Below, piece by piece: positions 1 through 64,000 of a stretch of DNA of 64,000 nucleotides (position 1 is the first letter of the stretch; each line of letters opens with the position of its first letter). The stretch covers positions 124,001-188,000 of the forward strand of contig CANGYF010000007.1 of the NCBI GenBank assembly GCA_947458265.1, read 5' to 3'. The stretch is from Betaproteobacteria bacterium (lineage in GTDB: Bacteria > Pseudomonadota > Gammaproteobacteria > Burkholderiales > CAIKXV01). The translations under genes and the position numbers were made by a program. Under the pieces are notes generated by a model. The model ran no database searches. It saw only the letters and a list, made by a program, of their open reading frames with translations, and was not told where the DNA came from.

Positions 1-112
1 CCTCGACGGTCGAATGCACCGGCAGCCCGGCGGCGGCGAGGATCCCGGCTCCGGCGCGGGTGGCGGCCTTGTCTGCGGCCTGGCGCCTCGGCGGCGTCAT
101 GGCTTCATCCAT
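1..112 (-). CDS. possible N-terminal fragment of an unidentified protein, cut by window edge
   Basis: An open leftward frame begins with ATG at 112 (second in-frame ATG at 100) and runs off the window without a stop, giving about 37 residues that are Ala- and Arg-rich. It lies 43 bases downstream of the decarboxylase stop on the same strand, so it could be the next gene. I do not recognise the family, and GC-rich DNA often leaves such frames open by chance. Confidence 0.25.
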   Translation of the reverse strand, partial: MDEAMTPPRRQAADKAATRAGAGILAAAGLPVHSTVE

Positions 113-155
113 GGCGAAGCAGCCTGCCGCGCCCGGCCGCAGGCATGCCGCGTCC

Positions 156-2474
156 CTACTTCGACGACTTCACGCAATCGACGTAGTAGCGCGTAGCGCC
201 GCCGTCCACCTTTTCGGACACCAGTCCGTGGATGTCGGTCTCGAAACCCGGGAACAGGTGGTTGAAATCGCGTGCGAAGCGCAGGTACCTGACGATGGTC
301 GAGTTGAACCGCTCACCGGGGATCAGCAGCGGAATGCCTGGCGGATACGGCGTGACCAGCATCGCCGTCACCCGGCCCTCGAGGTCGTCGATCGGTACCC
401 GGTCGATCTCGCGATGCGCCATGCGCGCGAAGGCATCGGAGGGCTTCATCGCCGGCTCCATGTTCGACAGGTACATCTCGGTCGTCAGGCGGGCGATGTC
501 GTGTTCCTTGTACTTCGCATGGATCTGCGAGCACAGGTCGCGCAGCCCGACCCGCTCGTAGCTCGGATGGCGCGCGACGAACTCGGGCAGCACCCGCCAC
601 AGCGGCTGGTTCGAATCGCAGTCGTCCTTGAACTGCTGCAGCTCGGTCACCAGCGTGTTCCAGCGGCCCTTGGTGATGCCGATGGTGAACATGATGAAGA
701 ACGAATACAGGCCGGTCTTCTCGACGATGATGCCGTGCTCGGCGAGGTACTTCGTGACCACGTTGGCCGGGATGCCCCACTCGGAGAAGTCGCCATCGAC
801 GTCCAGGCCCGGGGTGATCACGGTCGCCTTGATCGGGTCGAGCATGTTGAACCCCGGCGCGAGGTCGCCGAAGCCGTGCCAGCGGTCGCCCGACTTCAGG
901 ATCCAGTCTTCGCGCTCGCCGATGCCGTCGGCAGCCAGGTGGTCAGGCCCCCAGACCTTGAACCACCAGTCGTCGTCGACCCCGGCCGCGCACGCGTTGC
1001 GCCCGCCCCTGAGGTCGTCCGCACCGCTGGTGCGCGCATCGCCGAACTCGTCGCCCACCTTGCGCATCGCACGCCGGAACTCGATCGCCTCGCGGATCGA
1101 CTCCTCGACCAGCGCGTTGCCCTGCGGAGGCTCCATCATCGCAGCGGCCACGTCGCAGGACGCGATGATCGCGTACTGCGGGCTGGTGGAGGTGTGCATC
1201 AGGAAGGCCTCGTTGAACACGTCGCGGTCGAGCTTGCGCTTCTGCGAATCCTGAGCAAGGATCTGCGAGGCCTGCGACAGCCCCGCCAGCAACTTGTGCG
1301 TCGACTGCGTCGAGAACACCATCGACTCCTTGCAGCGCGGCCGGTCGGCGCCGATCGCGTGGTAGTCGCCGTAGAAGTCGTGGAAGGCGGCATGCGGCAG
1401 CCAGGCCTCGTCGAAGTGCAGCGTGTCGAGGTGGCCGTCGAGCATCTCCTTGATCGTCTCGACGTTGTAGCTGATACCGTCGTAGGTCGACTGGGTGATG
1501 GTCAGGATGCGCGGCTTCTTGTTCTTGCCGCGCACGAACGGGTTGGCCTCGATCTTGCGCTGGATGTTCTCGATGCGGAACTCGTCCAGCGGGATCGGGC
1601 CGATGATGCCGTAGTGGTTGCGCGTGGGCGTGAGGAACACCGGCACCGCGCCGGTCATCATGATCGCGTGCAGGATCGACTTGTGGCAGTTGCGGTCCAC
1701 CACCACCACGTCGCCCGGGGCTACGGTGGAGTGCCAGACGATCTTGTTCGAAGTCGAGGTGCCGTTGGTGACGAAGAACAGGTGGTCGGCGTTGAAGATG
1801 CGCGCGGCATTGCGCTCGCTGGCGGCCACCGGGCCGGTATGGTCGAGCAACTGCCCGAGTTCGTCGACCGAGTTGCAGACATCGGCGCGCAGCAGGTTCT
1901 CGCCGAAGAACTGGTGGAACATCTGTCCGACCGGGCTCTTGAGGAAGGCGACGCCGCCGGAATGGCCGGGGCAGTGCCACGAATAGGAACCGTCTGCCGC
2001 GTAGTGGGTGAGGGCCCGGAAGAACGGCGGCGCCAACCCGTCGAGGTAGGCCTTCGCCTCGCGGATGATGTGGCGCGCGACGAACTCGGGCGTGTCCTCG
2101 AACATGTGGATGAAGCCGTGCAGTTCGCGCAGCACGTCGTTCGGGATGTGCTGCGAGGTGCGCGTCTCGCCGTACAGGTAGATCGGGATGTCCGCGTTGC
2201 GGAAGCGGATCTCCTTGATGAACTGGCGCAGGTTGAGCACCGCAGGGTCCAGTTCCGGCCCGGGCGTGAACTCCTCGTCGTCGATCGACAGGATGAACGC
2301 CGAGGCACGCGACTGCTGCTGCGCGAACGATGACAGGTCGCCATAGCTGGTGACGCCGAGGATCTCGACGCCCTCGTCCTCGATCGCCTCTGCGAGCGCG
2401 CGGATGCCCAGGCCCGAGGTGTTCTCGGAGCGATAGTCCTCGTCGATGATCACGACGGGAAAGCGGAATTTCAT
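156..2474 (-). CDS. Orn/Lys/Arg decarboxylase, PLP-dependent
   Basis: This 772-residue protein is a biodegradative-type basic amino acid decarboxylase of aspartate-aminotransferase fold; it should remove CO2 from arginine, lysine or ornithine to give a polyamine. Residues 1-130 resemble the N-terminal receiver-like wing domain (start MKFRFPVVIIDED). The PLP core has HCPGHSGG near 167-174, HFDEAW with the cofactor Asp at 355, and STHK with the Schiff-base lysine at 394. The length matches the large constitutive enzymes (about 750). It lies 43 bases after dcd in the same direction. The substrate cannot be fixed from sequence alone; arginine or lysine are the usual choices. Confidence 0.93.
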   Translation of the reverse strand: MKFRFPVVIIDEDYRSENTSGLGIRALAEAIEDEGVEILGVTSYGDLSSFAQQQSRASAFILSIDDEEFTPGPELDPAVLNLRQFIKEIRFRNADIPIYLYGETRTSQHIPNDVLRELHGFIHMFEDTPEFVARHIIREAKAYLDGLAPPFFRALTHYAADGSYSWHCPGHSGGVAFLKSPVGQMFHQFFGENLLRADVCNSVDELGQLLDHTGPVAASERNAARIFNADHLFFVTNGTSTSNKIVWHSTVAPGDVVVVDRNCHKSILHAIMMTGAVPVFLTPTRNHYGIIGPIPLDEFRIENIQRKIEANPFVRGKNKKPRILTITQSTYDGISYNVETIKEMLDGHLDTLHFDEAWLPHAAFHDFYGDYHAIGADRPRCKESMVFSTQSTHKLLAGLSQASQILAQDSQKRKLDRDVFNEAFLMHTSTSPQYAIIASCDVAAAMMEPPQGNALVEESIREAIEFRRAMRKVGDEFGDARTSGADDLRGGRNACAAGVDDDWWFKVWGPDHLAADGIGEREDWILKSGDRWHGFGDLAPGFNMLDPIKATVITPGLDVDGDFSEWGIPANVVTKYLAEHGIIVEKTGLYSFFIMFTIGITKGRWNTLVTELQQFKDDCDSNQPLWRVLPEFVARHPSYERVGLRDLCSQIHAKYKEHDIARLTTEMYLSNMEPAMKPSDAFARMAHREIDRVPIDDLEGRVTAMLVTPYPPGIPLLIPGERFNSTIVRYLRFARDFNHLFPGFETDIHGLVSEKVDGGATRYYVDCVKSSK

Positions 2475-2517
2475 GGGTTCACCTTTCGCCGTCGTGGCGC
2501 CCTGCGGGCGACGGCCT

Positions 2518-3090
2518 CTAGATCTTGGGTAACGTCACGCCGACCTGGCCCTGGTACTTGCCGCCGCGGTCCTTGTAGGAGGTCTCGCACACGTCGTCCG
2601 CGTCCGACTCGAAGAAGATCATCTGCGCGACACCCTCGTTCGCGTAGATCTTCGCCGGCAGCGGCGTGGTGTTCGAGAATTCGAGCGTCACATAGCCCTC
2701 CCACTCGGGCTCGAGCGGCGTGACGTTGACGATGATCCCGCAGCGGGCATAGGTCGACTTGCCGAGGCAGACGGTCAGTACGTTGCGGGGGATCCGGAAG
2801 TATTCGACGGTTCGCGCGAGTGCGAACGAGTTCGGCGGGATGATGCACACGTCGGATTTCAGGTCGACGAACGAGTTCGCATCGAAGTTCTTCGGGTCCA
2901 CGATCGTGGAGTTCAGGTTGGTGAACAGCTTGAACTCGTCGGAGCAGCGGACATCGTAGCCATAGCTGGAGGTGCCGTAGGAGACGATCCGGCGGCCGTC
3001 CACCTCCTTCACCTGCCCGGCCTCGAAGGGTTCGATCATGCCGTGGCCGGTGGCCATGTTACGGATCCAGCGGTCGGACTTTATGCTCAT
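2518..3090 (-). CDS. dcd: dCTP deaminase
   Basis: Dcd deaminates dCTP to dUTP, feeding dTMP synthesis. The 190-residue product has the usual length (about 188-193). It shows the family segments [13 protein letters not shown] near 41-53, GKSTYARCG, the active-site region [14 protein letters not shown], and a C-terminal RGGKYQGQ nucleotide-clamp motif. It sits 46 bases after apbC and before the decarboxylase, all leftward, so the three are probably cotranscribed. Fusion to a dUTPase is not indicated. Confidence 0.97.
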
Positions 3091-3136
3091 GCGGGCAGGC
3101 CCCGTGTCCCCGATGCAATGCGACGATGGTAGCGAA

Positions 3137-4228
3137 TCACGTGTTCTTCTGGATCACGATCTTCGGGAAGGCAGCGCTGTGGTCCTGCTGCAGATCGGCG
3201 ATCTTCAGCGCGACCTTGCGCGCGATGTCGCGGTAGATGCCCGCGATCCGGCCGTCCGGTTCGGCAACCACCGTCGGCCGGCCCGAATCTGCCTCCTCCC
3301 GGATGCGGATGTCCAGTGGCAGCGAACCGAGCAGGTCGACCGAATAGTCGCTGCCCATGCGCGAGCCGCCGCCGGAGCCGAAGATGTGCTCTTCATGGCC
3401 GCACTTCGAGCAGACGTGGGTGCTCATGTTCTCGACGATGCCGAGGATCGGGATGTTCACCTTCTGGAACATCTTCAGGCCCTTGCGCGCGTCCATCAGT
3501 GCGATGTCCTGCGGCGTGGTGACGATCACCGCACCGGTCACGGGCACCTGCTGCGCCAGCGTCAACTGGATGTCGCCGGTGCCGGGCGGCAGGTCGACCA
3601 CCAGGTAGTCGAGGTCGCGCCATTTCGTCTCGGTGAGCAGTTGCTGCAGGGCCTGGGTGACCATCGGCCCGCGCCAGACCATCGGCGTCTCGGCATCGAT
3701 CAGGAAGCCGATCGACATCGCCTGCAGGCCATGGCGCTCCATCGGTTCGATCGACTTGCCGTCCTTGGACTCCGGCTTGCCGCTGATGCCCAGCATCGTA
3801 GGCTGCGAGGGGCCGTAGATATCCGCATCGAGCATGCCGACGCTGGCGCCCTCGGCGGCCAGCGCCAGCGCGAGGTTGACGGCGGTGGTCGACTTGCCGA
3901 CGCCACCCTTGCCCGACGCCACCGCGATGATGTTCTTGACGCCGGGAATCAGCTTGACGCCTTGCTTGACCGCGTGCGAGACGATCCGGCTGCCGACCGT
4001 GACCTCGACCTTGCCCGCACCCGGCAGCGCCGCCAGGTGCCCGGCGACCTGGGCGCGGACCGACTCCCACACGCCCTTGCCCGGGTAGCCCAGGGCGATC
4101 TCGACGGCGATGTCGGCGCCGGCGACCTTCACCGACCTGACCGCCTTCGAAGCGACGTAATCCTTGCCGCTGACCGGGTCGACCAGCGCGGCCAGGGCGG
4201 ACCTGATTTCCTGTTCGTTCAATGCCAT
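3137..4228 (-). CDS. apbC: Fe-S cluster carrier protein, Mrp/ApbC/NBP35 family ATPase
   Basis: A cytosolic P-loop ATPase that binds and hands on Fe-S clusters. An N-terminal DUF59/MIP18-like domain (residues 1-85) precedes a deviant Walker [12 protein letters not shown], near 105-115. [12 protein letters not shown] is the Walker B/switch region, and the cluster-binding CxxC is in HVCSKCG. I take ATG at 4228 ([10 protein letters not shown]) as start, giving 363 residues; an in-frame codon at 4258 would add ten residues unlike the family. It is divergent from metG, with 80 bases between the starts. Confidence 0.95.
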
Positions 4229-4308
4229 CGGTTGCTCCAGCACGCGATGCGTGCCCAAACGCGGGAGACTCGGAGTTTACGGCTTTCCGCTCTGCTAGAC
4301 TTCACCGC

Positions 4309-6528
4309 ATGTCCCGTCGACGAATCCTGGTCACCTCCGCGCTGCCCTATGCCAACGGCAGCATCCACCTGGGCCACCTGGTGGAATACATCCAGACCGA
4401 CATCTGGGTGCGTTTCCAGCGCATGCAGGGCCACGAGATCCACTACGTCGGCGCCGACGACACCCACGGCACGCCGATCATGCTGCGCGCCGAAAGCGAG
4501 GGCATCACCCCGGAGGCCCTGATCGAGCGCGTCTGGCACGAGCACAAGAGCGACTTCGACGCCTTCGGCATCGGCTTCGACAACTACTACACCACCAACT
4601 CGCCCGAGAACCGCGCCTACTGCGAGGAGATCTACGGCTCGCTGCAGGCGGCCGGGCTGATCGCCCGGCGCCCGGTCGAGCAGTTCTTCGACCCGGTGCG
4701 CGAGATGTTCCTGCCCGACCGGTACATCAAGGGCGAGTGCCCGAAGTGCGGCGCGAAGGACCAGTACGGCGATTCCTGCGAGGTCTGCGGCGCCACCTAC
4801 GCCCCGACCGACCTGGTCAACCCCTACTCGACCGTGTCGGGTGCGGCACCGGTGCGGCGCGAATCCGAGCACTTCTTCTTCCGCCTGTCCGACCCGCGCT
4901 GCGAGGGATTCCTGCGCAACTACACCCAGCAGGCCGGCCACCTGCAGCCGGAGGCGGCGAACAAGATGCTGGAGTGGCTGGGCGCGCCCGGTGACTCGAA
5001 GCTGGCCGACTGGGACATCTCGCGCGACGCCCCCTACTTCGGCTTCCCGATACCGGGCACGCTCGGCGCGAAGTTCTTCTACGTCTGGCTGGATGCCCCT
5101 GTCGGCTACTTCGGCAGCTTCGCCAACCACGTCGACCGCCGTGCGGCCGACGGCATCGCGATCGACCGCGACCACTTCCTGAAGCCCGGGCACGGTACCG
5201 AGCTGATCCATTTCATCGGCAAGGACATCCTCTACTTCCATGCCCTGTTCTGGCCAGCCATGCTCGAGCATGCCGGCTACCGCACGCCGACCCAGGTGTT
5301 CGCGCACGGCTTCCTCACCGTCAACGGCGAGAAGATGTCCAAGTCGCGCGGCACCTTCGTCACCGCGGCCAGCTACATCGAGCAGGGGCTGAACCCGGAA
5401 TGGCTGCGCTACTACTACGCGGCCAAGCTCAATGCGACGATGGAGGACATCGACCTCAACCTGACTGATTTCTGCGCGCGGGTGAACAGCGACCTGGTCG
5501 GCAAGTACGTGAACATCGCCAGCCGCTGCGCCGGCTTCATCGGCAAGCGCTTCGACGGGCGCATCGGCGCGATGGCCCATGCGGCGCCCGGCGCAGGTAC
5601 GCAGCCTTCGCTGCTCGAGGACATGCGCGCCGCCCAGGCGAGCATCGCGTCGCTCTACGATGCGCGCGAGTTCGGCAAGGCGATGCGCGAGGTGATGGCG
5701 CTGGCCGACCGCGCCAACCAGTACGTCGACCACGAAAAGCCCTGGGAACTGGCGAAGCAGCCCGACCAGGAAGCGCGCCTGCACGAGGTGTGCAGCACGG
5801 CGCTGAACCTGTTCCGCCTGCTGACCCTGTACCTGAAGCCGGTGCTGCCGAAGCTCGCGCACGAGGTCGAGGCCTTCCTGTCGATCCCGCCCCTGGTCTG
5901 GGGCGATGCCGCCAGCATCCTCGCACCGGGACACGTGATCCATCCGTACCGGCACCTGATGCAGCGCGTGGACGTGAAGATGACCGACGCACTCGTGGCC
6001 GCCAACCGGCAGAGCCTGCCGGGGTCGTCGCAGGCGCCCGCCGGAAAGACAGGCGCGGGTGCGGCGACGGCGACGGGCGCTGGCGCTGGGGCTGGCGCCG
6101 CAAGGGCGATGCCACCGGAGGCCGCCTCCGCCGAGGCGGAAACCAACGCCAAGGCCAAGGCCACCGGCGCAAAGTCCACGCCGCCCGCAGCCGCCGCACC
6201 GGGCACGCTCACCATCGATGAGTTCGCGCGCGTGGACCTGCGGATCGCGCGCATCGCGAATGCCGAGAAGGTCGACGGCGCCGACAAGCTGGTGAAGATC
6301 ACGCTCGACCTCGGCACGGAGCAGCGTACCGTGTTCGCCGGCATCAAGTCGGCCTACGCGCCGGAATCGCTGGTCGGCCGGCTCACCGTCGTGGTCGCCA
6401 ACCTGGCGCCGCGCAAGATGAAGTTCGGCGTGTCCGAAGGCATGGTCCTGGCCGCCAGCGGCGACGGACCAGGCATCTTCCTGCTCTCGCCCGACGACGG
6501 TGCCCTGCCGGGCATGAAGGTCAAGTAG
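4309..6528 (+). CDS. metG: methionyl-tRNA synthetase with C-terminal tRNA-binding domain
   Basis: MetG charges tRNA-Met with methionine. The ATG at 4309 ([14 protein letters not shown]) gives 739 residues; an upstream in-frame ATG at 4222 overlaps apbC and adds non-homologous sequence. The Rossmann fold has the HIGH-class motif IHLGHL and the KMSKS motif in [10 protein letters not shown]. The zinc knuckle is CPKCG...CEVCG near residue 145-170. The C-terminus (about 625-739) is a Trbp111-type tRNA-binding OB fold starting [14 protein letters not shown]. It is joined to the anticodon domain by an Ala/Gly-rich linker of about 55 residues that looks disordered. The next gene starts 5 bases after the stop. 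Confidence 0.97.
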
Positions 6529-6533
6529 CGGCG

Positions 6534-8225
6534 ATGGCTGTCTGGCCCCGCTTCCGTCCCCGGCTGCTCGACAGCCTGGACGGATACAACGGGTCGCGCC
6601 TCGGAACGGATGTCGTCGCCGGCTTCACCGTCGGGGTGCTAGCACTGCCGCTGGCGATGGCATTCGCGATCGCCAGCGGCATGAGCCCCGCGTCGGGCAT
6701 CGTCACCGCGATCATCGCCGGGCTGGTGATCTCGGTGTTCGGCGGCTCGCGGGTTCAGATCGGTGGCCCGACCGGGGCGTTCATCGTGATCGTCTACGGC
6801 ATCGTCGTGCAGTACGGCGTCGCGAACCTGCTGATCTGCACGATGATGGCCGGCGTGATGCTGCTCGCCATGGGCATCGCGAGGCTCGGCACGTGGATCC
6901 GCTTCATCCCCATCTCGGTGATCAGCGGCTTCACCAAGGGCATCGCCGTGCTGATCCTGCTGTCCCAGGTCAAGGAGTTCTTCGGGCTGCGCATCGAGGC
7001 ACTGCCGGCCGAGTTCTTCGCCAAGGTCGAGGCGCTGTGGGCCGGGCTGCCGACGACCAACCCGCAGAGCGTGGCACTGGGCATCGCCTGCGTGCTGCTG
7101 GTCGCGCTCTGGCCGAAGCGCTGGCGCATCGTGCCCGGCCCGGTGGTGGCGCTGTTCGCCGGCACCGGGGCGGCAGTCGCCCTCGGGCTGGATGTCGAGA
7201 CGATCGGTTCGCGCTTCGGCGGCATCCCGTCCGGCCTGCCGCCGTTCGCACTGCCGACGGTGTCCTTCGCCGAACTGGGGCCGCTGTTCGCGCCGGCGTT
7301 CACCATTGCCCTGCTCGGCGCGATCGAATCGCTGCTGTCGGCCACGGTCGCCGACAACATGATCGACGACCGCCACGATCCGAACCAGGAACTGATCGCG
7401 CAGGGACTCGCGAACCTTGCCGCCCCGCTGTTCGGCGGCTTCTGCGCCACCGGGGCGATCGCCCGCACCAGCACCAACGTGCGCATGGGCGGCCGATCGC
7501 CGATCGCCGGCATCGTGCATGCGCTGACGCTGCTGCTGGTGGTGCTGGTGGCCGCGCCCGCGGCGCGCTACATCCCGCTCACGGTGCTGTCGGCGATCCT
7601 TCTGGTGGTCGCGTGGAACATGGGCGAATGGGGCGAGTTCAGGCACCTGCGCCGCTACCGGTTCAACTACCAGGCGGTGCTGCTCGCGACCTTCGTGCTG
7701 ACCGTGGTCTTCGACCTGACGGTGGCGGTGCAGGCGGGACTGGTGCTGGCGGCGATCTTCTTCATCACGCGCATGTCGGGGCTGACGCAGGTGCGCGAGC
7801 TCGAGACTCCCGGGACCGACGGTGCTGCCACGGACCAGGCCACGCCGGCCGGCACCGGCGCGGCTCGGCCGGTACGCGTGTACGAACTGTTCGGCTCGCT
7901 GTTCTTCGGCGCGGCCAACAAGATCGAGCCCCTGCTCGCGCTGGCCGAACCGACGCATCCGGCGAAGGTCATCGTCCTCGACATGCAGAAGCTGATCAAC
8001 ATCGACACCACCGGGCTCGACATGCTGTCGACGCTGCATCGCAAGCTGCTGCGCAATGACAAGCGACTGTTCATCGTCGGGGCGAATGCACAGCCGCGCT
8101 CCCTGTTCGAACGCTCAGGCTTCGCAGCCACGCTCGGGGCGGACAACCTGTGCGACGACGTCGCCACGGCGCTGCTGCGCGCAGGCGCTGGCACCTCGTC
8201 GGCAACCGCACCCATGGGGGACTGA
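6534..8225 (+). CDS. SulP-family inorganic anion transporter with STAS domain
   Basis: This 563-residue inner-membrane transporter belongs to the SulP/SLC26 family, which moves sulfate, bicarbonate or related anions with Na+ or H+. Residues 1-425 are hydrophobic, with the family start SRLGTDVVAGFTVGVLALPLAMA and the QIGGPTGAF segment in the first helices. Residues about 450-555 form a cytosolic STAS domain (VIVLDMQKLINIDTTGLDML). It follows metG by 5 bases and is probably translated from the same message, although the functions are unrelated. The anion is not predictable; BicA- and sulfate-type members look alike at this level. Confidence 0.92.
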   Translation: MAVWPRFRPRLLDSLDGYNGSRLGTDVVAGFTVGVLALPLAMAFAIASGMSPASGIVTAIIAGLVISVFGGSRVQIGGPTGAFIVIVYGIVVQYGVANLLICTMMAGVMLLAMGIARLGTWIRFIPISVISGFTKGIAVLILLSQVKEFFGLRIEALPAEFFAKVEALWAGLPTTNPQSVALGIACVLLVALWPKRWRIVPGPVVALFAGTGAAVALGLDVETIGSRFGGIPSGLPPFALPTVSFAELGPLFAPAFTIALLGAIESLLSATVADNMIDDRHDPNQELIAQGLANLAAPLFGGFCATGAIARTSTNVRMGGRSPIAGIVHALTLLLVVLVAAPAARYIPLTVLSAILLVVAWNMGEWGEFRHLRRYRFNYQAVLLATFVLTVVFDLTVAVQAGLVLAAIFFITRMSGLTQVRELETPGTDGAATDQATPAGTGAARPVRVYELFGSLFFGAANKIEPLLALAEPTHPAKVIVLDMQKLINIDTTGLDMLSTLHRKLLRNDKRLFIVGANAQPRSLFERSGFAATLGADNLCDDVATALLRAGAGTSSATAPMGD

Positions 8226-8234
8226 GCCCGTCCA

Positions 8235-8251
8235 CGGTCGATCCGCGACCG
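8235..8251. terminator. weak hairpin between convergent genes
   Basis: A 6-bp inverted repeat, CGGTCG (8235-8240) and CGACCG (8246-8251), with a 5-base loop lies in the 27-base gap between the convergent SulP and kinase stops. There is no T tract on either strand, so a terminator role is only plausible from position. Confidence 0.3.
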
Positions 8252-8252
8252 A

Positions 8253-9713
8253 TCACGCCAGCCTTGGCTCCCGCTGCCGGCGCACCTTGTCCAAGAGCAG
8301 CGCCAGGTCATCGAGCCGGTAGGGCTTGGCAAGGAAATCGTCCATGCCGGCGGCGAGGCATTCCTGCCGGTCTTCTTCATATGCATTCGCGGTGAGCGCG
8401 ACCACGTGCGGCTGGCGCGCGAGCGCAAGCGAACGGATGTGCCGCGTCGATTCGAGTCCGTCCATGCGCGGCATCCGCACGTCCATCAGCACGAGGTCGT
8501 AGCTGCCGGCACGCACCTTGTCCAGCGCAGACTGCCCGTCCTCGGCCACATCCGGCTGCAGGCCCAGGCGTTCCAGCAAGGCGCAGGCAATCTCGCGATT
8601 GATCTCGTTATCCTCCGCCAGCAGTATCCGCAGCGCTGGCGCGCCGGATGGAGCGTCCGCCGGGACCGAAGACGTGCCGGCAGCGCAAGACAGCGTCGGA
8701 GATGCCGCGGCGGCTGCCGGGCTTGCCCGCCATCGCAACAGGAACTGCGAGCCGACGCCGGGCGTGCTTTGCAATTCCAGCGAGCCCTGCATCAGTTTCG
8801 CGATCCGTCGGCAGATCGAAAGGCCGAGGCCGGTTCCACCATACTCGCGCGAGGTGCTCGCATCGGCCTGGGCGAACGGATCGAAGACCGCCTCCAGGCG
8901 ATCGCCCGGGATGCCGATCCCGGTGTCCTTCACCGTGAGTTCGACCGGGACCCTGCCTTCCTCATCGGGCGGCCCCGCCGTCAGTCGCACCACGACGCCA
9001 CCGCGCGAGGTGAACTTCACTGCATTCGAAGCCAGGTTGAGCAGCACCTGCCGCAACCGCATGTCGTCGCCGACCAGCCGTTCCGGTACCGCGTCGTCGA
9101 CCTGGACCAGGAAGTAGATGCCACGCCCGACCGCCGATCCGCGCAGCAGCGAATCGATGCTCGCCAGCGACGCGCGGGGATCGAACGGACGTGATTCGAG
9201 CTCCAGATGTCCGGCCTCGATCTTCGACAGGTCCAGTATGTCGTTGATGAGCGAAAGCAGCAGATCGCCGCTTGCACCAATGGTGGCGGCATGGGCCTGC
9301 TGCTCGGGCGTGAGCGGCGTCCCGAGCAGCAATTGCGCCGCACCGAGCACGCCGATCATCGGCGTGCGCAGTTCGTGGCTCATCGTCGCCAGGAAGTTCG
9401 ACTTCGCTCGCGCTGCCTCGTTGGCGCGCGCGACTGCGGCCTCCAGTTCGCGTGTACGCGCTTCCACCTGGGCCTCGAGCGAGCCGGCGAGGCGGGTCAG
9501 CGCCACGTTCGCTTCGTACAGTTCGCGGCTGCGTACCTCCAGCAGCGCCTCTGCCTCGCGCCGCGCCGCGCGCTCGCGCAGGGCGCGGCGTTGCAGCCGG
9601 GCGATCTCGGCAGCCGCGTCCTCCGGCACAGGTGGCGCGGGTGGCGCGGATGGCGCGGAGGCAACCGCGTCGACGGAAGGTGGGGCTTTACTGCCCACCT
9701 CGGGCTGTTTCAC
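8253..9713 (-). CDS. soluble hybrid histidine kinase (HisKA-HATPase-receiver), H-NOX partner
   Basis: This 486-residue kinase has no membrane segment or sensor domain of its own. Residues 1-35 are Pro/Ala-rich and 36-105 form a coiled coil. The HisKA box MSHELRTP has the phospho-acceptor His at 113. The ATPase has NAVKFT, DTGIGIPGD and GTGLGLSICRRI. The C-terminal receiver starts LRILLAEDN and has the acceptor Asp at 411 in LMDVRMPRMDG. The GTG start overlaps the H-NOX stop by four bases (GTGA), so translation is coupled. Known H-NOX-associated kinases are inhibited by NO-bound H-NOX; that this one behaves the same is inference. No Hpt or output regulator is nearby, so the phosphorelay must continue elsewhere. 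Confidence 0.93.
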   Translation of the reverse strand: MKQPEVGSKAPPSVDAVASAPSAPPAPPVPEDAAAEIARLQRRALRERAARREAEALLEVRSRELYEANVALTRLAGSLEAQVEARTRELEAAVARANEAARAKSNFLATMSHELRTPMIGVLGAAQLLLGTPLTPEQQAHAATIGASGDLLLSLINDILDLSKIEAGHLELESRPFDPRASLASIDSLLRGSAVGRGIYFLVQVDDAVPERLVGDDMRLRQVLLNLASNAVKFTSRGGVVVRLTAGPPDEEGRVPVELTVKDTGIGIPGDRLEAVFDPFAQADASTSREYGGTGLGLSICRRIAKLMQGSLELQSTPGVGSQFLLRWRASPAAAAASPTLSCAAGTSSVPADAPSGAPALRILLAEDNEINREIACALLERLGLQPDVAEDGQSALDKVRAGSYDLVLMDVRMPRMDGLESTRHIRSLALARQPHVVALTANAYEEDRQECLAAGMDDFLAKPYRLDDLALLLDKVRRQREPRLA

Positions 9714-10252
9714 TCCTGAACCAGCGTGAAGCGGCTGCCGTCGGCATGGGTGGCGCCAAGCGGGGCCCGTCGCACCTGCACGCCGCCACCGAACCGCAGC
9801 ACGCAGGCGTCGATCAGGCCGTGCGCAAGCGCGTCCATGCAGCGCGGCGAACGGTAGTCGAGCACGAGCGTGCGCGCGTCCGGACGGCTGATCTCGAATG
9901 CAGGCAACTCGGCATCCGGATAGAGCTTGCGCACTTCGACGTGGATAACCTCCTCGATGCCGGCCAGCATCGAGAATGCGTCGCGATGCTCATCGACGAA
10001 CACGGGGAACGCCGTCGCGAGCGAAGTGAACAGCCCAGTGCCGAACCAGTGCAGCACATCATCGGTCGGCTGTCCGGTGCGTGCCGCCAGTGCCACCACC
10101 AGTTTCACCATCTCCCGATGGTCGTAGGTGCCGACGGAGGTATAGGCGCCGCCAGACGGAAGGTCGCAGGAATCGATGAGATCGTCCACCATCGCGGGCG
10201 ACCAGGTACGTTCCACGAACTCCAGGAACTCCGTAAAGACCATGCCCTTCAT
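9710..10252 (-). CDS. H-NOX heme nitric oxide/oxygen-binding sensor protein
   Basis: A 180-residue stand-alone H-NOX (HNOB) domain, the bacterial relative of the soluble guanylate cyclase heme domain. It starts MKGMVFTEFLEFVE as in the family. The proximal heme ligand is His104 in VIHVEVRKLYP. The porphyrin-propionate motif YxSxR is Y133-S135-R137. The length equals that of other single-domain H-NOX proteins. It comes first in a two-gene unit with the kinase. Such pairs usually detect low NO and control biofilm or quorum behaviour. A distal-pocket Tyr, which favours O2 binding, cannot be judged by eye. Confidence 0.95.
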   Translation of the reverse strand: MKGMVFTEFLEFVERTWSPAMVDDLIDSCDLPSGGAYTSVGTYDHREMVKLVVALAARTGQPTDDVLHWFGTGLFTSLATAFPVFVDEHRDAFSMLAGIEEVIHVEVRKLYPDAELPAFEISRPDARTLVLDYRSPRCMDALAHGLIDACVLRFGGGVQVRRAPLGATHADGSRFTLVQE

Positions 10253-10264
10253 GCGCCCCCCACC

Positions 10265-10279
10265 TGAACCAGTGAACCA
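10265..10279. repeat. direct repeat TGAACCA-N-TGAACCA upstream of H-NOX
   Basis: Two exact 7-base copies of TGAACCA (10265-10271 and 10273-10279) are separated by one base. They begin 13 bases upstream of the H-NOX start codon. An 8-base period is not a full helical turn, so a classical dimer site is uncertain; the repeat may be chance. Confidence 0.35.
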
Positions 10280-10331
10280 ATGGACAAATAAGCCAAGCAG
10301 GCGTAACGGCCGTGGCGCACGAAACTTGAGC

Positions 10332-10348
10332 GCCGCCTCCCCGGCGGC
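10332..10348 (-). terminator. hairpin downstream of the dnaE-cupin genes
   Basis: GCCGCC (10332-10337) and GGCGGC (10343-10348) form a 6-bp GC stem with a 5-base loop, 54 bases past the cupin stop and before the H-NOX start. There is no clear T run in the leftward direction, so this is a modest candidate terminator separating two leftward units. Confidence 0.35.
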
Positions 10349-10402
10349 TGTTTCCCTGCGCGGTGCGCGCCCGACCCAAACCTCGACACTAGCACGCGGG
10401 AT

Positions 10403-10876
10403 TCAACCGAAGCGGCTGCGCATCCAGTCGCGATAGTCAGCCGCCTGCGGGGATCCTTCGGGCGGCGCGAACGGCAGCAGTTCCGCGGGTGTGCGCTCGA
10501 CGAACGGCCCGGCCTTGGCCTCGAACGCCACCGTGCCCGGCTCGAGTGCCACCAGGGAATGGATGACCCCGTGCGGAATGTCGATGCCTACCGTATCCCC
10601 GCCAGCCACCATCACCCGCTGGTCGATCACCGAACCCTGCTCATCGAACAGCAGCACGCCGATCGAACCGCGCAGCACGAACAGGGTCTCGTCCTTCGTG
10701 GGGTCCAGGTGCCGGTGCGGCGGCACGTAGGAGTCCGGCTCGATCGCATTGAGCAGCCGGTTGCTGGGATAGGCGTCCGTCGGATGGAAGTTGAAGTTCC
10801 TGCGCCGCCGCTGCGAGCCGCGCGCCTGAACCGACAGGGCATCGAAGGCCCGTGCGTCGATCCAGCGTGCAGTCAC
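10403..10876 (-). CDS. WbuC-like cupin-fold metalloprotein
   Basis: This 157-residue single-cupin protein resembles the WbuC family found in O-antigen and other clusters; its reaction is not established. Cupin motif 1 is PPHRHLDPTKDE and motif 2 lies around DIPHGVIHSL, giving the usual His/His/Glu metal site. The start is GTG at 10876, 13 bases after the dnaE stop, so it is probably cotranscribed with dnaE. No O-antigen gene is nearby, and a metabolic or metal-dependent regulatory role is equally possible. Confidence 0.85.
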   Translation of the reverse strand: MTARWIDARAFDALSVQARGSQRRRRNFNFHPTDAYPSNRLLNAIEPDSYVPPHRHLDPTKDETLFVLRGSIGVLLFDEQGSVIDQRVMVAGGDTVGIDIPHGVIHSLVALEPGTVAFEAKAGPFVERTPAELLPFAPPEGSPQAADYRDWMRSRFG

Positions 10877-10889
10877 GACCGGGCACCCA

Positions 10890-13800
10890 TCAGTACACGA
10901 TCTCGACCGCGTCCGGCTTCAGCCATTCGCCGAGATTGCCCACGAGGTCGTCGTGCAGGTTCACGTTCCAGCGCTCGCCGAGCGTGATCGGCACGGTCGC
11001 CTGGCCGTTGTCGTACAGGATCTGCACCGGGCAGGGTCCCTCACGATGCGGGCCGAGCAGGTCCTGCAGCCGGCGGATGTTCGCCTCGGGCGTCGCCGCG
11101 GCAAGCTGGCCGTTGCAGTGCAGCCTCAGGCCGCGCGCGAAGCGGTTGCGCGCGGCGGTGAGGTCGTACACCTTGTCCGCGGAGATGCGGCGGAAGGTCT
11201 CGCCCGCCTCACCGTCGGCGCCGCCACGCCGGATATCACGCACCTTCACCTCGAGCACCAGCACCGCGTCCTCGACGATCGCCTTGCGATGCTGGTCGTA
11301 CAGTTCGCCATAGAGCGTGACCTCGACCGCGGCCGTGCCATCGGACAGGGTGACCACGATCAGCCGGTTCGAGCTCTGCGTCTTCAGCTGGCGCACCGAT
11401 TCGACCACGCCGGCGATCACCTGGTTCGACTGGCCGAAGCCGCCACCACCGCCGCCGCCGCCATACTCGCCACCGCCACCGCCACCGGAGGACGGCGCAA
11501 GCGTCGCGAGCGTCGAGCGCACGAAGCGGCCGATCTCGTCGCGATACGCGGAGTAGGGATGGCCGGAGAAGTAGAAGCCGAGCGCGGCCTTCTCCTCGCG
11601 CAGCTGGACCCGCCGGTCCCAGGGTGCCGGCTCGGGCAGTGCCACCTGCGGCCGCGCCTCGGTCTCGCTGGCCCCGAACAGCGACACCTGCTGTGCGTTG
11701 CGCTCGCGCTGCTCAGCCGAGGCGATCGCGATGCCGACCCAGGACAACTGGCGGGCACGGCTGTCGTCGAGCTCGTCGAACGCACCGGCACGGACCAGCG
11801 CTTCGATCACCCGCCGGTTCACCAGTCGCTTGTCGACGCGCGCGCACAGGTCGAACACATCCCGGAACGAACCGGCCTTCGTGCGTGCCGCCGCGATCGC
11901 ATCGATCGCCGACTCGCCAGTGCCCTTGATCGCGCCCAGCCCGAAGCGGATCGTCTGCCGGTCGATCGGCACGAATCGGTACTCGCCGGCATTGATGTCC
12001 GGCGGCAGCACGCGCAGGCCGTTGTCCTTCGCGTCCTCGCACAGCGCGCGCACCTTGTCGGCATCGTCCATCACCGCCGAAAGGTTGGCAGCGAAGAAGG
12101 CGGCCGCGTGGTGCACCTTGAACCAGGCGGTCTGGTAGGCCACCAGCGCATAGGCGGCGGCATGCGACTTGTTGAAGCCGTAGCCGGCGAACTTCTCCAT
12201 CAGGTCGAACATCTCGTTCGCCCGGTCGCCGTCGATGCCCGATTTCGCCGCGCCCTCGGCGAAGATCTGGCGGTGCTGCGCCATCTCTTCCGCCTTCTTC
12301 TTGCCCATCGCCCGGCGCAGCAGGTCGGCGCCGCCGAGCGAGTAGCCGCCCACGCGCTGCGCCATCTGCATCACCTGCTCCTGGTAGACCATGATGCCGT
12401 AGGTCTCGGACAGGACTTCCTCGACACGCGGGTCGGGGTACGACACCTCATGCCGGCCGTGCTTGCGGTCGCAGAACTCCGGGATCAGGTCCATCGGGCC
12501 CGGCCGGTACAGCGCCACCAGCGCGATGATGTCCTCGAAGCGGTCGGGCCGCGCCAGCTTGAGCAGGTCTCGCATGCCGCGCGATTCGAACTGGAACACC
12601 GCCGTCGTGTTGGCGCGTGCGAACAGCCGGTAGGACTCGGCGTCGTCCAGCGGCAGCTGCTCCAGATGCACCTCGGCATCCGGGTCGATGCGCGCGATGA
12701 ACTTCAGCGTCCAGTCGAGGATGGTCAGCGTGGTCAGCCCTAGGAAGTCGAACTTCACCAGGCCCACCGCCTCGACGTCATCCTTGTCGAACTGGCTGAC
12801 CGCGGCCTCGGTGCCGGCAGCCATGTACAGCGGGCAGAAGTCGGTGAGCTTGCCCGGCGCGATCAGCACGCCGCCGGCATGCATGCCGACGTTGCGCACC
12901 ACGCCCTCCAGGCGTTCGCCCAGCGCCAGCAGTTCGGCGACCTCCTCCTCGGTCTGTTCACGGGCCTCGATCTGCGGCTCGACCTCGCGCGCGTAGATCA
13001 CGCCGGAATCGCCCTCGCCTTCGCGCCGGCGCAGCGTGACCAGCTTGCCCGGCTGGAACGGGATCAGCTTTGCGATCGCGTCGCAGAACAGGAACGGCAG
13101 GTCGAGCGCCCGGCCGGCATCGCGCACCACCGCGCGCGCGGCCATGGTGCCGAAGGTGACGATCTGCGACACGCTCTCGGCGCCGTACTTCTGGCGCACG
13201 TAGCTGATGACCTTGTCGCGCCCCTCCTGGCAGAAGTCGATGTCGAAGTCGGGCATCGACACGCGTTCCGGGTTCAGGAAACGCTCGAACAGCAGGTTGT
13301 AGCGAAGCGGGTCGAGGTCGGTGATGCACAGCGAATAGGCCACCAGCGAGCCGGCGCCGGATCCCCGGCCCGGGCCGACCGGCACCTGGTTCTGCTTCGC
13401 CCAGTTGATGAAGTCGGCCACGATCAGGAAGTAGCCGGGGAAGCCCATCTTGATGATGGTGCCGATCTCGAACGCGAGCCGCTCACGGTAGCGCGGCATC
13501 TCGCGTTCGCGCGCTTCGGCATCGGGGTAAAGCACCTGCATCCGTGCTTCGAGCCCGCGCTCGGCTTCCATGCGCAGGAAATCGTCCAGCGTCACGCCCT
13601 CCGGCGTGGGGAAGCGCGGCAGGTGGGTCTTGCCCAGCGTGAGCTCCAGGCTGCAGCGCTTCGCGACCTCCACGGTATTGGCCAGCGCGGACGGCAGGTC
13701 GGAGAAACGCCGGACCATCTCCTCGGCCGGCAGCAGGTACTGGTCGGCGGTGAACTCCTTCGGACGGCGCTGGTCTCCGAGCGAATAGCCCTCGGCGATG

Positions 13801-14456
13801 CAGACCCGGGCCTCGTGCGCCTTGAAGTCGTCCGGGTCGAGGAACTGGATCGGATGGGTCGCGACCACCGGCAGGCCGAGCCGAGAGGCAAGGGACGCGG
13901 CGGCGCGCAGCTGCGGCTCGTCGTCCGGATGGCCGGCGCGCTGCAGCTCGAGGTAGAACCGCCCCGGGAATCGACCGGCCCATTCGCGCGCGAGCGACTC
14001 GGCGAGCGCACTGTTGCCAGCAAGCAGCGCGGCGCCGATCTCACCCCGGCGCGCACCGGAGAACGCGATCAGGCCGTCGGATCCGTCGCCGTCGAGCCAT
14101 TCGCGGCGCAGCTCGGGACGCCCGCGATGCTGGTTCTCGCGGTAGGCGCGGGTGATCAGCTCGCACAGCCGCCGGTAGCCGGCCGGCGACTGGCAGAGCA
14201 GCAGCAGGCGCATCGGCCGGTCGCGGTCTGCCTCCTGCGTGACCACCATGTCGACGCCGGCGATCGGCTTCACCCCGCGCGCCATCGCGGCACGATAGAA
14301 CTTGATCAGCCCGAACAGGTTCGCCGAATCGGTGATCGCCAGTGCCGGCATGCCGAGCGCCTTCGCGCGCTCGAGCGCGGCCTCGGGCTGCAGCAGGCCG
14401 TCGCTGACCGAATACTCGCTGTGCAGGCGAAGGTGGACAAAGGCTGGCTGGGGCAT
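10890..14456 (-). CDS. dnaE: DNA polymerase III subunit alpha
   Basis: The replicative polymerase, 1188 residues. An N-terminal PHP domain starts FVHLRLHSEYSVSDG. The catalytic core has the metal-binding aspartates in PDFDIDFCQEGRD and the PGRGSGAGSL fingers segment. The helix-hairpin-helix region contains LGAIKGTGESAID, and a C-terminal OB fold follows. Just before the OB fold is an unusual glycine-rich insert: six Gly, EY, then eight Gly (11436-11492). The gene reads away from a 226-base gap shared with the DUF4124 gene. A leftward TAAAAT element near the start could be its -10 box, but no good -35 is visible. Confidence 0.97.
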   Translation of the reverse strand: MPQPAFVHLRLHSEYSVSDGLLQPEAALERAKALGMPALAITDSANLFGLIKFYRAAMARGVKPIAGVDMVVTQEADRDRPMRLLLLCQSPAGYRRLCELITRAYRENQHRGRPELRREWLDGDGSDGLIAFSGARRGEIGAALLAGNSALAESLAREWAGRFPGRFYLELQRAGHPDDEPQLRAAASLASRLGLPVVATHPIQFLDPDDFKAHEARVCIAEGYSLGDQRRPKEFTADQYLLPAEEMVRRFSDLPSALANTVEVAKRCSLELTLGKTHLPRFPTPEGVTLDDFLRMEAERGLEARMQVLYPDAEAREREMPRYRERLAFEIGTIIKMGFPGYFLIVADFINWAKQNQVPVGPGRGSGAGSLVAYSLCITDLDPLRYNLLFERFLNPERVSMPDFDIDFCQEGRDKVISYVRQKYGAESVSQIVTFGTMAARAVVRDAGRALDLPFLFCDAIAKLIPFQPGKLVTLRRREGEGDSGVIYAREVEPQIEAREQTEEEVAELLALGERLEGVVRNVGMHAGGVLIAPGKLTDFCPLYMAAGTEAAVSQFDKDDVEAVGLVKFDFLGLTTLTILDWTLKFIARIDPDAEVHLEQLPLDDAESYRLFARANTTAVFQFESRGMRDLLKLARPDRFEDIIALVALYRPGPMDLIPEFCDRKHGRHEVSYPDPRVEEVLSETYGIMVYQEQVMQMAQRVGGYSLGGADLLRRAMGKKKAEEMAQHRQIFAEGAAKSGIDGDRANEMFDLMEKFAGYGFNKSHAAAYALVAYQTAWFKVHHAAAFFAANLSAVMDDADKVRALCEDAKDNGLRVLPPDINAGEYRFVPIDRQTIRFGLGAIKGTGESAIDAIAAARTKAGSFRDVFDLCARVDKRLVNRRVIEALVRAGAFDELDDSRARQLSWVGIAIASAEQRERNAQQVSLFGASETEARPQVALPEPAPWDRRVQLREEKAALGFYFSGHPYSAYRDEIGRFVRSTLATLAPSSGGGGGGEYGGGGGGGGFGQSNQVIAGVVESVRQLKTQSSNRLIVVTLSDGTAAVEVTLYGELYDQHRKAIVEDAVLVLEVKVRDIRRGGADGEAGETFRRISADKVYDLTAARNRFARGLRLHCNGQLAAATPEANIRRLQDLLGPHREGPCPVQILYDNGQATVPITLGERWNVNLHDDLVGNLGEWLKPDAVEIVY
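11436..11492 (-). repeat. in-frame poly-glycine codon repeat within dnaE
   Basis: GGC/GGT codons run through this stretch and encode two glycine tracts (six and eight residues) split by EY, next to two serines. It falls in a loop before the OB fold. The repeated triplets could slip in replication, so length may differ between strains. Confidence 0.8.
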
Positions 14457-14682
14457 GCGGGGGGACGCGTCGCGGGTTGGCAGGACATTTTACGCGCGAC
14501 CGGTGCCGTCCCGGGCTGGGTCGCGACCGATGCGCGGTTACAGCAGGGCTGCGCCGGGGTGTGCTAGGGGTGTGCCTGCCAACGAACCCGCCTGACGATT
14601 GAAAATCCCCTTCAACCCGCCCAGACTCTGGCATTGAGCCGTCGTCCCGGCACCCACGATGTCCCAGGAAGAGAACCAACCC

Positions 14683-15237
14683 ATGTCCATCCCCCTGCCA
14701 CCCACCCAGCACCGCTGGCACCCGCTCGCCGTCCTCGCGATCGCCTGCGCAGGCCTCGCTGCCGGCGGATCGCAGGCGCAGGTGATCTACAAGTCGGTCG
14801 ACTCGACCGGACGCGTGATCTATTCGCAGGAACCGGTCGCGGGTGCCGTGTCGGTCGACAAGGTCGACGTGACGCCGAAGGTGACGGTCGACCGTCCCGC
14901 TGGCGGCGCATCCGCCCCGAACGCCGCGGCCGAGGCGAAGCGGGCCGAGACGGCGCGCCAGGCCGATGAATTCCGGCAGCGGCAGCAGGCACGCGAAGCC
15001 CAGCGGCAGAAGGCGATGGAAGCGGTCAACGCCGCCGAGCGCGAACTCGAGGCGGCACAGAAGGCGTTGATCGCAGGCCAGGAAACCGACCAGCCCGGCG
15101 ACCGCCAGGGTATCGGCGGCGTGCGCAGCCGGCCGACCGACCAGTACCTGGAGCGGGTACGGCGACTGGAAGCGGCGGTCGAGACGGCGAAGAAGCGGCT
15201 GGCAGAGGCCCAGAACCGGCTGCGCGACGTCCAGTAG
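14683..15237 (+). CDS. secreted DUF4124-domain protein with coiled coil
   Basis: I use ATG at 14683 (MSIPLPPTQ), giving 184 residues; an in-frame ATG at 14659 would add eight. A purine-rich AGGAAGAG lies about 10-15 bases upstream. Residues about 12-33 look like a signal peptide ending in SQA. A DUF4124 segment follows (VIYKSVDSTGRVIYSQEP), a small beta-rich domain common in proteobacterial envelope proteins with no assigned function. The rest is an Ala/Glu/Arg-rich coiled coil. It is divergent from dnaE and convergent with the MFS gene. Confidence 0.85.
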   Translation: MSIPLPPTQHRWHPLAVLAIACAGLAAGGSQAQVIYKSVDSTGRVIYSQEPVAGAVSVDKVDVTPKVTVDRPAGGASAPNAAAEAKRAETARQADEFRQRQQAREAQRQKAMEAVNAAERELEAAQKALIAGQETDQPGDRQGIGGVRSRPTDQYLERVRRLEAAVETAKKRLAEAQNRLRDVQ

Positions 15238-15259
15238 GCACGCCGGGCGCCAGGCGCGC

Positions 15260-15288
15260 GCCGGCAGCGCACGGCCGGGGCTGCCGGC
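15260..15288. terminator. 9-bp hairpin between convergent DUF4124 and MFS genes
   Basis: GCCGGCAGC (15260-15268) and GCTGCCGGC (15280-15288) pair perfectly around an 11-base loop, directly before the MFS stop codon. The position between convergent genes fits a bidirectional terminator, but neither side has a T tract. Confidence 0.4.
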
Positions 15289-16449
15289 TCAGGCGCGCCG
15301 GCTCATCAGGCCACCGATCACCAGGAAGGCCGAGGCGAGCAGGAACACCGGCGCGACCCCGACCAGGGTGCCGAGAAAGCCCGCGCCCATCGGCACCACC
15401 ACATGCGTCAGGTTGTTGATCGCCAGCCGCAGGCCCGTGACCTCGCCGCCGCGTCCCTCCGGCGAACGGTTGAACACCATCGCCAGGGTCAGCGGCTGGC
15501 CGGTGCCCAGCGCACCTCCGACCAGGAACGCGAACAACAGCAGCAGCGCATAGTTCTCGATGAACGGGAACACCACGTAGATCGCGGCACCGAAGAACAT
15601 CGCGGTCATCAGTACCGGCCGCACGCGGAAGCGCGTGGTCAGCGGACCGAGGCAGGCGCGCATCACGAAACCACCCACCGCGAAGGCACCGAGGACCTTC
15701 CCGATCTCGGCTGGCGACAGCGAGATGTTGTAGCCGTGGATCGGTACGTAGAACGTGAACAGGTCCCAGCCGGTCACGATCAGCGCGCTGGCGATCAGGA
15801 TCTTGCGCAGTTCAGGGTTCGACAGCAGGTCGAAGGCGCTGCGCGACTTGCCCGAGGTGCGCGGCACCGGCGTGGTGTCCAGCGAGCGGCAGAACCAGAG
15901 CACCACCAGTGCGAAGAACATCGAGCAGGCGAGCAGGCCGGACGCGAGCGAATGGCCGTACCACTCGATCAGGTAGCCGGTGCTGACCGGTCCGATGAGG
16001 TTGGAGGCCGAATAGCCCATCGACAGCGTCGCGAAGTTGCGCGTGCGCTCTTCCTTGGGGCCGTACTGTCCGGCCAGGCTCTGGGTCGACACGTTGTAGT
16101 ACGCGAAGCCGAGGCCGACCATCAGCGCGGACACGAACAGCGCGGGCAGCACAGGGAAGACGAACGGGATGACCAGCCCGACGGTCATCGCGGCGATGCC
16201 GAACAGCATCGGCTTGCGGGTGCCCAGCCGGTCCGCGACCCGCCCGGCATGGATCGCCAGCAGCAGGGGCAGGAACGAATAGGATGCGATCAGCAGCCCG
16301 ATCGACCACTTGCTCGTCTCCAGTTCGAGCGCGAACAGCGTGGCGAGCACCCGGCTTCCCATCTGGGAACCCTGGACGATCATGGTGACGAAAGCGAGCA
16401 GGTACATGGCTTCGCCCGCTGCGCCACCGCGGACCCGATCCCCGATCAA
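15289..16449 (-). CDS. MFS transporter
   Basis: A 386-residue protein with about 12 predicted membrane helices. It has the MFS loop 2-3 signature as GRVADRLGTRKPMLFG near residues 69-84 and a central cytosolic loop around residue 200. The longest frame starts with TTG at 16449; ATG at 16407 (MYLLAFVTM) is the alternative and would leave almost no cytosolic N-terminus. It is the last gene of the leftward block with a Bug receptor, a racemase-family protein and a dehydrogenase. It may export or import a carboxylic acid handled by them, but this is guilt by association. Confidence 0.85.
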   Translation of the reverse strand: MIGDRVRGGAAGEAMYLLAFVTMIVQGSQMGSRVLATLFALELETSKWSIGLLIASYSFLPLLLAIHAGRVADRLGTRKPMLFGIAAMTVGLVIPFVFPVLPALFVSALMVGLGFAYYNVSTQSLAGQYGPKEERTRNFATLSMGYSASNLIGPVSTGYLIEWYGHSLASGLLACSMFFALVVLWFCRSLDTTPVPRTSGKSRSAFDLLSNPELRKILIASALIVTGWDLFTFYVPIHGYNISLSPAEIGKVLGAFAVGGFVMRACLGPLTTRFRVRPVLMTAMFFGAAIYVVFPFIENYALLLLFAFLVGGALGTGQPLTLAMVFNRSPEGRGGEVTGLRLAINNLTHVVVPMGAGFLGTLVGVAPVFLLASAFLVIGGLMSRRA

Positions 16450-16513
16450 GCAAAGACCGATTGTCTCAGCTTATCGGGTCGGTCGTCTGCCCCTGCAGGA
16501 TTGCCGGCGGCGG

Positions 16514-17560
16514 TCAGTCGGTCGACTTGACCTCGTACTGCTTGACCGCCTTTGCCCATCGCGCAACTTCGGCACGCAGGTACTTGCCGAAGTCCTCCGG
16601 CGACATCGGCGCCGGGTCGAAGCCGCGATCCTTGAGCGTCTGGGCTGCGGGCCCGCCGGACAGCACCTTGTTGACCGCCTCGTTCAGCCGCATCACGACC
16701 GGCCGGGGCGTGCCGGCCGGTGCCATCAGCCCGTACCAGCCGCGGATCTCGAAGCCCTTGTAGCCCTGCTCGCCCATCGTGGGCACATCCGGCAGTTCGC
16801 CCGAGCGCTTCGGCGAAGTAACGCCCAGCGGCCGCACCTTGCCTGCCTTGATCTGCGGGATGGCCGCGGTCGGCCCGGAGAAGATCACCTGCACTTCGTT
16901 CGCCAGGAGCGCCGCCATCGACGGGCCGGAGCCGCGATAGGGGATGTGGGTCATCTTCAGCTTCGCCGTCGAGTAGAACACTTCCTGGGCGACATGCGCG
17001 GTCGCATTGCCGGAGCCGAAGTTGTACTTGCCCGGGTTCGCCTGCACCAGTTTCACGAAGTCAGCCAGCGTCTTCGCCGGCACCGACGGATGGATGCTCA
17101 TCAGGTACGGCTGCTCGACCAGCATGCCGATCGGCACGAAGTCGCGGATCGGGTCGAACGGCGGCTTCGGGCTCATCGCCGGGGCGATCGCCGTCGCGCC
17201 GATCTCGGCGATGACCAGCGTATAGCCGTCGTTGGCCGAGCGCGCGCCGATCTGCGTGCCAACCACGCCCTGCGCGCCACCCCGGTTGTCGATCAGCACC
17301 GGCTGGCCGAGCAGGTCCGAGAGCGGCTGCTGGATCACCCGGGTGACGAAATCGGTACCACCGCCCGGCGGGAACGGGACGATGATGCGCACCGGCTTCT
17401 GCGGAAATGCGTCTGCAGCAACGGCCAGGCCGGCGCCCGGTACCGGCAGCGCCAGCACGCCAGCGGCAGCCAGCAGAGCGAGGCGGCGCGCCGGCGAGGC
17501 CGGTCGCGGTTGGACGGAAAACGGGCAGGGCGACGGCAACGGATGCGGCTGCGATTTCAT
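16514..17560 (-). CDS. Bug/TctC-family tripartite tricarboxylate transporter receptor
   Basis: A 348-residue periplasmic solute receptor. An N-terminal extension and signal peptide (to about residue 48, ending AVAA) precede the family start FPQKPVRIIVPFPPGGGTD. Other Bug hallmarks are VLIDNRGGAQG, ANPGKYNFGSG and HIPYRGSGPS. Members bind carboxylates such as citrate, nicotinate or aromatic acids. No TctA/TctB membrane proteins are nearby, so it is an orphan receptor, as is usual in Bordetella-like genomes. It lies 129 bases after the racemase-family gene, with AGGAG before its ATG. Confidence 0.93.
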   Translation of the reverse strand: MKSQPHPLPSPCPFSVQPRPASPARRLALLAAAGVLALPVPGAGLAVAADAFPQKPVRIIVPFPPGGGTDFVTRVIQQPLSDLLGQPVLIDNRGGAQGVVGTQIGARSANDGYTLVIAEIGATAIAPAMSPKPPFDPIRDFVPIGMLVEQPYLMSIHPSVPAKTLADFVKLVQANPGKYNFGSGNATAHVAQEVFYSTAKLKMTHIPYRGSGPSMAALLANEVQVIFSGPTAAIPQIKAGKVRPLGVTSPKRSGELPDVPTMGEQGYKGFEIRGWYGLMAPAGTPRPVVMRLNEAVNKVLSGGPAAQTLKDRGFDPAPMSPEDFGKYLRAEVARWAKAVKQYEVKSTD

Positions 17561-17689
17561 CTCGAACTCCTGGTTGACAGGGCAGACAGCTATAAGCGTT
17601 CGAGTCTATCAGCGCCGGATGAACGCAATGCTACGAGCGGCATGCCGTCCGAAAAGTGCCCGGGACGGGTTCCGGGCAGTGGAGCCCGT

Positions 17690-18346
17690 TCAGCCGAGCA
17701 GGATGCGCTTCATCTTCGCCACGGCGCTTTCGGGGCTGGTCAGCGGCCGCTCGCCGGTCGCCGCCTCGACCGCGGCAGCCGCGCGCGCCATCGAGAACTG
17801 CGACAGCAGCAGCCTGCCCTGCCCCTTGTGGCGTGCAGCCGCCTCGGCGATCAGACGGTCATGCGTGGCCGTATCGCCCTCGCCGAGCAGGCGCTGCGCG
17901 TCCGGCACATGTACGCCGATCAATTCCGGCATCCGTCCACCCGGCCCGATCGCCTCGCGGAAGTCGACCTCCATAGAGGGAATGCTCGGCGCGAAGGTTG
18001 CCAGCACGACGATCGGCATCCCGGCCGCGACCGCCTCCTCGACCATCGCCTCGTTCGGCTTGAGCATCGGCAGCGGCGCGTCACGGCGCGCCGTGTCGAT
18101 CGCCTCGCCGAACGCCGAGCAGGTGTAGATGATGCCGTCCACCTTCTGCGCGACGCAGTAGTCGGTGAGCACCCTGAAGCGCGGCGCGAAATCGACCTGC
18201 ATGCCACCTGGCGCGGCGCGATCGAACGCGAGCGAATCGTCGAGCAGGTTCATCGGCTGCGCGCCGGGGAGGCCGGCACGCAAGGCGTCGTTGATCGGGG
18301 CGACCGCCAGCGGCGTCGCGTGGATGAGTCCGATTCGAAGGGTCAT
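17690..18346 (-). CDS. aspartate/glutamate racemase-family protein with one catalytic-type cysteine
   Basis: A 218-residue protein of the Asp/Glu/hydantoin racemase superfamily. The first catalytic cysteine is present in IYTCSAFG near residue 95. Where the second cysteine is normally found the sequence reads LLLSQFSMA, with no Cys. Two-cysteine enzymes racemise; a single-cysteine enzyme may instead act as a decarboxylase or isomerase, as arylmalonate decarboxylase does (although that enzyme keeps the other Cys). It is 15 bases after the dehydrogenase gene, suggesting a shared pathway on a hydroxy- or amino-diacid. Confidence 0.82.
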   Translation of the reverse strand: MTLRIGLIHATPLAVAPINDALRAGLPGAQPMNLLDDSLAFDRAAPGGMQVDFAPRFRVLTDYCVAQKVDGIIYTCSAFGEAIDTARRDAPLPMLKPNEAMVEEAVAAGMPIVVLATFAPSIPSMEVDFREAIGPGGRMPELIGVHVPDAQRLLGEGDTATHDRLIAEAAARHKGQGRLLLSQFSMARAAAAVEAATGERPLTSPESAVAKMKRILLG

Positions 18347-18361
18347 GGCAGTGCGTCCCGT

Positions 18362-19426
18362 TCAGGCGATGGCCAGGGCCTGCACCACTTCCGCGGTGAA
18401 CGCGGTGGTGCCCAGCGGTCCACCGAGGTCGCCGGTGCGGCGCTTCGGATCGACGATCACCGAGTCGATCGCCCGCTCCATCGCGGCGGCGGCCTCGACC
18501 AGCTTCGCATTGCCGGTGCGCCGGCCGTACCAGTCGAACAGCATGCCGGCGGACAGGATCAGCGAAGTCGGGTTGGCGATGCCCTTGCCGGCGATGTCGG
18601 GGGCCGAACCGTGTTGTGCCTGGGCAACGCAGAAATCGTCGCCCTGGTTGGTCGAGCCGGCCAGGCCGAGGCTGCCGGACAGTTCGCCGGCTTCGTCGGA
18701 CAGGATGTCGCCGAACATGTTCTCGGCCATCACCACGTCGAACTTCGACGGATCGCGCACCAGCAGCGCGGCCATCGCATCGACGATCTTCTCTTCGACC
18801 TCGACATCCGGGTAGTCCTTGGCCACCGCGCGTGCCTCGCGCAGCCAGAGGCCGTCGGACATCTTCATCACGTTGTGCTTGTGCACGATGGTGACTTTCT
18901 TGCGGCGTCCGCGTGCCAGTTCGAACGACACGACGGCGATCTTGCGCGAGGCCTCGGCGGTGATCTTGCGCACCGCGATCGCGATGTCCGGCGTCGGCAT
19001 GAACTCGCCCACGCCCATGAACATGTTGCGGTCGGCGTAGAAGCCCTCGGTGCACTGGCGCACGATGATCAGGTCCATCGGCAAGCCGACGCGCGACAGG
19101 CCCATCCGGCTCTTCGCCGGGCGGATGTTCGCGTAGAGGTCCCACTTCACGCGGAACTCGCCCGACGGGTTGATGCCGCCCTGGTCGCGGGGCGGGTAGT
19201 CGAGATGCGACACCGGGCCGAGGATCACGCCGTCGCAGTGGGCGACCTTGGCGCGCACATGGTCGGGGAAGGTGGACTTGTACTTCTCCAGCGCCGGGAA
19301 GCCGATCAGGTCGTGGTCGTACTTCAGCCCGAGGCCGAATCGAGCGTCGGCCGCGTTGCAGACGGCAAGCGTCGCATCGGTGATCTCGGGGCCGATGCCG
19401 TCGCCCGGCAGAACCAGCAGTTTCAT
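18362..19426 (-). CDS. isocitrate/isopropylmalate/tartrate dehydrogenase-family protein
   Basis: A 354-residue NAD(P)-dependent beta-decarboxylating dehydrogenase. I choose ATG at 19426 because MKLLVLPGDGIGPE is the family N-terminus; upstream frame would add 40 unrelated residues. The metal-binding aspartates are in NMFGDILSDEAGEL, followed by GLAGSTNQGDD and the cofactor region AQHGSAPDIAGKGIANP. It could oxidise a malate-, tartrate- or isopropylmalate-like substrate; true leuB normally sits with leuCD, which are absent. It follows the MoeA-PBP gene by 143 bases. Confidence 0.9.
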   Translation of the reverse strand: MKLLVLPGDGIGPEITDATLAVCNAADARFGLGLKYDHDLIGFPALEKYKSTFPDHVRAKVAHCDGVILGPVSHLDYPPRDQGGINPSGEFRVKWDLYANIRPAKSRMGLSRVGLPMDLIIVRQCTEGFYADRNMFMGVGEFMPTPDIAIAVRKITAEASRKIAVVSFELARGRRKKVTIVHKHNVMKMSDGLWLREARAVAKDYPDVEVEEKIVDAMAALLVRDPSKFDVVMAENMFGDILSDEAGELSGSLGLAGSTNQGDDFCVAQAQHGSAPDIAGKGIANPTSLILSAGMLFDWYGRRTGNAKLVEAAAAMERAIDSVIVDPKRRTGDLGGPLGTTAFTAEVVQALAIA

Positions 19427-19569
19427 TGCTACTCCTCTCGCGCCGTCCGGGACTGTCACCGGGCCGGCAAACCCCCGATGATCGCACGGTCGGCCGGGCT
19501 CAGGCCAGCCGCGGCAGCGGCGCCAGCGCGCGGCCCGGCGTGCCAACAGGCGGATGTGCCTGGACCGGG

Positions 19570-21516
19570 CTACAGGCGGAAGCCCAGCGCCACGAGCCGC
19601 TGCCGTACTGCCGGTTCCTGCAGCAGCAGGATGAACGCGCGCACCGCAGGCCGCGCCGCCCTCGCCTCCGGCACCACGAAGTCGTAGTGCTCTTCCTGCA
19701 TCGGGATGAAGCCGAGGCCGTATTGAGCGGCGACGGTATCGATCGCGATGCCCCAGTCCGCACGCCCTTGCGCGACGGCCGCCGCCACCGCGTTGTGCGA
19801 TTTCGTCTGCACGCCGTACCCCGCTGGCTGTCGGCCGTCGAGCAGCCGGTCGACCAGTACGCGCGTACCGCTGCCCGGGTTGCGGTTGACCAGCGTGCAG
19901 TCTGCATCGGCTAGCGCCACGGCGACCGCTTCGGCGAGCGACCGGCCTTCGAAACGCCCGTCCCCCGGACGGAACACCAGCCCCTGCATGCGCCGATAGC
20001 CCTCGACCAGCAGCAGGCCGTCATCGAGGAGGTGGCGGTTGTAGGTGCCGGTCGCCGGATCCATCAGGTGGATACCGGCGATGTCGCACTCGCCCCGCCG
20101 TGCCGCGGCCAGGCCACCCATGCTGCCGACATGCAGCGCCTTCACGCTCGCGCCCCGTACCTGCAACTCGCCGAGCAGCGCATCCAGCCCGACGCAATGG
20201 CTGCCAATCGCCACCAGGCCGGGGGCTTCGAGCCCCGAGCCGAGCAGTTGCACGTCGACCGGCGTGTCGGCAGCGACGATCTCCTGGTGCTGCCCGATGG
20301 TGACGAAGCCGTCGGCCTGGCTGAACGCGGTGACCGAGCCGGAGCCCTTGCCCATCGGATAGGCGGCAAGGCCGGCCTCACCGTCGAACAGCCCCACCAG
20401 CAGGTACTCTGTACGCCCGCGCTCCGAATTGATGCGCACCGGCAGCTTCGCCTGTACCGACTGCCTTCTTTCGGGCGGCAGCCCGGCGAACGCGCGCAGC
20501 ACCGGCGCGACGAACTCGTGGAAGGTGAAGATCGCCGAGGTCGGGAAGCCGGGCAGGATCACCACCGGCTTGCCATCGGTCACCGCGAGACAGACCGGCT
20601 TGCCCGGCTTGAGCGCGACGCCGTGCGCGACGATGCCCGGGTTGCCCAGCTGGCTCACCACCCGGTACGAGAGATCACCCGCGCCCTTGGACGTGCCGCC
20701 GGACAGGATCACCATGTCCGCTTCCATCCCGCGTGCGAGCACCGCCTCGAGCTGTGCATCGTCGTCCGCGACGATGCCGAGCTGGATCGGCTCACCGCCG
20801 AGTTCCTCCACCGCAGCCCCGATGATCGCCGCATTGGAATCGAACACCGCGCCGGGACGGGGCGGCGACCCGGGCGCGACGATCTCGTTGCCGGTGGACA
20901 CGATCGCCACCCGCGGCCTGCGCCAAACCTCGACCTCGGCCAGCCCGATCGCGGCGAGCACGCCGATCTCGCGCGAGGTAAGCCGCTGGCCCTGGCGCAG
21001 CACCGTCTCGCCGCGCGCGATGTCGGTGCCGGCGAAGGTGATGTTCTGCCCGGGCGGCACCGAGTTGCGACATTCCACGCCGCCGTCATCAGTGGCCTCG
21101 GTCTGCTCCACCATGATCACCGCATCGGCGCCGCGCGGCAGCATGCCGCCGGTGGCGATGATCGACGCCCGACCGCTGGCGACAAGCTCGGCCGGTGCTC
21201 GACCTGGTTCGATCACCTCGTCGTTGAGCGCGAGACGCCGTGGGCTCTCCTCCATGGCACCGAAGGTGTCGGCGGCGACCAGGGCGAAGCCGTCGACATT
21301 GGAGCGATCGAAGGCCGGCACGTCGACCGGCGACATCACGGTCGCGGCCAGCACGCGGTGCAGTGCGTGGCCGAGCGGCACCGTCTCGCGGCCCAGTGGC
21401 GCGAGCAGCAGGTGGCGGCGGAAGCGGTCGGTGGCTTCGTCGCGGGTGATGACTTCGAGGAACTGCTCCTGGCGCGCGGCGCTGCGTGCACCGGCCTTGC
21501 TGGTCTTGTCCGGCAT
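19570..21516 (-). CDS. MoeA molybdotransferase fused to a periplasmic-binding-protein-like domain
   Basis: A 648-residue fusion. Residues 1 to about 430 are MoeA, which inserts molybdate into adenylylated molybdopterin: VPAFDRSNVDGFA, IATGGMLPRGADAV, VSTGNEIV and ILSGGTSKGAGD are seen. Residues about 450-648 are a PBP-like (LysR-substrate-like) domain, including GSMGGLAAARRGECDIAGIHL and NRNPGSGTRVLVDRLL. That domain is thought to bind molybdate or tungstate, but this is not proven. ATG at 21516 is preferred to TTG at 21525. It lies 31 bases after a second moeA. Confidence 0.93.
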   Translation of the reverse strand: MPDKTSKAGARSAARQEQFLEVITRDEATDRFRRHLLLAPLGRETVPLGHALHRVLAATVMSPVDVPAFDRSNVDGFALVAADTFGAMEESPRRLALNDEVIEPGRAPAELVASGRASIIATGGMLPRGADAVIMVEQTEATDDGGVECRNSVPPGQNITFAGTDIARGETVLRQGQRLTSREIGVLAAIGLAEVEVWRRPRVAIVSTGNEIVAPGSPPRPGAVFDSNAAIIGAAVEELGGEPIQLGIVADDDAQLEAVLARGMEADMVILSGGTSKGAGDLSYRVVSQLGNPGIVAHGVALKPGKPVCLAVTDGKPVVILPGFPTSAIFTFHEFVAPVLRAFAGLPPERRQSVQAKLPVRINSERGRTEYLLVGLFDGEAGLAAYPMGKGSGSVTAFSQADGFVTIGQHQEIVAADTPVDVQLLGSGLEAPGLVAIGSHCVGLDALLGELQVRGASVKALHVGSMGGLAAARRGECDIAGIHLMDPATGTYNRHLLDDGLLLVEGYRRMQGLVFRPGDGRFEGRSLAEAVAVALADADCTLVNRNPGSGTRVLVDRLLDGRQPAGYGVQTKSHNAVAAAVAQGRADWGIAIDTVAAQYGLGFIPMQEEHYDFVVPEARAARPAVRAFILLLQEPAVRQRLVALGFRL

Positions 21517-21547
21517 GCGGTCCAACCCGGGTGGCGGGTGTCGGATA

Positions 21548-22786
21548 TCAGGGCTCGTAAAGGTACACGTCGACGGCGGTGCCTGCCGCCTGGCCTTCGC
21601 TGTCGCCGGGGACGATCACGAAGCCGTCGGCGCGGGTGGTGGACGACAGGATCGATGCGCCGCTCAACGCGAGCGGCTCGGCGCCGTCCTCGCCCAGGCG
21701 CACGCGGCAGTAGTCGACCCGGCCGACCTGCGAGGCGATCTTGCGGGTGAGCAGCACGCGGCGCACCGGGTGCGGCCATCCGGACGGGCGGCCGCCGAGC
21801 ATGCGCAGTGCGCGGCCGGCGAAGAAGTCGTAGGCGCACAGGCAGGACACCGGGTTGCCCGGCAGCAGGAACACCAGCGCAGCGCCGACCCGTCCGAAGC
21901 CGGCCGGGCTGGACGGTCGCATCGCGACGCCATGCACGCCGAGCTCGCCTTCAGCCGCGACGATGCCCGGCGCATGGTCCTCGCTGCCGACGCTGGAGCC
22001 ACCGGAGACCAGCACCACATCGGCACCGGGCGCGCAGATCGCCTCGCGGATGGCTTCGCGCCGGTCGGCGACATGCAGCACGGGTTCGAGATCACCGCCA
22101 TCGCGCACGGCCAGCCCGCAGAGCATGCTCGAGTTCGCGTCGTAGACCTGGTGCAGGCCCTTCGGCGTGCCGGGCAGCGCCAGTTCGTCGCCGGTGACCA
22201 CGATGCGCACCCGCGGGCGGCGCACGACCTGTGCTCGGTCCAGGCCGATCGAGGCGATCAGCCCGACGTCCTGCGCCCGCAGCCGGCGCCCGGCCGCGAG
22301 CAGCAGCGATCCCTCGGCCACGTCCTCGGCACGGCGCCCGACATGCTTGCCCGGTGCCAGCGGCGCGGTGACCTCGACCCGGCCATCGCGTTCGGTCGCG
22401 TACTCGGCTGGTACCACCGCATCAGCGCCGTCCGGCAGCGGCGCGCCGGTCATGATGCGCACGGCGCTGCCGATGCCGACACTGCCTTCGTAGGGTCGCC
22501 CCGGCAGCGCCTGGCCGACGACGGCGAACGACAGCGGGTTGTAGTCGCCGGCGCCGTTGGTCCCGGCGCCGCGCAGCGCATAGCCGTCCATCGCGGAGCG
22601 GTCGAACGACGGCACGTCCATGGTCGAGTGCAGGTCGGCGGCCAGCACGCGACCATGCAGCGCGTCGAGCAGCACTACCTCGGGGCCGAGCACTGCGGCC
22701 TGCGCGTCGATCCAGGCCAGCGCATCCTCGACCGTGGCCCGCGCGGAGAAGCCGCGCATGCGTACATCCTGCACTGGTGCGGTCAT
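21548..22786 (-). CDS. moeA: molybdopterin molybdotransferase MoeA
   Basis: A 412-residue stand-alone MoeA of ordinary length, with VPSFDRSAMDGYA, IMTGAPLPDGADAV, IVVTGDELALPG and VLVSGGSSVGSEDHA. It catalyses the last step of Mo-molybdopterin assembly in the cytosol. It is 34 bases after the nitrile hydratase alpha-type gene and upstream of the MoeA-PBP fusion. Two MoeA paralogues in series may specialise, for example for molybdenum and tungsten or for different cofactor forms. No molybdoenzyme is visible in the window. Confidence 0.93.
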   Translation of the reverse strand: MTAPVQDVRMRGFSARATVEDALAWIDAQAAVLGPEVVLLDALHGRVLAADLHSTMDVPSFDRSAMDGYALRGAGTNGAGDYNPLSFAVVGQALPGRPYEGSVGIGSAVRIMTGAPLPDGADAVVPAEYATERDGRVEVTAPLAPGKHVGRRAEDVAEGSLLLAAGRRLRAQDVGLIASIGLDRAQVVRRPRVRIVVTGDELALPGTPKGLHQVYDANSSMLCGLAVRDGGDLEPVLHVADRREAIREAICAPGADVVLVSGGSSVGSEDHAPGIVAAEGELGVHGVAMRPSSPAGFGRVGAALVFLLPGNPVSCLCAYDFFAGRALRMLGGRPSGWPHPVRRVLLTRKIASQVGRVDYCRVRLGEDGAEPLALSGASILSSTTRADGFVIVPGDSEGQAAGTAVDVYLYEP

Positions 22787-22820
22787 CGGACGCCCTGCGC
22801 GCTGCCAGCCGGCCGCGCCC

Positions 22821-23489
22821 TCAGGGGGCGAGCGCCTGCGACACGCCGATCATGCTGTCGCGGGTGACCAGGCCGGCGAGCCGCTGTTCGTCCCAGCCGT
22901 CGGTGCCCTCGGGACGCAGCGGGATCACCAGGTAGCGCATGTCCGCGGTGGAGTCCACGACGCGGATCTCGCGCTGGGCAGGCAGCTCGGTGCCGAACTC
23001 ACTGAGAACGGCACGCGGCTCGATCACCACCCGCGAACGGTACTCGCGGCTCTTGTACCAGGCGGGCGGGATGCCGAGGATGTTGCGCGGATAGCAGGAA
23101 CACAGCGTGCAGCACACCACGTGGTGCAGCTGCGCCGTGTTCTCGAGCACGGTCAGCTCCGGCGTGTTGGCCAGGTCGAGGTCGAACGCCCGTCCCAGTG
23201 CCAGCTTGGCGTCGGCCAGCAGTGCCGCACGGAACGCATCGTCGAGCCAGGCCCGCGCGATGATCGCGGCACCGAGCGCCGGGGTGCGCGATTCGGTCAG
23301 GTCGATCTGGCGCTGCAGGTCACCGGCAGTGAACACCCCCTTCTCGACCAGCAGTTCACGCAGGGCCTGCTCCATCAGCAGCGATTCGGGCTGGTAGTGG
23401 TCCAGGTCGTCGACCGGCGCATGCGGATGGGCATCGCCATCATGGTCGTGGTCATGGTGGACGTGGTCGCCATGGTCGTGGACGGTCAT
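22821..23489 (-). CDS. nitrile hydratase alpha / thiocyanate hydrolase gamma-type metal subunit with His-rich N-terminus
   Basis: This 222-residue subunit carries the non-corrin cobalt or non-heme iron site of nitrile hydratases. The claw motif is C127-T-L-C130-S-C132. Thr in CTLCSC is the cobalt-type form (iron-type has Ser), so cobalt is predicted. An additional Cys126 precedes it. PPAWYKSREYRSRVV downstream is also family-typical. Residues 4-31 contain ten histidines in an Asp/His-rich tail not normal for the family; it may bind metal. It overlaps the preceding gene by four bases (ATGA). Substrate could be a nitrile or thiocyanate. Confidence 0.9.
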   Translation of the reverse strand: MTVHDHGDHVHHDHDHDGDAHPHAPVDDLDHYQPESLLMEQALRELLVEKGVFTAGDLQRQIDLTESRTPALGAAIIARAWLDDAFRAALLADAKLALGRAFDLDLANTPELTVLENTAQLHHVVCCTLCSCYPRNILGIPPAWYKSREYRSRVVIEPRAVLSEFGTELPAQREIRVVDSTADMRYLVIPLRPEGTDGWDEQRLAGLVTRDSMIGVSQALAP

Positions 23490-23800
23490 CGGGAGCCTTC
23501 CGGTGCGGCGTCAAGTGGCTGGAGCCAGTGTTCGAACAGGTCGGCGATGATCCGGTAGGGAGCCTCGCGCAGCCGGTCTCCCCACACCTCGGCAGCATCG
23601 AACTCGACCTGGTACAGCGTGAGCGCCGGCAGGCCGGGCTTGTGGTACGCCAGCGCTTCCGGGTTCGGGTAGCGACCGAGCGCACGCACCACCACCCCGC
23701 GCTTGCCGCGCAGGTAATGCGGCGTGCGGCAATGCGTGGACGGCTCGCCGGTGAGAACAGTGACCGGCATGCCGGCGGGCAGCGGCTGGCGCGCGCTCAT
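23486..23800 (-). CDS. nitrile hydratase beta C-terminal-type (ScnA-like) SH3-fold subunit
   Basis: This 104-residue protein matches only the C-terminal SH3-like half of nitrile hydratase beta. It has the conserved THCRTPHYLRGKRGVV segment, whose Arg contacts the oxidised cysteines in known structures, and ends LFEHWLQP. Thiocyanate hydrolase alpha (ScnA) has this same composition. It overlaps its neighbours by four bases on each side, so all three subunits should be made in equal amounts. Confidence 0.87.
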   Translation of the reverse strand: MSARQPLPAGMPVTVLTGEPSTHCRTPHYLRGKRGVVVRALGRYPNPEALAYHKPGLPALTLYQVEFDAAEVWGDRLREAPYRIIADLFEHWLQPLDAAPEGSR

Positions 23801-24114
23801 GCACCCGCCCTGCGCGCTGCGGCAAGCGTGGCCATGCGCTGCTCGAGTTCCGTCTGGCCGACCAGCCCGCGCTCGATCGCCAGCAGGCGCACGGCCCTCA
23901 ACCAGCGTTCATAGTAGGACAGGTCGTGGTAGGCCTGAGGATCGAGCGACTCGATGCACCGGCGCATCGCATCGACGGTGAAATGGCCCTTCTGCGGATG
24001 GGCGAGCAGGCGCAGCATCGCATCGACGCGCTGGTCGAACAGCGTGCGTGCATGCTCGGCCCGCTGGATCGGACCGGCCGGGTCGCCACCCATGTCGTGA
24101 ACGCTCTTCACCAT
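23797..24114 (-). CDS. nitrile hydratase beta N-terminal-type (ScnB-like) subunit
   Basis: This 105-residue protein matches the helical N-terminal half of nitrile hydratase beta. It starts VKSVHDMGGDPAGPI, compared with the family VHDLGG, and has AYHDLSYYERWLRA and ERGLV. The VHDxGG start argues against the small activator proteins that share the helical region. It is the first of three overlapping subunit genes, begins 4 bases after the Bug receptor stop, and the N-C-alpha order is that of thiocyanate hydrolase scnB-scnA-scnC. Confidence 0.87.
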   Translation of the reverse strand: MVKSVHDMGGDPAGPIQRAEHARTLFDQRVDAMLRLLAHPQKGHFTVDAMRRCIESLDPQAYHDLSYYERWLRAVRLLAIERGLVGQTELEQRMATLAAARRAGA

Positions 24115-24118
24115 GGCC

Positions 24119-25165
24119 CTATTCTGCCTTGATCCCGGCCGCGCGGATGATCTTGCCCAGCGCGTCGATCTCCGACTTCAGGAACGCGCCGAACGCCTGC
24201 GGGCTGCTCGGCCAGGGCTCCGCATAGAGCGTGGCCAGCCGCTCCTTCAGTTCCGGAGTCGCCAGCGCGCGCCCGATCTCGGCATTGATCGCCGACACGA
24301 CGCCGGCCGGCGTGCCGCGCGGCGAAACGAGGCCCCACCACTGCATGATCTGGTAGCCGGCCAGCCCCTGCTCGGCCATCGTCGGGATCTCGGGCGTCAG
24401 GCTGTGCCGCTTCGGTCCGGTGGTGCCGACCGCGCGCATCTTGCCCGCCTTCACCAGCGGCATCGCCGCAAGCATGCTGCTGGCCGAAAACGACACCTCG
24501 CCGCCTGCAAGCGCCGCCAGGGCCGGCACGGCGCCCTTGTAGGGCACGACGGTGAACTCGAACTTGCCCATCATCCGGAACAGCTCGCCGCTCAGGTCTC
24601 CGGTCGTGCCCCGGCCCGGCGATCCGAAGTTGAACTTCCCCGGGTTGGCGCGCGCGAAGGCGATCAGTTCCTGCGCCGTCTTCGCCGGCACGACGTTGGC
24701 GACCGTCACCACCTGCGGCGCGGTCGCGATCCCGCCCAGCGGCGTGAAGTCGCGCATCACGTCGATCGACAGCTTGCTGTAGAGCGAAGGCAGGCTGGCC
24801 AGCGCGGGCTCCGCCAGCATCAGGGTGTAGCCGTCGGCTCCAGCGCGGGCGGTGAGTTCGGCCGCGATCAGGCCACCGGCCCCGGTACGGTTGTCGACGA
24901 TCGTGGTCTGGCCCCAGGACTGGCTGAACTGGGCACCGATCGTGCGCGCCATCACGTCGGCGGCACCGCCAGCGGCGAACGGCACGATGAAGCGCACCGG
25001 CTTGACGGGGAAAGCCTCCGCCGCGGCGACGGCGCCCGGGGCGAGGCAGGACAGGCAGAACATCGACGCGATCGCGGCATGGATCTGGCGGGGAACGCGA
25101 CCGGCGAGGCGGTTCACCGGGGTCGCTGCGAGCAGGTCTGCGTGGGCAATCGGGCGCATCGTCAT
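24119..25165 (-). CDS. Bug/TctC-family solute receptor in the nitrile hydratase operon
   Basis: A 348-residue periplasmic receptor; after a long leader (signal-like segment to about residue 50) the mature start is FPVKPVRFIVPFAAGGAAD. TIVDNRTGAGG and ANPGKFNFGSPGRGTTG are typical. It overlaps the amidase stop by four bases and is followed 4 bases later by the hydratase subunits. It is therefore a likely binder of the nitrile, amide or acid processed by this operon. No cognate TctAB membrane subunits are present in the window. Confidence 0.93.
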   Translation of the reverse strand: MTMRPIAHADLLAATPVNRLAGRVPRQIHAAIASMFCLSCLAPGAVAAAEAFPVKPVRFIVPFAAGGAADVMARTIGAQFSQSWGQTTIVDNRTGAGGLIAAELTARAGADGYTLMLAEPALASLPSLYSKLSIDVMRDFTPLGGIATAPQVVTVANVVPAKTAQELIAFARANPGKFNFGSPGRGTTGDLSGELFRMMGKFEFTVVPYKGAVPALAALAGGEVSFSASSMLAAMPLVKAGKMRAVGTTGPKRHSLTPEIPTMAEQGLAGYQIMQWWGLVSPRGTPAGVVSAINAEIGRALATPELKERLATLYAEPWPSSPQAFGAFLKSEIDALGKIIRAAGIKAE

Positions 25166-26832
25166 TCTCCAGGAAGCGTGCAGGAATCGAAACGGAAGGC
25201 GCTGGCCGGTTCGGCCGCGCGCGCCAGCGGTTCGCGGATGCGGCGGATCATCGCGAACGCATGCGGGGCGGCGCGCAGCAGCAGTTCGAACCGGCGTTCG
25301 TCGAGGTCCAGCCCGGCCTGGCCGGCCAGCGCCGCAGCAGCGGCGCGCACCTGCGGCGTCACGCGCGCATCCAGCGGCGCCGCCGGCGCCAGCTCCACCG
25401 GCGGACGCGGTGTACCAGGCACCAGCACAGGCCGGCGCGCCTGCCAGCCGGTCGCGCGTTCATAGGCATGGCCGACGCGCAGCACGGTCGACTCATCGAA
25501 CGGACGGCCACCGATCTGCAGGCCCATCGGCAGGCCGTTGCCGGCAAAGCCGCAGCAGACGATCAGCGCCGGGTTGCCGAGCACGCTGAACGGCGAGAAC
25601 AGCGACGGCTTCTCCCAGAAGGACACCGTGCGGTGCGCATCGAGCCTGGGCGCAGGACCGGCGCCAGGGGTGACGAGCACATCGAACCGCTCGTACAGCG
25701 GCAGCGCCGCCTCGAGCAGGCCGCGCCGTACCCGCTGCGCGAGCATGTAGTCGGACGCCTGGAACAGCGCGCCGGCGAGGCCGCCACGGCCGAGGAAGTC
25801 CTCGCCGAAGTCGGCGGGCCGCGACACCAGCGCGTCCCGGTAGATCGAGAACAGCTCGGACAGCGAGATCACCGTCTTCACATCGTGATAGACCTGTGCC
25901 GGATGCATCCGTATCTCTTCGACGCTCGCGCCGAGCGATCGCAGCACGTCCAGGGCCGCTTCGGTCGCGCGCACCAGTTCGGCCGGGGTGTCGACATCCT
26001 GCTCCCACAGGTGGCGGGCGACACCGATGCGCACGCCGCGCAGGTCTTCCTGCCCGCGCAGTGCGGCACGGTAGTCCGGCACCGCCCGCGCGGCGCTGGC
26101 CGGATCCGCTGGATCATGGCCGGCGATCGCCTGCAGCAGGATCGCGCAATCCTCCACCGTGCGCGCCATCGGGCCGCAGTGGTCGAAGGACCACGAGTTC
26201 GGCAGCACGCCGCCACGGCTGACCAGGCCATACGTGGGCTTGAGCCCGGCCAGGCCGCACAGCGCCGACGGCGTGCGGATCGAGCCTCCGGTATCGCTGC
26301 CGAGCGCGGCCGGGACGAAGCCGGCCGCCAGCGCGGCACCCGGACCGCTGCTCGACCCCCCGGTGATGTGCTCGAGGTTCCACGGATTGCGCGCCGGGGG
26401 CCAGGGCAGGTCGAGCGACGGCCCGCCGTGCGCGAACTCGTGCGTGGCCAGCTTGCCCAGCAGCACGGCTCCTGCCGCCTGCAGCTTCGCCACCGCGAAG
26501 CCGTCGCGCGCCGGGACATTGTCGATGCAGATGCGGGAATGGCCCGAGGTGAGCACGCCCGCGGTGTCGAAGATGTCCTTCAACGCGAACGGCATGCCAT
26601 GCATCGGCCCGCGCCAGCCACCGCCTGCGATCTCGGATTCGGCCCGACGTGCCTGCGCCAGCGCGGCATCGGCGGTGACGGTGATGAATGCATTGACCTG
26701 CGGGTCGATCGCCTCGATGCGATCGAGCAGCGAACGGGCGAGTTCGACCGGCGACAGTTGCCTCGCCGCGATCAGCTCCGCGAGCCTGGACAGCGTGAGT
26801 TCGTGCAGCGGGGCGCCACCTGCGTCACTCAC
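25162..26832 (-). CDS. amidase-signature hydrolase
   Basis: A 556-residue enzyme of the amidase signature family, cytosolic, expected to hydrolyse an amide to acid and ammonia. The Ser-cisSer-Lys triad is visible: Lys85 in FALKDIF, cis-Ser160 in GGSSSGPG and nucleophile Ser184 in SDTGGSIR. It is longer than GatA (about 480) and no gatB/gatC is adjacent, so an amide-catabolic role downstream of nitrile hydratase is favoured. The start is GTG at 26832, overlapping the kinase stop by eight bases. Confidence 0.93.
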   Translation of the reverse strand: MSDAGGAPLHELTLSRLAELIAARQLSPVELARSLLDRIEAIDPQVNAFITVTADAALAQARRAESEIAGGGWRGPMHGMPFALKDIFDTAGVLTSGHSRICIDNVPARDGFAVAKLQAAGAVLLGKLATHEFAHGGPSLDLPWPPARNPWNLEHITGGSSSGPGAALAAGFVPAALGSDTGGSIRTPSALCGLAGLKPTYGLVSRGGVLPNSWSFDHCGPMARTVEDCAILLQAIAGHDPADPASAARAVPDYRAALRGQEDLRGVRIGVARHLWEQDVDTPAELVRATEAALDVLRSLGASVEEIRMHPAQVYHDVKTVISLSELFSIYRDALVSRPADFGEDFLGRGGLAGALFQASDYMLAQRVRRGLLEAALPLYERFDVLVTPGAGPAPRLDAHRTVSFWEKPSLFSPFSVLGNPALIVCCGFAGNGLPMGLQIGGRPFDESTVLRVGHAYERATGWQARRPVLVPGTPRPPVELAPAAPLDARVTPQVRAAAAALAGQAGLDLDERRFELLLRAAPHAFAMIRRIREPLARAAEPASAFRFDSCTLPGE

Positions 26833-29080
26833 CGGCCTGCTCCGTGCCTACGCGTGCCAGCGATTGCAGCGCACGCACGAAATCCGCCGGGGACACCGGC
26901 TTGCGCAGCACCGGGATTCCGTCCTGCCCGGCAATCGTGTCCACGTTCCATGGAGCCTCCCCGGTAATGAGGACGCAGAGCGTACCGAAATCCCTCGACC
27001 GGGCAAACCGCAGCACATCCAGGCCGCTGCCGCTGGGCAGCCGGAAGTCGCACAGCACGGCGTCGAAGCGGACGGACGCGAGCCGTTCGATCGCATCGGG
27101 CACGTCGGATGCGAGCGTGACCATGGCCCCCCAGCTGGACAGCATGGCCGCGGTCGCCTCCGCCACCAGCACGTCGTCCTCGACCACCAGGATTCTGGCA
27201 GAGAGGCGCAGGTAAGCTTCGACAGCCGGGTGCGATTGCTCGATCCCCGGCTCGCACGGCTGCACGGTCACCATGAACGTCGCGCCAGCCCCCTGCGCGG
27301 ATTCGACGGCGAGCGGATGGTCCAGCAGGCGCGCGAGCTTGTCGACGATCGCCAGCCCGAGGCCGATGCCCTTGCGCCGGTCGCGCTCAGGATTGTCGAG
27401 CTGCCGGAACTCCTCGAAGATCTCGCGCTGCTTGTCTGCGGGTATGCCCACGCCGGTGTCTTCCACCGCCAGCACCAGTCCGTGAGCCCCGCGCGAACAG
27501 CGCAGCGTGACGCGGCCACCGGTCGGCGTGAACTTGATCGCGTTCGACACCAGGTTGCGCAGGATGCGGCTGAGCAGCGTCGGGTCGGAGTACACCCATC
27601 CGTCGCAGCGCATCAGCGTGAACTCGACCCCCTTCTCGGCGGCGATCGCGATGAACTCGTTGTGTATCGTGGACAGGATCGACGCCAGGGGCACCGGCTG
27701 CATGCGCGGCACGATGCGCCCGCTGTCGAGCTGCGCGACGTCGACCAGGGTCTCGACCATCGCACCCAGGTGGCTCACCGCGCGGTTGACGATCTGCGCC
27801 GAGCGCGCCTGCTGCCCGGGCGGGAGGGGGCGTGCCAGCACCTGCGCGATCAGTGCCAGGGTTTGCAGCGGCTGGCGCAGGTCGTGGCTGGCCGAGGCGA
27901 GGAACTCGGTCTTGGCGGCGCTGATGCGTACCGCCTCGTCGCGCGCTGCGCGCAGCTGGTCCTCGACCGCCTGCTTCTCGCGGATGCGCCGTCCGATCTC
28001 GTCGAGCAGGTGGTCCAGCGCGGCGGCGATCCGGTCGACCTCGCTGCGCGTGCGCAGGACGCCGGTGCGCGCCGCGAAGTTGCCCGCCTGCACCGCATGC
28101 ACCACATCCAGGATCGCCGCCAGCGGCCGCTGGATGAACAGCCGCACCAGCAGCAGCGTGAGCAGCAGCCCGGTGAACAGTGCCAACAGGGCCACTGCCT
28201 TGCTGCGCACGCTCGCCGCGTTGATCTCGCGCAGCGCACGATCGCGGTCGAGGCCGACCAGGATGCTGATGCCCTCGGGGGCCACGCTGTCCGGGACGTA
28301 GGCGACGATCTGGTCGCGGGTGTCGAAGAATGGCTCCGGTTCCTTCTCGACGATGCCGGACGAGGCGGCCTTCAGCAGCGGCGACCACGAGTCGGGCAGC
28401 AGCGCGCCGCTGCGGTCGGGGCCCGGAAGGTTCGTGATGATCCGGCCGTGCGTGTCGGCCACCACCACCAGCGCACCCGCCTGCAGCGGCTTGCGCGCGA
28501 ATTGTTCGGCCAGCCAGCTGAGCTTGAGCGAGGCGAACACGACCCCGGTCACCTGCCCGGTCCGCGCATCCTTGACCGGGTACGCGAAGCCGAACACCTT
28601 GTTCCCGGTGACCCGCCCGACGAACAGGTCGCCGATGGCGAAGCGGCCGGTCTCCATCGCCACGCGGAAGTGCCGGCGATCGGCGTTCGACACCCTGCCG
28701 CGCTCGAACGGCTCGTTCAGGCAGCGCACCACCCCGTCGGGGCCGGTGACCCCGATGTTGGACACGAACTCGAAGGCCTGCTGCAGGCGCGCCATGTAGG
28801 CATCGCAGGCGGCATCCTCGCGCAGCGCTTCGGGCGCATTGGCCGCCGCGACCAGCAGCTGCTCCATGCCGGTCACGATGCGCTGCAGCTCGCCGGACAG
28901 CATGTCGGCCTGCGCGGTCGCGGTGCGGCGCAGTTCATCCCCCCGCTCGAGGCGCAGCCGCCAGTCGTTGTAGACCTCCACCGAGACAGCGGGTACCACC
29001 GCGACAAGGAGCAGCAGGATCAGGCGTGTACTGAGCGACAAGTGGATCTCCGGGTGGGCCGGCCTGCGGGGCATGCTCAT
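26825..29080 (-). CDS. membrane hybrid sensor histidine kinase, extracytoplasmic sensor and receiver
   Basis: A 751-residue protein. Membrane segments are at about 19-37 and 307-327. Between them is a Cache-like sensor of about 265 residues (RRHFRVAMETGRFAIGD is typical). A HAMP-like linker and coiled coil lead to HisKA with SASHDLRQPLQTL. HATPase motifs are NAIKFTPTGG, DTGVGIPAD and GIGLGLAIVDK. The C-terminal receiver starts ARILVVEDD, with the acceptor Asp in LCDFRLPSGSG. It is first in the run amidase-Bug-hydratase-MoeA and overlaps the amidase. It probably senses a substrate of that pathway; no DNA-binding partner is in the window. Confidence 0.92.
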   Translation of the reverse strand: MSMPRRPAHPEIHLSLSTRLILLLLVAVVPAVSVEVYNDWRLRLERGDELRRTATAQADMLSGELQRIVTGMEQLLVAAANAPEALREDAACDAYMARLQQAFEFVSNIGVTGPDGVVRCLNEPFERGRVSNADRRHFRVAMETGRFAIGDLFVGRVTGNKVFGFAYPVKDARTGQVTGVVFASLKLSWLAEQFARKPLQAGALVVVADTHGRIITNLPGPDRSGALLPDSWSPLLKAASSGIVEKEPEPFFDTRDQIVAYVPDSVAPEGISILVGLDRDRALREINAASVRSKAVALLALFTGLLLTLLLVRLFIQRPLAAILDVVHAVQAGNFAARTGVLRTRSEVDRIAAALDHLLDEIGRRIREKQAVEDQLRAARDEAVRISAAKTEFLASASHDLRQPLQTLALIAQVLARPLPPGQQARSAQIVNRAVSHLGAMVETLVDVAQLDSGRIVPRMQPVPLASILSTIHNEFIAIAAEKGVEFTLMRCDGWVYSDPTLLSRILRNLVSNAIKFTPTGGRVTLRCSRGAHGLVLAVEDTGVGIPADKQREIFEEFRQLDNPERDRRKGIGLGLAIVDKLARLLDHPLAVESAQGAGATFMVTVQPCEPGIEQSHPAVEAYLRLSARILVVEDDVLVAEATAAMLSSWGAMVTLASDVPDAIERLASVRFDAVLCDFRLPSGSGLDVLRFARSRDFGTLCVLITGEAPWNVDTIAGQDGIPVLRKPVSPADFVRALQSLARVGTEQAGE

Positions 29081-29172
29081 TATGGCCCTGCGCGGGGCCG
29101 CGGTGGACGCAGCCGCTGCTCCTCGCGTCCACGTCAGGCCGGTCTTCGGCGCAGGCGTTGCGCCCGCACCGA

Positions 29173-29613
29173 TCAGGACGCGGGCTTCGGGTCGCCCAGT
29201 TGCCGCGTCGGCGGTCCCTTCAACTCGACCCGGTTCCCGTCCGGATCGCGCAGGTAGATCGACCAGCCGAATCCGTCGGCGCCGTAGCGCTCGCGCGCCG
29301 GTTCCGGCACGCCGCCGCAGGCGACGATGTGCGCGGTGATCGCCTCGGGATCGAAGGGATCGACCCGCATGCAGAAGTGCTCCATGTTGTCGGCGGCGCC
29401 GTCGTCGCCCGGAACAGGCACGCGGCCGGGTACCAGGTCGAGCAGGGATTCACCGATGCGCAGCTGCACCAGCACGATCGGCGTGTCGAGCCGGCGCTCC
29501 ACCGCTGCACCGAGCAGCCGGGCATAGAAGGCTTCGGCGCGGGCCAGGTCCTGCACCCTGAGCACGACATGGTCAAGGCGCAGGACGCGCATCGGGGGCG
29601 GAGCGTTGATCAT
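29173..29613 (-). CDS. VOC-family (glyoxalase/dioxygenase fold) protein
   Basis: A single-domain 146-residue protein from ATG 29613, preceded by AGAGAAG. It has the VOC pattern LDHVVLRVQDLARAEAFYARLLG, NMEHFCMRV and YLRDPDGNRVELKG, whose His and Glu residues would bind a divalent metal. The family covers glyoxalases, dioxygenases and resistance proteins; no specific reaction can be assigned. The frame stays open upstream, through a stretch resembling part of a Bug receptor (see 29626-29685). Confidence 0.88.
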   Translation of the reverse strand: MINAPPPMRVLRLDHVVLRVQDLARAEAFYARLLGAAVERRLDTPIVLVQLRIGESLLDLVPGRVPVPGDDGAADNMEHFCMRVDPFDPEAITAHIVACGGVPEPARERYGADGFGWSIYLRDPDGNRVELKGPPTRQLGDPKPAS

Positions 29614-29625
29614 CGTCTTCTCTTT

Positions 29626-29685
29626 GCAACCGAAGCTCAGCCTGCCCGGATTCGCCTTTGCCCACGCCACCCTCTCGGCGACCGT
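29626..29685 (-). pseudogene. apparent remnant of a Bug receptor gene before the VOC start
   Basis: In frame with the VOC gene but upstream of its ATG, the codons read TVAERVAWAKANPGRLSFGC. The stretch AWAKANPG-LSFG is nearly diagnostic for the middle of Bug receptors; compare FARANPGKFNFGS in the receptor at 24119-25165. A stop at 29746-29748 closes the frame. I infer a deletion scar of a lost fourth receptor, though only about 20 residues support it. Confidence 0.45.
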
Positions 29686-29964
29686 CGGCGCCCTGCCAGG
29701 CGCTGGCCAGTAGCTGCGCCCGGGATCGATGGTCCAGGTGAAACCTCAGGATCGGCCGGCCACCGACAGGCGACCGCGCCTTCGTAGGATACATCCGGCC
29801 GCGCCGCAGCTACTCGGGAACCGCGCCTCGGTCTGGCGGGCGGCCGGACGCGAGGTGGTGCGCGAGGTGGCAACCGTCGCTGAAACGCGACGGTTGCCCG
29901 GCGTGGCGGCCCGGTAGCATCATCGCGCCTCGGAGCGATCACGAAACGGATGAACGGAGGCACG

Positions 29965-30861
29965 ATGGACGGGCGCAAGGTCGGGGTGGTGGGTCTGGGC
30001 AACATGGGTGGCGGCATCGCACGCAACTTCCAGCGGGCCGGCGTGCCGCTGGCGGTCTGGGACGTGGTCCCGGCCGCACGCGAGGCCCTGGCTGCGATGC
30101 CGGGCGTCGAGGTGGCCACCCCGGGGCAGATGGCCGCCTCCTGCGGCACGATCTTCTTCATCGTGCCGGCGACCCCCGAGATCGCCGACTGCTTCGACGG
30201 CCCTGATGGCGTGCTGGCGCAGGCAGCGCCCGGGCTGGTGGTGTACGACTTCACCACCTCCGACCCGGTCGAGACGCGGGCGATCGCCGCGCGCGCGGCC
30301 GAACGCGGCATCGCCTACCTCGATGCCGGCATGAGCGGTGGTGCGGCCGGGGCGGATGCCGGAACGCTGACCCTGATGGTCGGTGGCGACCGGGATGCGT
30401 TCGAGCGCACCCGCGGCCTGCTCGAACGCATCTCGAAGCGCCTGTTCCATCTTGGCGGCAGCGGCACCGGCCACACGATGAAGCTGATCCACAACATGGT
30501 CTGCCATACGGTGTTCCTCGCCACCTGCGAGGGCGGGCGCATGGCCGAGGCCGCCGGCATCAGCCTCGCCGACATGATCGGTGTATTCAACGTGTCCAAC
30601 GCGCGAAGCTATGCAAGCGAAGTGCGTTTCCCGGCACACATCCTGTCCGGCAAGTGGGATGCGCGCTCGCGCGTGTACAACCTGCGCAAGGACGTCTCGA
30701 TGGCGGTGACGCTCGCCGGATCCCTGGGCGCGCAGGTACCGCTGGGCACGCTCACCAGCGAGTTCCTCGCCGCGGCGATCGAGCAGGGCATGACCGACAC
30801 CGACTTCGCGCACCTGTATCCGCGCTTCGACGAGATCGTCCGCGCGACGCGTACCGACTGA
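29965..30861 (+). CDS. 3-hydroxyisobutyrate dehydrogenase-family NAD(P)-dependent oxidoreductase
   Basis: A 298-residue beta-hydroxyacid dehydrogenase from ATG 29965 (MDGRKVGVVGLGNMG), preceded by GGAGG four bases away; an ATG at 29950 would add five residues. The Rossmann GLGNMG, the substrate-binding YLDAGMSGGAAGAD segment, and the catalytic lysine in GTGHTMKLIHNM are present. Members oxidise 3-hydroxyisobutyrate, tartronate semialdehyde or similar compounds. It is 26 bases upstream of an alpha/beta hydrolase, likely in one operon. It is divergent from the VOC gene. Confidence 0.92.
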   Translation: MDGRKVGVVGLGNMGGGIARNFQRAGVPLAVWDVVPAAREALAAMPGVEVATPGQMAASCGTIFFIVPATPEIADCFDGPDGVLAQAAPGLVVYDFTTSDPVETRAIAARAAERGIAYLDAGMSGGAAGADAGTLTLMVGGDRDAFERTRGLLERISKRLFHLGGSGTGHTMKLIHNMVCHTVFLATCEGGRMAEAAGISLADMIGVFNVSNARSYASEVRFPAHILSGKWDARSRVYNLRKDVSMAVTLAGSLGAQVPLGTLTSEFLAAAIEQGMTDTDFAHLYPRFDEIVRATRTD

Positions 30862-30887
30862 CGCAGCCCCACCAGAAAGGAGCGAGC

Positions 30888-31682
30888 ATGCCCACGATTG
30901 CCATCGGCGACGGCGAGATCGCCTACGAGGAAACCGGCAGCGGCGAACCGCTGCTGTTCGTCAGCGGCCTGAACGGCACCGGCCGGTCATGGGCGCCGCA
31001 GGTACCGTTCTTCAGCCAGCACTACCGGGTGATCACCTACGACCAGCGCGGCACCGGTAGCAGCGACCGCCTGCAGCGCACCTTCTCGGTCGACGGCATG
31101 GCTGCAGACGTGATCGCGCTGCTCGACGCACTCGGGCTGGAGCGGGTGCATCTGGTCGGGCAGTCCACCGGCGGTGCGATCGGGCAGACGCTGGCGGTGC
31201 TGCATCCGGAGCGACTCGCGCGCATGTGCATCTACGCCACCTGGACCTGGTGCGATCCGTGGTTCCGCCGCCTGTTCGAGGCCCGGCGGATGATGTACCA
31301 GCAGACCGGCTCCGACCTGCACGGGCGCTTCCACCCGCTCTGGCTGTATTCACCGGACTACGTGAATGATCACGATGCCGAGATCGAAGCAGAACTGCGC
31401 CGCGCCGCGACGAACGCCCCGCCGGTCGAGGTGTCGATCGGACGCATCGATGCCATCACGGCATTCGACCGCCGTGCCGACCTGCATCGGATCACCACGC
31501 CGACCCTGGTGATGGCTGCGCGCGACGACTACATCACCCCGGCCTACCATGCACAGGCACTGGCCGGCGCCATACCGGGGGCGCAGCTGGAACTGATGGA
31601 CAGCGGCGGCCATTCGCTGTCGAAGACCCGGCCGGACGCATTCAATGCGCGCGTGCTGCGCTTCCTGCAGGAGGGCGGCTGA
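30888..31682 (+). CDS. alpha/beta hydrolase
   Basis: A 264-residue hydrolase from ATG 30888, which follows AAAGGAG. The nucleophile Ser lies in GQSTGG, the acid Asp in AARDDYITP and the His in SGGHSLSKT. The N-terminus (LLFVSGLNGTGRSW, then YDQRGTGSSD) is like 3-oxoadipate enol-lactonase and related C-C or ester hydrolases. The partner dehydrogenase suggests carboxylic acid breakdown, but the substrate is unknown. Confidence 0.9.
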   Translation: MPTIAIGDGEIAYEETGSGEPLLFVSGLNGTGRSWAPQVPFFSQHYRVITYDQRGTGSSDRLQRTFSVDGMAADVIALLDALGLERVHLVGQSTGGAIGQTLAVLHPERLARMCIYATWTWCDPWFRRLFEARRMMYQQTGSDLHGRFHPLWLYSPDYVNDHDAEIEAELRRAATNAPPVEVSIGRIDAITAFDRRADLHRITTPTLVMAARDDYITPAYHAQALAGAIPGAQLELMDSGGHSLSKTRPDAFNARVLRFLQEGG

Positions 31683-31688
31683 CCGCGG

Positions 31689-32150
31689 TTACCGATCGGT
31701 GAAGAAGCGCACGCCGTAGTTGCAGGGGTTGACCTTGCAGTCTTCCATGATCACGCGCAGCGTGAATCGGCCGGTCCACTTCGGGCGTGCATTGACGATC
31801 GGGATGTCGTCGGTGGAAGTGTCCTTGGAGATCTCGTTGCCCCGCTCGTCGAGCAGGATCAAGTCGAGGTCGCGGCAATCGTTGTCGCAGACACCATGGA
31901 TACGGTAGTCGACGCCCTTCACCAGGAAGATCGTCCAGTCGGTGCGCTGGCCGTTACGCAGCGAACCGGTGAGGTCGCGCGCGGCCTGGGCCATGTTGCG
32001 CCCCTCCATGCGCTCGCTCAGGCGCGACAGCTGGGAGTCGATCGCGCTCTGCTGAGCGATGGCGGGCGTCATGCCAGCGGCTGCGAGGGCGGTGACGGCG
32101 AGGAAACGGAACAGTCCTTTGGTGAGCACGGGGAGCCTCTGGGATGTCAT
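31689..32150 (-). CDS. small secreted protein, unknown function
   Basis: 153 residues with a clear signal peptide (RFLAVTALAAAGMTPAIAQ, cleavage near 33). The mature part has an Arg/Ser/Gln-rich helix followed by a beta-rich C-terminal region. It holds four cysteines in two close pairs, C-x3-C (VCDNDC) and C-x4-C (DCKVNPC), likely disulfides in the periplasm. I do not recognise a named family. It converges with the hydrolase gene, with only 6 bases between stops. Confidence 0.8.
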   Translation of the reverse strand: MTSQRLPVLTKGLFRFLAVTALAAAGMTPAIAQQSAIDSQLSRLSERMEGRNMAQAARDLTGSLRNGQRTDWTIFLVKGVDYRIHGVCDNDCRDLDLILLDERGNEISKDTSTDDIPIVNARPKWTGRFTLRVIMEDCKVNPCNYGVRFFTDR

Positions 32151-32375
32151 TGAACATACATTCCGGTCGTATCGGCATGCGACGCTGTTTCTTTAGCACC
32201 GGACGCAAGGCTGGTCGAACCCGGCTTTAGAGGCACGCGGGCTTGCGGATGTCCGGCCACGCGGCTCGTGGCCGAGCGCATCGTGGTCCCACCGGGCGAC
32301 GAGCAACACGCCGTCCGTCAAGGGACGGCGGAGGCAGCGGGCAGGCGGCTGTCTCGCCGACTGCCGCATCAGGGT

Positions 32376-32451
32376 TGGTGCCGGATACAGGATTCGAACC
32401 CGTGACCTTCGGTTTACAAAACCGCTGCTCTACCAGCTGAGCTAATCCGGC
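32376..32451 (-). tRNA. tRNA-Thr(UGU)
   Basis: A complete cloverleaf is readable leftward. The acceptor stem is GCCGGAT paired with ATCCGGC, followed by discriminator A and an encoded CCA (32376-32378). The D arm contains AGCTCAGCTGGTAGAGC and the T arm GGTTCGAATCC. The anticodon loop is TTTGTAA, with anticodon UGU at 32416-32418, reading ACA threonine codons. It lies 40 bases downstream of sspB. Confidence 0.97.
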
Positions 32452-32462
32452 ACTGGCGCAGG

Positions 32463-32468
32463 ATTATA
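32463..32468 (-). promoter_or_regulatory. candidate -10 box of tRNA-Thr with GC-rich discriminator
   Basis: A perfect TATAAT reads leftward, 11 bases before the first tRNA base. The bases after it (CCTGCGCCAGT) are GC-rich, as at stringently controlled stable-RNA promoters. A good -35 hexamer is not obvious in the preceding sequence, which overlaps the end of sspB. Confidence 0.5.
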
Positions 32469-32491
32469 GGCCCTGCGTGCTGGCACCTGCC

Positions 32492-32935
32492 CTACTTCAC
32501 CACCTGCAGGTGCGCCCGAGTCGGCCGCGTCGGTGTATCCGGACCGGGACCTTCGCCGCTGCCGTTACTGCCGGACGCCGGGGACTCGGGTGCCTCGGTT
32601 GCCTGGCCAGTGCTGCCGGACGAAGGCTCGGTCGGGAAGAACAGCCCCTGCCCGTTCTCCTTGGCGAAGATCGCCGATACCGCGCCGATCGGCACGCTGA
32701 TCTCGCGCGACACTCCATTGAAGCGGGCGGAGAACTGCACCACGTCGCGACCCAGGGTGATGTTGCGGGTCGCGTCGGGGCTGATGTTGAGCACGATCTC
32801 GCCGTTCTTCACGTACTCGAGCGGCACGCGCGTCGATTCGTCCACCTTCACCGAGATGTACGGGGTATAGCCCGAATCGCTGCACCATTCGTAGATGGCG
32901 CGCACGAGGTAGGGCTTGGTGGTCGGATCGGTCAT
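32492..32935 (-). CDS. sspB: ClpXP protease specificity-enhancing factor SspB
   Basis: SspB tethers ssrA-tagged proteins to ClpXP. The 147-residue protein starts TKPYLVRAIYEWCSDSGYTPY, the family core, with FSARFNGVSREISVP in the substrate-binding barrel. A disordered Ser/Gly/Pro linker follows, and the C-terminus RAHLQVVK is the expected ClpX-binding XB motif. It is 11 bases after sspA, the conserved sspA-sspB pair. Confidence 0.96.
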   Translation of the reverse strand: MTDPTTKPYLVRAIYEWCSDSGYTPYISVKVDESTRVPLEYVKNGEIVLNISPDATRNITLGRDVVQFSARFNGVSREISVPIGAVSAIFAKENGQGLFFPTEPSSGSTGQATEAPESPASGSNGSGEGPGPDTPTRPTRAHLQVVK

Positions 32936-32946
32936 TTGCGCGCGCC

Positions 32947-33546
32947 CTACTTGCGCATCACCTTCTCGGACGGCGTCATCGCGTCGATGAAGGCAGGCCG
33001 GCTGAACAGCCGCTCGGCATACTTCGCCAGCGGCGCCGCCTGGCGGGGCAGTTCGATGCCGTAGTGCTCGAGCCGCCAGAGCAGCGGTGCGATCGCGACG
33101 TCGAGCATCGAGAACTCCTCGCCCAGCATGTACTTCTGCTTGGCGAATACCGGGGCGATGACGGTCAGGTTGTCGCGGATGATCTGTCGTGCCTTGTCGA
33201 CCGTCTTGGCATTGCCCTTCTCGAGCGTATCGACATGGCAGAACAGTTCGTTCTCGAAGCGGTACAGGAACAGCCGCGCACGCGCGCGCATCACCGGGTC
33301 GGCCGGCATCAGCTGCGGATGCGGGAAGCGATCGTCGATGTACTCGTTGATGATGTTCGACTCGTACAGCACCAGGTCGCGCTCGACCAGAACTGGCACC
33401 CGGTTGTACGGGTTCATCACCGCGAGGTCTTCCGGCTTGTTGAACAGGTCGACGTCGGTGATCTGGAAATCCATGCCCTTTTCGTAAAGGACGATACGGC
33501 AGCGCTGCGAGAACGGACAGGTCGTTCCCGAATAAAGGGTCATCAT
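32947..33546 (-). CDS. sspA: stringent starvation protein A, GST-fold RNA polymerase-associated protein
   Basis: A 199-residue GST-like protein: thioredoxin-fold N-terminus (LYSGTTCPFSQRCRIVLYEKG) and helical C-terminus. SspA binds RNA polymerase and affects stress and virulence genes in known species. It lies 83 bases after petC, as in many betaproteobacteria, and may be read through from the petABC operon. NPYNRVPVLVERDLVLYES is the typical cis-Pro region. Confidence 0.95.
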   Translation of the reverse strand: MMTLYSGTTCPFSQRCRIVLYEKGMDFQITDVDLFNKPEDLAVMNPYNRVPVLVERDLVLYESNIINEYIDDRFPHPQLMPADPVMRARARLFLYRFENELFCHVDTLEKGNAKTVDKARQIIRDNLTVIAPVFAKQKYMLGEEFSMLDVAIAPLLWRLEHYGIELPRQAAPLAKYAERLFSRPAFIDAMTPSEKVMRK

Positions 33547-33629
33547 GTGTTTTCTCTCCTCCGCTGGTCTCGAGCCAGCGTGAGTGGGTTCCGGGGCGCG
33601 GGGCGGATCCCGCGCCGGTCAGGGGTGGA

Positions 33630-34403
33630 TCAGTGCTTGATATCCCGCCAGAACTCGAGCTTCAGCAGATACACGAAAACGAGGAGGATCGAAAGGAAGA
33701 ACATGACGATGATGCCGACCCGGCTGCTCTGCACCTTCCAGGGCTCGCCCATGTAGACCAGGTAGTTCACCAGGTCACCCACGGCACGGTCGTACTCGAC
33801 CGCGTTCATCAGGCCGGGCTCGCCCGCCACCACGCTCTTCACCTGCACCGTGTGGCCGTGCGATTCCTTGTCCTCCACCTTCAACTGCGCCGCCCCTTGC
33901 AATTGCCAGAGCGGATGCGGCATGCCGATGTTCGGATAGGCCAGGTTGTTCCAGCCCAGCGCACGCGTCTCGTCGACATAGTACGACTTGAGCAGCGTGT
34001 AGATGTAGTCGGGCCGCTTCGAGCGCGCGATCACGGTCATGTCGGGCGGCGCCTTGCCCATCCATTCTTTCGCATCCGCCGGACGCATCGCGATGGTCAT
34101 CGGCGAACCCACCTTGTCGGTGGCGAACAGCAGGTATTCCTTGATCTGCTCTTCGGTGAGCCCGAGGTCGGTCAGCCGGTTGAAGCGCATGTAGTTCGCG
34201 CTGTGGCAGCCCATGCAGTAGTTGACGAACAGGTGTGCGCCACGCTGCAGCGACACCGCGTCCTTCAGGTTGACCGGCGCATGCAGGAGAGGCGCACCGC
34301 TGCTGGCCGCCGTTGCTGCGGTCGGGACCGCCGCGGTGAACGCCGCGGCCAGGGTGATGAGGGCTGCGACAGCCCGGTTCTTGAACTTGGCCATCTTCAT
34401 CAT
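33630..34403 (-). CDS. petC: cytochrome c1 of the bc1 complex
   Basis: A 257-residue periplasm-facing heme c subunit anchored by a C-terminal helix (VGIIVMFFLSILLVFVYLL). A signal peptide ends near ATAA. The heme-binding CXXCH is CMGCH in VNYCMGCHSANYMRF. The Met ligand is likely in the PLWQL/NIGMPHPL part. The ATG at 34403 overlaps the petB stop (ATGA). It passes electrons from the Rieske protein to cytochrome c. Confidence 0.96.
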   Translation of the reverse strand: MMKMAKFKNRAVAALITLAAAFTAAVPTAATAASSGAPLLHAPVNLKDAVSLQRGAHLFVNYCMGCHSANYMRFNRLTDLGLTEEQIKEYLLFATDKVGSPMTIAMRPADAKEWMGKAPPDMTVIARSKRPDYIYTLLKSYYVDETRALGWNNLAYPNIGMPHPLWQLQGAAQLKVEDKESHGHTVQVKSVVAGEPGLMNAVEYDRAVGDLVNYLVYMGEPWKVQSSRVGIIVMFFLSILLVFVYLLKLEFWRDIKH

Positions 34404-35698
34404 GTCAACCGCTCGGGTTCGGGTTTGCACTTGTCGATGCGGCTGTACCACGGCATCGCGAGGAAGAACGCGAAGTACGCGAGCGTCAGGATGCGCGAGA
34501 CGATCGTCGCGACCTCGACGCCGCCGATGATCGGCAGCACTTCGGGCATCTTGCCCCAGACGTCGGTCGTTGCCACGCCCAGGTAGCCCAGGACGAGGAA
34601 GCTGAACACGAAGATCGCCAGTGCGGTACGGAAGATCGGACCCTTGTAGCGGATCGACTTCACCGGGCTCTTGTCGAGCCAGGGCAGGAAGAACAGGATG
34701 ATCACGCCTGCCCCCATCACCGCCACGCCGGCGAACTGCGAACCGAACAACGCCGGCACCGCACGCAGCATCGCGTAGAAGGGCGTGAAGTACCAGACCG
34801 GTGCAATGTGCGCCGGAGTCTGCAGCGGATCGGCCGGCAGGAAGTTGTTGTACTCGAGGAAGTAGCCGCCCATCTCCGGACCGAAGAACAGGATCGCGAA
34901 GAACACGATGAAGAACACGACGATACCGATCAGGTCCTTCACGATGTAGTACGGGAAGAACGGGATGCCGTCGACCGGCTTGCCCGTGACCGGATCCTTG
35001 TTCTTCTTGATCTCGATGCCGTCGGGGTTGTTCGAACCCACTTCGTGCAGCGCGACCAGGTGCAGGAACACCAGCCCGACCAGCACCAGCGGCAGTGCAA
35101 TGACGTGCAGCGCAAAGAACCGGTTCAGCGTGGCGTCGGACACCAGGAAGTCGCCGCGGATCCAGACCGAGAGTTCCGGTCCGACGATCGGCACGGTGGC
35201 GAACAGGTTCACGATCACCTGCGCGCCCCAGTAGGACATCTGGCCCCACGGAAGCAGGTAGCCCATGAACGCCTCGGCCATCAGCGCCAGGTAGATCATG
35301 CAGCCGAAGATCCACAGCAGTTCGCGCGGCTTGCGGTACGACCCGTACAGCAGCGCGCGCATCATGTGCAGGTAGACCACCACGAAGAACATCGACGCGC
35401 CGGTCGAGTGCATGTAGCGGATGAACCACCCGCCGGACACATCTCGCATGATGTATTCGACCGAACCGAACGCGGTCAGAGCGTCCGGCTTGTAGTTCAT
35501 CGTGAGGAAGATGCCGGTGACGATCTGCAGCACCAGCACGATCATCGCCAGTGAGCCGAAGTAGTACCAGAAGTTGAAGTTCTTCGGAGCGTAGTACTCC
35601 GACATGTGGTACTTCCACGTCGACACCAGCGGAAACCGCTCGTCGACCCAATCAATCAGCCCTTGACCGGCTGCAACGATTCGACTCATGACGCTCAT
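34400..35698 (-). CDS. petB: cytochrome b of the bc1 complex
   Basis: A 432-residue integral membrane protein with about nine helices and the bacterial full-length cytochrome b layout. It contains [26 protein letters not shown], and the Qo-site PEWYF equivalent written as [28 protein letters not shown] is also typical. It binds two hemes b through paired histidines in helices B and D. It overlaps petA and petC by four bases each, so the three are translationally coupled. Confidence 0.96.
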
Positions 35699-36339
35699 GC
35701 CCCCTTGCTGTCGTCGCCGATGCGCAGGCGAGTGTCGTTCAAGTACTTGTACGGCGGTACCACCAGGTTGGTCGGCGCAGGCATGCCGGCGAATACCCGT
35801 CCTGCCAGGTCGAACACCGACCCGTGGCAGGGGCAGTAGAAGCCGCCCGACCAGCCTTCGCTCGGCTGCAGACGGTCAGTCGGCGAGCAGCCCAGGTGCG
35901 TGCAGATGCCCACCAGCACGAGCACCTCGGGCTTGATGGAACGGGTGGCATTCGCCGCGTAGTCGGGCTGCTGCGCTGCCTTCGAGTCGGGGTCGGCCAG
36001 GCGTGCCTTGACGGCGTCGAGCGAGGCCAGCATCTCGGGGGTGCGGCGCACCACCCAGACCGGCTGGCCGCGCCACTCGGCACGCAGCAGCATGCCGGGC
36101 TCGATCGCGGCGATGTCGACGTCGACCGGCGCGCCGGCGGCCTTCGCCCGCTCGCTCGGGAACCAGCTGGCGACGAACGGTGCGGCAACGGCGGCGGCAC
36201 CCGCCGCCCCGACCGCCGAGGTCGCCGCCAGCAGCAGCTTGCGTCGCTGCGGCATTTCGGCGCCAGCCGGAGCTGGCGTGAAAGATCCGCTGCCTGCATT
36301 ACCAGCAGCGGGCGCGGTCATCGAAGGTGAATTGCTCAT
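35695..36339 (-). CDS. petA: Rieske iron-sulfur subunit of the bc1 complex
   Basis: A 214-residue protein anchored by a Tat-type N-terminal helix; [13 protein letters not shown] near 31-43 is the twin-arginine start. The 2Fe-2S ligands are in CTHLGCSP and [10 protein letters not shown] glycine/alanine-rich hinge precedes the head domain. The longer N-terminus (about 30 residues before RR) is usual. It is exported by the TatABC system encoded at 42384-44113. First gene of petABC. Confidence 0.96.
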
Positions 36340-36374
36340 GCCAATCTAGCCTTTGCCGGAACCGTAACCACGGG

Positions 36375-36380
36375 ATTGTA
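36375..36380 (-). promoter_or_regulatory. candidate -10 box of petABC
   Basis: TACAAT reads leftward 35 bases before the petA start. The hexamer 17 bases upstream is TTCAGG, a poor -35, so this may need an activator or be chance. It lies in the 167-base gap between petA and the Nif3-family gene. Confidence 0.35.
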
Positions 36381-36506
36381 CCGAATCGCATGCAAGACCT
36401 GAAGTCCCATGCGACCGGACTGCGACGCGTTTGCCGGGTGGTCAGAGCGCGTTACCCGCGCTTCTCGACGTGCGCAATGTTGACCGAAACGGCCTGCAAC
36501 GGCACT

Positions 36507-37262
36507 TCAGGCAGGGTTGTCGATGTCGATGAACCGGTGCTCCAGGCCGTGTTCCCGGGCGAGGTGTTCGCCCACCGCCTGCACACCGTAGCGCTCGGTG
36601 GCATGGTGTCCGGCGCAGATCAGGCCGATGCCGCATTCGCGCGCCACGTGCACCGTCTGCTCCGAGACCTCCCCGGTGATGAACACATCGGCATGCGGCC
36701 AGGCATCCTCGATGTAGCGCTGCCCGCCGCCGGTGCACCAGGCAGCGCGGCGCAATGGCATGGCGGGATCGCCGACCACCAGCGGCACCCGACCCAGCAC
36801 CTGCGCGACCTGCGCAGAGAAATCGCCCAGGGTTGTCGGCCCCGTCAGCCGAGGCGGCAGGTCGCCGATCGCCAGCAGGCCGGCCCGGTCCAGCGAGCCG
36901 GTGCGCTCGATGCCCAGTTGCAGGCCTAGGCGGGTGTTGTTGCCCAGTTCGGGGTGCACGTCGAGCGGCAGGTGGAATGCGAACAGGTTCAGGTTGGCGC
37001 CGATCAGGCGCGCGACCCGCGCACGCCGGTAGCCGGTGAGCCGGCCGCTGTCGCCCTTCCAGAACAGCCCGTGGTGCACCAGCAGTGCATCGGCACCGGC
37101 CTCCACCGCGGCATCGATCAGCGCCTGCGACGCAGTGACGCCGGTGACCAGCCGCCGCACGTCCCTGCGTCCTTCGACCTGCAGGCCGTTCGGGCAGTAG
37201 TCGTCGACCGAGGCAGGCGGCAGCAGCCGGTCTAGGAAGTCGCTCAGGTCCTGTCTGTCCAT
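36507..37262 (-). CDS. Nif3-like dinuclear metal-centre protein (YbgI/GTP cyclohydrolase I type 2 family)
   Basis: A 251-residue protein of the NIF3/YbgI family, which forms hexameric rings with two metals per subunit. The metal ligands are in LVHHGLFWKGD near 61-71 and in the C-terminal CAGHHATERYGV and GVQAVGEHLA. Its cellular function is unsettled. It often neighbours petA and degQ in betaproteobacteria, which holds here; it is divergent from the protease gene. Confidence 0.93.
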   Translation of the reverse strand: MDRQDLSDFLDRLLPPASVDDYCPNGLQVEGRRDVRRLVTGVTASQALIDAAVEAGADALLVHHGLFWKGDSGRLTGYRRARVARLIGANLNLFAFHLPLDVHPELGNNTRLGLQLGIERTGSLDRAGLLAIGDLPPRLTGPTTLGDFSAQVAQVLGRVPLVVGDPAMPLRRAAWCTGGGQRYIEDAWPHADVFITGEVSEQTVHVARECGIGLICAGHHATERYGVQAVGEHLAREHGLEHRFIDIDNPA

Positions 37263-37301
37263 GGTGCGCTGGAAACCGGGAAGTGGTGGGGTATAGGTGG
37301 T

Positions 37302-37337
37302 GATGCGGGTGCCGATGCGGGTGCCGATGCGGGTGCC
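37302..37337. repeat. three tandem copies of a 12-bp repeat
   Basis: GATGCGGGTGCC occurs three times back to back (37302-37313, 37314-37325, 37326-37337) in the gap between the divergent nif3 and degQ-like genes. It may affect promoter spacing and is likely to vary in copy number. Confidence 0.85.
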
Positions 37338-37448
37338 GGGCGGCAGGCTTGCAGGACGGGCGGGCCCGGATCGCGCGTCGACGGGCTCGATGGTAGCCTC
37401 CGCGCTGGAGCGGGGTTCGATCCGTTCGTCGATCTAGGGATATCCGGT

Positions 37449-38660
37449 ATGCGCAGGCTCTGGCTGCTGTTCGCTCAGGCGGTGACGATCACCCTCGGGG
37501 TGTGGTTCGTCGCTGCCCTGCTCCGGCCCGACCTGATGCCCGCTGCGCTGCAGCCGTGGCGTTCATTGCCGGAAACGCAGGCGCCGCGGCCGGCGGGCGC
37601 ACCGGTGGCAGCCACCGCCGCTCCGCCGCCGGCGCTGCCGGCGACCGGCACCTGGTCGGATGCGGCCGCACGTGCGATGCCCTCGGTGGTGAACATCTAC
37701 ACGACCGCCCGCGTGCCGCCGCGTGAGCGCAACTCGGCGCTGGAAGATCCGTTCTTCCAGTTCTTCTTCGGCGACCGCATGCCCGGCGGACGTGGCCGCG
37801 GCGAGGCAGAGCCGCGACAGCGGCCGGCCAGCCTGGGCTCGGGGGTGATCGTGAACACCGGCGGCTTCATCGTCACCAATGCCCATGTCGTCGATTCGGC
37901 CGCGCAGATCGAGGTCGCACTGTCGGACGGGCGCCGCGCACCGGCGACCGTGGTCGGGTCGGATCCGGACACCGACCTGGCCGTCATCAAGGCCGACCTG
38001 GGCAGCCTGCCGGCGATCGCCATCGGCGACACGTCGAAGGTACGCGTGGGCGACGCGGTGCTTGCGATCGGCAATCCGTTCGGCGTCGGACAGACGGTGA
38101 CGATGGGCATCGTCAGTGCGCTCGGGCGCAACCAGCTCGGTGTCAGCCCGTTCGAGAACTTCGTGCAGACCGATGCCGCCATCAACCCGGGCAACTCCGG
38201 CGGCGCGCTGGTCGACACCCAGGGCAACCTGATCGGCATCAACACGCTGATCTTCTCGCGCAGCGGCGGCTCGCAGGGCATCGGCTTCGCGATCCCGGCC
38301 GAGACGGTACGCCAGGTGATGGACCAGCTGATCGCCTCCGGCCAGATGGTGCGCGGCTGGCTAGGCGTCGAGACTCAGGACCTCACCCGGACGCTCGCCG
38401 AATCGTTCGGCATCGGTGCCGGCGGCGGCGCGCTGGTTGCCGGCGTGGTGCGCGGCGGCCCGGCCGACGAGGGCGGCATGCGCCCGGGCGACGTGGTGGT
38501 CGCCATCGAGGGCAAGCCGGTCGGCGACACAAGTGCGCTGCTCAACACGGTCGCCGCGCTCAGGCCAGGCAGCACCGCCGCGGTGACGCTGGTGCGCGAG
38601 CGCAAGGAGCTGAAGCTCAGCGTGAAGGTCGGCACCCGGCCGGTGCGCCGGCGCAGCTGA
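37449..38660 (+). CDS. DegQ/AlgW-type trypsin-like periplasmic serine protease
   Basis: A 403-residue HtrA-family protease anchored by an N-terminal helix (about residues 4-25). The catalytic triad is His146 (VTNAHVVD), Asp176 (DPDTDLAVI) and Ser250 (NPGNSGGALVD). One PDZ domain follows (about 295-395), as in DegS/AlgW rather than the two of DegP/DegQ. It could start the envelope-stress cascade by cutting an anti-sigma factor, or act in quality control. A Pro/Ala linker joins anchor and protease. Confidence 0.94.
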   Translation: MRRLWLLFAQAVTITLGVWFVAALLRPDLMPAALQPWRSLPETQAPRPAGAPVAATAAPPPALPATGTWSDAAARAMPSVVNIYTTARVPPRERNSALEDPFFQFFFGDRMPGGRGRGEAEPRQRPASLGSGVIVNTGGFIVTNAHVVDSAAQIEVALSDGRRAPATVVGSDPDTDLAVIKADLGSLPAIAIGDTSKVRVGDAVLAIGNPFGVGQTVTMGIVSALGRNQLGVSPFENFVQTDAAINPGNSGGALVDTQGNLIGINTLIFSRSGGSQGIGFAIPAETVRQVMDQLIASGQMVRGWLGVETQDLTRTLAESFGIGAGGGALVAGVVRGGPADEGGMRPGDVVVAIEGKPVGDTSALLNTVAALRPGSTAAVTLVRERKELKLSVKVGTRPVRRRS

Positions 38661-38699
38661 CCCGCCTGCCCGGCGCATGGACCTTGATCGACGCCGCCA

Positions 38700-39686
38700 C
38701 TATTCCGCCTTGATGCCAGCCACGCGGATCACCTTCTCCCAGCGCGCGACCTCGAGCTCGAGGTAGGCCGCGAACTCCTTCGGCGAACTGCCGATTGCCT
38801 CGAAGCCGCCGGTGGCCATGCGCTGCTTCATGTCGGGCTGCGCGTAGATCTTCTGCAGGTCGGCGTAGAACCTGTCGATGATCGGCTGCGGCGTGCCGGC
38901 AGGCATCAGCAGCCCGGCCCAGGTCGAGGCCTCGAAGCCGCGCACGCCCGCCTCGTCCATCGTCGGCAGGTCGGGCATCGTCGGCGAGCGCTTCGCCGAG
39001 GCGATGGCCAGCACGTTGATGCGGCCCGATTTCACGTGCGGCAGCACCGCTGGCAGGTTGCCGAAGATCATCGAGATCTGGCCGCCGAGCAGGTCGGTGA
39101 CTGCCGGGCCGCCGCCCTTGTACGGGATGTGGGTGACGTCGACCTTGGCCAGCAGCTTGAACAGTTCGGCCGCCAGGTGCGTGGACCCGCCGACGCCACC
39201 CGAGCCGTAGTTGATCTGCCCGGGCCGCGAGCGCAGCAACGCGATCAGTTCCTTCACGTTCTTCGCCGGCACGCTCGGATGCACCGCGAGCACGTTCGGC
39301 GACTCGGCGACGTTCGATACCGGTGCGAAGTCCGCGAGCTTGTAGGGCACCTTCCGGAACAGACTGAAGTTCGCCGGGAAGGCGGCGGTCGCCATGAGCA
39401 TCGTGTAGCCGTCCGGCGTTGCGCGTGCGACCACCTCGGCACCGATCATGGTCGAACCACCGGGCCGATTCTCGACCAGCACCGTCTGGCCCCAGGCCTC
39501 GCCCAGCCTGGTACCGACCAGACGCGCGATCGCATCGGTGGAGCCACCACCGGCGATCGGGACGATCATGCGTACCGGCTTCACGGGCCAGGCCTGCGCG
39601 AAGGCGGCACCGGCGGCGCCAACGCAGGCCACTGCCAGCATCAAGGCCGCCGAACGCGGTCCGGAGGTTCGGTCGATGTGGTTCAT
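38700..39686 (-). CDS. Bug/TctC-family solute receptor
   Basis: A 328-residue receptor from ATG 39686 (MNHIDRTSGPRS); upstream in-frame sequence to 39959 is not homologous. The signal peptide ends near AAFAQA, and the mature start is WPVKPVRMIVPIAGGGSTD. VLVENRPGGSTMIG, RPGQINYGSGG and HIPYKGGGPA are family-typical. It stands alone between the protease gene (convergent) and the VPLPA-CTERM gene (divergent), so nothing suggests its ligand. Confidence 0.93.
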   Translation of the reverse strand: MNHIDRTSGPRSAALMLAVACVGAAGAAFAQAWPVKPVRMIVPIAGGGSTDAIARLVGTRLGEAWGQTVLVENRPGGSTMIGAEVVARATPDGYTMLMATAAFPANFSLFRKVPYKLADFAPVSNVAESPNVLAVHPSVPAKNVKELIALLRSRPGQINYGSGGVGGSTHLAAELFKLLAKVDVTHIPYKGGGPAVTDLLGGQISMIFGNLPAVLPHVKSGRINVLAIASAKRSPTMPDLPTMDEAGVRGFEASTWAGLLMPAGTPQPIIDRFYADLQKIYAQPDMKQRMATGGFEAIGSSPKEFAAYLELEVARWEKVIRVAGIKAE

Positions 39687-39853
39687 GCGCGCTCCATGCA
39701 GTAAATCGTACCGGTAGGGAAGCAATCGGCAGGCCACCTGCGCCCCGGGTACGCCAGAGCACGGTGGGTCCAGAGGCCTCCAGATTGCCCGATCCCAGCC
39801 GCGACCGCACCTGGATTGATCCTTTCGGACCAAGGCGGCGCTTCGCGGGCATG

Positions 39854-39875
39854 CCTGTCGCGAGCCTGTCGCGAG
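39854..39875. repeat. tandem 11-bp duplication
   Basis: CCTGTCGCGAG occurs twice in direct succession in the 260-base gap between the divergent Bug and VPLPA-CTERM genes. The rest of the gap shows no further feature I can support apart from the AGGAG at 39936-39940. Confidence 0.8.
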
Positions 39876-39946
39876 CCCGGTCTGCCCAGGCAGGCTTTGG
39901 CATCCCAATCCCGGCGACCCCCGTCGCAACACTTCAGGAGAATCAG

Positions 39947-40558
39947 ATGAATCGATCATTCCAATCGCTGGCAGGCACCCTCGTGCTCGCCGCCGGCCTG
40001 GGCATCGCCCAGTCCTCGATCGCCGCGACCATCAACTTCGACAACTTCGCCGACCAGCAGAACATCAACGGCGTCGACCTCGGGGGCGTGACGGTGACCA
40101 ACCCGAGCGGCGTTGTCGAGATCTACGCCAACAACCGCTTCGGCGTCAGCAACAGTTCGCCGGGCAATGCGATCGGCAGCTTCACCGGCGCGAGCAGCAT
40201 CAATCCGATGATCTTCACCTTCAGCGCGCCGACCAGCTTCGTCACGCTGTTCGGGGGCGACGGTGGCGGCGACACCGACTCCTGGACGCTCACCGTGTAC
40301 GACGCCCAGGTCGGCGGCAACATGCTCGGGACGATCTCCACCGGCGATTTCAACGGCTCGCCGTATCTCGGCCTGACCCTGAGCGCCGCATCGATCCTGC
40401 GCGCCGAGGCGAACTGGACCGGACAGGCGGCCGGCGTCGGCTACGACGACCTGAGCTTCGACCAGGTGGCCCAGGTACCGCTGCCGGCACCGGCGCTGCT
40501 GCTCGGCGCAGGCCTCGCCGGCATGATCGGCATGGCACGCCGCCGCAAGGCGGGCTGA
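39947..40558 (+). CDS. VPLPA-CTERM sorting-signal protein, secreted
   Basis: A 203-residue protein from ATG 39947, preceded by AGGAG. The signal peptide ends near SIAATI. The beta-rich, Asn/Gly/Ser-rich middle is low in Lys and Arg. The C-terminus is VPLPAPALLLGAGLAGMIG followed by ARRRKAG: the short motif, hydrophobic helix and basic tail of PEP-CTERM-class signals. Such proteins are processed by an exosortase and end up in extracellular matrix. No exosortase is in the window. It ends before a strong terminator. Confidence 0.88.
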   Translation: MNRSFQSLAGTLVLAAGLGIAQSSIAATINFDNFADQQNINGVDLGGVTVTNPSGVVEIYANNRFGVSNSSPGNAIGSFTGASSINPMIFTFSAPTSFVTLFGGDGGGDTDSWTLTVYDAQVGGNMLGTISTGDFNGSPYLGLTLSAASILRAEANWTGQAAGVGYDDLSFDQVAQVPLPAPALLLGAGLAGMIGMARRRKAG

Positions 40559-40612
40559 GTCTTCCGCGCCTCGTCGCACGGGCGCGGATAGGCACATGCA
40601 GGGCGTTTCATC

Positions 40613-40638
40613 GAAGGCCCCGCCCTGGCGGGGCCTTC
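40613..40638. terminator. strong bidirectional terminator hairpin
   Basis: A perfect 12-bp inverted repeat, GAAGGCCCCGCC (40613-40624) and GGCGGGGCCTTC (40627-40638), with a 2-base minimal loop lies between the convergent VPLPA-CTERM and M48 peptidase genes. The outer TTC/GAA bases give short T-rich ends on both strands. Confidence 0.8.
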
Positions 40639-40639
40639 G

Positions 40640-41521
40640 TCATTCTGCCGGCGGCGCCTTCGTGCCCCGTGCGTCGCGGATTGCCTGCAGCGCCGGCGGC
40701 AGCGGGGTCAGGGTGCCCTCGGCCGCCCATCGGCGCTCGGCCGCAAGCAGTTGCATGCGATGCAGCCGGTCGTCGGTGGCCGGATGCGTACGCATGAACA
40801 CCGGCACCGACTCGGCCGCCCTGCCCGCTTGGGACGCGCGGCGCTGCATCTCCTCGAAGAAGGTACCCGCCCCGGCGACATGCCCGTAACGCTGCGCGAC
40901 CGCCTCCAGCGCATCCGCGTCGGCCCTGGCTTCCTGCGAGCGGCTGAAGCCGAGCACGCTCAGGTTGCCGGCGCTGCCGAGCAGCCAGTCCGCCACTGCG
41001 GAGCCGGCGCCGGCCGACACGGCGGACATCACGACCGCCAGTGCCATGCCCCGGCCGAGGCTGCGCACCGGGTCGCGGTGCCTGATGTGGGCGATCTCGT
41101 GTGCAAGCACCATCGCCAGCGCATTCTCGCTGTCGATCGCCTCGACCAGTCCGCGGTAGATCGTGATGTTGCCGCCCACGGTGGCCGACGCGTTCGCCAC
41201 CGGCAGCACACTGTAGTGCACCTGCAGCGTCATGCCGGCCGGCAGCCCCTGCGGGCCGACCAGCGACTGCGCCAGCTTCTGCAGCGTCGCCTCCGGCTCG
41301 GCGGCAGGCTCCGCCGGCTTGAAGAAGCGCGCCGCGACCGCCTGCTCCGCCGTGAACGGCAGCCAGGCGGCGATGGCCTGGGCGAACAGCATCAGCACCA
41401 GCGCACAGGCGAGGATCAGCGCCCCCAGGCCAGCCACCATCACGAAGAACGACAGCAGCGGCCGCGACTCGCCGACGTTGACCTCTTCCTGCGGCAGCTG
41501 CGGGTTGCTCCAGCTGCTCAT
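40640..41521 (-). CDS. M48-family membrane metallopeptidase
   Basis: A 293-residue zinc protease. A hydrophobic anchor (about 25-48) precedes the catalytic domain. The zinc motif is HEIAHIRH near 142-149, and the third ligand is the Glu in QEARADADA. Family members (HtpX, LoiP, BepA relatives) act in membrane or outer-membrane protein quality control. It is 10 bases after a YbjQ-type gene and probably cotranscribed with both YbjQ genes. Confidence 0.9.
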   Translation of the reverse strand: MSSWSNPQLPQEEVNVGESRPLLSFFVMVAGLGALILACALVLMLFAQAIAAWLPFTAEQAVAARFFKPAEPAAEPEATLQKLAQSLVGPQGLPAGMTLQVHYSVLPVANASATVGGNITIYRGLVEAIDSENALAMVLAHEIAHIRHRDPVRSLGRGMALAVVMSAVSAGAGSAVADWLLGSAGNLSVLGFSRSQEARADADALEAVAQRYGHVAGAGTFFEEMQRRASQAGRAAESVPVFMRTHPATDDRLHRMQLLAAERRWAAEGTLTPLPPALQAIRDARGTKAPPAE

Positions 41522-41531
41522 GGCATCCTGC

Positions 41532-41990
41532 TCACGCGACCGGGCGCAGCGCCGTCCCGTAGGCGATCAGCTCCACGGCACCGACGCCCCGGCCGGGCAC
41601 CTGCGAGGTCTGGAACTTCACGTTGACGATCATCGAGGCACCCTTGCGCATCGCGGCGTACTTCATGCGCAGCACCGACTCGCGCCGGGCGCGGTCGAGC
41701 AGGCTCTCGTACGAGCGCACGCGCCCGCCGAAGATGCTGTACAGGCCGGCCGCCACCGCCTTGAAGTAGTCCTGCGAAACCACCACGCTGCCGCAGACCA
41801 GGGAGGCCTCGAACGGCTGAGACACCGTCGGCGGAAAGCGGTTGCTGAACACGGTCACCCGCTCGAACAGCTTCTCGCGCTTGCGGATCGACGCGTAGTG
41901 CGCCCTCTCGGCGATGCGGCCGGCGATATAGCCGACCAGCAGCAGGACCGCGAAGACGATCAGGTCGGCGAACGCGAGGAAGGTCTGCAC
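41532..41990 (-). CDS. YbjQ-family (heavy-metal-binding domain) protein with N-terminal membrane helix
   Basis: A 152-residue protein with GTG start. Residues about 4-24 form a membrane helix (LAFADLIVFAVLLLVGYIAG). The rest is a YbjQ/UPF0145 domain with variations: VFSNRFPP, VVSQDYFKAVAAG, then IVNVKFQTSQV near the end. YbjQ folds as a pentamer of unknown function despite the metal-binding label. It is a diverged paralogue of the next gene, 9 bases upstream. Confidence 0.85.
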   Translation of the reverse strand: MQTFLAFADLIVFAVLLLVGYIAGRIAERAHYASIRKREKLFERVTVFSNRFPPTVSQPFEASLVCGSVVVSQDYFKAVAAGLYSIFGGRVRSYESLLDRARRESVLRMKYAAMRKGASMIVNVKFQTSQVPGRGVGAVELIAYGTALRPVA

Positions 41991-41999
41991 CCCGGCAGC

Positions 42000-42314
42000 C
42001 TACTCGACGACCACGGCGGTGCCGTAGGCGAACAGCTCGGCGGCGCCCTGGGTGATCGACGAGGTCGAGAAGCGCACGTTGAGCACCGCGTTGGCACCGG
42101 CTGCCTGCGCCTGGCGCACCATGCGCTCGGTGGCTTCCTCGCGCGCCTCGTTCAGCAGTTCGGTGTAGCCCTTCAGCTCGCCACCGACGATGTTCTTCAG
42201 GCTGGCCATGATGTCGCGCCCGACGTTCTTGGCACGCACCGTGCTGCCCTGGACCAGCCCGAGGTGGCGCACCACCCGCTTGCCGGGAATGACTTCGATA
42301 TTGGTAAGGATCAT
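42000..42314 (-). CDS. YbjQ/UPF0145-family protein
   Basis: A 104-residue soluble protein from ATG 42314 (MILTNIEVIPGKRV), the classic YbjQ start; an upstream extension to 42365 is not homologous. VVRHLGLVQGSTVRAKNVGRDI, GGELKGYTELL and ANAVLNVRFSTSS are all family-typical. The function is unknown. It follows tatC by 69 bases. Confidence 0.93.
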   Translation of the reverse strand: MILTNIEVIPGKRVVRHLGLVQGSTVRAKNVGRDIMASLKNIVGGELKGYTELLNEAREEATERMVRQAQAAGANAVLNVRFSTSSITQGAAELFAYGTAVVVE

Positions 42315-42383
42315 CTGCACTCCGGTCGAAGGATGGTTCCGGCACCTCGCACGACGCGCCGGCATCCGGTCAGCAGCACCGGA

Positions 42384-43229
42384 TCAGGAATCTTTAGTCG
42401 CGCCGCCGGCATCAGGGCTGGCGGCGGCAGCCGCGGCCTCGGCATCGGCCTCGGCGCGCGACGGCGAGATCCCGGTGAAGCGGGCCACCTGCAGGCCGAA
42501 CTCGTACAACAGGCAGAGCGGGATCGCCAGCAACAGCTGGGACACGACGTCCGGGGGCGTGACCACCGCGGCGACGATGAAGGCGCCGACGATCACGTAC
42601 GGCCGCGCCTGCTTCAGCTGCGCGATCGTCGCCACGCCGAAGCGCACCAGCAGCACGACGACGACCGGCACTTCGAAGGTGAGGCCGAAGGCGAGGAACA
42701 TCCCCATCACGAAGGACAGGTAGTTCTCGATGTCCGGGGCCACCGCCACCGACTCGGGTGCGAAGCCTGCGATGAAGCGGAACACGAAGCCGAACACGAC
42801 GAAATAGCAGTAGGACATGCCGAGGAAGAACATGCCGACGCTGGAGGCGAGCACCGGCAGTGCGAGGCGCTTCTCGTGCTGGTACAGGCCTGGCGCGACG
42901 AAAGCCCACACCTGGTAGAGGACGTAGGGCAGCGCCAGCAGGAAGGCGACGAACAGCGTCACCTTCAGCGGCACGAAGAACGGCGAGATCACGCCGGTGG
43001 CGAGCAGCCTGGTGCCCGCGGGCAGCGCCGACATCAGCGGCAGCGACACGACGTCGAAGATCTGCTTCATGAACGGCGACAGCAGCACGAACACCAGCAG
43101 CACCGAACCGGCGGCACGCACCACGCGCTGGCGCAGTTCCACCAGATGCGACATGAAGCTCTCGCCGGGCGGAGCTTCGCCGGCCGGGTCGGCCTGCGGA
43201 TCGGTGTCGTTGCCGGGCGTGGTCGACAT
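42384..43229 (-). CDS. tatC: Sec-independent protein translocase TatC
   Basis: A 281-residue, six-helix receptor of the twin-arginine translocase. It begins with a 25-residue Asp/Gly/Pro-rich tail, then the signal-recognition face FMSHLVELRQRVVRA. LPYVLYQVWAFVAPGLYQHE and YFVVFGFVFRFI are conserved. It recognises RR signals such as that of the Rieske protein at 35695-36339. It starts 3 bases after tatB. Confidence 0.96.
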   Translation of the reverse strand: MSTTPGNDTDPQADPAGEAPPGESFMSHLVELRQRVVRAAGSVLLVFVLLSPFMKQIFDVVSLPLMSALPAGTRLLATGVISPFFVPLKVTLFVAFLLALPYVLYQVWAFVAPGLYQHEKRLALPVLASSVGMFFLGMSYCYFVVFGFVFRFIAGFAPESVAVAPDIENYLSFVMGMFLAFGLTFEVPVVVVLLVRFGVATIAQLKQARPYVIVGAFIVAAVVTPPDVVSQLLLAIPLCLLYEFGLQVARFTGISPSRAEADAEAAAAAASPDAGGATKDS

Positions 43230-43232
43230 CGG

Positions 43233-43778
43233 TCAGGCCTGCGGCCAGCGGCGCGCGCCGTTCAGCGGCGCCGCTGCACTGCCCATCGCGAGCGCGGCCG
43301 TCGCCGCATAGCGTGCGGTGCCGGCCCGGCTGGACATGGCGCCGGCCACCGTCGGCTCGACCCACTCATCGGGCGACGGCCCGGCCAGCGCGACCGGTGC
43401 CGGATCCGGCATCGGCGTGATCTCGTCGCCGGGCAGCGGCATGCCGGAGGCAAGCGCATCGTGCGGGACAGAGGTACCCGGCGCCTCGCCGCGGGCGAGT
43501 GCCTCGAGGTCGCTTGCGCTGGCACGGGCGCCGGATTCGAACGAATTGAAAGACGACTGGACCGAACTGGCCGTCTCCTCGACCGTCTGCCGGAACTTGC
43601 GCAGTTCCTCCAGTTCCATCTCGCGCGTGATGTCGGACTTCACGTCGGCGACATAGCGCTGCATGCGCCCGACCAGGTGGCCGACCGTCTTCGCGACCTT
43701 CGGCAGCCGCTCAGGGCCGAGCACGACCAGCGCGACGACCGCGATCACCATCATTTCCGAGAAGCCGAGGTCGAGCAT
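43233..43778 (-). CDS. tatB: Sec-independent protein translocase TatB
   Basis: A 181-residue single-span protein: MLDLGFSEMMVIAVVALVVLG then an amphipathic helix with ERLPKVAKTVGHLVGR. The Glu near residue 8 is typical of TatB. The C-terminal half is Ala/Pro-rich and disordered, longer than in short TatB forms. No Shine-Dalgarno is visible before the ATG; a 14-base palindrome lies there instead (43786-43799). Confidence 0.95.
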   Translation of the reverse strand: MLDLGFSEMMVIAVVALVVLGPERLPKVAKTVGHLVGRMQRYVADVKSDITREMELEELRKFRQTVEETASSVQSSFNSFESGARASASDLEALARGEAPGTSVPHDALASGMPLPGDEITPMPDPAPVALAGPSPDEWVEPTVAGAMSSRAGTARYAATAALAMGSAAAPLNGARRWPQA

Positions 43779-43785
43779 GGTGGTG

Positions 43786-43799
43786 GCTGCCTAGGCAGC
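43786..43799. promoter_or_regulatory. perfect 14-base palindrome before the tatB start
   Basis: GCTGCCTAGGCAGC is its own reverse complement and ends seven bases upstream of the tatB ATG, where a ribosome site would be. It could form a short RNA hairpin that modulates tatB translation or be a protein site; neither is shown. Confidence 0.4.
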
Positions 43800-43870
43800 G
43801 CGAGGGGCGACAGCGGCGCTGATGGCAGCAGCGTCGACGACGGAACCGCCCATGCGCACCCGACGGAGGG

Positions 43871-44113
43871 TCAAACCTTGCTTTCGGTCTTGCTCTTGAC
43901 CTCGCCCTCGATCGTCTGGCCGGAGATCTGCTGCGAGGACGCACCGGGGGCGGCGCCGGTACCGGGCTTGTCGTCTTCGGGCTTCATGCCTTCCTTGAAG
44001 CCCTTGATCGCGCTGCCCATGTCCTTGCCGAGGTTGCTGAGCTTCTTGGTGCCGAACACCAGCACGACCACCAGAAGGACGATCAACCAGTGCCAGATGC
44101 TGAACGAACCCAT
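43871..44113 (-). CDS. tatA: Sec-independent protein translocase TatA
   Basis: An 80-residue pore-forming subunit from ATG 44113 ([16 protein letters not shown]). The hinge [25 protein letters not shown] is diagnostic. The ATG at 44137 would add eight residues not in the family. It is first of tatABC and lies 146 bases after hisE; that gap has short G- and CAAAAC-rich imperfect repeats but no gene. Confidence 0.95.
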
Positions 44114-44259
44114 GTCGATGCTCCTTGTCGGTCGCACGGCTCACCGGCCGCTGGCGACGTGATCAGGTGGGGAAATGCAAAACCGGGGCAAAACGGGGGC
44201 GAAACTGATGCAAACCTGCTGCGAACCTGCGGGCGGCCCGCGACCGGCGGGGCTTCCGG

Positions 44260-44586
44260 CTAGCCGGCGCTCCTGGCCTTCTTCTCTTCGTGGCCCGACA
44301 GGCCCTCGCGCCGTGCGAGTTCGTCGAGCACGTCTGCGGGCCTCAGGCCATGGAACGCCAGCAGTACCATGCCGTGGAACCAGAGGTCGGCCATTTCCCT
44401 GACGAGGTGCAGTTTATCACCGTCCTTGGAGGCCAATAGCGTCTCAGCCGCCTCCTCGGCCACCTTCTTCAGGATGGCATCCTCGCCCTTGTGGAACAGG
44501 CTGGCGACATAGGAACTGCCAGGATCCGCCAGCTTGCGCGCCTCGAGGGTATCGGCCAGTCTTTCCAGGATGGCTTGTCGTTCCAT
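44260..44586 (-). CDS. hisE: phosphoribosyl-ATP pyrophosphatase
   Basis: HisE hydrolyses PR-ATP to PR-AMP (histidine step 2). The 108-residue protein from ATG 44586 ([10 protein letters not shown]) has the MazG-like metal motif [18 protein letters not shown] and [13 protein letters not shown]. It is separate from hisI, four bases downstream, unlike the fused enterobacterial HisIE. Confidence 0.96.
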
Positions 44587-44590
44587 GGTC

Positions 44591-45010
44591 TCAGTCGGTC
44601 CGGCCGTAGATATCGCCCGGCGCACGCAGCACCGGGTCGACGGTGACCCAGCGCTCGCCTTCGAGCCGCCGGTAGAAACAGCTTGCACGGCCCGTATGGC
44701 AGGCAATGCCGCCCACCTGCTCGATCATCAGGAGGATGACATCTTCGTCGCAGTCGAACCGGATCTCCGCCACTTTCTGCAGGTGGCCGGATTCCTCGCC
44801 CTTGCGCCACAGTTTGCCACGCGAACGTGACCAGTAATGGGCAAGACCGGTCTGACCGGTGAGCGCCAGCGCCTCGCGGTTCATCCAGGCGAACATCAGG
44901 ACGCGTCCGTCGGCGGCGTCCTGGGCGATCGCCGGCACCAGCCCGGACGCATCGAAGGCGACTTCGTCGAGCCAGTCCCCGGGAACTGTACGGTCGTCGG
45001 CCGATGACAT
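44591..45010 (-). CDS. hisI: phosphoribosyl-AMP cyclohydrolase
   Basis: HisI opens the adenine ring of PR-AMP (step 3). The 139-residue protein from ATG 45010 has the zinc and Mg ligands in [11 protein letters not shown] and the cysteines of [25 protein letters not shown] is also typical. Only one base separates it from hisF. Confidence 0.96.
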
Positions 45011-45011
45011 G

Positions 45012-45785
45012 CTAGAGCCGCACTTCCACGCCGGCCGCGGCCATCGCCCGCTTGACTTCGCCGACCGTGTGTTGACCGTAGTGGAAGATGCTGGCTGCGA
45101 GCACCGCATCCGCATGGCCGAGCGTCACGCCCTCGACCATGTCGCCGATCGAGCCGACGCCACCGCTGGCGATGATCGGGATCGACAGGCTGTCGGAGAA
45201 CGCACGGGTCAGCGCGAGGTCGAATCCGACCCGCGTGCCATCGCGGTCCATGCTGGTCAGAAGGATCTCGCCGGCGCCACTGGCCTGCATCCGGCGCCCC
45301 CACTCGAGGGCATCGAGCCCGGTCGCCCGGCGGCCGCCATGGGTGAACACTTCCCAGCGCGGCGCATCGTCGGGCGTGCCGGGCACCCGCTTGGCATCGA
45401 CGGCCACGACGATGCACTGCGAACCGTAGCGCCCCGCTGCTTCCTGCACGAACTCGGGCGACTGCACCGCCGCCGTGTTGATGCTGACCTTGTCCGCGCC
45501 GGCATTGAGCAGGGCGCGCACGTCGGCCACCGTGCGCACGCCGCCGCCCACGGTGAGCGGGATGAACACCTGGGCCGCCACCGATTCGACCATAGACAGC
45601 AGCGTGCCGCGCTCGTCGCTGCTGGCGGTGATGTCGAGGAAGGTGAGTTCGTCGGCACCCTGCTCGTCATAGCGCCGGGCGACCTCGACCGGATCGCCGG
45701 CATCGCGCAGGTCGACGAAGTTCACCCCCTTGACCACCCTGCCACCGGCCACGTCGAGGCAGGGGATGATGCGCCGGGCGAGCAT
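45012..45785 (-). CDS. hisF: imidazole glycerol phosphate synthase cyclase subunit
   Basis: A 257-residue TIM barrel which, with HisH, converts PRFAR and ammonia to IGP and AICAR. The catalytic Asp near residue 11 is in [15 protein letters not shown], the other in [17 protein letters not shown] and ASGGVGS form the phosphate sites. It is 3 bases after hisA. Confidence 0.97.
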
Positions 45786-45788
45786 CGC

Positions 45789-46550
45789 TCAGGCGGCCGG
45801 CGAGGCAGGCGGCGGCGACAGCGAGTCGGCCAGCCTCTGGGCCTCGCCGAAATCGATGGTGCCTTCGTAGATCGCACGCCCGGTGATCGCGCCCGGGATG
45901 CCCTCGGCCTCGACCGCACAGAGACGGTGTACGTCGTCGAGGTTGGTCAGGCCGCCGCTGGCGATGACCGGGATCGACAGCTGCTGGGCGAGGCGTACCG
46001 TGGCCTCGATGTTGATGCCGCTGAGCATGCCGTCGCGGCCGATGTCGGTGTAGATCACCGCCTCGACGCCGTAGTCCTCGAACTTCTTCGCCAGGTCGCC
46101 GACCTCGTGGCCGGTCATCTTCGACCAGCCATCGACCGCGACCTTGCCGTCCTTGGCGTCGAGCCCGACGATGATGTGGCCCGGGAACGCGCCGCAGGCA
46201 TCGTGCAGGAAGCCGGGCGTCTTCACCGCAGCCGTGCCGATGATCACGTAGGACACGCCGTCGTCGAGGTAGCGCTCGATGGTGTCGAGGTCGCGGATGC
46301 CGCCGCCGAGCTGGATCGGGATGCGGTCGCCGATCACCTTGACGATCTCCTTGATCGCCGGCTCGTTCTTCGGCTTGCCGGCCACCGCGCCATTCAGGTC
46401 GACGATGTGCAGGCGCCGCGCGCCCTGGTCGAGCCATTGCTTCGCCATCTGGCCGGGCTGGTCGGAATAGACCGTCGCGCCGCCCATGTCGCCCTGGCGC
46501 AGGCGCACGCAGCCGCCGTCCTTCAGGTCGATCGCAGGAATCAGGAGCAT
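45789..46550 (-). CDS. hisA: ProFAR isomerase
   Basis: A 253-residue TIM barrel, step 4 of histidine synthesis (Amadori rearrangement). ATG 46550 gives [17 protein letters not shown], with the catalytic Asp at 8; the second Asp is in [21 protein letters not shown] binds phosphate. Its first ten bases overlap the end of hisH. Confidence 0.97.
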
Positions 46551-47212
46551 GTCGTGCCCTCGGTGAGCGTTCCGGTGCGGACATCCCAGCGGACGAAGTT
46601 CGCCAGCAGCTGCAGCCCTGCCCGGTGGCTCTTCTCCGGGTGGAACTGCACGGCGAACAGGTTTCCGCGGGCGACCGCGCAGCAGAACGGGAACGGATAG
46701 TGGCTGTAGCCGGCGACGAGTTCGGGTCGCGCCGGCTGGGGAAAGTAACTGTGTACGAAATAGAACCGGGTCGCATCGGGGATGCCGTGCCACATCGGAT
46801 GGGCTTCGGACTGGTGCACTTCGTTCCACCCCATGTGCGGCACCTTCAGCCGGGCCCCGGCCGCATCGACCATCGCTGCATCCGGGAAGCGGATCACCTG
46901 GCCCTCCAGCACCGACAGGCCGGGCGTGTCGGCCTCCTCGGAATGCTCGAACAGCATCTGCAACCCGATGCAGATGCCGAGGAACGGACGGCTGGCCGCC
47001 GCCTCGATCACTGCCGTACGCAGGCCGCGCGCCTGCAGTTCGCGCATGCAGTCGCGCATCGCGCCCTGGCCGGGGAACACGACGCGATCGGCCGAGGCGA
47101 TCACGCCCGGGTCGTCGGTGACCACCACCGGCACCCCATCGGCGACGTGCTCGAGGGCCTTGGCCACCGAACGCAGGTTGCCCATGCCGTAATCGACTAC
47201 AGCGATCGTCAT
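46541..47212 (-). CDS. hisH: imidazole glycerol phosphate synthase glutaminase subunit
   Basis: A 223-residue class I glutamine amidotransferase that supplies ammonia to HisF. The nucleophile Cys is in [11 protein letters not shown], and the His and Glu of the triad are in [12 protein letters not shown] 47212 ([15 protein letters not shown]) is the family start. It lies 57 bases after hisB. Confidence 0.97.
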
Positions 47213-47269
47213 CGCGGGCTCATGTTCACGGAAAGAGGAGCAAGGACCAGGCCGGCGCAAGGGCCCGGC

Positions 47270-47857
47270 TCAGAGCGTACCCTTGGTGGAAGGCACGGCG
47301 TCGACCGCACGCGGGTCGAGTTCCACCGCCATCCGCAGCGCACGGCCGAACGCCTTGAAGATCGTCTCGGCCTGGTGGTGAGCATTGCGGCCCTTCAGGT
47401 TGTCGATGTGCAGGGTCGCCTGGGCGTGGTTGACGAAACCCTGGAAGAACTCGTACAGCAGGTCGGCGTCGAAGTCGCCGATGCGTGCACGCGTGAACTC
47501 GACCGGCATGTCGAGACCGGGACGGCCGGACAGGTCGATCACCACCCGGGACAGCGCCTCGTCGAGCGGCACGTAGGCGTGGCCGTAGCGGCGCACGCCA
47601 CGCTTGTCGCCGACCGCCTTCGCCAGCGCCTGGCCGAGGGTGATGCCGACGTCCTCGACCGTATGATGGGCATCGATGTGCAGGTCGCCGACCGCGCGGA
47701 TCTCGAGGTCGAACAGCCCGTGGCGCGCGACCTGCTCGACCATGTGGTCGAGGAAGGGCACGCCGGTGGCGATCGAATAGACCCCGGTACCGTCGACGTT
47801 CAGAACGACGTCGATGGCGGTCTCCTGAGTCTTGCGATGTACGGTGGCCTGGCGCAT
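47270..47857 (-). CDS. hisB: imidazoleglycerol-phosphate dehydratase
   Basis: A 195-residue monofunctional dehydratase (step 6), without the phosphatase domain of enteric HisB. Metal ligands are in [25 protein letters not shown] and GRNAHHQAE. The histidinol-phosphate phosphatase must be encoded elsewhere. It is 9 bases after hisC. Confidence 0.97.
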
Positions 47858-47866
47858 GGTCGAAGG

Positions 47867-48961
47867 TTAACCCAAAACCGCCACGGCATCGTGCAGCGCC
47901 GCAAGGAAGCGCCGGTTCTCCTCGGGCGTGCCCACGGTCACCCGCAGGCAGTCGGCCAGCAGCGGATGCGCGCGCGACACGTTCTTGATCAGCACGCCGC
48001 GCGCGACCAGCGCGTCGAACAGCGCCGCAGCCTTCGGTATCCGGAACAGCACGAAGTTCGCGTCGGACGGAAACACCTCGGCACCCGGTATCGCACGCAG
48101 GGCCTCGGCCAGCGTCGAGCGGTCGCCGCGGATCGTCGCTGCCTGGGCGGCGAGCTCAGGGTAGCTGTCGAGCAGGCGCGTGGCCGCAAGCTGGGTCAGC
48201 ATGTTGACGTTGTAGGGCAGGCGCAGCTTGTCGAGCTGTCCCAGCCAGGCCGGCGACCCGACCAGGAAGCCCAGGCGCAGGCCGGCCATGCCCAGCTTCG
48301 AGAACGTGCGCATCACCAGCACATTGGGCAGCCGGGCGGCGAGCTCGAGATGGCTGTCGTCGCCGAACGCGTAGTAGGCCTCGTCCACCACCAGCAGCCC
48401 GGGCGTGGCGGCGGCGATGCGCTCGATGTCGGCGCGCGCAAAGGTGTTGCCGGTCGGGTTGTTCGGCGTGGCCAGGAACATCAGTGCCGGACGTTCAGCC
48501 TCGAGCATGCGCAGCACCGCATCGACATCGAGCGTGAAGTCGGCGCGCAGCGTGCAGGACGCATGGCGCAGGCCGGTGAAGGCCGCGATCATGCGGAACA
48601 TCACGAACGTCGGTTCGACCGAGGCCAGCACCGCGCCCGGCTTCGCCACGGCCATGGCCAGCAGCTGGATGATCTCGTCGGAACCGTTGCCGAGCAGGAT
48701 GTCGCAGCCGGCGGGCACGTCGAGCGCGCGGCGGATCGCTGCCTTCAGCGTACGCGCATCGGCCTCGGGATAGCGGTTGACCGCGGCTGCGCCGAGCAGT
48801 GCGCCAAGCTCGGCCGCGAGGGCGCTCGGCAGGGAATAGGGATTCTCCATTGCGTCGAGCTTCACCAGGCCAGACGCATCGGGCACGGCATAGGCCGACA
48901 GCGCCAGCACCTCCGGGCGCAGCAGCGACTCGGGCGTGGCCACCTGCACCGGCCCGCTCAT
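47867..48961 (-). CDS. hisC: histidinol-phosphate aminotransferase
   Basis: A 364-residue class I/II PLP aminotransferase (step 7). The start region [11 protein letters not shown] is family-typical. [20 protein letters not shown] and DEAYYAFG bind substrate and cofactor, and the Schiff-base lysine is in [14 protein letters not shown]. It overlaps hisD by four bases. Confidence 0.96.
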
Positions 48962-50325
48962 GCCGCCCCCCGCCGCTTCGGCTTCAGGCGGTACTCGGCG
49001 GCCCGGGCATGCGCCTCGAGCCCCTCCGCCCGCGCGAGCACGCTGGCGATGCCGCCCAGCGCGTCGGCACCGCGCGCCGTGACCTCGATCACGCTGGTGC
49101 GCTTCTGGAAGTCGTACACGCCCAGCGGCGAGGAGAAACGCGCAGTGCGGGCCGTCGGCAGCACATGGTTGGAGCCGGCGCAGTAGTCGCCCAGCGTCTC
49201 CGAGGTGTAGTGGCCGACGAAGATCGCACCGGCATGCCGGATACGCTCGACCAGCGGCCGCGGCTCGCGCACCGCCAGCTCGAGGTGCTCCGGCGCGATA
49301 CGGTCGGCGATCGCACAGGCCTCGGCCAGGCTCTTCACCCGCACAAGTGCGCCGCGCGTGGCCAGCGACTTCGCGATCACCTCGTGCCGTGCCATGCCGG
49401 GCAGCAGCCGGGCGATCGCCGACTGCACCGCGGTCAGCAGGCGCAGGCTGGGCGTGAGCAGGATCGACTGTGCCATCTCGTCGTGTTCGGCCTGCGAGAA
49501 CAGGTCCATCGCGATCCAGTCGGGGTTCGCCGAGTCGTCGGCGATCACCAGGATCTCGGACGGCCCGGCAATCATGTCGATGCCGACGGTGCCGAACACG
49601 CGGCGCTTGGCCGCGGCGACATAGGCGTTGCCCGGCCCGGTGATCTTGTCCACCGCCGGTACCGTGGCAGTGCCATAGGCGAGTGCCGCGACCGCCTGCG
49701 CCCCGCCGATGGTGAACACCCGGTCGACGCCGGCGAGCTTCGCCGCCGCCAGCACCAGCGTGTTGCGCTCGCCACCGGGCGTCGGTACGACCATCACCAC
49801 TTCGCGCACGCCCGCGACCTTGGCCGGTACCGCGTTCATGAGAAGCGAGGAGGGATAGGCCGCCTTGCCGCCGGGCACGTACAGCCCGGCCCGGTCGAGC
49901 GGACGCACCAGCTGTCCCAGCTTCGAACCATGTTCGTCGGTGAACTGCCAGGACTTCGCCACCTGCCGCTCGTGGTACTCGCGGATGCGCGTGTGCGCCG
50001 CCTGCAGCGCGCGGCGCTCGGTGGCGCCGAGCGCCTTCCAGGCGGCCACCAGCTCGGCACGGGTGACTTCGAGCGCACGCGCATGGCGCACCGCCACCCG
50101 GTCGAAACGCCGGGTGTACTCAAGCAGCGCGCGATCGCCGTCGCGCCGGACGTCGTCGATGATCTTCGCCACCGCCGATTCGATCGACGGGTCTGACGAC
50201 GCATCGAACGCGGTGAGCGCGGCCAGCGCGGCGTCGAAGCCGCGGGCACTGCTGTCGAAGGTGCGCACCAGCGACGACGCGGCGGTACGCCGCGGCAGGG
50301 CACGGGTGGTCGGGCGCTCAGCCAT
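48958..50325 (-). CDS. hisD: histidinol dehydrogenase
   Basis: A 455-residue NAD-dependent zinc enzyme that performs the last two oxidations. [33 protein letters not shown] and PEHLELAV (zinc and catalytic histidines) are present. It overlaps hisG by eight bases. The N-terminal 20 residues are a variable basic leader. Confidence 0.97.
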
Positions 50326-51004
50326 TGGCAGCCTCCAGTCGGCGGGCCCGCGACTCGGCAGCGGCCTGCCCGATGGTGTCGATCAGCGGCCGCAGCAGCT
50401 CGCGCTTGAGCCTGAGCGCAGCGGGATTGACGATCAGGCGCGCACTCACCAGGGAGATCTCTTCGACCGAGACGAGGTTGTTGGCCTTCAGCGTATTGCC
50501 GGTGTCGACCAGGTCGACGATCACGTCGGCCAGGCCGGTCAGTGGCGCGAGCTCCATCGAGCCATAGAGCTTGATCAGGTCGACATGCAGTCCCTTGGCC
50601 GCGAAATGCTCGCGCGCGGTCCGCTCGAACTTGGTCGCTGCGCGCAGCCGGCGCCGCTGCGCGACCGCCGCCGGATAGTCGAAGTCGGCGCGCGCAGCCA
50701 CCACCATCCTGCAGCGTGCGATGTCGAGGTCGACCGGCTGGTAGAGGCCGCCGCCGCCGTGCTCGTCGAGCACGTCCTTGCCGGCCACGCCGAGGTCGGC
50801 GCCGCCGAACTGTACGTAGGTGGGTACGTCGGTCGCGCGCACGATGACCAGCTGCACGTCGGGGCGGTTGGTCGGGATGATCAGCTTGCGCGAGCGCTCG
50901 GGATCGATCGCCGGCACCAGGCCCGCCTGCGCGAGCAGCGGCAGCGTGTCGTCGTAGATGCGGCCCTTCGAGAGCGCGATGGTGATGATCGGTGCAGGGG
51001 TCAC
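50318..51004 (-). CDS. hisG: ATP phosphoribosyltransferase, short form
   Basis: A 228-residue HisG lacking the C-terminal regulatory domain; the short form needs HisZ, which is not in the window (in betaproteobacteria it is often near hflX/purA). [10 protein letters not shown] starts the fold and [16 protein letters not shown] is the PRPP-binding site. Start GTG at 51004. It follows murA by 31 bases. Confidence 0.96.
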
Positions 51005-51035
51005 GTCGGCGGTTCCGTTGCAGTACGTTCCGGGG

Positions 51036-52322
<1,287 letters not shown>

Positions 52323-53123
52323 TCAGTGACGCAGCTTGTAGCCGCTCTTGAGCAGCAGCATGGCCCAGGCGATGACCGCGGCCAGGCAGGCGGAGACGAT
52401 CGCCAGCGACAGCCACGGCGAAACGTCGGCGGCGCCGAAGAAACCCCAGCGGAAGCCGTCGACCATGTAGAAGACCGGGTTCAGGTGCGAGGCGGCCTGC
52501 CAGAACGGCGGAAGCGTCTGCACCGAGTAGAACACCCCGGCCAGGAAGGTGAGCGGCACCACCACGAAATGCTGGAACGCCGACAACTGGTCGACCTTGT
52601 CGGAATAGATGCCGGCGACCAGGCCCAGCGCACCGAGCGAGGCCGCACCGAGCATCGCGAACACCACCACTGCGACCGGATGCGCGACCGGCAGCGGCGC
52701 GAACCATGCCCCCACCAGCAGCACCGCCACGCCGCACAGGAAGCCGCGCAGCATCGAGGCCAGCACGTAGGCGCCGACGATCTCCGCCGGCGACAGCGGC
52801 GGCAGCAGGATGAACACGAGGTTGCCGGTCATCTTCGACTGGATCATCGAGGACGAGGTGTTGGCGAAGGCATTCTGCAGCGCCGCCATCATCGCCAGCC
52901 CCGGCACCAGGAACGAGCTGTAGGCCACGCCCGGGAACACCTCGACATGGTTCGCCAGCACATGCGCGAAGATCATCAGGTACAGGACGGTCGTCACCAC
53001 CGGGGCGAACACCGTCTGCATGCTCACCTTCCAGAAGCGCAGCGTCTCCTTGTAGAGGAGCGTGAGGAAGCCGCCACGGGCATCGGTGGCTGGAAGAGCG
53101 ATCGGAAGCAGGTGTTCGGACAA
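52323..53123 (-). CDS. ABC-2-type transporter permease
   Basis: A 266-residue membrane protein with six helices in the ABC-2/NodJ/DrrB layout (NPVFYMVDGFRWGFFG, VPGLAMMAALQNAFANTSSSM). The only reasonable start is TTG at 53123, without a clear ribosome site. Its likely ATPase partner is at 56171-57076, about 3 kb upstream, instead of directly next to it. The substrate is unknown. Confidence 0.92.
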   Translation of the reverse strand: MSEHLLPIALPATDARGGFLTLLYKETLRFWKVSMQTVFAPVVTTVLYLMIFAHVLANHVEVFPGVAYSSFLVPGLAMMAALQNAFANTSSSMIQSKMTGNLVFILLPPLSPAEIVGAYVLASMLRGFLCGVAVLLVGAWFAPLPVAHPVAVVVFAMLGAASLGALGLVAGIYSDKVDQLSAFQHFVVVPLTFLAGVFYSVQTLPPFWQAASHLNPVFYMVDGFRWGFFGAADVSPWLSLAIVSACLAAVIAWAMLLLKSGYKLRH

Positions 53124-53145
53124 GGGGCAGCCGCCGGCAGGGTGG

Positions 53146-53165
53146 ACGGCGTCTGGAGACGCCGT
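53146..53165. terminator. 8-bp hairpin between XRE regulator and ABC permease
   Basis: ACGGCGTC (53146-53153) and GACGCCGT (53158-53165) pair around TGGA. It lies 22-42 bases upstream of the permease start in a 152-base gap. It may end transcription of the regulator; no T tract follows in the leftward direction. Confidence 0.4.
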
Positions 53166-53275
53166 GGTTGCACCGCCGGAGGGACCGGCGCTGAAGGGCC
53201 GCTGATTTTACACCCCTGCCCGCCTGCTGGCCCCGGCAACCGTTCCGCGCAGGCCCATTTCGCGGGCGCGGGCGC

Positions 53276-54013
53276 TCATCGGCGCCGCAGTTCGGCCACC
53301 ACCGGGAAGGTCCACGGTCGGATCGCCAGCACCAGCCCGACGTTGCGGCGCTCGCGCGGCGGCGCCCCGGCATCGAGCTCCATGAGTTCGGAGAATTCTG
53401 CGGCGATCCCGTCCAGCTTCTTGTGCAGCAGGCCGATCGAGGCCGGGCTGAGCTCACCGGCGAGGAAGCGGATCTTGTCCAGCGGCTGGGTGAAGGAACT
53501 GCCGAACAGGTCGCCGATCGCCTGCGTGCGGTAGCGCCGGGACAGCGGCCCGTCCGGACGCCAGCGCATGTTGCGCGCGACGCGCAGCCGCACCCGGTTG
53601 CCGGGCAGCAGGTCGATGATGCGCAGGCGGTCGAGCTGGGCCAGCGCGCCGACCAGTTCAACCTCCGCGATGTCGTACTGGGCGCGGATGCGCGCAGGCG
53701 TCGAGCCGGTCAGCAGCAGGTAAGCCACGCCGAGCACGACCGGGTCGGCCGCCAGCCCCTGCTCCTGCGCCTCGGTGAGTTCGCCGATCGCGTGCCGGCC
53801 GGCGCCCGCCAGCCGGGCGAGTTCGAGGAAATCGGACTCGAGGATCTGCAGCAGTTCCTCCACCCGCGCCAGCGTGAAGCGGCCGGTGGAGAACAGCCGC
53901 TTCACGCTCGGCTCCGAAAGCTGCATCCGGGCTGAGAGCTGGCGATAGGTGATGCCGCGCGCCTTGAGCAGCTTCTTCAACGCATCGACAAGGGGGGAAA
54001 CGCTCTCGGCCAT
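53276..54013 (-). CDS. XRE-family transcriptional regulator with large C-terminal domain
   Basis: A 245-residue protein from ATG 54013 (MAESVSPLVDALKK). Residues about 5-60 form a Cro/C1-type helix-turn-helix with ITYRQLSARMQLSEPSVKRLFS. The C-terminal 180 residues look mixed alpha/beta and are not a family I can name; MRWRPDGPLSRRYR is conserved-looking. It is divergent from the CarF gene across 205 bases and probably controls that promoter region. Confidence 0.88.
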   Translation of the reverse strand: MAESVSPLVDALKKLLKARGITYRQLSARMQLSEPSVKRLFSTGRFTLARVEELLQILESDFLELARLAGAGRHAIGELTEAQEQGLAADPVVLGVAYLLLTGSTPARIRAQYDIAEVELVGALAQLDRLRIIDLLPGNRVRLRVARNMRWRPDGPLSRRYRTQAIGDLFGSSFTQPLDKIRFLAGELSPASIGLLHKKLDGIAAEFSELMELDAGAPPRERRNVGLVLAIRPWTFPVVAELRRR

Positions 54014-54068
54014 GACCGGGTTCCTTCCGCGGCAGTGGGCTGCGCCCGTGAACGGGATGAATGGGTTT

Positions 54069-54093
54069 CGATACCTGTACACCTTCAGTATCG
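54069..54093. promoter_or_regulatory. inverted repeat, candidate operator of the XRE regulator
   Basis: CGATAC (54069-54074) and GTATCG (54088-54093) are perfect arms around a 13-base spacer in the 205-base divergent XRE/CarF gap. The surrounding stretch is lower in GC than the rest. Arm spacing of 19 bases centre to centre is near two helical turns, which suits a dimer. Binding is not shown. Confidence 0.4.
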
Positions 54094-54218
54094 CATTCCG
54101 CTACCTTTTGCGCCGGCACGCAGGCAACCCTTCCGCTTCGCGAGAGTCGCGCCATCCCGCCACCCCGGCTTCCCGGGGATGCCGGCGGGACAGCCCACTT
54201 CCTGCGGAGATCCAGATC

Positions 54219-54989
54219 ATGTTCCCTGCCTCGCTCGACGCCGTTTCCCTGACGTCGGCCCTGACCCACACCCACACCCACGCCCTGGCGGCCATCGCCG
54301 GTCCCGCACGGGAACTGGCCGGCCTCGCCCTCGAATTCGTGCTGGTCGTGCTGCTGGTCGACCTGGCCTCCGGCATCGGCCACTGGCTGGAGGACACCTA
54401 CGGCAACCCGGACACACCGCTGATCGGCCGGCTGGTGATCGTGCCCAACCTCGAGCACCACGCGCAGCCGCGTGCCTTCCTCGCGAAATCCTGGCTGGAA
54501 AGCTGCGGCGACCTGATGCTGGCCGGGGCGTTGCTGGTCGCCGCGGCATGGGCCCTCGACCTGCTCACCTGGCATGTGGTGGTGTTCGCGCTGATCGGTT
54601 CACAGGCGAACCAGATCCACAAGTGGGCACACCAGAACCCCCGGGAGAAGGGCGCGCTGGTGCACCTGCTGCAACGCATGCGCCTGCTGCAGACGCCGCG
54701 CGAGCACGGGCAACACCACCAGGGTGCCACCGACTCCCACTACTGCACGGTGACCAACGCACTCAATCCGCTGCTGGAGCGGCTGCGCGTGTGGCGCCGC
54801 CTGGAAGGCCTGGTCGAACGCACGTTCGGCCTGCGCCCGCGCACCGATCCGGCGACCGGGCGCCGTGCCGCCGGTCGTGCCGTGTCGGGTGGCCTGTCGA
54901 GCGCCGCGGCAACCGGCACCCTCAGGGCGCGGACGACCGTCGGATCAGCAGCAGCGCGAGTACCGCTGCCGTCATCAGGCCGCCGGTGA
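54219..54989 (+). CDS. CarF/PEDS1 (TMEM189/Kua)-type lipid desaturase
   Basis: A 256-residue membrane protein, ATG 54219 with GGAGA nine bases upstream. It has the histidine boxes of the plasmanylethanolamine desaturase family: GIGHWLEDTYG, NLEHHAQP, QIHKWAHQ and EHGQHHQGATDSHYC. The helices are at about 35-55 and 100-140. CarF and PEDS1 introduce the vinyl-ether bond of plasmalogens with a di-iron centre. The last 68 bases overlap the convergent MFS gene, and the Arg/Ser/Ala-rich tail there may not be functional. Sure of family, not of substrate. Confidence 0.9.
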   Translation: MFPASLDAVSLTSALTHTHTHALAAIAGPARELAGLALEFVLVVLLVDLASGIGHWLEDTYGNPDTPLIGRLVIVPNLEHHAQPRAFLAKSWLESCGDLMLAGALLVAAAWALDLLTWHVVVFALIGSQANQIHKWAHQNPREKGALVHLLQRMRLLQTPREHGQHHQGATDSHYCTVTNALNPLLERLRVWRRLEGLVERTFGLRPRTDPATGRRAAGRAVSGGLSSAAATGTLRARTTVGSAAARVPLPSSGRR

Positions 54990-56160
54990 TGAGCACTGCC
55001 GCCCCGCCCAGCGCATCGACCGCAAGCCCGAACGCGAACGGAGCGATCGCCTGGGCGATGCGCGCGAAGCCACCGATGCGGCCGATCAGGGCACCGTATC
55101 CGTCAGGGCCGAACAGCCACAGCGGCAGGGTGCCGCGGGCGATGGTCACCAGGCCGTTGGTGGCACCGTGCAGCAGGGCGAACGGGACCGCCGCCGGAGC
55201 CCCGACTGCCACCAGCGCCAGCGCGCCGGCCGGATGCAGCGACAGGGCCACGCGGGCACTGGTCAGCGGCGTCACATGGCGCGCAAGCGCCAACTCCACC
55301 ACCCGGGCCAGCACCTGCGCCGGGCCGATCAGCATGCCGGCGAAGATCGCGGCTGCGGGCGTGGATCCCATCGCCTCGAGCAGGCGGATCATCTGCGTCG
55401 CCATGGCACCGGCGACGAAGGCCGAGGCAGCGAACACGAAGCCAAGCAGGAGGACGGTGTTGCGCCGCTGCCGCTGCAGGAGGGTCGCGGCCGCCACGGT
55501 GTCCGGCGCTGCGACGCCGCGCGCGGCATCGCCGGCGGGGGGCGGGGACGACTCGGGGCGTGGCTCGGGTGGTACCGCGGGCGACGGCGGCGGCAGCAGC
55601 CAGCGGTTGGCCGGCAGGCAGACGAACAGGTGCACGAGCGCCCAGCAGACACAGGCCATGCGCCAGCCGTGGGCATCCTCGATCAGCGCGGTCAGCGGCC
55701 AGCCGATCGTGCTGGCGAACCCGGCAATCAGCGTGATACCGGTGATGGCCGTGCGCGAGCGCTCGCGGTAGATGCCCACCAGGGTCGCGAAGGCGGCATC
55801 GTAAAGCCCGGCCGCGATGCCCACGCCGATCAGGAGCCAGCCTGCGAACAGCAGGACAGGCCCGGTGGCCATCGACAGCAGCAGCAGTCCGGCAGCCAGG
55901 ATGAGGTTGGAGACGCACAGCACGTCGCGGCCGCCCTGGCGGTCGATCATCCGGCCGACCAGCGGGCCGAGCACGCCGGACACCAGCAGGGAGAGCGAGA
56001 AGGCCGCGAACACCAGGCCGGGCGACACGCCGATGTCGCGTGCGATCGGGTCGGCCAGCACCGCGGGAAGGTAGTAGCTGGACGCCCAGGCGATGGTCTG
56101 CGTGGTGCCCAGCACCGCGACGACCGAACGGGTGGAGCGGGCGGCGCCTGCCTCGCTCAT
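54922..56160 (-). CDS. MFS transporter
   Basis: A 412-residue, 12-helix protein from ATG 56160 (MSEAGAARS; TTG at 56166 is possible). It has GRMIDRQGGRDVL as the loop 2-3 motif and a long Pro-rich central loop (about 195-225). TQTIAWASSYYLPAVLADP resembles the OxlT/monocarboxylate-type MFS group. It starts 10 bases after the ABC ATPase stop, so it may be read from that message, and it converges on the CarF gene. Confidence 0.88.
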   Translation of the reverse strand: MSEAGAARSTRSVVAVLGTTQTIAWASSYYLPAVLADPIARDIGVSPGLVFAAFSLSLLVSGVLGPLVGRMIDRQGGRDVLCVSNLILAAGLLLLSMATGPVLLFAGWLLIGVGIAAGLYDAAFATLVGIYRERSRTAITGITLIAGFASTIGWPLTALIEDAHGWRMACVCWALVHLFVCLPANRWLLPPPSPAVPPEPRPESSPPPAGDAARGVAAPDTVAAATLLQRQRRNTVLLLGFVFAASAFVAGAMATQMIRLLEAMGSTPAAAIFAGMLIGPAQVLARVVELALARHVTPLTSARVALSLHPAGALALVAVGAPAAVPFALLHGATNGLVTIARGTLPLWLFGPDGYGALIGRIGGFARIAQAIAPFAFGLAVDALGGAAVLITGGLMTAAVLALLLIRRSSAP

Positions 56161-56170
56161 CGGCAACCGG

Positions 56171-57076
56171 TCAGTGCCGGGTCATCACCTGGAGGAACAC
56201 ATCCTGCAGGTCGGGCTGCAGGACTTCCAGTTCGAGCACGGAGGCACCTGCCTGTCGGACCTCGGCGAGGATCTGCTCGAGGTCGGCGTAGTCGCCGAGC
56301 GCGATGGTCAGCGCATCCCCGTCGCGCACCGGCTGCCGCGCCGCGAGCGCCGGCGGCAGCGTGCCGCCCGACAGGCGTATCCGCACCGTCTTCTGCGCAC
56401 TGCGCGCGACGCGCAGCAGGTTCGCGGTCGTGTCGAGCGCGACGACACGGCCCTGCTTGAGCATGGCGATCCGGTTGCACAGCGTCTCGGCTTCTTCCAG
56501 GTAGTGGGTGGTCAGCACGATGGTATGCCCGGCGCGGTTCAGGCGTCCGATGAACGCCCAGAGCCCCTGGCGCAGCGCCACGTCCACGCCTGCGGTCGGC
56601 TCGTCGAGCACCACGACCGGTGGCTTGTGCACCAGCGCCTGGGCGACCAGCACCCGCCGCTTCATGCCGCCGGACAGGGCGCGCATGTTGGTGTCGGCCT
56701 TGCCGGTGAGGTCGAGGCTGTCGAGCAGTTCGTCGATCCAGGCGTCGTTCTGGCGCAGGCCGAAATAGCCCGACTGGATGCGCAGCGTCTCGCGCACGGT
56801 GAAGAACGGGTCGAACACGAGTTCCTGTGGCACCACGCCGAGTTGCCGCCGGGCCGCACGGTAGTCGTCGACCACGTCATGACCCATCACCGAGGCGCGG
56901 CCGCTGGTGGCACGGGCCAGCCCGGCGAGCACGCTGATCAGCGTGGTCTTGCCGGCGCCGTTGGGTCCGAGCAACCCGAAGAATTCGCCCGGTTCGACGC
57001 GCAGGTCGACACCGTCGAGCGCCTGCAGCGAACCGTAGCGTTTGGACAGGCCCTCGATCGATATCGCCGCCGTCAT
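56171..57076 (-). CDS. ABC transporter ATP-binding protein, ABC-2 exporter type
   Basis: A 301-residue ATPase from ATG 57076 (MTAAISIEGLSKRYG); GTG at 57085 is also possible. Walker A is LLGPNGAGKTT, the signature ALSGGMKRRV, Walker B VVVLDEPTAGVD, and the H-loop TTHYLEEAE. A 70-residue C-terminal extension follows, as in DrrA/NodI-type exporters. It follows mlaB by 36 bases. The likely permease is at 52323-53123, with three genes in between. Confidence 0.93.
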   Translation of the reverse strand: MTAAISIEGLSKRYGSLQALDGVDLRVEPGEFFGLLGPNGAGKTTLISVLAGLARATSGRASVMGHDVVDDYRAARRQLGVVPQELVFDPFFTVRETLRIQSGYFGLRQNDAWIDELLDSLDLTGKADTNMRALSGGMKRRVLVAQALVHKPPVVVLDEPTAGVDVALRQGLWAFIGRLNRAGHTIVLTTHYLEEAETLCNRIAMLKQGRVVALDTTANLLRVARSAQKTVRIRLSGGTLPPALAARQPVRDGDALTIALGDYADLEQILAEVRQAGASVLELEVLQPDLQDVFLQVMTRH

Positions 57077-57112
57077 GCCGGGCACCCGCCGCGGGCAGAC
57101 GGCAACCCTGCG

Positions 57113-57430
57113 TCAACCATGGACTGGCGCCGCCAGGATCGTGTCCACGCCATACAGGGCGGCCAGGGTCGCCAGCTTCGGCGGCAGGTTCGAGTAGCGG
57201 ATGCGCGGCCCGGTGGCGATCGAACGCCGCTGCCATTCGAAGCACACGCCGAGCGCAGCCGAGTCGAAGTCGGTCAGGCCCGCCAGGTCGACTTCGACCG
57301 GGACGCTGCCCAGCGCCAGGAGCAGGCCGCTGCCGGCCTCAAGCACCGCCGGCGCGCACTCGATGGTGATCGCCCCCTCGACCCTGAAGCGCCCGTTTCC
57401 GTCTGCGCGCAGGACGGCGGCCGCGCTCAC
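57113..57430 (-). CDS. mlaB: STAS-domain protein, MlaB-like
   Basis: A 105-residue STAS domain with VEVDLAGLTDFDSAALGVCFEWQ. MlaB binds MlaF and is needed for a stable MlaFEDB complex. GTG start overlaps the mlaC stop by four bases (GTGA). Position after mlaC is normal. Confidence 0.9.
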   Translation of the reverse strand: MSAAAVLRADGNGRFRVEGAITIECAPAVLEAGSGLLLALGSVPVEVDLAGLTDFDSAALGVCFEWQRRSIATGPRIRYSNLPPKLATLAALYGVDTILAAPVHG

Positions 57431-58092
57431 TTCCTCGGCGCCTCGGCCGAGGCGTTGCGGTTGCGCTCGGCCATCGACTTGACCAGTCCGTCTACGCCCG
57501 ACTTGCGGATCTCGGCATCGAAGCTGGAACGGAAGTTGACCACCAGGCTCACGCCGCCGACGGTGACGTCGTAGACCTTCCAGCCCTGCGGCGTGCGCTC
57601 CATGTCGTAGTCGATCGGGATCGCCTGCGCGCCCGGCTGGTTGACCAGCGTCTTGACCAGCACCTCGCTGGAGCCTGCCGGTACCTTGAGCGGGCGCACT
57701 TCGATGACCTGGTTGCGGTACTCCTTCAGGGCGACCGCATAGGTCCGCAGCAGCAGCGCGCGGAACTGGCGCACCAGTTCTTCCTGCTGCGCCGGGCTCG
57801 CCAGCTTCCAGTTCGCGCCCATGGCCAGGCGGGTCATGCGCACGAAGTTGAAGTGCGGCGAGGCGTGGGTCTCCGCCACGTCCAGGATGCGCTTCATGTC
57901 GCCGGCCTGGATCGCCTTGTCGTCCTTCACGATCTCGACGATGCGGTCGACCGTCGTCCTGACCAGTTGGTCAGGACCGATGTCCTGCGCGCGCGCCGTG
58001 CTGGCCACGGCCATGCAGAACAGCACGACGACCGGAAGGAACGCACGCAGGAGCGATGGAAGACGGCAGGACAGGCTCATGGATTCACTCAT
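57427..58092 (-). CDS. mlaC: periplasmic phospholipid-binding protein MlaC
   Basis: A 221-residue secreted protein (signal LLRAFLPVVVLFCMAVASTARAQ) of the MlaC/Ttg2D family. It ferries phospholipid between MlaA and MlaFEDB. FNFVRMTRLAMGANWKLASPAQQ and VYDVTVGGVSLVVNFRSSF are family marks. It is separated from mlaD by 153 bases, where mlaA stands in many relatives. Confidence 0.95.
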   Translation of the reverse strand: MSESMSLSCRLPSLLRAFLPVVVLFCMAVASTARAQDIGPDQLVRTTVDRIVEIVKDDKAIQAGDMKRILDVAETHASPHFNFVRMTRLAMGANWKLASPAQQEELVRQFRALLLRTYAVALKEYRNQVIEVRPLKVPAGSSEVLVKTLVNQPGAQAIPIDYDMERTPQGWKVYDVTVGGVSLVVNFRSSFDAEIRKSGVDGLVKSMAERNRNASAEAPRK

Positions 58093-58214
58093 CGGATGGA
58101 TTCGGGGGGCTGCACCCGTGTAACGTCCCGGCAGCCGGAATGTGCACTCCGTCCACCGATCGCAAGCGCGCAGGCAGCGGCGCGCGGGTCGCGCTCCGCC
58201 GGGCGCCGATGATA

Positions 58215-58238
58215 CCGGACCGCAATGGGCAGGTCCGG
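58215..58238. promoter_or_regulatory. inverted repeat in the mlaD-mlaC gap
   Basis: CCGGACC (58215-58221) and GGTCCGG (58232-58238) flank a 10-base loop a few bases after the mlaD stop. Leftward, TATCAT follows at once, a possible -10 box. It may be an attenuator and/or a promoter for mlaC onward; no T tract is seen. Confidence 0.4.
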
Positions 58239-58245
58239 CCTCGCG

Positions 58246-58719
58246 TCACTTGGCGGTCGGTTCACCCGCGCGGCCGGTGAGGAACTGCCCGATCAGGTCT
58301 TCCAGCACGACCGCCTTCTGCGTCTTGGAGATGCGGTCGCCGTTCGCCAGGACCTTCTCGTCGCCGCCCGGGGCGAGGCCGATGTACTGCTCGCCGAGAA
58401 GGCCAGACGTGTAGATGCTGGCGAAGGTGTCCTTCGGGAACTTGCTGTAGCGCTGCTCGATCTTGAGCGTCACCACCGCGTTGAACGACTCAGGGTCGTA
58501 GTCGATGCTTGCGACCCGCCCGACCACCACCCCGGCGCTGCGCACCGGGGCCTTCGGCTTCAGGCCGCCGATGTTCTCGAAATTGGCGGTGAGCGTGTAG
58601 GTCGGGCCGGCACGCAGCAGGTCACCCGCGTTGCCCACCTTGAGCGCGAGGATGAGCAGCGCCACGATGCCGCCGACGACGAAGATGCCGACCCAGACGT
58701 CGAGCGATGAACGTTCCAT
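58246..58719 (-). CDS. mlaD: MCE-domain protein MlaD
   Basis: A 157-residue single MCE-domain protein with an N-terminal membrane helix (VGIFVVGGIVALLILALKV). It forms the hexameric ring on MlaFE through which lipids pass. VRSAGVVVGRVASIDYD and GLLGEQYIGLAPGG are conserved. Its ATG overlaps the mlaE stop by one base. Confidence 0.96.
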   Translation of the reverse strand: MERSSLDVWVGIFVVGGIVALLILALKVGNAGDLLRAGPTYTLTANFENIGGLKPKAPVRSAGVVVGRVASIDYDPESFNAVVTLKIEQRYSKFPKDTFASIYTSGLLGEQYIGLAPGGDEKVLANGDRISKTQKAVVLEDLIGQFLTGRAGEPTAK

Positions 58720-59513
58720 CAGAGCCCCCGGAACATGAGCGAAGTAAGGATGTAATCGAGAAAGAGGATGGTCAGCGCCGAAGTCACTACGGTGCGGGTG
58801 GTAGCGCCGGACACGCCCTCTGCAGTGGGCGGCGCATCATACCCTTCGAACACCGCAATCCACGAGATCGCGAAGCCGAAGGCCAGGCTCTTCAGCAGGC
58901 CGTTGACGATGTCCTCGCGGAAGTCGACGGAGTTCTGCATCTGCGACCAGAACGAGCCCTCGTCCACGCCAAGCAGCACGACGCCGACCAGGTAGCCGCC
59001 ATAGATGCCCATCGCGGTGAACATCGCGGTCAGCAGCGGCGTTGAAATCACGCCCGCCCAGAAGCGCGGCGCGACGACCCGGGCGATCGGATCGACCGCC
59101 ATCATCTCCATCGCGCGCAACTGCTCGGTGGCCTTCATCAGGCCGATCTCGGCGGTGACCGCCGACCCGGCGCGGCTGGCGAACAGCAGTGCGGTGATCA
59201 CCGGGCCGAGTTCGCGCAGCAGCGACAGCGCGACCAGCACGCCCAGCGCCGACTCGGATCCGTACGTGCGCAGCGTCTGGTAGCCCTGCAGCCCGAGCAC
59301 CATGCCGACGAACAGCCCCGACACCAGGATGATCACCAGCGACAGCACGCCGGAGAAATAGACCTCGCGCGAGACCAGCCGCGGCCGGCGCAGGCAGACG
59401 CCGGAATTGACCAGGGTCAGGCCGAGGAAGCGTGCGGCGAAGCCGAGCCGCAGAAAGATGTCGATCGCTCGGCGCCCGATGCCGCTGATGCCGAGCCAGC
59501 CCCTATCGACCAT
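58719..59513 (-). CDS. mlaE: phospholipid ABC transporter permease MlaE
   Basis: A 264-residue inner-membrane permease. ATG 59513 (MVDRGWLGISGIG) fits; upstream frame overlaps mlaF and is not homologous. LRELGPVITALLFASRAGSAVTAEIGLMKATEQ is represented by LRELGPVITALL and AEIGLMKATEQLRAM, the typical coupling region. Five to six helices follow. It overlaps mlaF by eleven bases. Confidence 0.96.
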   Translation of the reverse strand: MVDRGWLGISGIGRRAIDIFLRLGFAARFLGLTLVNSGVCLRRPRLVSREVYFSGVLSLVIILVSGLFVGMVLGLQGYQTLRTYGSESALGVLVALSLLRELGPVITALLFASRAGSAVTAEIGLMKATEQLRAMEMMAVDPIARVVAPRFWAGVISTPLLTAMFTAMGIYGGYLVGVVLLGVDEGSFWSQMQNSVDFREDIVNGLLKSLAFGFAISWIAVFEGYDAPPTAEGVSGATTRTVVTSALTILFLDYILTSLMFRGL

Positions 59514-60315
59514 GGTCGCCAAGCCCGAGTTCGGTGCCGTAGTCGGCGCCCGGATAGTGGAAGGGCACCGCGCCGTCCATCTCGCCATGGAAGAACTGGC
59601 GGGCATAGGGCTTTTCGGATGCGAGCATCTCTTCCGGCGTGCCACGGGCGACGATCTGTCCTTCGGCCATCAGGTAGCAGTAGTCGAGGATCTTCATCGA
59701 TTCGCGTACGTCGTGCGTGACGACGATCGAGGTGGCGCCCAGCGCATTGTTGAGCGTGCGGATCAGGTTGCTGATCACCGCCAGCGAGATCGGGTCCAGC
59801 CCGGTGAACGGCTCGTCATACATGATCAGTTCAGGGTCGAGCGCGACCGCGCGCGCCAGCGCCACCCGACGCGCCATCCCGCCGGACAGTTCGGCCGGCA
59901 TCAGCTTCGCGGCACCGCGCAGGCCGACCGCGTGCAGCTTCATCAGCACCAGGTCGCGCACGATCGGCTCGGGCAGGGCGGTGCGCTCGCGCATCGGGAA
60001 GGCGACGTTGTCGAACACCGAGAGGTCGGTGAACAGGGCGCCGAACTGGAACAGCATGCCCATCTTGCGGCGCAGCCGGTACAGGCCATCGCGGTCGAGC
60101 GCGCCCACCGGCTCGCCATCGACCACCACCGACCCGGCGGATGGACGCAGCGCGCCACCGATCAGCCGCAGCAGCGTCGTCTTGCCGCAACCGCTGCCGC
60201 CCATGATGGAAACCACCTGACCGCGCGGGATCTGGAGATCGAGGCCTTTCAGGATCGTTCGGCGACCATAGCCGAACTGCAGGCCGGAGATTTCTACGAA
60301 GTTGTCCGAAGACAC
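59503..60315 (-). CDS. mlaF: phospholipid ABC transporter ATP-binding protein MlaF
   Basis: A 270-residue ATPase, GTG start, first gene of mlaFEDCB. Walker A is MGGSGCGKTT, the signature LSGGMARRVALA, Walker B LIMYDEPFTGLDP, and the H-loop VTHDVRES. It is divergent from a second ATPase gene across 56 bases that contain overlapping TATTCT/TAGAAT sequences. Confidence 0.96.
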   Translation of the reverse strand: MSSDNFVEISGLQFGYGRRTILKGLDLQIPRGQVVSIMGGSGCGKTTLLRLIGGALRPSAGSVVVDGEPVGALDRDGLYRLRRKMGMLFQFGALFTDLSVFDNVAFPMRERTALPEPIVRDLVLMKLHAVGLRGAAKLMPAELSGGMARRVALARAVALDPELIMYDEPFTGLDPISLAVISNLIRTLNNALGATSIVVTHDVRESMKILDYCYLMAEGQIVARGTPEEMLASEKPYARQFFHGEMDGAVPFHYPGADYGTELGLGDHGR

Positions 60316-60371
60316 GCGCGGACCGGAAGTGGAAAGGCGCTATTCTATCCTCTCGCACCTGAGGGTGATAC

Positions 60372-61121
60372 ATGGGGTCGACAACACTCACGATGCAGCC
60401 GGCCGCGGTCGAGTTTTCCGGCGTGAACCGGCAGTTCGGCGGCAGGCGCGCCGCGGCCGACGTGTCGTTCGCCGTACATGCCGGCGAGCGCTTCGCGCTG
60501 GTCGGCGTGAACGGCGCCGGCAAGACCACCCTGCTGCGCTGCATGCTCGACTACTGCCGCGTCGACAGCGGCAGCATCCATGTGTTCGGCGTGCCCAGCA
60601 CGCGCGCCGAGGCGCGCAGCCATCTAGCCTGGCTGCCCGAGCGGTTCTCCCCGCCCCATTACCTGACCGGGCGCGACTACCTGCGCTACCACGCGGCGCT
60701 GCGCGGCATGCGCCATGACGAAGCAGCGGCTCTGGAGCGGCTGCGCGAACTCGATTTCGATCCCGAGGCCCTGGGCCGCCCGGCGCGCACCTTCAGCAAG
60801 GGCATGCTGCAGAAGCTCGGGCTCGCCGCCTGCCTGCTGGCCCGGCGGCCGCTGACCGTGCTCGATGAACCGATGAGCGGACTGGACCCCCTCGCGCGGT
60901 CGCGGGTACGCACCACCCTCGCCAGCCTGCGCGACGGCGGCGGCACCCTCCTGTTCAGTTCACACTCTCTGGAAGACGTGGAGGCGCTGTGCGATCGCAT
61001 GGCGGTGATCCACGACGGGCGGGTCGCATTCGCGGGCACGCCGGCGGAACTTTCGGCCCGGTTCGACACAACGATGCTGGAACAGGCCTTTCTCCGCTGC
61101 ATCGGCGTTGCCGCCGCATGA
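60372..61121 (+). CDS. lone ABC transporter ATP-binding protein
   Basis: A 249-residue ATPase with Walker A GVNGAGKTT, signature FSKGMLQKLGLA, Walker B LTVLDEPMSGLDP and H-loop SSHSLEDVE. The FSKGM signature is like CcmA/NosF/YhaQ-type exporters. No permease is adjacent; the next gene, 40 bases on, is a regulator. Its membrane partner is likely elsewhere, so substrate is unknown. Confidence 0.9.
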   Translation: MGSTTLTMQPAAVEFSGVNRQFGGRRAAADVSFAVHAGERFALVGVNGAGKTTLLRCMLDYCRVDSGSIHVFGVPSTRAEARSHLAWLPERFSPPHYLTGRDYLRYHAALRGMRHDEAAALERLRELDFDPEALGRPARTFSKGMLQKLGLAACLLARRPLTVLDEPMSGLDPLARSRVRTTLASLRDGGGTLLFSSHSLEDVEALCDRMAVIHDGRVAFAGTPAELSARFDTTMLEQAFLRCIGVAAA

Positions 61122-61161
61122 GACGATAGCGGCGCTATCACAATCCACGCTCCGGACCCCG

Positions 61162-62616
61162 ATGGCCGACGCCACGCGTAAACCCGCCCTGCTGATCGTC
61201 GACGACGACCCGCTGATCACCGACACGCTCGACTACTCGCTGGCCGGCGACTATGAGGTGCTGGCGGCCGCGTCCCGTCCGCAGGTGCATGCACTGCTGC
61301 GCCAGGTCGGCCGGATGCCCGGGCTGGCGCTGATCGACCTCGGACTGCCGCCCTCGCCGCACCGGCCGGACGAGGGCTTCCAACTGATCACCGAACTGCT
61401 GGCGGCCTCGCCATCGATGAAGATCATCGTGCTGTCCGGGCAGAACGACGAGACCAATGCGCGCCATGCACGGGCGATCGGTGCCATCGAATTCGTCTCC
61501 AAGCCCTGTGCGCCCGATCGCCTGCGGACACTGCTGGCGCAGGTCAGCCACGTCCCGGTGCCCGAGCCGGCCAGCGAATCCGACCGCGCGATCGTCGGCG
61601 CCAGCCCGGCCGTGGAGCGACTGCGCCAGCAGATCGTGCAATACGCAGCCGCTCCGTTCCCGGTCCTGATCGAGGGTGAGTCGGGCAGCGGAAAGGAACT
61701 GGTCGCGCGCGCGCTGCATTCGCGCAGCGGCCATGCAGCGCGCCCGCTGATCGCACTGAACTGCGCGGCGATCGCACCGACGCTGGTCGAACCGACGCTG
61801 TTCGGCCATGCCCGCGGAGCCTTCACCGGCGCCACCGGTGCGCAGGCAGGCTTTTTCGAGGACGCGGCCGATTCCACCCTGTTCCTCGACGAGATCGGTG
61901 AACTGCCGCTGGAGCTGCAGTCGAAACTGCTGCGCGTCCTCGAGGATGGCGAATTCCAGCGCGTGGGCGAGACCACCAGCCGCCATTCGAATGCCCGCGT
62001 GATCGCGGCGAGCAACCGCGACCTGCGCCAGGAAGTGCGGGCCGGGCGCTTCCGCGGCGACCTGTACCACCGGCTGTCGGTGTTCGCGATCACCGTGCCG
62101 CCGCTGCGCGACCTGTCGGACGACAAGCTGCTGCTGCTCGAGCACTTCCGGCAGCGCTATGCCACACCGACCGGCGTCCCGGCCCGCGAGCCGTTCACGC
62201 TCGACGACGACAGCCGGCGCATCTGGCTCGAATACGGGTTCCCCGGAAACGTGCGCGAGCTGCGCAACATCGTCATCCGGCTGGCGACCAAGTATCCGGG
62301 CCAGCGCGTGGTGCCGGAGCAGCTGCTCGCCGAACTCGACGTCGAGTCCGCCCCCGCCGACGGTAATGGCTTGATGGCCCTGTCCGGCATGCCGGGCACC
62401 CCGGGCGAGACCGGATCGGTGGAAGCCGCCCGGCGCCACCTGGCCAGCTCACGCCAGATCGACCTCGACCGCCTCCTGCAAGAATGGGAGCAGAGCTACA
62501 TCCAGGCTGCCCTGTTCATCACGCACGGCAACCTCGCCCAGGCAGCACGCCTGCTCGGCCTGCGGCGCACCACCCTGTACAGCCGCATGCAGGCGAGCGG
62601 GCGCGGGACCGACTGA
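61162..62616 (+). CDS. sigma-54-dependent response regulator, NtrC family, PrsR-like
   Basis: A 484-residue regulator from ATG 61162 (MADATRKPALLIVDDDP). The receiver acceptor Asp is in ALIDLGLPPSPHRPDEG, a stretch also seen in PEP-CTERM regulator PrsR. The AAA+ domain has GESGSGKE (Walker A), GAFTGA (sigma-54 contact) and LFLDEIGELP (Walker B). The C-terminal Fis-type HTH is LAQAARLLGLRRTTLYSRM. The stop overlaps the next ATG by one base. The kinase is not in the window. Confidence 0.92.
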   Translation: MADATRKPALLIVDDDPLITDTLDYSLAGDYEVLAAASRPQVHALLRQVGRMPGLALIDLGLPPSPHRPDEGFQLITELLAASPSMKIIVLSGQNDETNARHARAIGAIEFVSKPCAPDRLRTLLAQVSHVPVPEPASESDRAIVGASPAVERLRQQIVQYAAAPFPVLIEGESGSGKELVARALHSRSGHAARPLIALNCAAIAPTLVEPTLFGHARGAFTGATGAQAGFFEDAADSTLFLDEIGELPLELQSKLLRVLEDGEFQRVGETTSRHSNARVIAASNRDLRQEVRAGRFRGDLYHRLSVFAITVPPLRDLSDDKLLLLEHFRQRYATPTGVPAREPFTLDDDSRRIWLEYGFPGNVRELRNIVIRLATKYPGQRVVPEQLLAELDVESAPADGNGLMALSGMPGTPGETGSVEAARRHLASSRQIDLDRLLQEWEQSYIQAALFITHGNLAQAARLLGLRRTTLYSRMQASGRGTD

Positions 62617-64000
62617 TGTACCACGACTTCTTCGGGCTGCGCGAGGCGCCCTTCCGCATCACCCCGAACACCGGCTTCTTCTTCGCCGGCGGCAACCGCG
62701 GGGCGATCCTCGACGCACTGCTGTATGCGATCAGCCAGGGAGAAGGCATCGTCAAGGTCACCGGCGAGGTCGGCAGCGGCAAGACGATGCTTTGCAGGAT
62801 GCTCCAGGCGCGGCTGCCGGAAGACGTACTGGGTGTCTATCTCGCCAACCCGAGCGTGTCGCCAGACGAGATCCTGCATGCGATCGCGCATGAACTCGAA
62901 CTGCCCCTGCCGGCCGGGTCGGGCCGGCTCGAGGTGATGCAGCGGCTCACGGCGTTCCTGCTCGACTGCCACGCGGCCAACCGCCAGGTCGTGCTGTTCG
63001 TCGAGGAATCCCAGGGCATGCCGATCGCCACGCTCGAAGAGATCCGGCTGCTGTCCAACCTCGAGACCGACCGCCACAAGCTGTTGCAGATCGTGCTGTT
63101 CGGACAACCGGAACTCGACACGCTGCTGCGCAAGCCCGAGATCCGCCAGTTGCGCGAGCGCATCACGCACAGCTTCACGCTGGCACCGCTGTCGGCGAAC
63201 GAGATCGGTCTGTACCTCGACTTCCGGCTGCGCGCAGCGGGATACAAGGGTCCCGACCTGTTCGGTCCGGCGGTGGTCGCCCGCATCGCGCGCGCCTCGG
63301 CCGGACTGACGCGGCGGGTGAACCTGCTCGGCGACAAGACATTGCTCGCGGCCTTCTCGGAGTCGAGCCATGCGGTTGCGCCGCGCCATGTGAAGGCCGC
63401 GATCCGCGACAGCGAGTTCGCACAGGGCGACGCGGTGGGCAACCGGCATGGCTGGGCGCTGGTGGCGGCCGCGCTTGCGGCACTGCTGCTGGCCGGCGGC
63501 GCCTGGTGGCTGTCGATTCGCCAGGCGCCACCCGCGCTGGTGATCGGGCCGGCTCCCGATCGCGGCGCAGCGCCGGCGGCCGATGCGCCAGTGCCCGCGG
63601 CCTCGGCAGTGCCTCCTGCAGCGGACACGACCCAGGCAGGGCCCGTCGCGGCCGAGGCGGCAGCGCCGGCTGCCAGTACGGCGACCTCGTCCGCCAGTAC
63701 CCAAGGCCTGCTGGCGGAGCGACTGGCGGCCACCAGTGCATGGCTCAGGACAGCGGGGCCGGACCGGGCGTCGATCCAGCTCATGGGCTCGCGCAGCGAA
63801 GAGCAGTTCGACCGGCAGTTGCGCAGCCTGTCGCGCCAGGTGAATGCCGATCAGCTGTTCGTGATCCGCACGCGTGCCGCCGATCGACCATTGCTCACGT
63901 TGCTCTACGGCGATTTCGCCAGCCGCAGCGAGGCGCAGGCCGCCATGGGGGCACTGCCTCAGGCGCTGCGGGCGTTCTCGCCCAACTTGCGCACCGTGCA
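62616..64000 (+). CDS. GspA/MshM/ExeA-type AAA ATPase with membrane helix and SPOR-like tail, partial
   Basis: At least 461 residues, cut by the window end. MYHDFFGLREAPFRITPN is the usual ExeA/MshM start; Walker A is GEVGSGKT. The Walker B is VVLFVEESQ, with Glu where Asp is usual. A membrane helix (HGWALVAAALAALLLAGGAWW) follows near 285-305, then an Ala/Pro linker and a SPOR-like fold (QLFVIRTRAADR, LLYGDFASRSEAQAAM). Such proteins help place type II secretion or MSHA-pilus machinery through peptidoglycan. Confidence 0.9.
   Translation, partial: MYHDFFGLREAPFRITPNTGFFFAGGNRGAILDALLYAISQGEGIVKVTGEVGSGKTMLCRMLQARLPEDVLGVYLANPSVSPDEILHAIAHELELPLPAGSGRLEVMQRLTAFLLDCHAANRQVVLFVEESQGMPIATLEEIRLLSNLETDRHKLLQIVLFGQPELDTLLRKPEIRQLRERITHSFTLAPLSANEIGLYLDFRLRAAGYKGPDLFGPAVVARIARASAGLTRRVNLLGDKTLLAAFSESSHAVAPRHVKAAIRDSEFAQGDAVGNRHGWALVAAALAALLLAGGAWWLSIRQAPPALVIGPAPDRGAAPAADAPVPAASAVPPAADTTQAGPVAAEAAAPAASTATSSASTQGLLAERLAATSAWLRTAGPDRASIQLMGSRSEEQFDRQLRSLSRQVNADQLFVIRTRAADRPLLTLLYGDFASRSEAQAAMGALPQALRAFSPNLRTV

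Follow-up and report, generated by a model that had tools for sequence, protein, structure and literature searches.

A stand-alone H-NOX protein and the soluble hybrid histidine kinase encoded immediately after it in the window (the whole 64,000-nucleotide stretch of DNA analysed here) are likely to form a nitric oxide (NO)-controlled kinase module, a reading to which we assign a probability of roughly 0.6. NO-bound H-NOX would dock on a conserved helix at the N-terminus of the kinase and lower autophosphorylation at the phospho-acceptor H113, with a phosphorelay leading onward. The association between this helix and H-NOX genes is strong; the mechanism built on it is a proposal. The combination of hnoX and a hybrid kinase gene is an ordinary and known arrangement (hnoX-hqsK, hahK or hnoK). 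The shared helix matters because, as the accessible part of a review from 2022 has it, complexes of an H-NOX protein with its partner had not been solved at high resolution by then (PMC8738867). If the helix is the docking site, it offers one short testable contact common to many outputs; it could also lead to H-NOX targets whose genes are far from hnoX and perhaps serve as a part for engineering NO-responsive enzymes.

Both genes lie on the minus strand. The hnoX gene (positions 9710..10252) encodes a 180-residue protein recognised by the Pfam HNOB profile (PF07700), and the kinase gene (8253..9713), identified by Pfam profiles and AlphaFold2, has a GTG start and encodes 486 residues. The four bases GTGA (9710..9713) are shared by the H-NOX stop codon (TGA) and the kinase start codon (GTG). 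The pair is flanked by SulP on one side and by a cupin gene and dnaE on the other, so no Hpt, regulator or cyclic-di-GMP enzyme adjoins it. The initial annotation had described a stand-alone H-NOX with H104 and Y133/S135/R137, the GTGA overlap and the lack of such neighbours, and the Pfam match, the located residues and the flanking genes bear out all of these points.

The H-NOX protein matches PF07700 at E=1.6e-35 and 122.9 bits (curated cut-off 25.5) and is the one H-NOX match in the whole source genome (~4.0 Mb, 33 contigs, 97% complete). The solved H-NOX proteins nearest to it by sequence are 6ocv (E=9.8e-36) and 4u99 (E=4.3e-18). Among 28 aligned H-NOX proteins, the window's included, P117, Y133, S135 and the predicted proximal heme ligand H104 (codon at 9941..9943, minus strand) are invariant, while R137, the last residue of the Y133-x-S135-x-R137 motif (9842..9856, minus strand), is found in at least 90%. 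L142 stands at what we take to be the position of Tyr140 of O2-binding H-NOX proteins. The conserved motifs suggest that the ferrous protein would bind NO at the H104 heme.

The kinase has three domains recognised by Pfam, all on the minus strand: a HisKA (DHp) domain at residues 103-168 (9210..9407), with H113 at 9375-9377; a HATPase_c catalytic domain at residues 215-329 (8727..9071); and a receiver (Response_reg) domain at residues 363-471 (8301..8627), with D411 at 8481-8483 and K463. No Pfam sensor domain is found in the kinase at E 0.001, and the strongest 19-residue hydropathy window scores 1.28, below the usual threshold of about 1.6 for transmembrane segments, so a transmembrane helix is not expected. 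In adjoining hnoX, having a HisKA-HATPase-REC order and lacking a sensor domain, the kinase is of the HqsK/HahK type. An AlphaFold2 model of the monomer, built from 34 aligned kinases, has a mean pLDDT of 86.3 and a pTM of 0.67. Residues 1-32 are mostly of low confidence, whereas residues 33-130 (9324..9617, minus strand) are predicted as a single helix (pLDDT per 10-residue block 79-96), which runs unbroken through H113 and through a motif conserved among H-NOX partners (residues ~36-73, 9495..9608, minus strand), linking that motif to DHp helix 1. The earlier description of the kinase as sensorless stands as far as Pfam sensor domains go and is otherwise incomplete, since the conserved N-terminal helix is a plausible input element. 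In the monomer model, which is silent on H-NOX binding, it appears as the sole evident input element of the kinase.

Conservation of the helix was examined at 80 H-NOX loci gathered by H-NOX similarity alone. In the window kinase and 72 downstream open reading frames (ORFs; n=73), Pfam detects HATPase_c in 59, Response_reg in 49, GGDEF in 11, EAL in nine and Hpt in four. Across these 73 partners the columns R46, A50, R51, A54, E55, E59, L65 and N69 (window-kinase numbering) are nearly invariant, and they precede every recognised domain of the kinase. A helix profile of 36 columns was made from rows trimmed to the window-kinase columns; rows L022, L049 and L057 have insertions and are hence non-contiguous in it, and L059, L082, L083 and L087 were left out of training. 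A second alignment, A2, holds 39 rows at no more than 72% identity and omits L022, L049 and L057. The profile scores at least 35.9 bits in the H-NOX-adjacent ORF at 76 of the 80 loci, and the best score of any other ORF, kinases included, is 6.8 bits. Two of the four remaining loci end too early to be scored (L091 is cut inside H-NOX, and L032 at most 47 codons into the next gene, where the last letters look helix-like by eye), and two, L082 and L083, count as misses, in which the neighbour of H-NOX is GlgC-like and has no helix. Eight of the 76 matches lie outside the training rows (L048, L054, L058, L059, L073, L074, L078 and L087), and in seven of these the partner gene is upstream of H-NOX. 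At L073, L074 and L078 the order is helix-kinase, single receiver, H-NOX, with the receiver ORF overlapping both neighbours. The H-NOX neighbour in a Chloroflexi metagenome-assembled genome (MAG; L022:6607-11352) has two copies of the helix.

The helix is also shared across output types and replicons. A profile trained on 58 rows without cyclic-di-GMP partners recovers 11 of 11 such partners at 33-51 bits; as five of these loci are rhizobial and three come from Agrobacterium vitis, they form about five independent groups. On plasmids, which lay outside training, 18 records matched and 11 were fetched, including two from Vibrio, one from Pseudoalteromonas and three rhizobial ones. All 11 have the helix in the ORF just after H-NOX (17-54 bits; next best at most 0.6), and as L202/L207 and L204/L205 are near-duplicates they amount to about nine independent cases. 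Of the seven unfetched records, two are from Bradyrhizobium and five from Vibrio, the latter equalling the fetched ones in H-NOX identity. Seven of the 11 plasmid partners were assigned by Pfam as one PAS-GGDEF-EAL, one HisKA-HATPase-REC, two HisKA-HATPase-REC-Hpt, one GAF-GGDEF-EAL and two receiverless kinases; receiverless kinase partners on plasmids of the Vibrio coralliilyticus type carry the helix. At L203 and L204 the helix and the long ORF that follows are in different frames. A plasmid search with the 38-residue helix sequence alone gave no match.

The converse scan took in the class as represented by 321 genomes. Helix matches number 17, in 14 genomes, and H-NOX matches 27, in 22; both are present in 12 genomes, a co-occurrence with Fisher p = 2.7e-14 when kinship is ignored. 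Twelve of the 17 helix matches adjoin H-NOX, and 11 of these start within 170 bases of the H-NOX match. Two of the twelve are atypical: in G330, one of the 11, a frame of 59 residues, separate from the 216-residue kinase ORF and situated between it and H-NOX, bears the helix, and in G038, the twelfth, it is internal (around residue 379) to an adjacent REC-GGDEF-HATPase ORF. The helix-bearing kinase of G181 is 12.5 kb from H-NOX, and directly downstream of that H-NOX comes what by eye is a gene for a receiver/sigma-54 activator (L149:16297-18275). The other four helix copies are gene pairs scoring 25-34 bits in G080 and G210 (L147, L148), genomes of one genus that are 78% and 64% complete and in which H-NOX was not found; the G080 pair is GGDEF-EAL by Pfam, and that of G210 looks similar by eye.

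Fifteen of the 27 H-NOX matches have no helix above threshold alongside, so the helix marks the partnered H-NOX proteins of this and related types and not every H-NOX. At two of these loci an HNOBA-domain partner takes the place of the helix, a hybrid kinase in G324 (L134:2194-4380) and a GGDEF-EAL protein on contig C4 of G200 (L135:4561-6339). The kinase beside H-NOX in G149 has a weak helix look-alike (4.2 bits, or 7.7 when the profile is widened by plasmid rows), and that of G051 has neither helix nor HNOBA. In G313, H-NOX lies between MCP and PAS-GGDEF genes with no helix, in G181 it precedes the receiver/sigma-54 gene described above, and the G275 match is a fragment. No same-strand signalling ORF was seen by eye within 500 bases of the eight others (two each in G330 and G311, and one each in G202, G328, G111 and G074); three of their neighbours, when scanned with Pfam, proved to be a rhodanese, a hydrolase and a porin.

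Several simple readings of the helix were rejected. It is not a by-product of gene overlap: 21 of 72 relatives could have the 4-base overlap between H-NOX and partner genes, and the helix is seen both with such overlaps and with gaps, at varied distances from the start codon, and where the partner is upstream of H-NOX (seven loci). Neither is it a general mark of NO-sensor partners, being absent from 30 FIST loci (best 4.5 bits), although a kinase ORF is visible in the fetched flank of just six of the 30. FIST itself occurs in 119 of the 321 genomes, and among the helix-bearing genomes FIST and helix matches are always on different contigs. A known Pfam family can be dismissed, as the window helix has no match at E 1 and the other helix members show scattered weak ones, no single family being matched by more than 4 of 39. 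Nor is the helix part of a solved structure, a PDB search having returned two weak partial matches. No published description of the partner helix was found in the accessible portions of the open-licence literature. Studies that reportedly mapped the interface between H-NOX and its partners (Rao 2017, Guo 2018, Lahiri 2014) are cited in PMC8738867, and the helix is therefore not claimed as unpublished.

Taken across loci, the helix may act as an address label: on balance we lean, by a small margin over even odds, towards H-NOX proteins of this type recognising a portable N-terminal helix of ~35 residues that is joined to varied outputs (hybrid kinases, plain kinases, GGDEF-EAL, GAF-GGDEF, GAF-GGDEF-EAL and PAS-GGDEF-EAL proteins) and makes them NO-regulated in trans, with other partners using HNOBA for the same job. 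A competing and distinctly less probable explanation is that the helix is a generic signalling or dimerisation coiled coil, that the docking site of H-NOX is somewhere else, such as the DHp or catalytic domain, and that conservation reflects co-inheritance. Many signalling proteins are indeed reported to share a conserved signalling helix some 40 residues long (PMC1592074, accessible text), and by eye the C-terminal half of the stretch (LExxVxxRTxEL) is generic-looking. However, the stretch is shared by unrelated outputs, other ORFs of the same loci do not exceed 6.8 bits even where they are kinases, and an occurrence in 14 of 321 genomes is far rarer than expected of generic coiled coils.

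With residues ~36-73 as a putative docking and input helix, the proposed sequence of events in the window pair is as follows. Ferrous H-NOX would take up NO at the H104 heme, and the NO-bound protein would then bind the kinase in trans, docking on the N-terminal helix (residues about 36-73). As this helix is continuous into DHp helix 1, binding could change helix packing and would thereby make H113 autophosphorylate less, leaving D411 less phosphorylated in turn, as both the relatives and the predicted fold suggest. The initial annotation pointed to the known regulation of partner kinases by H-NOX proteins on NO binding, and for control of an adjacent kinase by a stand-alone H-NOX the available portions of two reports supply good precedents (PMC6759604, PMC12369376), from which the same may be supposed for this pair by analogy. 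The sign of regulation is not guaranteed: as far as the accessible texts go, all H-NOX states tested in V. parahaemolyticus inhibit HqsK autophosphorylation to some degree, the NO-bound state most (75%; PMC6759604), and NO-bound Caulobacter H-NOX leaves its kinase uninhibited, the protein being responsive to oxidation of its cysteines (PMC12329717).

The window pair resembles the Vibrio systems H-NOX/HqsK and HnoX/HahK in that hnoX and a hybrid kinase gene form an operon and in having His-to-Asp transfer within the kinase. The two Vibrio kinases rely on a free Hpt protein: in the parts of the reports available, LuxU alone of three Hpt proteins is phosphorylated in V. parahaemolyticus (PMC6759604), and V. 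fischeri HahK works via LuxU and via the Hpt domain that forms part of another kinase, SypF (PMC12369376). In contrast, no free-standing Hpt scores above cut-off anywhere in the source genome, which is 97% complete and could hold a divergent Hpt that escapes the profile; two weaker matches reach 13.1 and 12.0 bits. A LuxU-type output is accordingly unlikely, and the output of the window kinase is probably not of the plain LuxU type. The initial annotation had left the output open and called for such a genome-wide search.

Eight Hpt matches in the source genome are above cut-off, four in CheA-like proteins and four in hybrid kinases. Three of the CheA-like proteins have CheW domains; the fourth (L112) has no CheW match and is loosely assigned. 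In the hybrid kinases the Hpt domain is C-terminal, that of L110 scoring 23.5 against a cut-off of 24.6 when the protein is scanned singly. Because no free-standing Hpt was found, the most likely route for the phosphate of D411 would be a relay to an Hpt domain in one of these other hybrid kinases. Receiver similarity does not single out a candidate, as the receiver that matches better in each one shows 44-50% identity. It is also conceivable, if rather doubtful, that the receiver stands outside any relay, D411 serving as a phosphate sink or a regulator of the kinase while a separate response regulator takes its signal straight from H113. The lack of a free-standing Hpt above cut-off fits this, as does the number of receiver matches, 46 genome-wide with 45 above cut-off; yet four H-NOX neighbours among the 73 aligned and two encoded on plasmids have an Hpt domain of their own, in some of them placed after the receiver, and an Hpt domain is likewise part of four hybrid kinases in the source genome.

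Two of the candidate hybrid kinases lie on contig C21 of the source genome, and as a guess they would be the first choice for convergence on cyclic-di-GMP. One (~3.7-7.7 kb; L110:3659-7686) has two receivers and an Hpt domain and adjoins a REC-GGDEF gene, a possible cyclic-di-GMP output. The other follows a FIST-FIST_C gene (~10.2-14.7 kb; L109:2187-6676) and has the order PAS-PAS-HisKA-HATPase-REC-Hpt; this pair is a candidate second NO module of the genome, of the NosP/NahK kind. The window pair is like NosP/NahK in that NO sensor and kinase are separate and unlike it in using H-NOX instead of FIST. The three FIST matches of the source genome are on contigs C21, C6 and C20, and the window pair is on C7.

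That the window H-NOX instead senses redox state by way of a zinc-cysteine site, a role put forward for the Vibrio cholerae and Caulobacter proteins in the accessible parts of the precedents (PMC7108781, PMC12329717), is highly improbable, since it has cysteine at none of the three aligned zinc-cysteine columns (those in L202, L205 and L206), unlike S. oneidensis H-NOX, for which zinc cysteines are described (PMC7108781). The cysteines of the window protein are residues 29, 138 and 150.

Other characterised systems share parts of this design. Shewanella HnoK is not known to have a sensor domain, and Shewanella HnoX/HnoK resembles the window pair in combining a stand-alone H-NOX with a separate kinase, which H-NOX controls in Shewanella. 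Unlike the window pair, HnoK is reported to signal to a response regulator, HnoB, and the accessible text of the same source describes H-NOX partners that are diguanylate cyclases and H-NOX acting on its neighbour in trans (PMC8846402). The output of the H-NOX/diguanylate cyclase systems of Shewanella woodyi and Dinoroseobacter is cyclic-di-GMP turnover, as opposed to phosphotransfer in the kinase pair; as in those systems, some loci here have cyclic-di-GMP partners, and these GGDEF-EAL proteins share the N-terminal helix with the window kinase.

Within its genus the hnoX-kinase pair behaves as a presence/absence unit. The pair is found in three of 11 genomes; the kinase matches in those same three are at 72-100% identity and all others at 47% or less, so the two genes are present together and missing together, several of the genomes being incomplete. 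In the source genome (G000) and G004 the pair sits between the cupin/dnaE side and sulP/metG, and the G002 contig holds the sulP/metG side of the pair only. Cupin adjoins sulP with the pair absent in G003 and G009 (~0.36 and 0.84 kb between match ends), other DNA separates them in G001 and G008 (7.6 and 3.6 kb), the G010 contig ends at the cupin/sulP site, and G005, G006 and G007 have no cupin match. The two nearest named relatives are betaproteobacterial MAGs with 85% H-NOX identity (L012, L013).

Two more receiver proteins are encoded inside the 64-kb window, ~17 and ~51 kb from the pair. The first is a dCache hybrid histidine kinase (26825-29080, minus strand) whose gene overlaps an amidase gene, and the second a sigma-54-type response regulator (61108-62616, plus strand) encoded immediately behind an ABC transporter ATPase gene.

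What the first reader, a model, noticed from the sequence alone, without database searches (positions are those of the whole stretch)
22821..24114. Three-subunit nitrile hydratase/thiocyanate hydrolase with an ScnB-ScnA-ScnC gene order
Seen: three genes overlapping by four bases encode, in order, the beta N-half (VHDMGG), the beta C-half (THCRTPHYLRGK) and the CTLCSC metal subunit. Known: usual nitrile hydratases have two subunits; thiocyanate hydrolase and toyocamycin nitrile hydratase have three. Inference: a cobalt enzyme of the three-subunit group with unknown substrate. Subunits (105/104/222) are shorter than Thiobacillus ScnBAC.
Basis: partly seen in the sequence, partly recalled or inferred. 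Interest (0 to 1): 0.65.

Follow-up and report, generated by a model that had tools for sequence, protein, structure and literature searches.

The report
Three-gene cobalt nitrile hydratase operon
Three short overlapping genes make a nitrile-hydrating enzyme whose usual second subunit comes in two pieces; this is a common but poorly described branch of the family, most like one already purified from Streptomyces, and it is probably not a thiocyanate-degrading enzyme.

Summary
On the minus strand, 24114->22821, three genes with 4-base overlaps encode the N-half of an NHase beta subunit (105 aa), its C-half (104 aa) and the CTLCSC alpha subunit (222 aa). The split is real: it is kept across the genus. 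It is also ordinary: nearly all of the 80 nearest alphas in public genomes lie in such three-gene sets.

It is probably not a thiocyanate hydrolase. It scores 193 bits against a cut-off of 291. The Arg found in all 8 ScnB (position 90) is Met here. An activator gene lies beside 6 of 7 SCNase loci but 0 of 148 three-gene loci. In a concatenated tree the two-subunit enzymes form one side (100/99) and SCNase nests away from the window's group. Shared with SCNase are the split beta, the scnBAC order and Arg in place of the alpha Trp.

The closest characterised enzyme, by gene order, subunit size and lack of an activator, is Streptomyces canus ScNHase (AnhD-AnhE-AnhA), which hydrates organic nitriles with cobalt. 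Upstream in the same tight gene run lie a TctC receptor, an amidase and a sensor kinase, which fits uptake, then nitrile to amide to acid. Substrate unknown. New member of a known kind.

The parts
23797..24114 (-). beta-subunit N-half (bN; AnhD/ScnB equivalent), 105 aa
   Evidence: PF21006 E 3e-19; R51 (23962-23964) = NHase betaArg52 equivalent, invariant in all 211 bN aligned; phmmer matches NHase beta N-termini and weakly ScnB
23486..23800 (-). beta-subunit C-half (bC; AnhE/ScnA equivalent), 104 aa, 4-base overlap with bN
   Evidence: PF02211 E 9e-19; HxR Arg25 (23726-23728) present in every bC with a letter there
22821..23489 (-). alpha (metal) subunit (AnhA/ScnC equivalent), 222 aa, 4-base overlap with bC; His/Asp-rich N-terminus
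   Evidence: PF02979 E 7e-75; TIGR01323 231.5 bits (cut-off 249.9), TIGR03887 193.3 bits (cut-off 291.5)
23094..23111 (-). CTLCSC metal-binding claw
   Evidence: The three Cys are invariant in all 219 alphas aligned
23085..23087 (-). Arg135 codon: equivalent of SCNase gammaArg136; Trp/Phe/Tyr in two-subunit NHases
   Evidence: R/K/V in 151 three-gene-group alphas, W/F/Y in 60 two-subunit-group alphas, R in 8 SCNases; PDB 3vyg_C carries W there, 3vyh_A carries R in an NHase
24119..25165 (-). TctC-type periplasmic receptor, 4 bases upstream of bN
   Evidence: PF03401 E 3e-63; next to bN in the orthologous loci of the genus
25162..26832 (-). amidase-signature enzyme, 556 aa, overlaps TctC by 4 bases
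   Evidence: PF01425 E 8e-99; ortholog in the cluster in 7 other genomes of the genus
26825..29080 (-). hybrid sensor histidine kinase, overlaps the amidase gene by 8 bases
   Evidence: ORF and translation; ortholog upstream of the amidase in 4 other genomes of the genus
21548..22786 (-). MoeA-like protein 34 bases downstream of alpha
   Evidence: PF03453/PF00994/PF03454; conserved downstream in 6 other genomes of the genus
19570..21525 (-). MoeA fused to PBP domain
   Evidence: NF011068 767 bits, over cut-off; conserved
18362..19546 (-). isocitrate/isopropylmalate dehydrogenase-like protein (start uncertain)
   Evidence: PF00180 E 7e-84; conserved downstream in 4 other genomes at 760 bits or more, more distantly in G005

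Best explanation
A cobalt-dependent, activator-free, three-subunit nitrile hydratase of the Streptomyces canus ScNHase (AnhDEA) kind. bN and bC together form the beta side of the active site; the two beta arginines hold the oxidised cysteines of the alpha CTLCSC claw; the metal activates an organic nitrile for water attack, giving an amide (inferred from homology). bN also does the job of the missing activator, loading cobalt by subunit swapping (shown for ScNHase AnhD by others; inferred here). In this genus the genes lie in one tight run behind a sensor kinase, an amidase and a TctC receptor, so the likely pathway is: sense and bind a compound outside, take it up, hydrate the nitrile to an amide, hydrolyse the amide to acid and ammonia (inferred from gene order).
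For: Domain hits; claw invariant; both beta arginines and the beta Glu conserved as in NHases; the three-gene alpha profile scores Co-NHases up to 277 bits against 241 for ScnC (the duplicated 4ob1 chain left out). Concatenated tree: two-subunit enzymes are one side (100/99), window inside the three-gene side. An activator homologue lies beside 0 of 148 three-gene loci, against 50 of 55 two-subunit and 6 of 7 SCNase loci. ScNHase: order anhD-anhE-anhA, 10.4/11.4/21.3 kDa, 0.84 Co per mole, hydrates acetamiprid, thiacloprid and benzonitrile, AnhD acts as chaperone (PMC7329996). Amidase and TctC in the conserved gene run. Relatives beside cobalt transporters: CbtA/CbtB in Rhizobium, HoxN/NixA in Streptomyces.
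Against: Arg replaces the conserved alpha Trp, as in SCNase. The amidase link is seen in this genus and in one of 61 other upstream genes tested. The AU test does not exclude the window's group lying next to the two-subunit side (p 0.11). No activity data.
Confidence: 0.72

Rival explanations
1. A true thiocyanate hydrolase (SCNase): thiocyanate to carbonyl sulfide and ammonia.
For: Split beta, scnBAC order, Arg at the gammaArg136 place in 8/8 SCNases and here.
Against: TIGR03887 193 bits against cut-off 291.5; only 7 of 399 genomes of the order pass and this one does not. ScnB Arg90 (8/8 SCNase) is Met here and Arg in 2 of 144 three-gene bN; SCNase has Asn where NHases and this have Glu in bN, and Gln/Met for Pro in bC. 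No P15K. Window group plus SCNase as one clade: lnL 33 lower, p-AU 0.045. An amidase is not needed for this reaction.
Confidence: 0.07
2. A nitrile hydratase specialised for anionic nitriles (cyano-carboxylates such as beta-cyanoalanine or cyanoacetate), the pocket Arg binding the carboxylate and TctC bringing the acid in. A special case of the best explanation.
For: Arg or Lys at this place in all but 1 of 151 three-gene alphas; extra Arg after betaArg52 in 131 of 144 bN; TctC next to bN across the genus; TctC-type receptors mostly bind carboxylates (general knowledge).
Against: ScNHase takes neutral nitriles (PMC7329996); TctC genes are very numerous in these genomes, so adjacency is weak; the position of Arg in the pocket is inferred from alignment.
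Confidence: 0.18
3. An ordinary two-subunit enzyme whose beta gene is broken by a frameshift.
For: bN plus bC equals one beta subunit.
Against: 4-base stop/start overlap kept in nine of ten orthologs of the genus; 138 of the collected loci are split N-C-alpha with Arg; the intact two-subunit enzyme of the same genome lies elsewhere in the tree.
Confidence: 0.01

Closest known systems
Streptomyces canus CGMCC 13662 nitrile hydratase ScNHase (AnhD-AnhE-AnhA; Guo 2019, PMC7329996)
   Same: Order N-half, C-half, alpha; sizes near 10.4/11.4/21.3 kDa; no activator gene; cobalt; organic nitriles
   Different: Sequence not in hand, so identity and the Trp/Arg residue not compared; substrate range of the window enzyme unknown
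Thiobacillus thioparus thiocyanate hydrolase ScnBAC (PDB 2dd4)
   Same: Same gene order, split beta, CTLCSCYPR
   Different: SCNase subunits longer (157/126/243), betaArg90, Asn for Glu in bN, P15K gene downstream, separate branch of the tree
Toyocamycin nitrile hydratase ToyJKL (Streptomyces rimosus)
   Same: Three subunits, NHase chemistry (PMC7329996, PMC12648386)
   Different: Sits in an antibiotic cluster; sequences not available here, not placed on the tree
Two-subunit Co-type nitrile hydratases (Pseudomonas putida 3qxe, Pseudonocardia thermophila 4ob1/1ire, Bacillus 1v29)
   Same: Claw, both beta arginines, beta Glu, clear sequence homology
   Different: Fused beta, Trp for Arg, activator gene adjacent in 50 of 55 loci, other side of the tree

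Membership tests
Nitrile hydratase superfamily (Co type) | CXLCSC metal claw in alpha, CTLCSC with Tyr following for Co type | tested here: met
Nitrile hydratase superfamily (Co type) | Two beta arginines (betaArg52, betaArg157 equivalents) | tested here: met
   Invariant, present in window bN R51 and bC R25
Nitrile hydratase superfamily (Co type) | Cobalt bound; nitrile hydration | not testable with these tools
   Needs protein
Two-subunit nitrile hydratase | Single fused beta subunit | tested here: not met
Two-subunit nitrile hydratase | Activator gene beside the structural genes | tested here: not met
   in the window the only match to the activator query is bN itself
Two-subunit nitrile hydratase | NCBIfam TIGR01323 cut-off | tested here: not met
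   231.5 of 249.9 bits
Thiocyanate hydrolase (ScnBAC) | TIGR03887 cut-off for the gamma subunit | tested here: not met
   193.3 of 291.5 bits
Thiocyanate hydrolase (ScnBAC) | Split beta in order scnB-scnA-scnC | tested here: met
Thiocyanate hydrolase (ScnBAC) | gammaArg136 | tested here: met
   Arg135
Thiocyanate hydrolase (ScnBAC) | betaArg90, second selectivity Arg (role recalled from memory; residue read from PDB 2dd4_B) | tested here: not met
   Met in window, R in 2 of 144 three-gene bN, R in 8/8 SCNase
Thiocyanate hydrolase (ScnBAC) | P15K activator gene downstream | tested here: not met
Thiocyanate hydrolase (ScnBAC) | Groups with characterised ScnC in a tree | tested here: not met
   AU p 0.045 against
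Three-subunit NHase of ScNHase (AnhDEA) type | Order N-half, C-half, alpha with sizes near 100/105/200 aa | tested here: met
   PMC7329996
Three-subunit NHase of ScNHase (AnhDEA) type | No activator gene | tested here: met
Three-subunit NHase of ScNHase (AnhDEA) type | Sequence kinship to AnhA/ToyJ | not tested
   Sequences not available; a Streptomyces three-gene locus (L065) stood in and lies in another branch of the same three-gene side
Three-subunit NHase of ScNHase (AnhDEA) type | Nitrile hydration, bN as cobalt chaperone | not testable with these tools
   Needs protein

The most novel reading that the evidence does not exclude
The three-gene, activator-free, Arg-pocket enzymes are a distinct and widespread functional class, separate from classic nitrile hydratases and from thiocyanate hydrolase, whose natural substrates are anionic cyano-acids delivered by TctC receptors, with thiocyanate hydrolase a later offshoot that has an activator again.
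Probability: 0.15. Interest if true: 0.6.

Novelty: new member of a known kind. Interest (0 to 1): 0.36.

Why it matters
It corrects a likely misnaming: many three-gene NHase sets look like scnBAC by order but lack the marks of thiocyanate hydrolase, and RefSeq often calls their beta halves 'SH3-like domain-containing protein'. It offers a sharp test of what the Trp-to-Arg change and the loss of the activator gene do in this family, and a set of candidate activator-free cobalt enzymes for biocatalysis.

Tried and rejected
Frameshift or assembly break of a fused beta: rejected by conserved overlaps. Thiocyanate hydrolase: rejected on cut-off, residues, activator and tree. Arg as a mere result of splitting the beta gene: rejected, since four Trp-type loci are also split (L213-L215, L217) and two Arg-type loci are fused (L045, L225). 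His-rich alpha N-terminus as a stand-in activator special to this group: rejected, it occurs in the two-subunit enzymes and SCNases too. Aldoxime dehydratase in the own genome: no hit, but the control did not ring either, so no conclusion. CbtA in the own genome: no hit; a NicO-type transporter is present elsewhere. Conserved functional neighbours across distant relatives: mostly unrelated genes (FliG, lipid A acyltransferase, EamA). Alpha-only AU tests were not decisive (p 0.30 and 0.23). The paper on the two SCNase selectivity arginines is not in the library; that role rests on memory, while the engineered R136W and Trp-to-Arg chains are visible in the PDB sequences. No structure was predicted, since solved homologues with clear sequence similarity exist.

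Full report
What is there. On the minus strand three ORFs, 23797-24114, 23486-23800 and 22821-23489, follow each other with 4-base overlaps. Pfam gives NHase_beta_N, NHase_beta_C and NHase_alpha, all far over cut-off. NCBIfam places the alpha subunit below the curated cut-offs of both nitrile hydratase alpha (231.5 of 249.9 bits) and thiocyanate hydrolase gamma (193.3 of 291.5).

The same genome. The genome holds four alpha subunits. Two further ones sit in three-gene sets (L005, motif CYPRM; L006, CYPRS) and one in a two-subunit set with an activator gene (L007, CYPWP). All ten other genomes of the genus carry three-gene sets. The window's own set is orthologous across the genus: TctC, bN, bC, alpha in all of them, the amidase upstream in seven of the ten others, MoeA and MoeA-PBP downstream in six, other contigs being cut short or the gene absent. 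The 4-base overlap between the beta halves is kept in nine of those ten, and the frame offset in all, which rules out a sequencing frameshift.

How common it is. A scan of one genome for each of 84,980 species with the three-gene alphas kept the best 80 loci; nearly all are bN-bC-alpha, five are bC-alpha-bN. That set was chosen by likeness to the query, so it says nothing on proportions. A second, less biased sample, the matches to the SCNase gamma model in 399 genomes of the order, was fetched in large part. Of 104 loci, 44 are alpha-beta with a fused beta and Trp, 42 are split bN-bC-alpha with Arg (seven of them true SCNases), and the rest are minor forms. Records with the three-gene form include Proteobacteria, Rokubacteria, Binatota, Cyanobacteria and Streptomyces.

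Residues. The metal claw is invariant in 219 alphas. At the place of SCNase gammaArg136, three-gene-group alphas have Arg (145), Lys (5) or Val (1), two-subunit-group alphas have Trp (55), Phe (3) or Tyr (2), and SCNases Arg (8 of 8). The groups were named by this residue and SCNase status, but the tree built with that column masked gives the same division. That this is position 136 follows from the PDB chain 2dd4_C, and chain 3vyg_C has Trp there; 3vyh_A is an NHase with Arg there. In bN the betaArg52 equivalent is invariant. The residue before it is Arg in all 8 SCNases, Arg in 2 of 144 three-gene bN, and Met in the window; the Glu four places on is Glu in NHases and three-gene sets but Asn in SCNases. 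So the window enzyme shares one of the two SCNase pocket arginines and otherwise has NHase features. That these two arginines set SCNase selectivity is from memory and was not checked in a paper.

Lineage or architecture. Four Trp-type loci (L213-L215, L217) have a beta gene split at the same junction, and two Arg-type loci (L045, L225) have a fused one. The residue follows the lineage, not the gene structure.

Tree. With the Arg/Trp column masked, the alpha tree puts the two-subunit enzymes on one side at 99/93, but AU tests on alpha alone reject neither rival placement of the window (p 0.30, 0.23). With alpha, bN and bC concatenated (53 rows, 397 columns), the two-subunit side has 100/99, the window's group of six 100/99, and SCNase groups with the bC-alpha-bN loci and a Streptomyces locus at 100/99, inside a 30-row group (99/94) that leaves the window out. 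Holding the window's group with SCNase costs 33 log units (p-AU 0.045); holding it with the two-subunit side costs 12 (p 0.11). The window is thus on the three-gene side and not a near relative of SCNase; the deepest branching order stays open.

Activator. Homologues of the two-subunit activator or of P15K lie beside 50 of 55 two-subunit loci and 6 of 7 SCNase loci, but beside 0 of 148 three-gene loci. This matches what was reported for Streptomyces canus ScNHase, which has the order anhD-anhE-anhA, subunits of 10.4, 11.4 and 21.3 kDa, no activator, cobalt, and activity on acetamiprid, thiacloprid and benzonitrile; AnhD (the N-half) serves as cobalt and swapping chaperone (PMC7329996). The lack of an activator thus seems to be a trait of the whole three-gene group, which I have not seen stated in the papers read.

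Function. A cobalt nitrile hydratase is the best reading. The gene run sensor kinase, amidase, TctC, NHase genes (gaps or overlaps of at most 8 bases) suggests that a compound is bound outside, taken up, hydrated to an amide and hydrolysed. The amidase link holds within the genus but not in general. Cobalt is supported by the motif and by cobalt-transporter genes beside two relatives. The substrate is unknown; a cyano-acid is possible given the pocket Arg and TctC.

Known or new. Three-subunit NHases are known (ScNHase, toyocamycin NHase). This is a new member. What is added is the evidence that such sets form a large group, Arg-marked and activator-free, mostly distinct from thiocyanate hydrolase although the gene order is the same.

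Noticed in passing
L213, L214, L215 (G257, G286, G038) and L217 (G002): Trp-type nitrile hydratases close to Pseudomonas putida NHase whose beta gene is split in two at the same junction as in the three-gene group, in the order alpha-N-C with a 1-base stop/start overlap: an apparently independent split.
   Followed up: partly
L230 (G244:C71), frame 2013-3146 minus: A beta N-half fused in one ORF to an Arg-type alpha subunit; no C-half found nearby.
   Followed up: no
L225 (G367) and L045 (Nodosilinea): Arg-type loci in which N- and C-halves are one ORF, upstream of alpha.
   Followed up: partly
window 19570-22786: Two MoeA-type genes directly downstream of the NHase genes, kept across the genus, although no molybdoenzyme was recognised nearby.
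   Followed up: partly
L251 (Rhizobium leguminosarum plasmid NZ_CP030764.1): A set with alpha between two SH3-like beta halves beside CbtA/CbtB cobalt transport genes, a cytochrome P460 and a sulfite oxidase.
   Followed up: no
L005, L006, L118-L146: Each NHase set of this genus lies next to one or more TctC receptor genes; TctC genes are very numerous in these genomes.
   Followed up: no
hits H22-H24, H33-H35: Nitrile hydratase alpha genes on plasmids of Klebsiella, Citrobacter, Pantoea and Acinetobacter isolates.
   Followed up: no
window 8253-14456: Possible ImuA/ImuB/DnaE2-type mutagenesis cassette (judged from ORF starts and lengths only).
   Followed up: no
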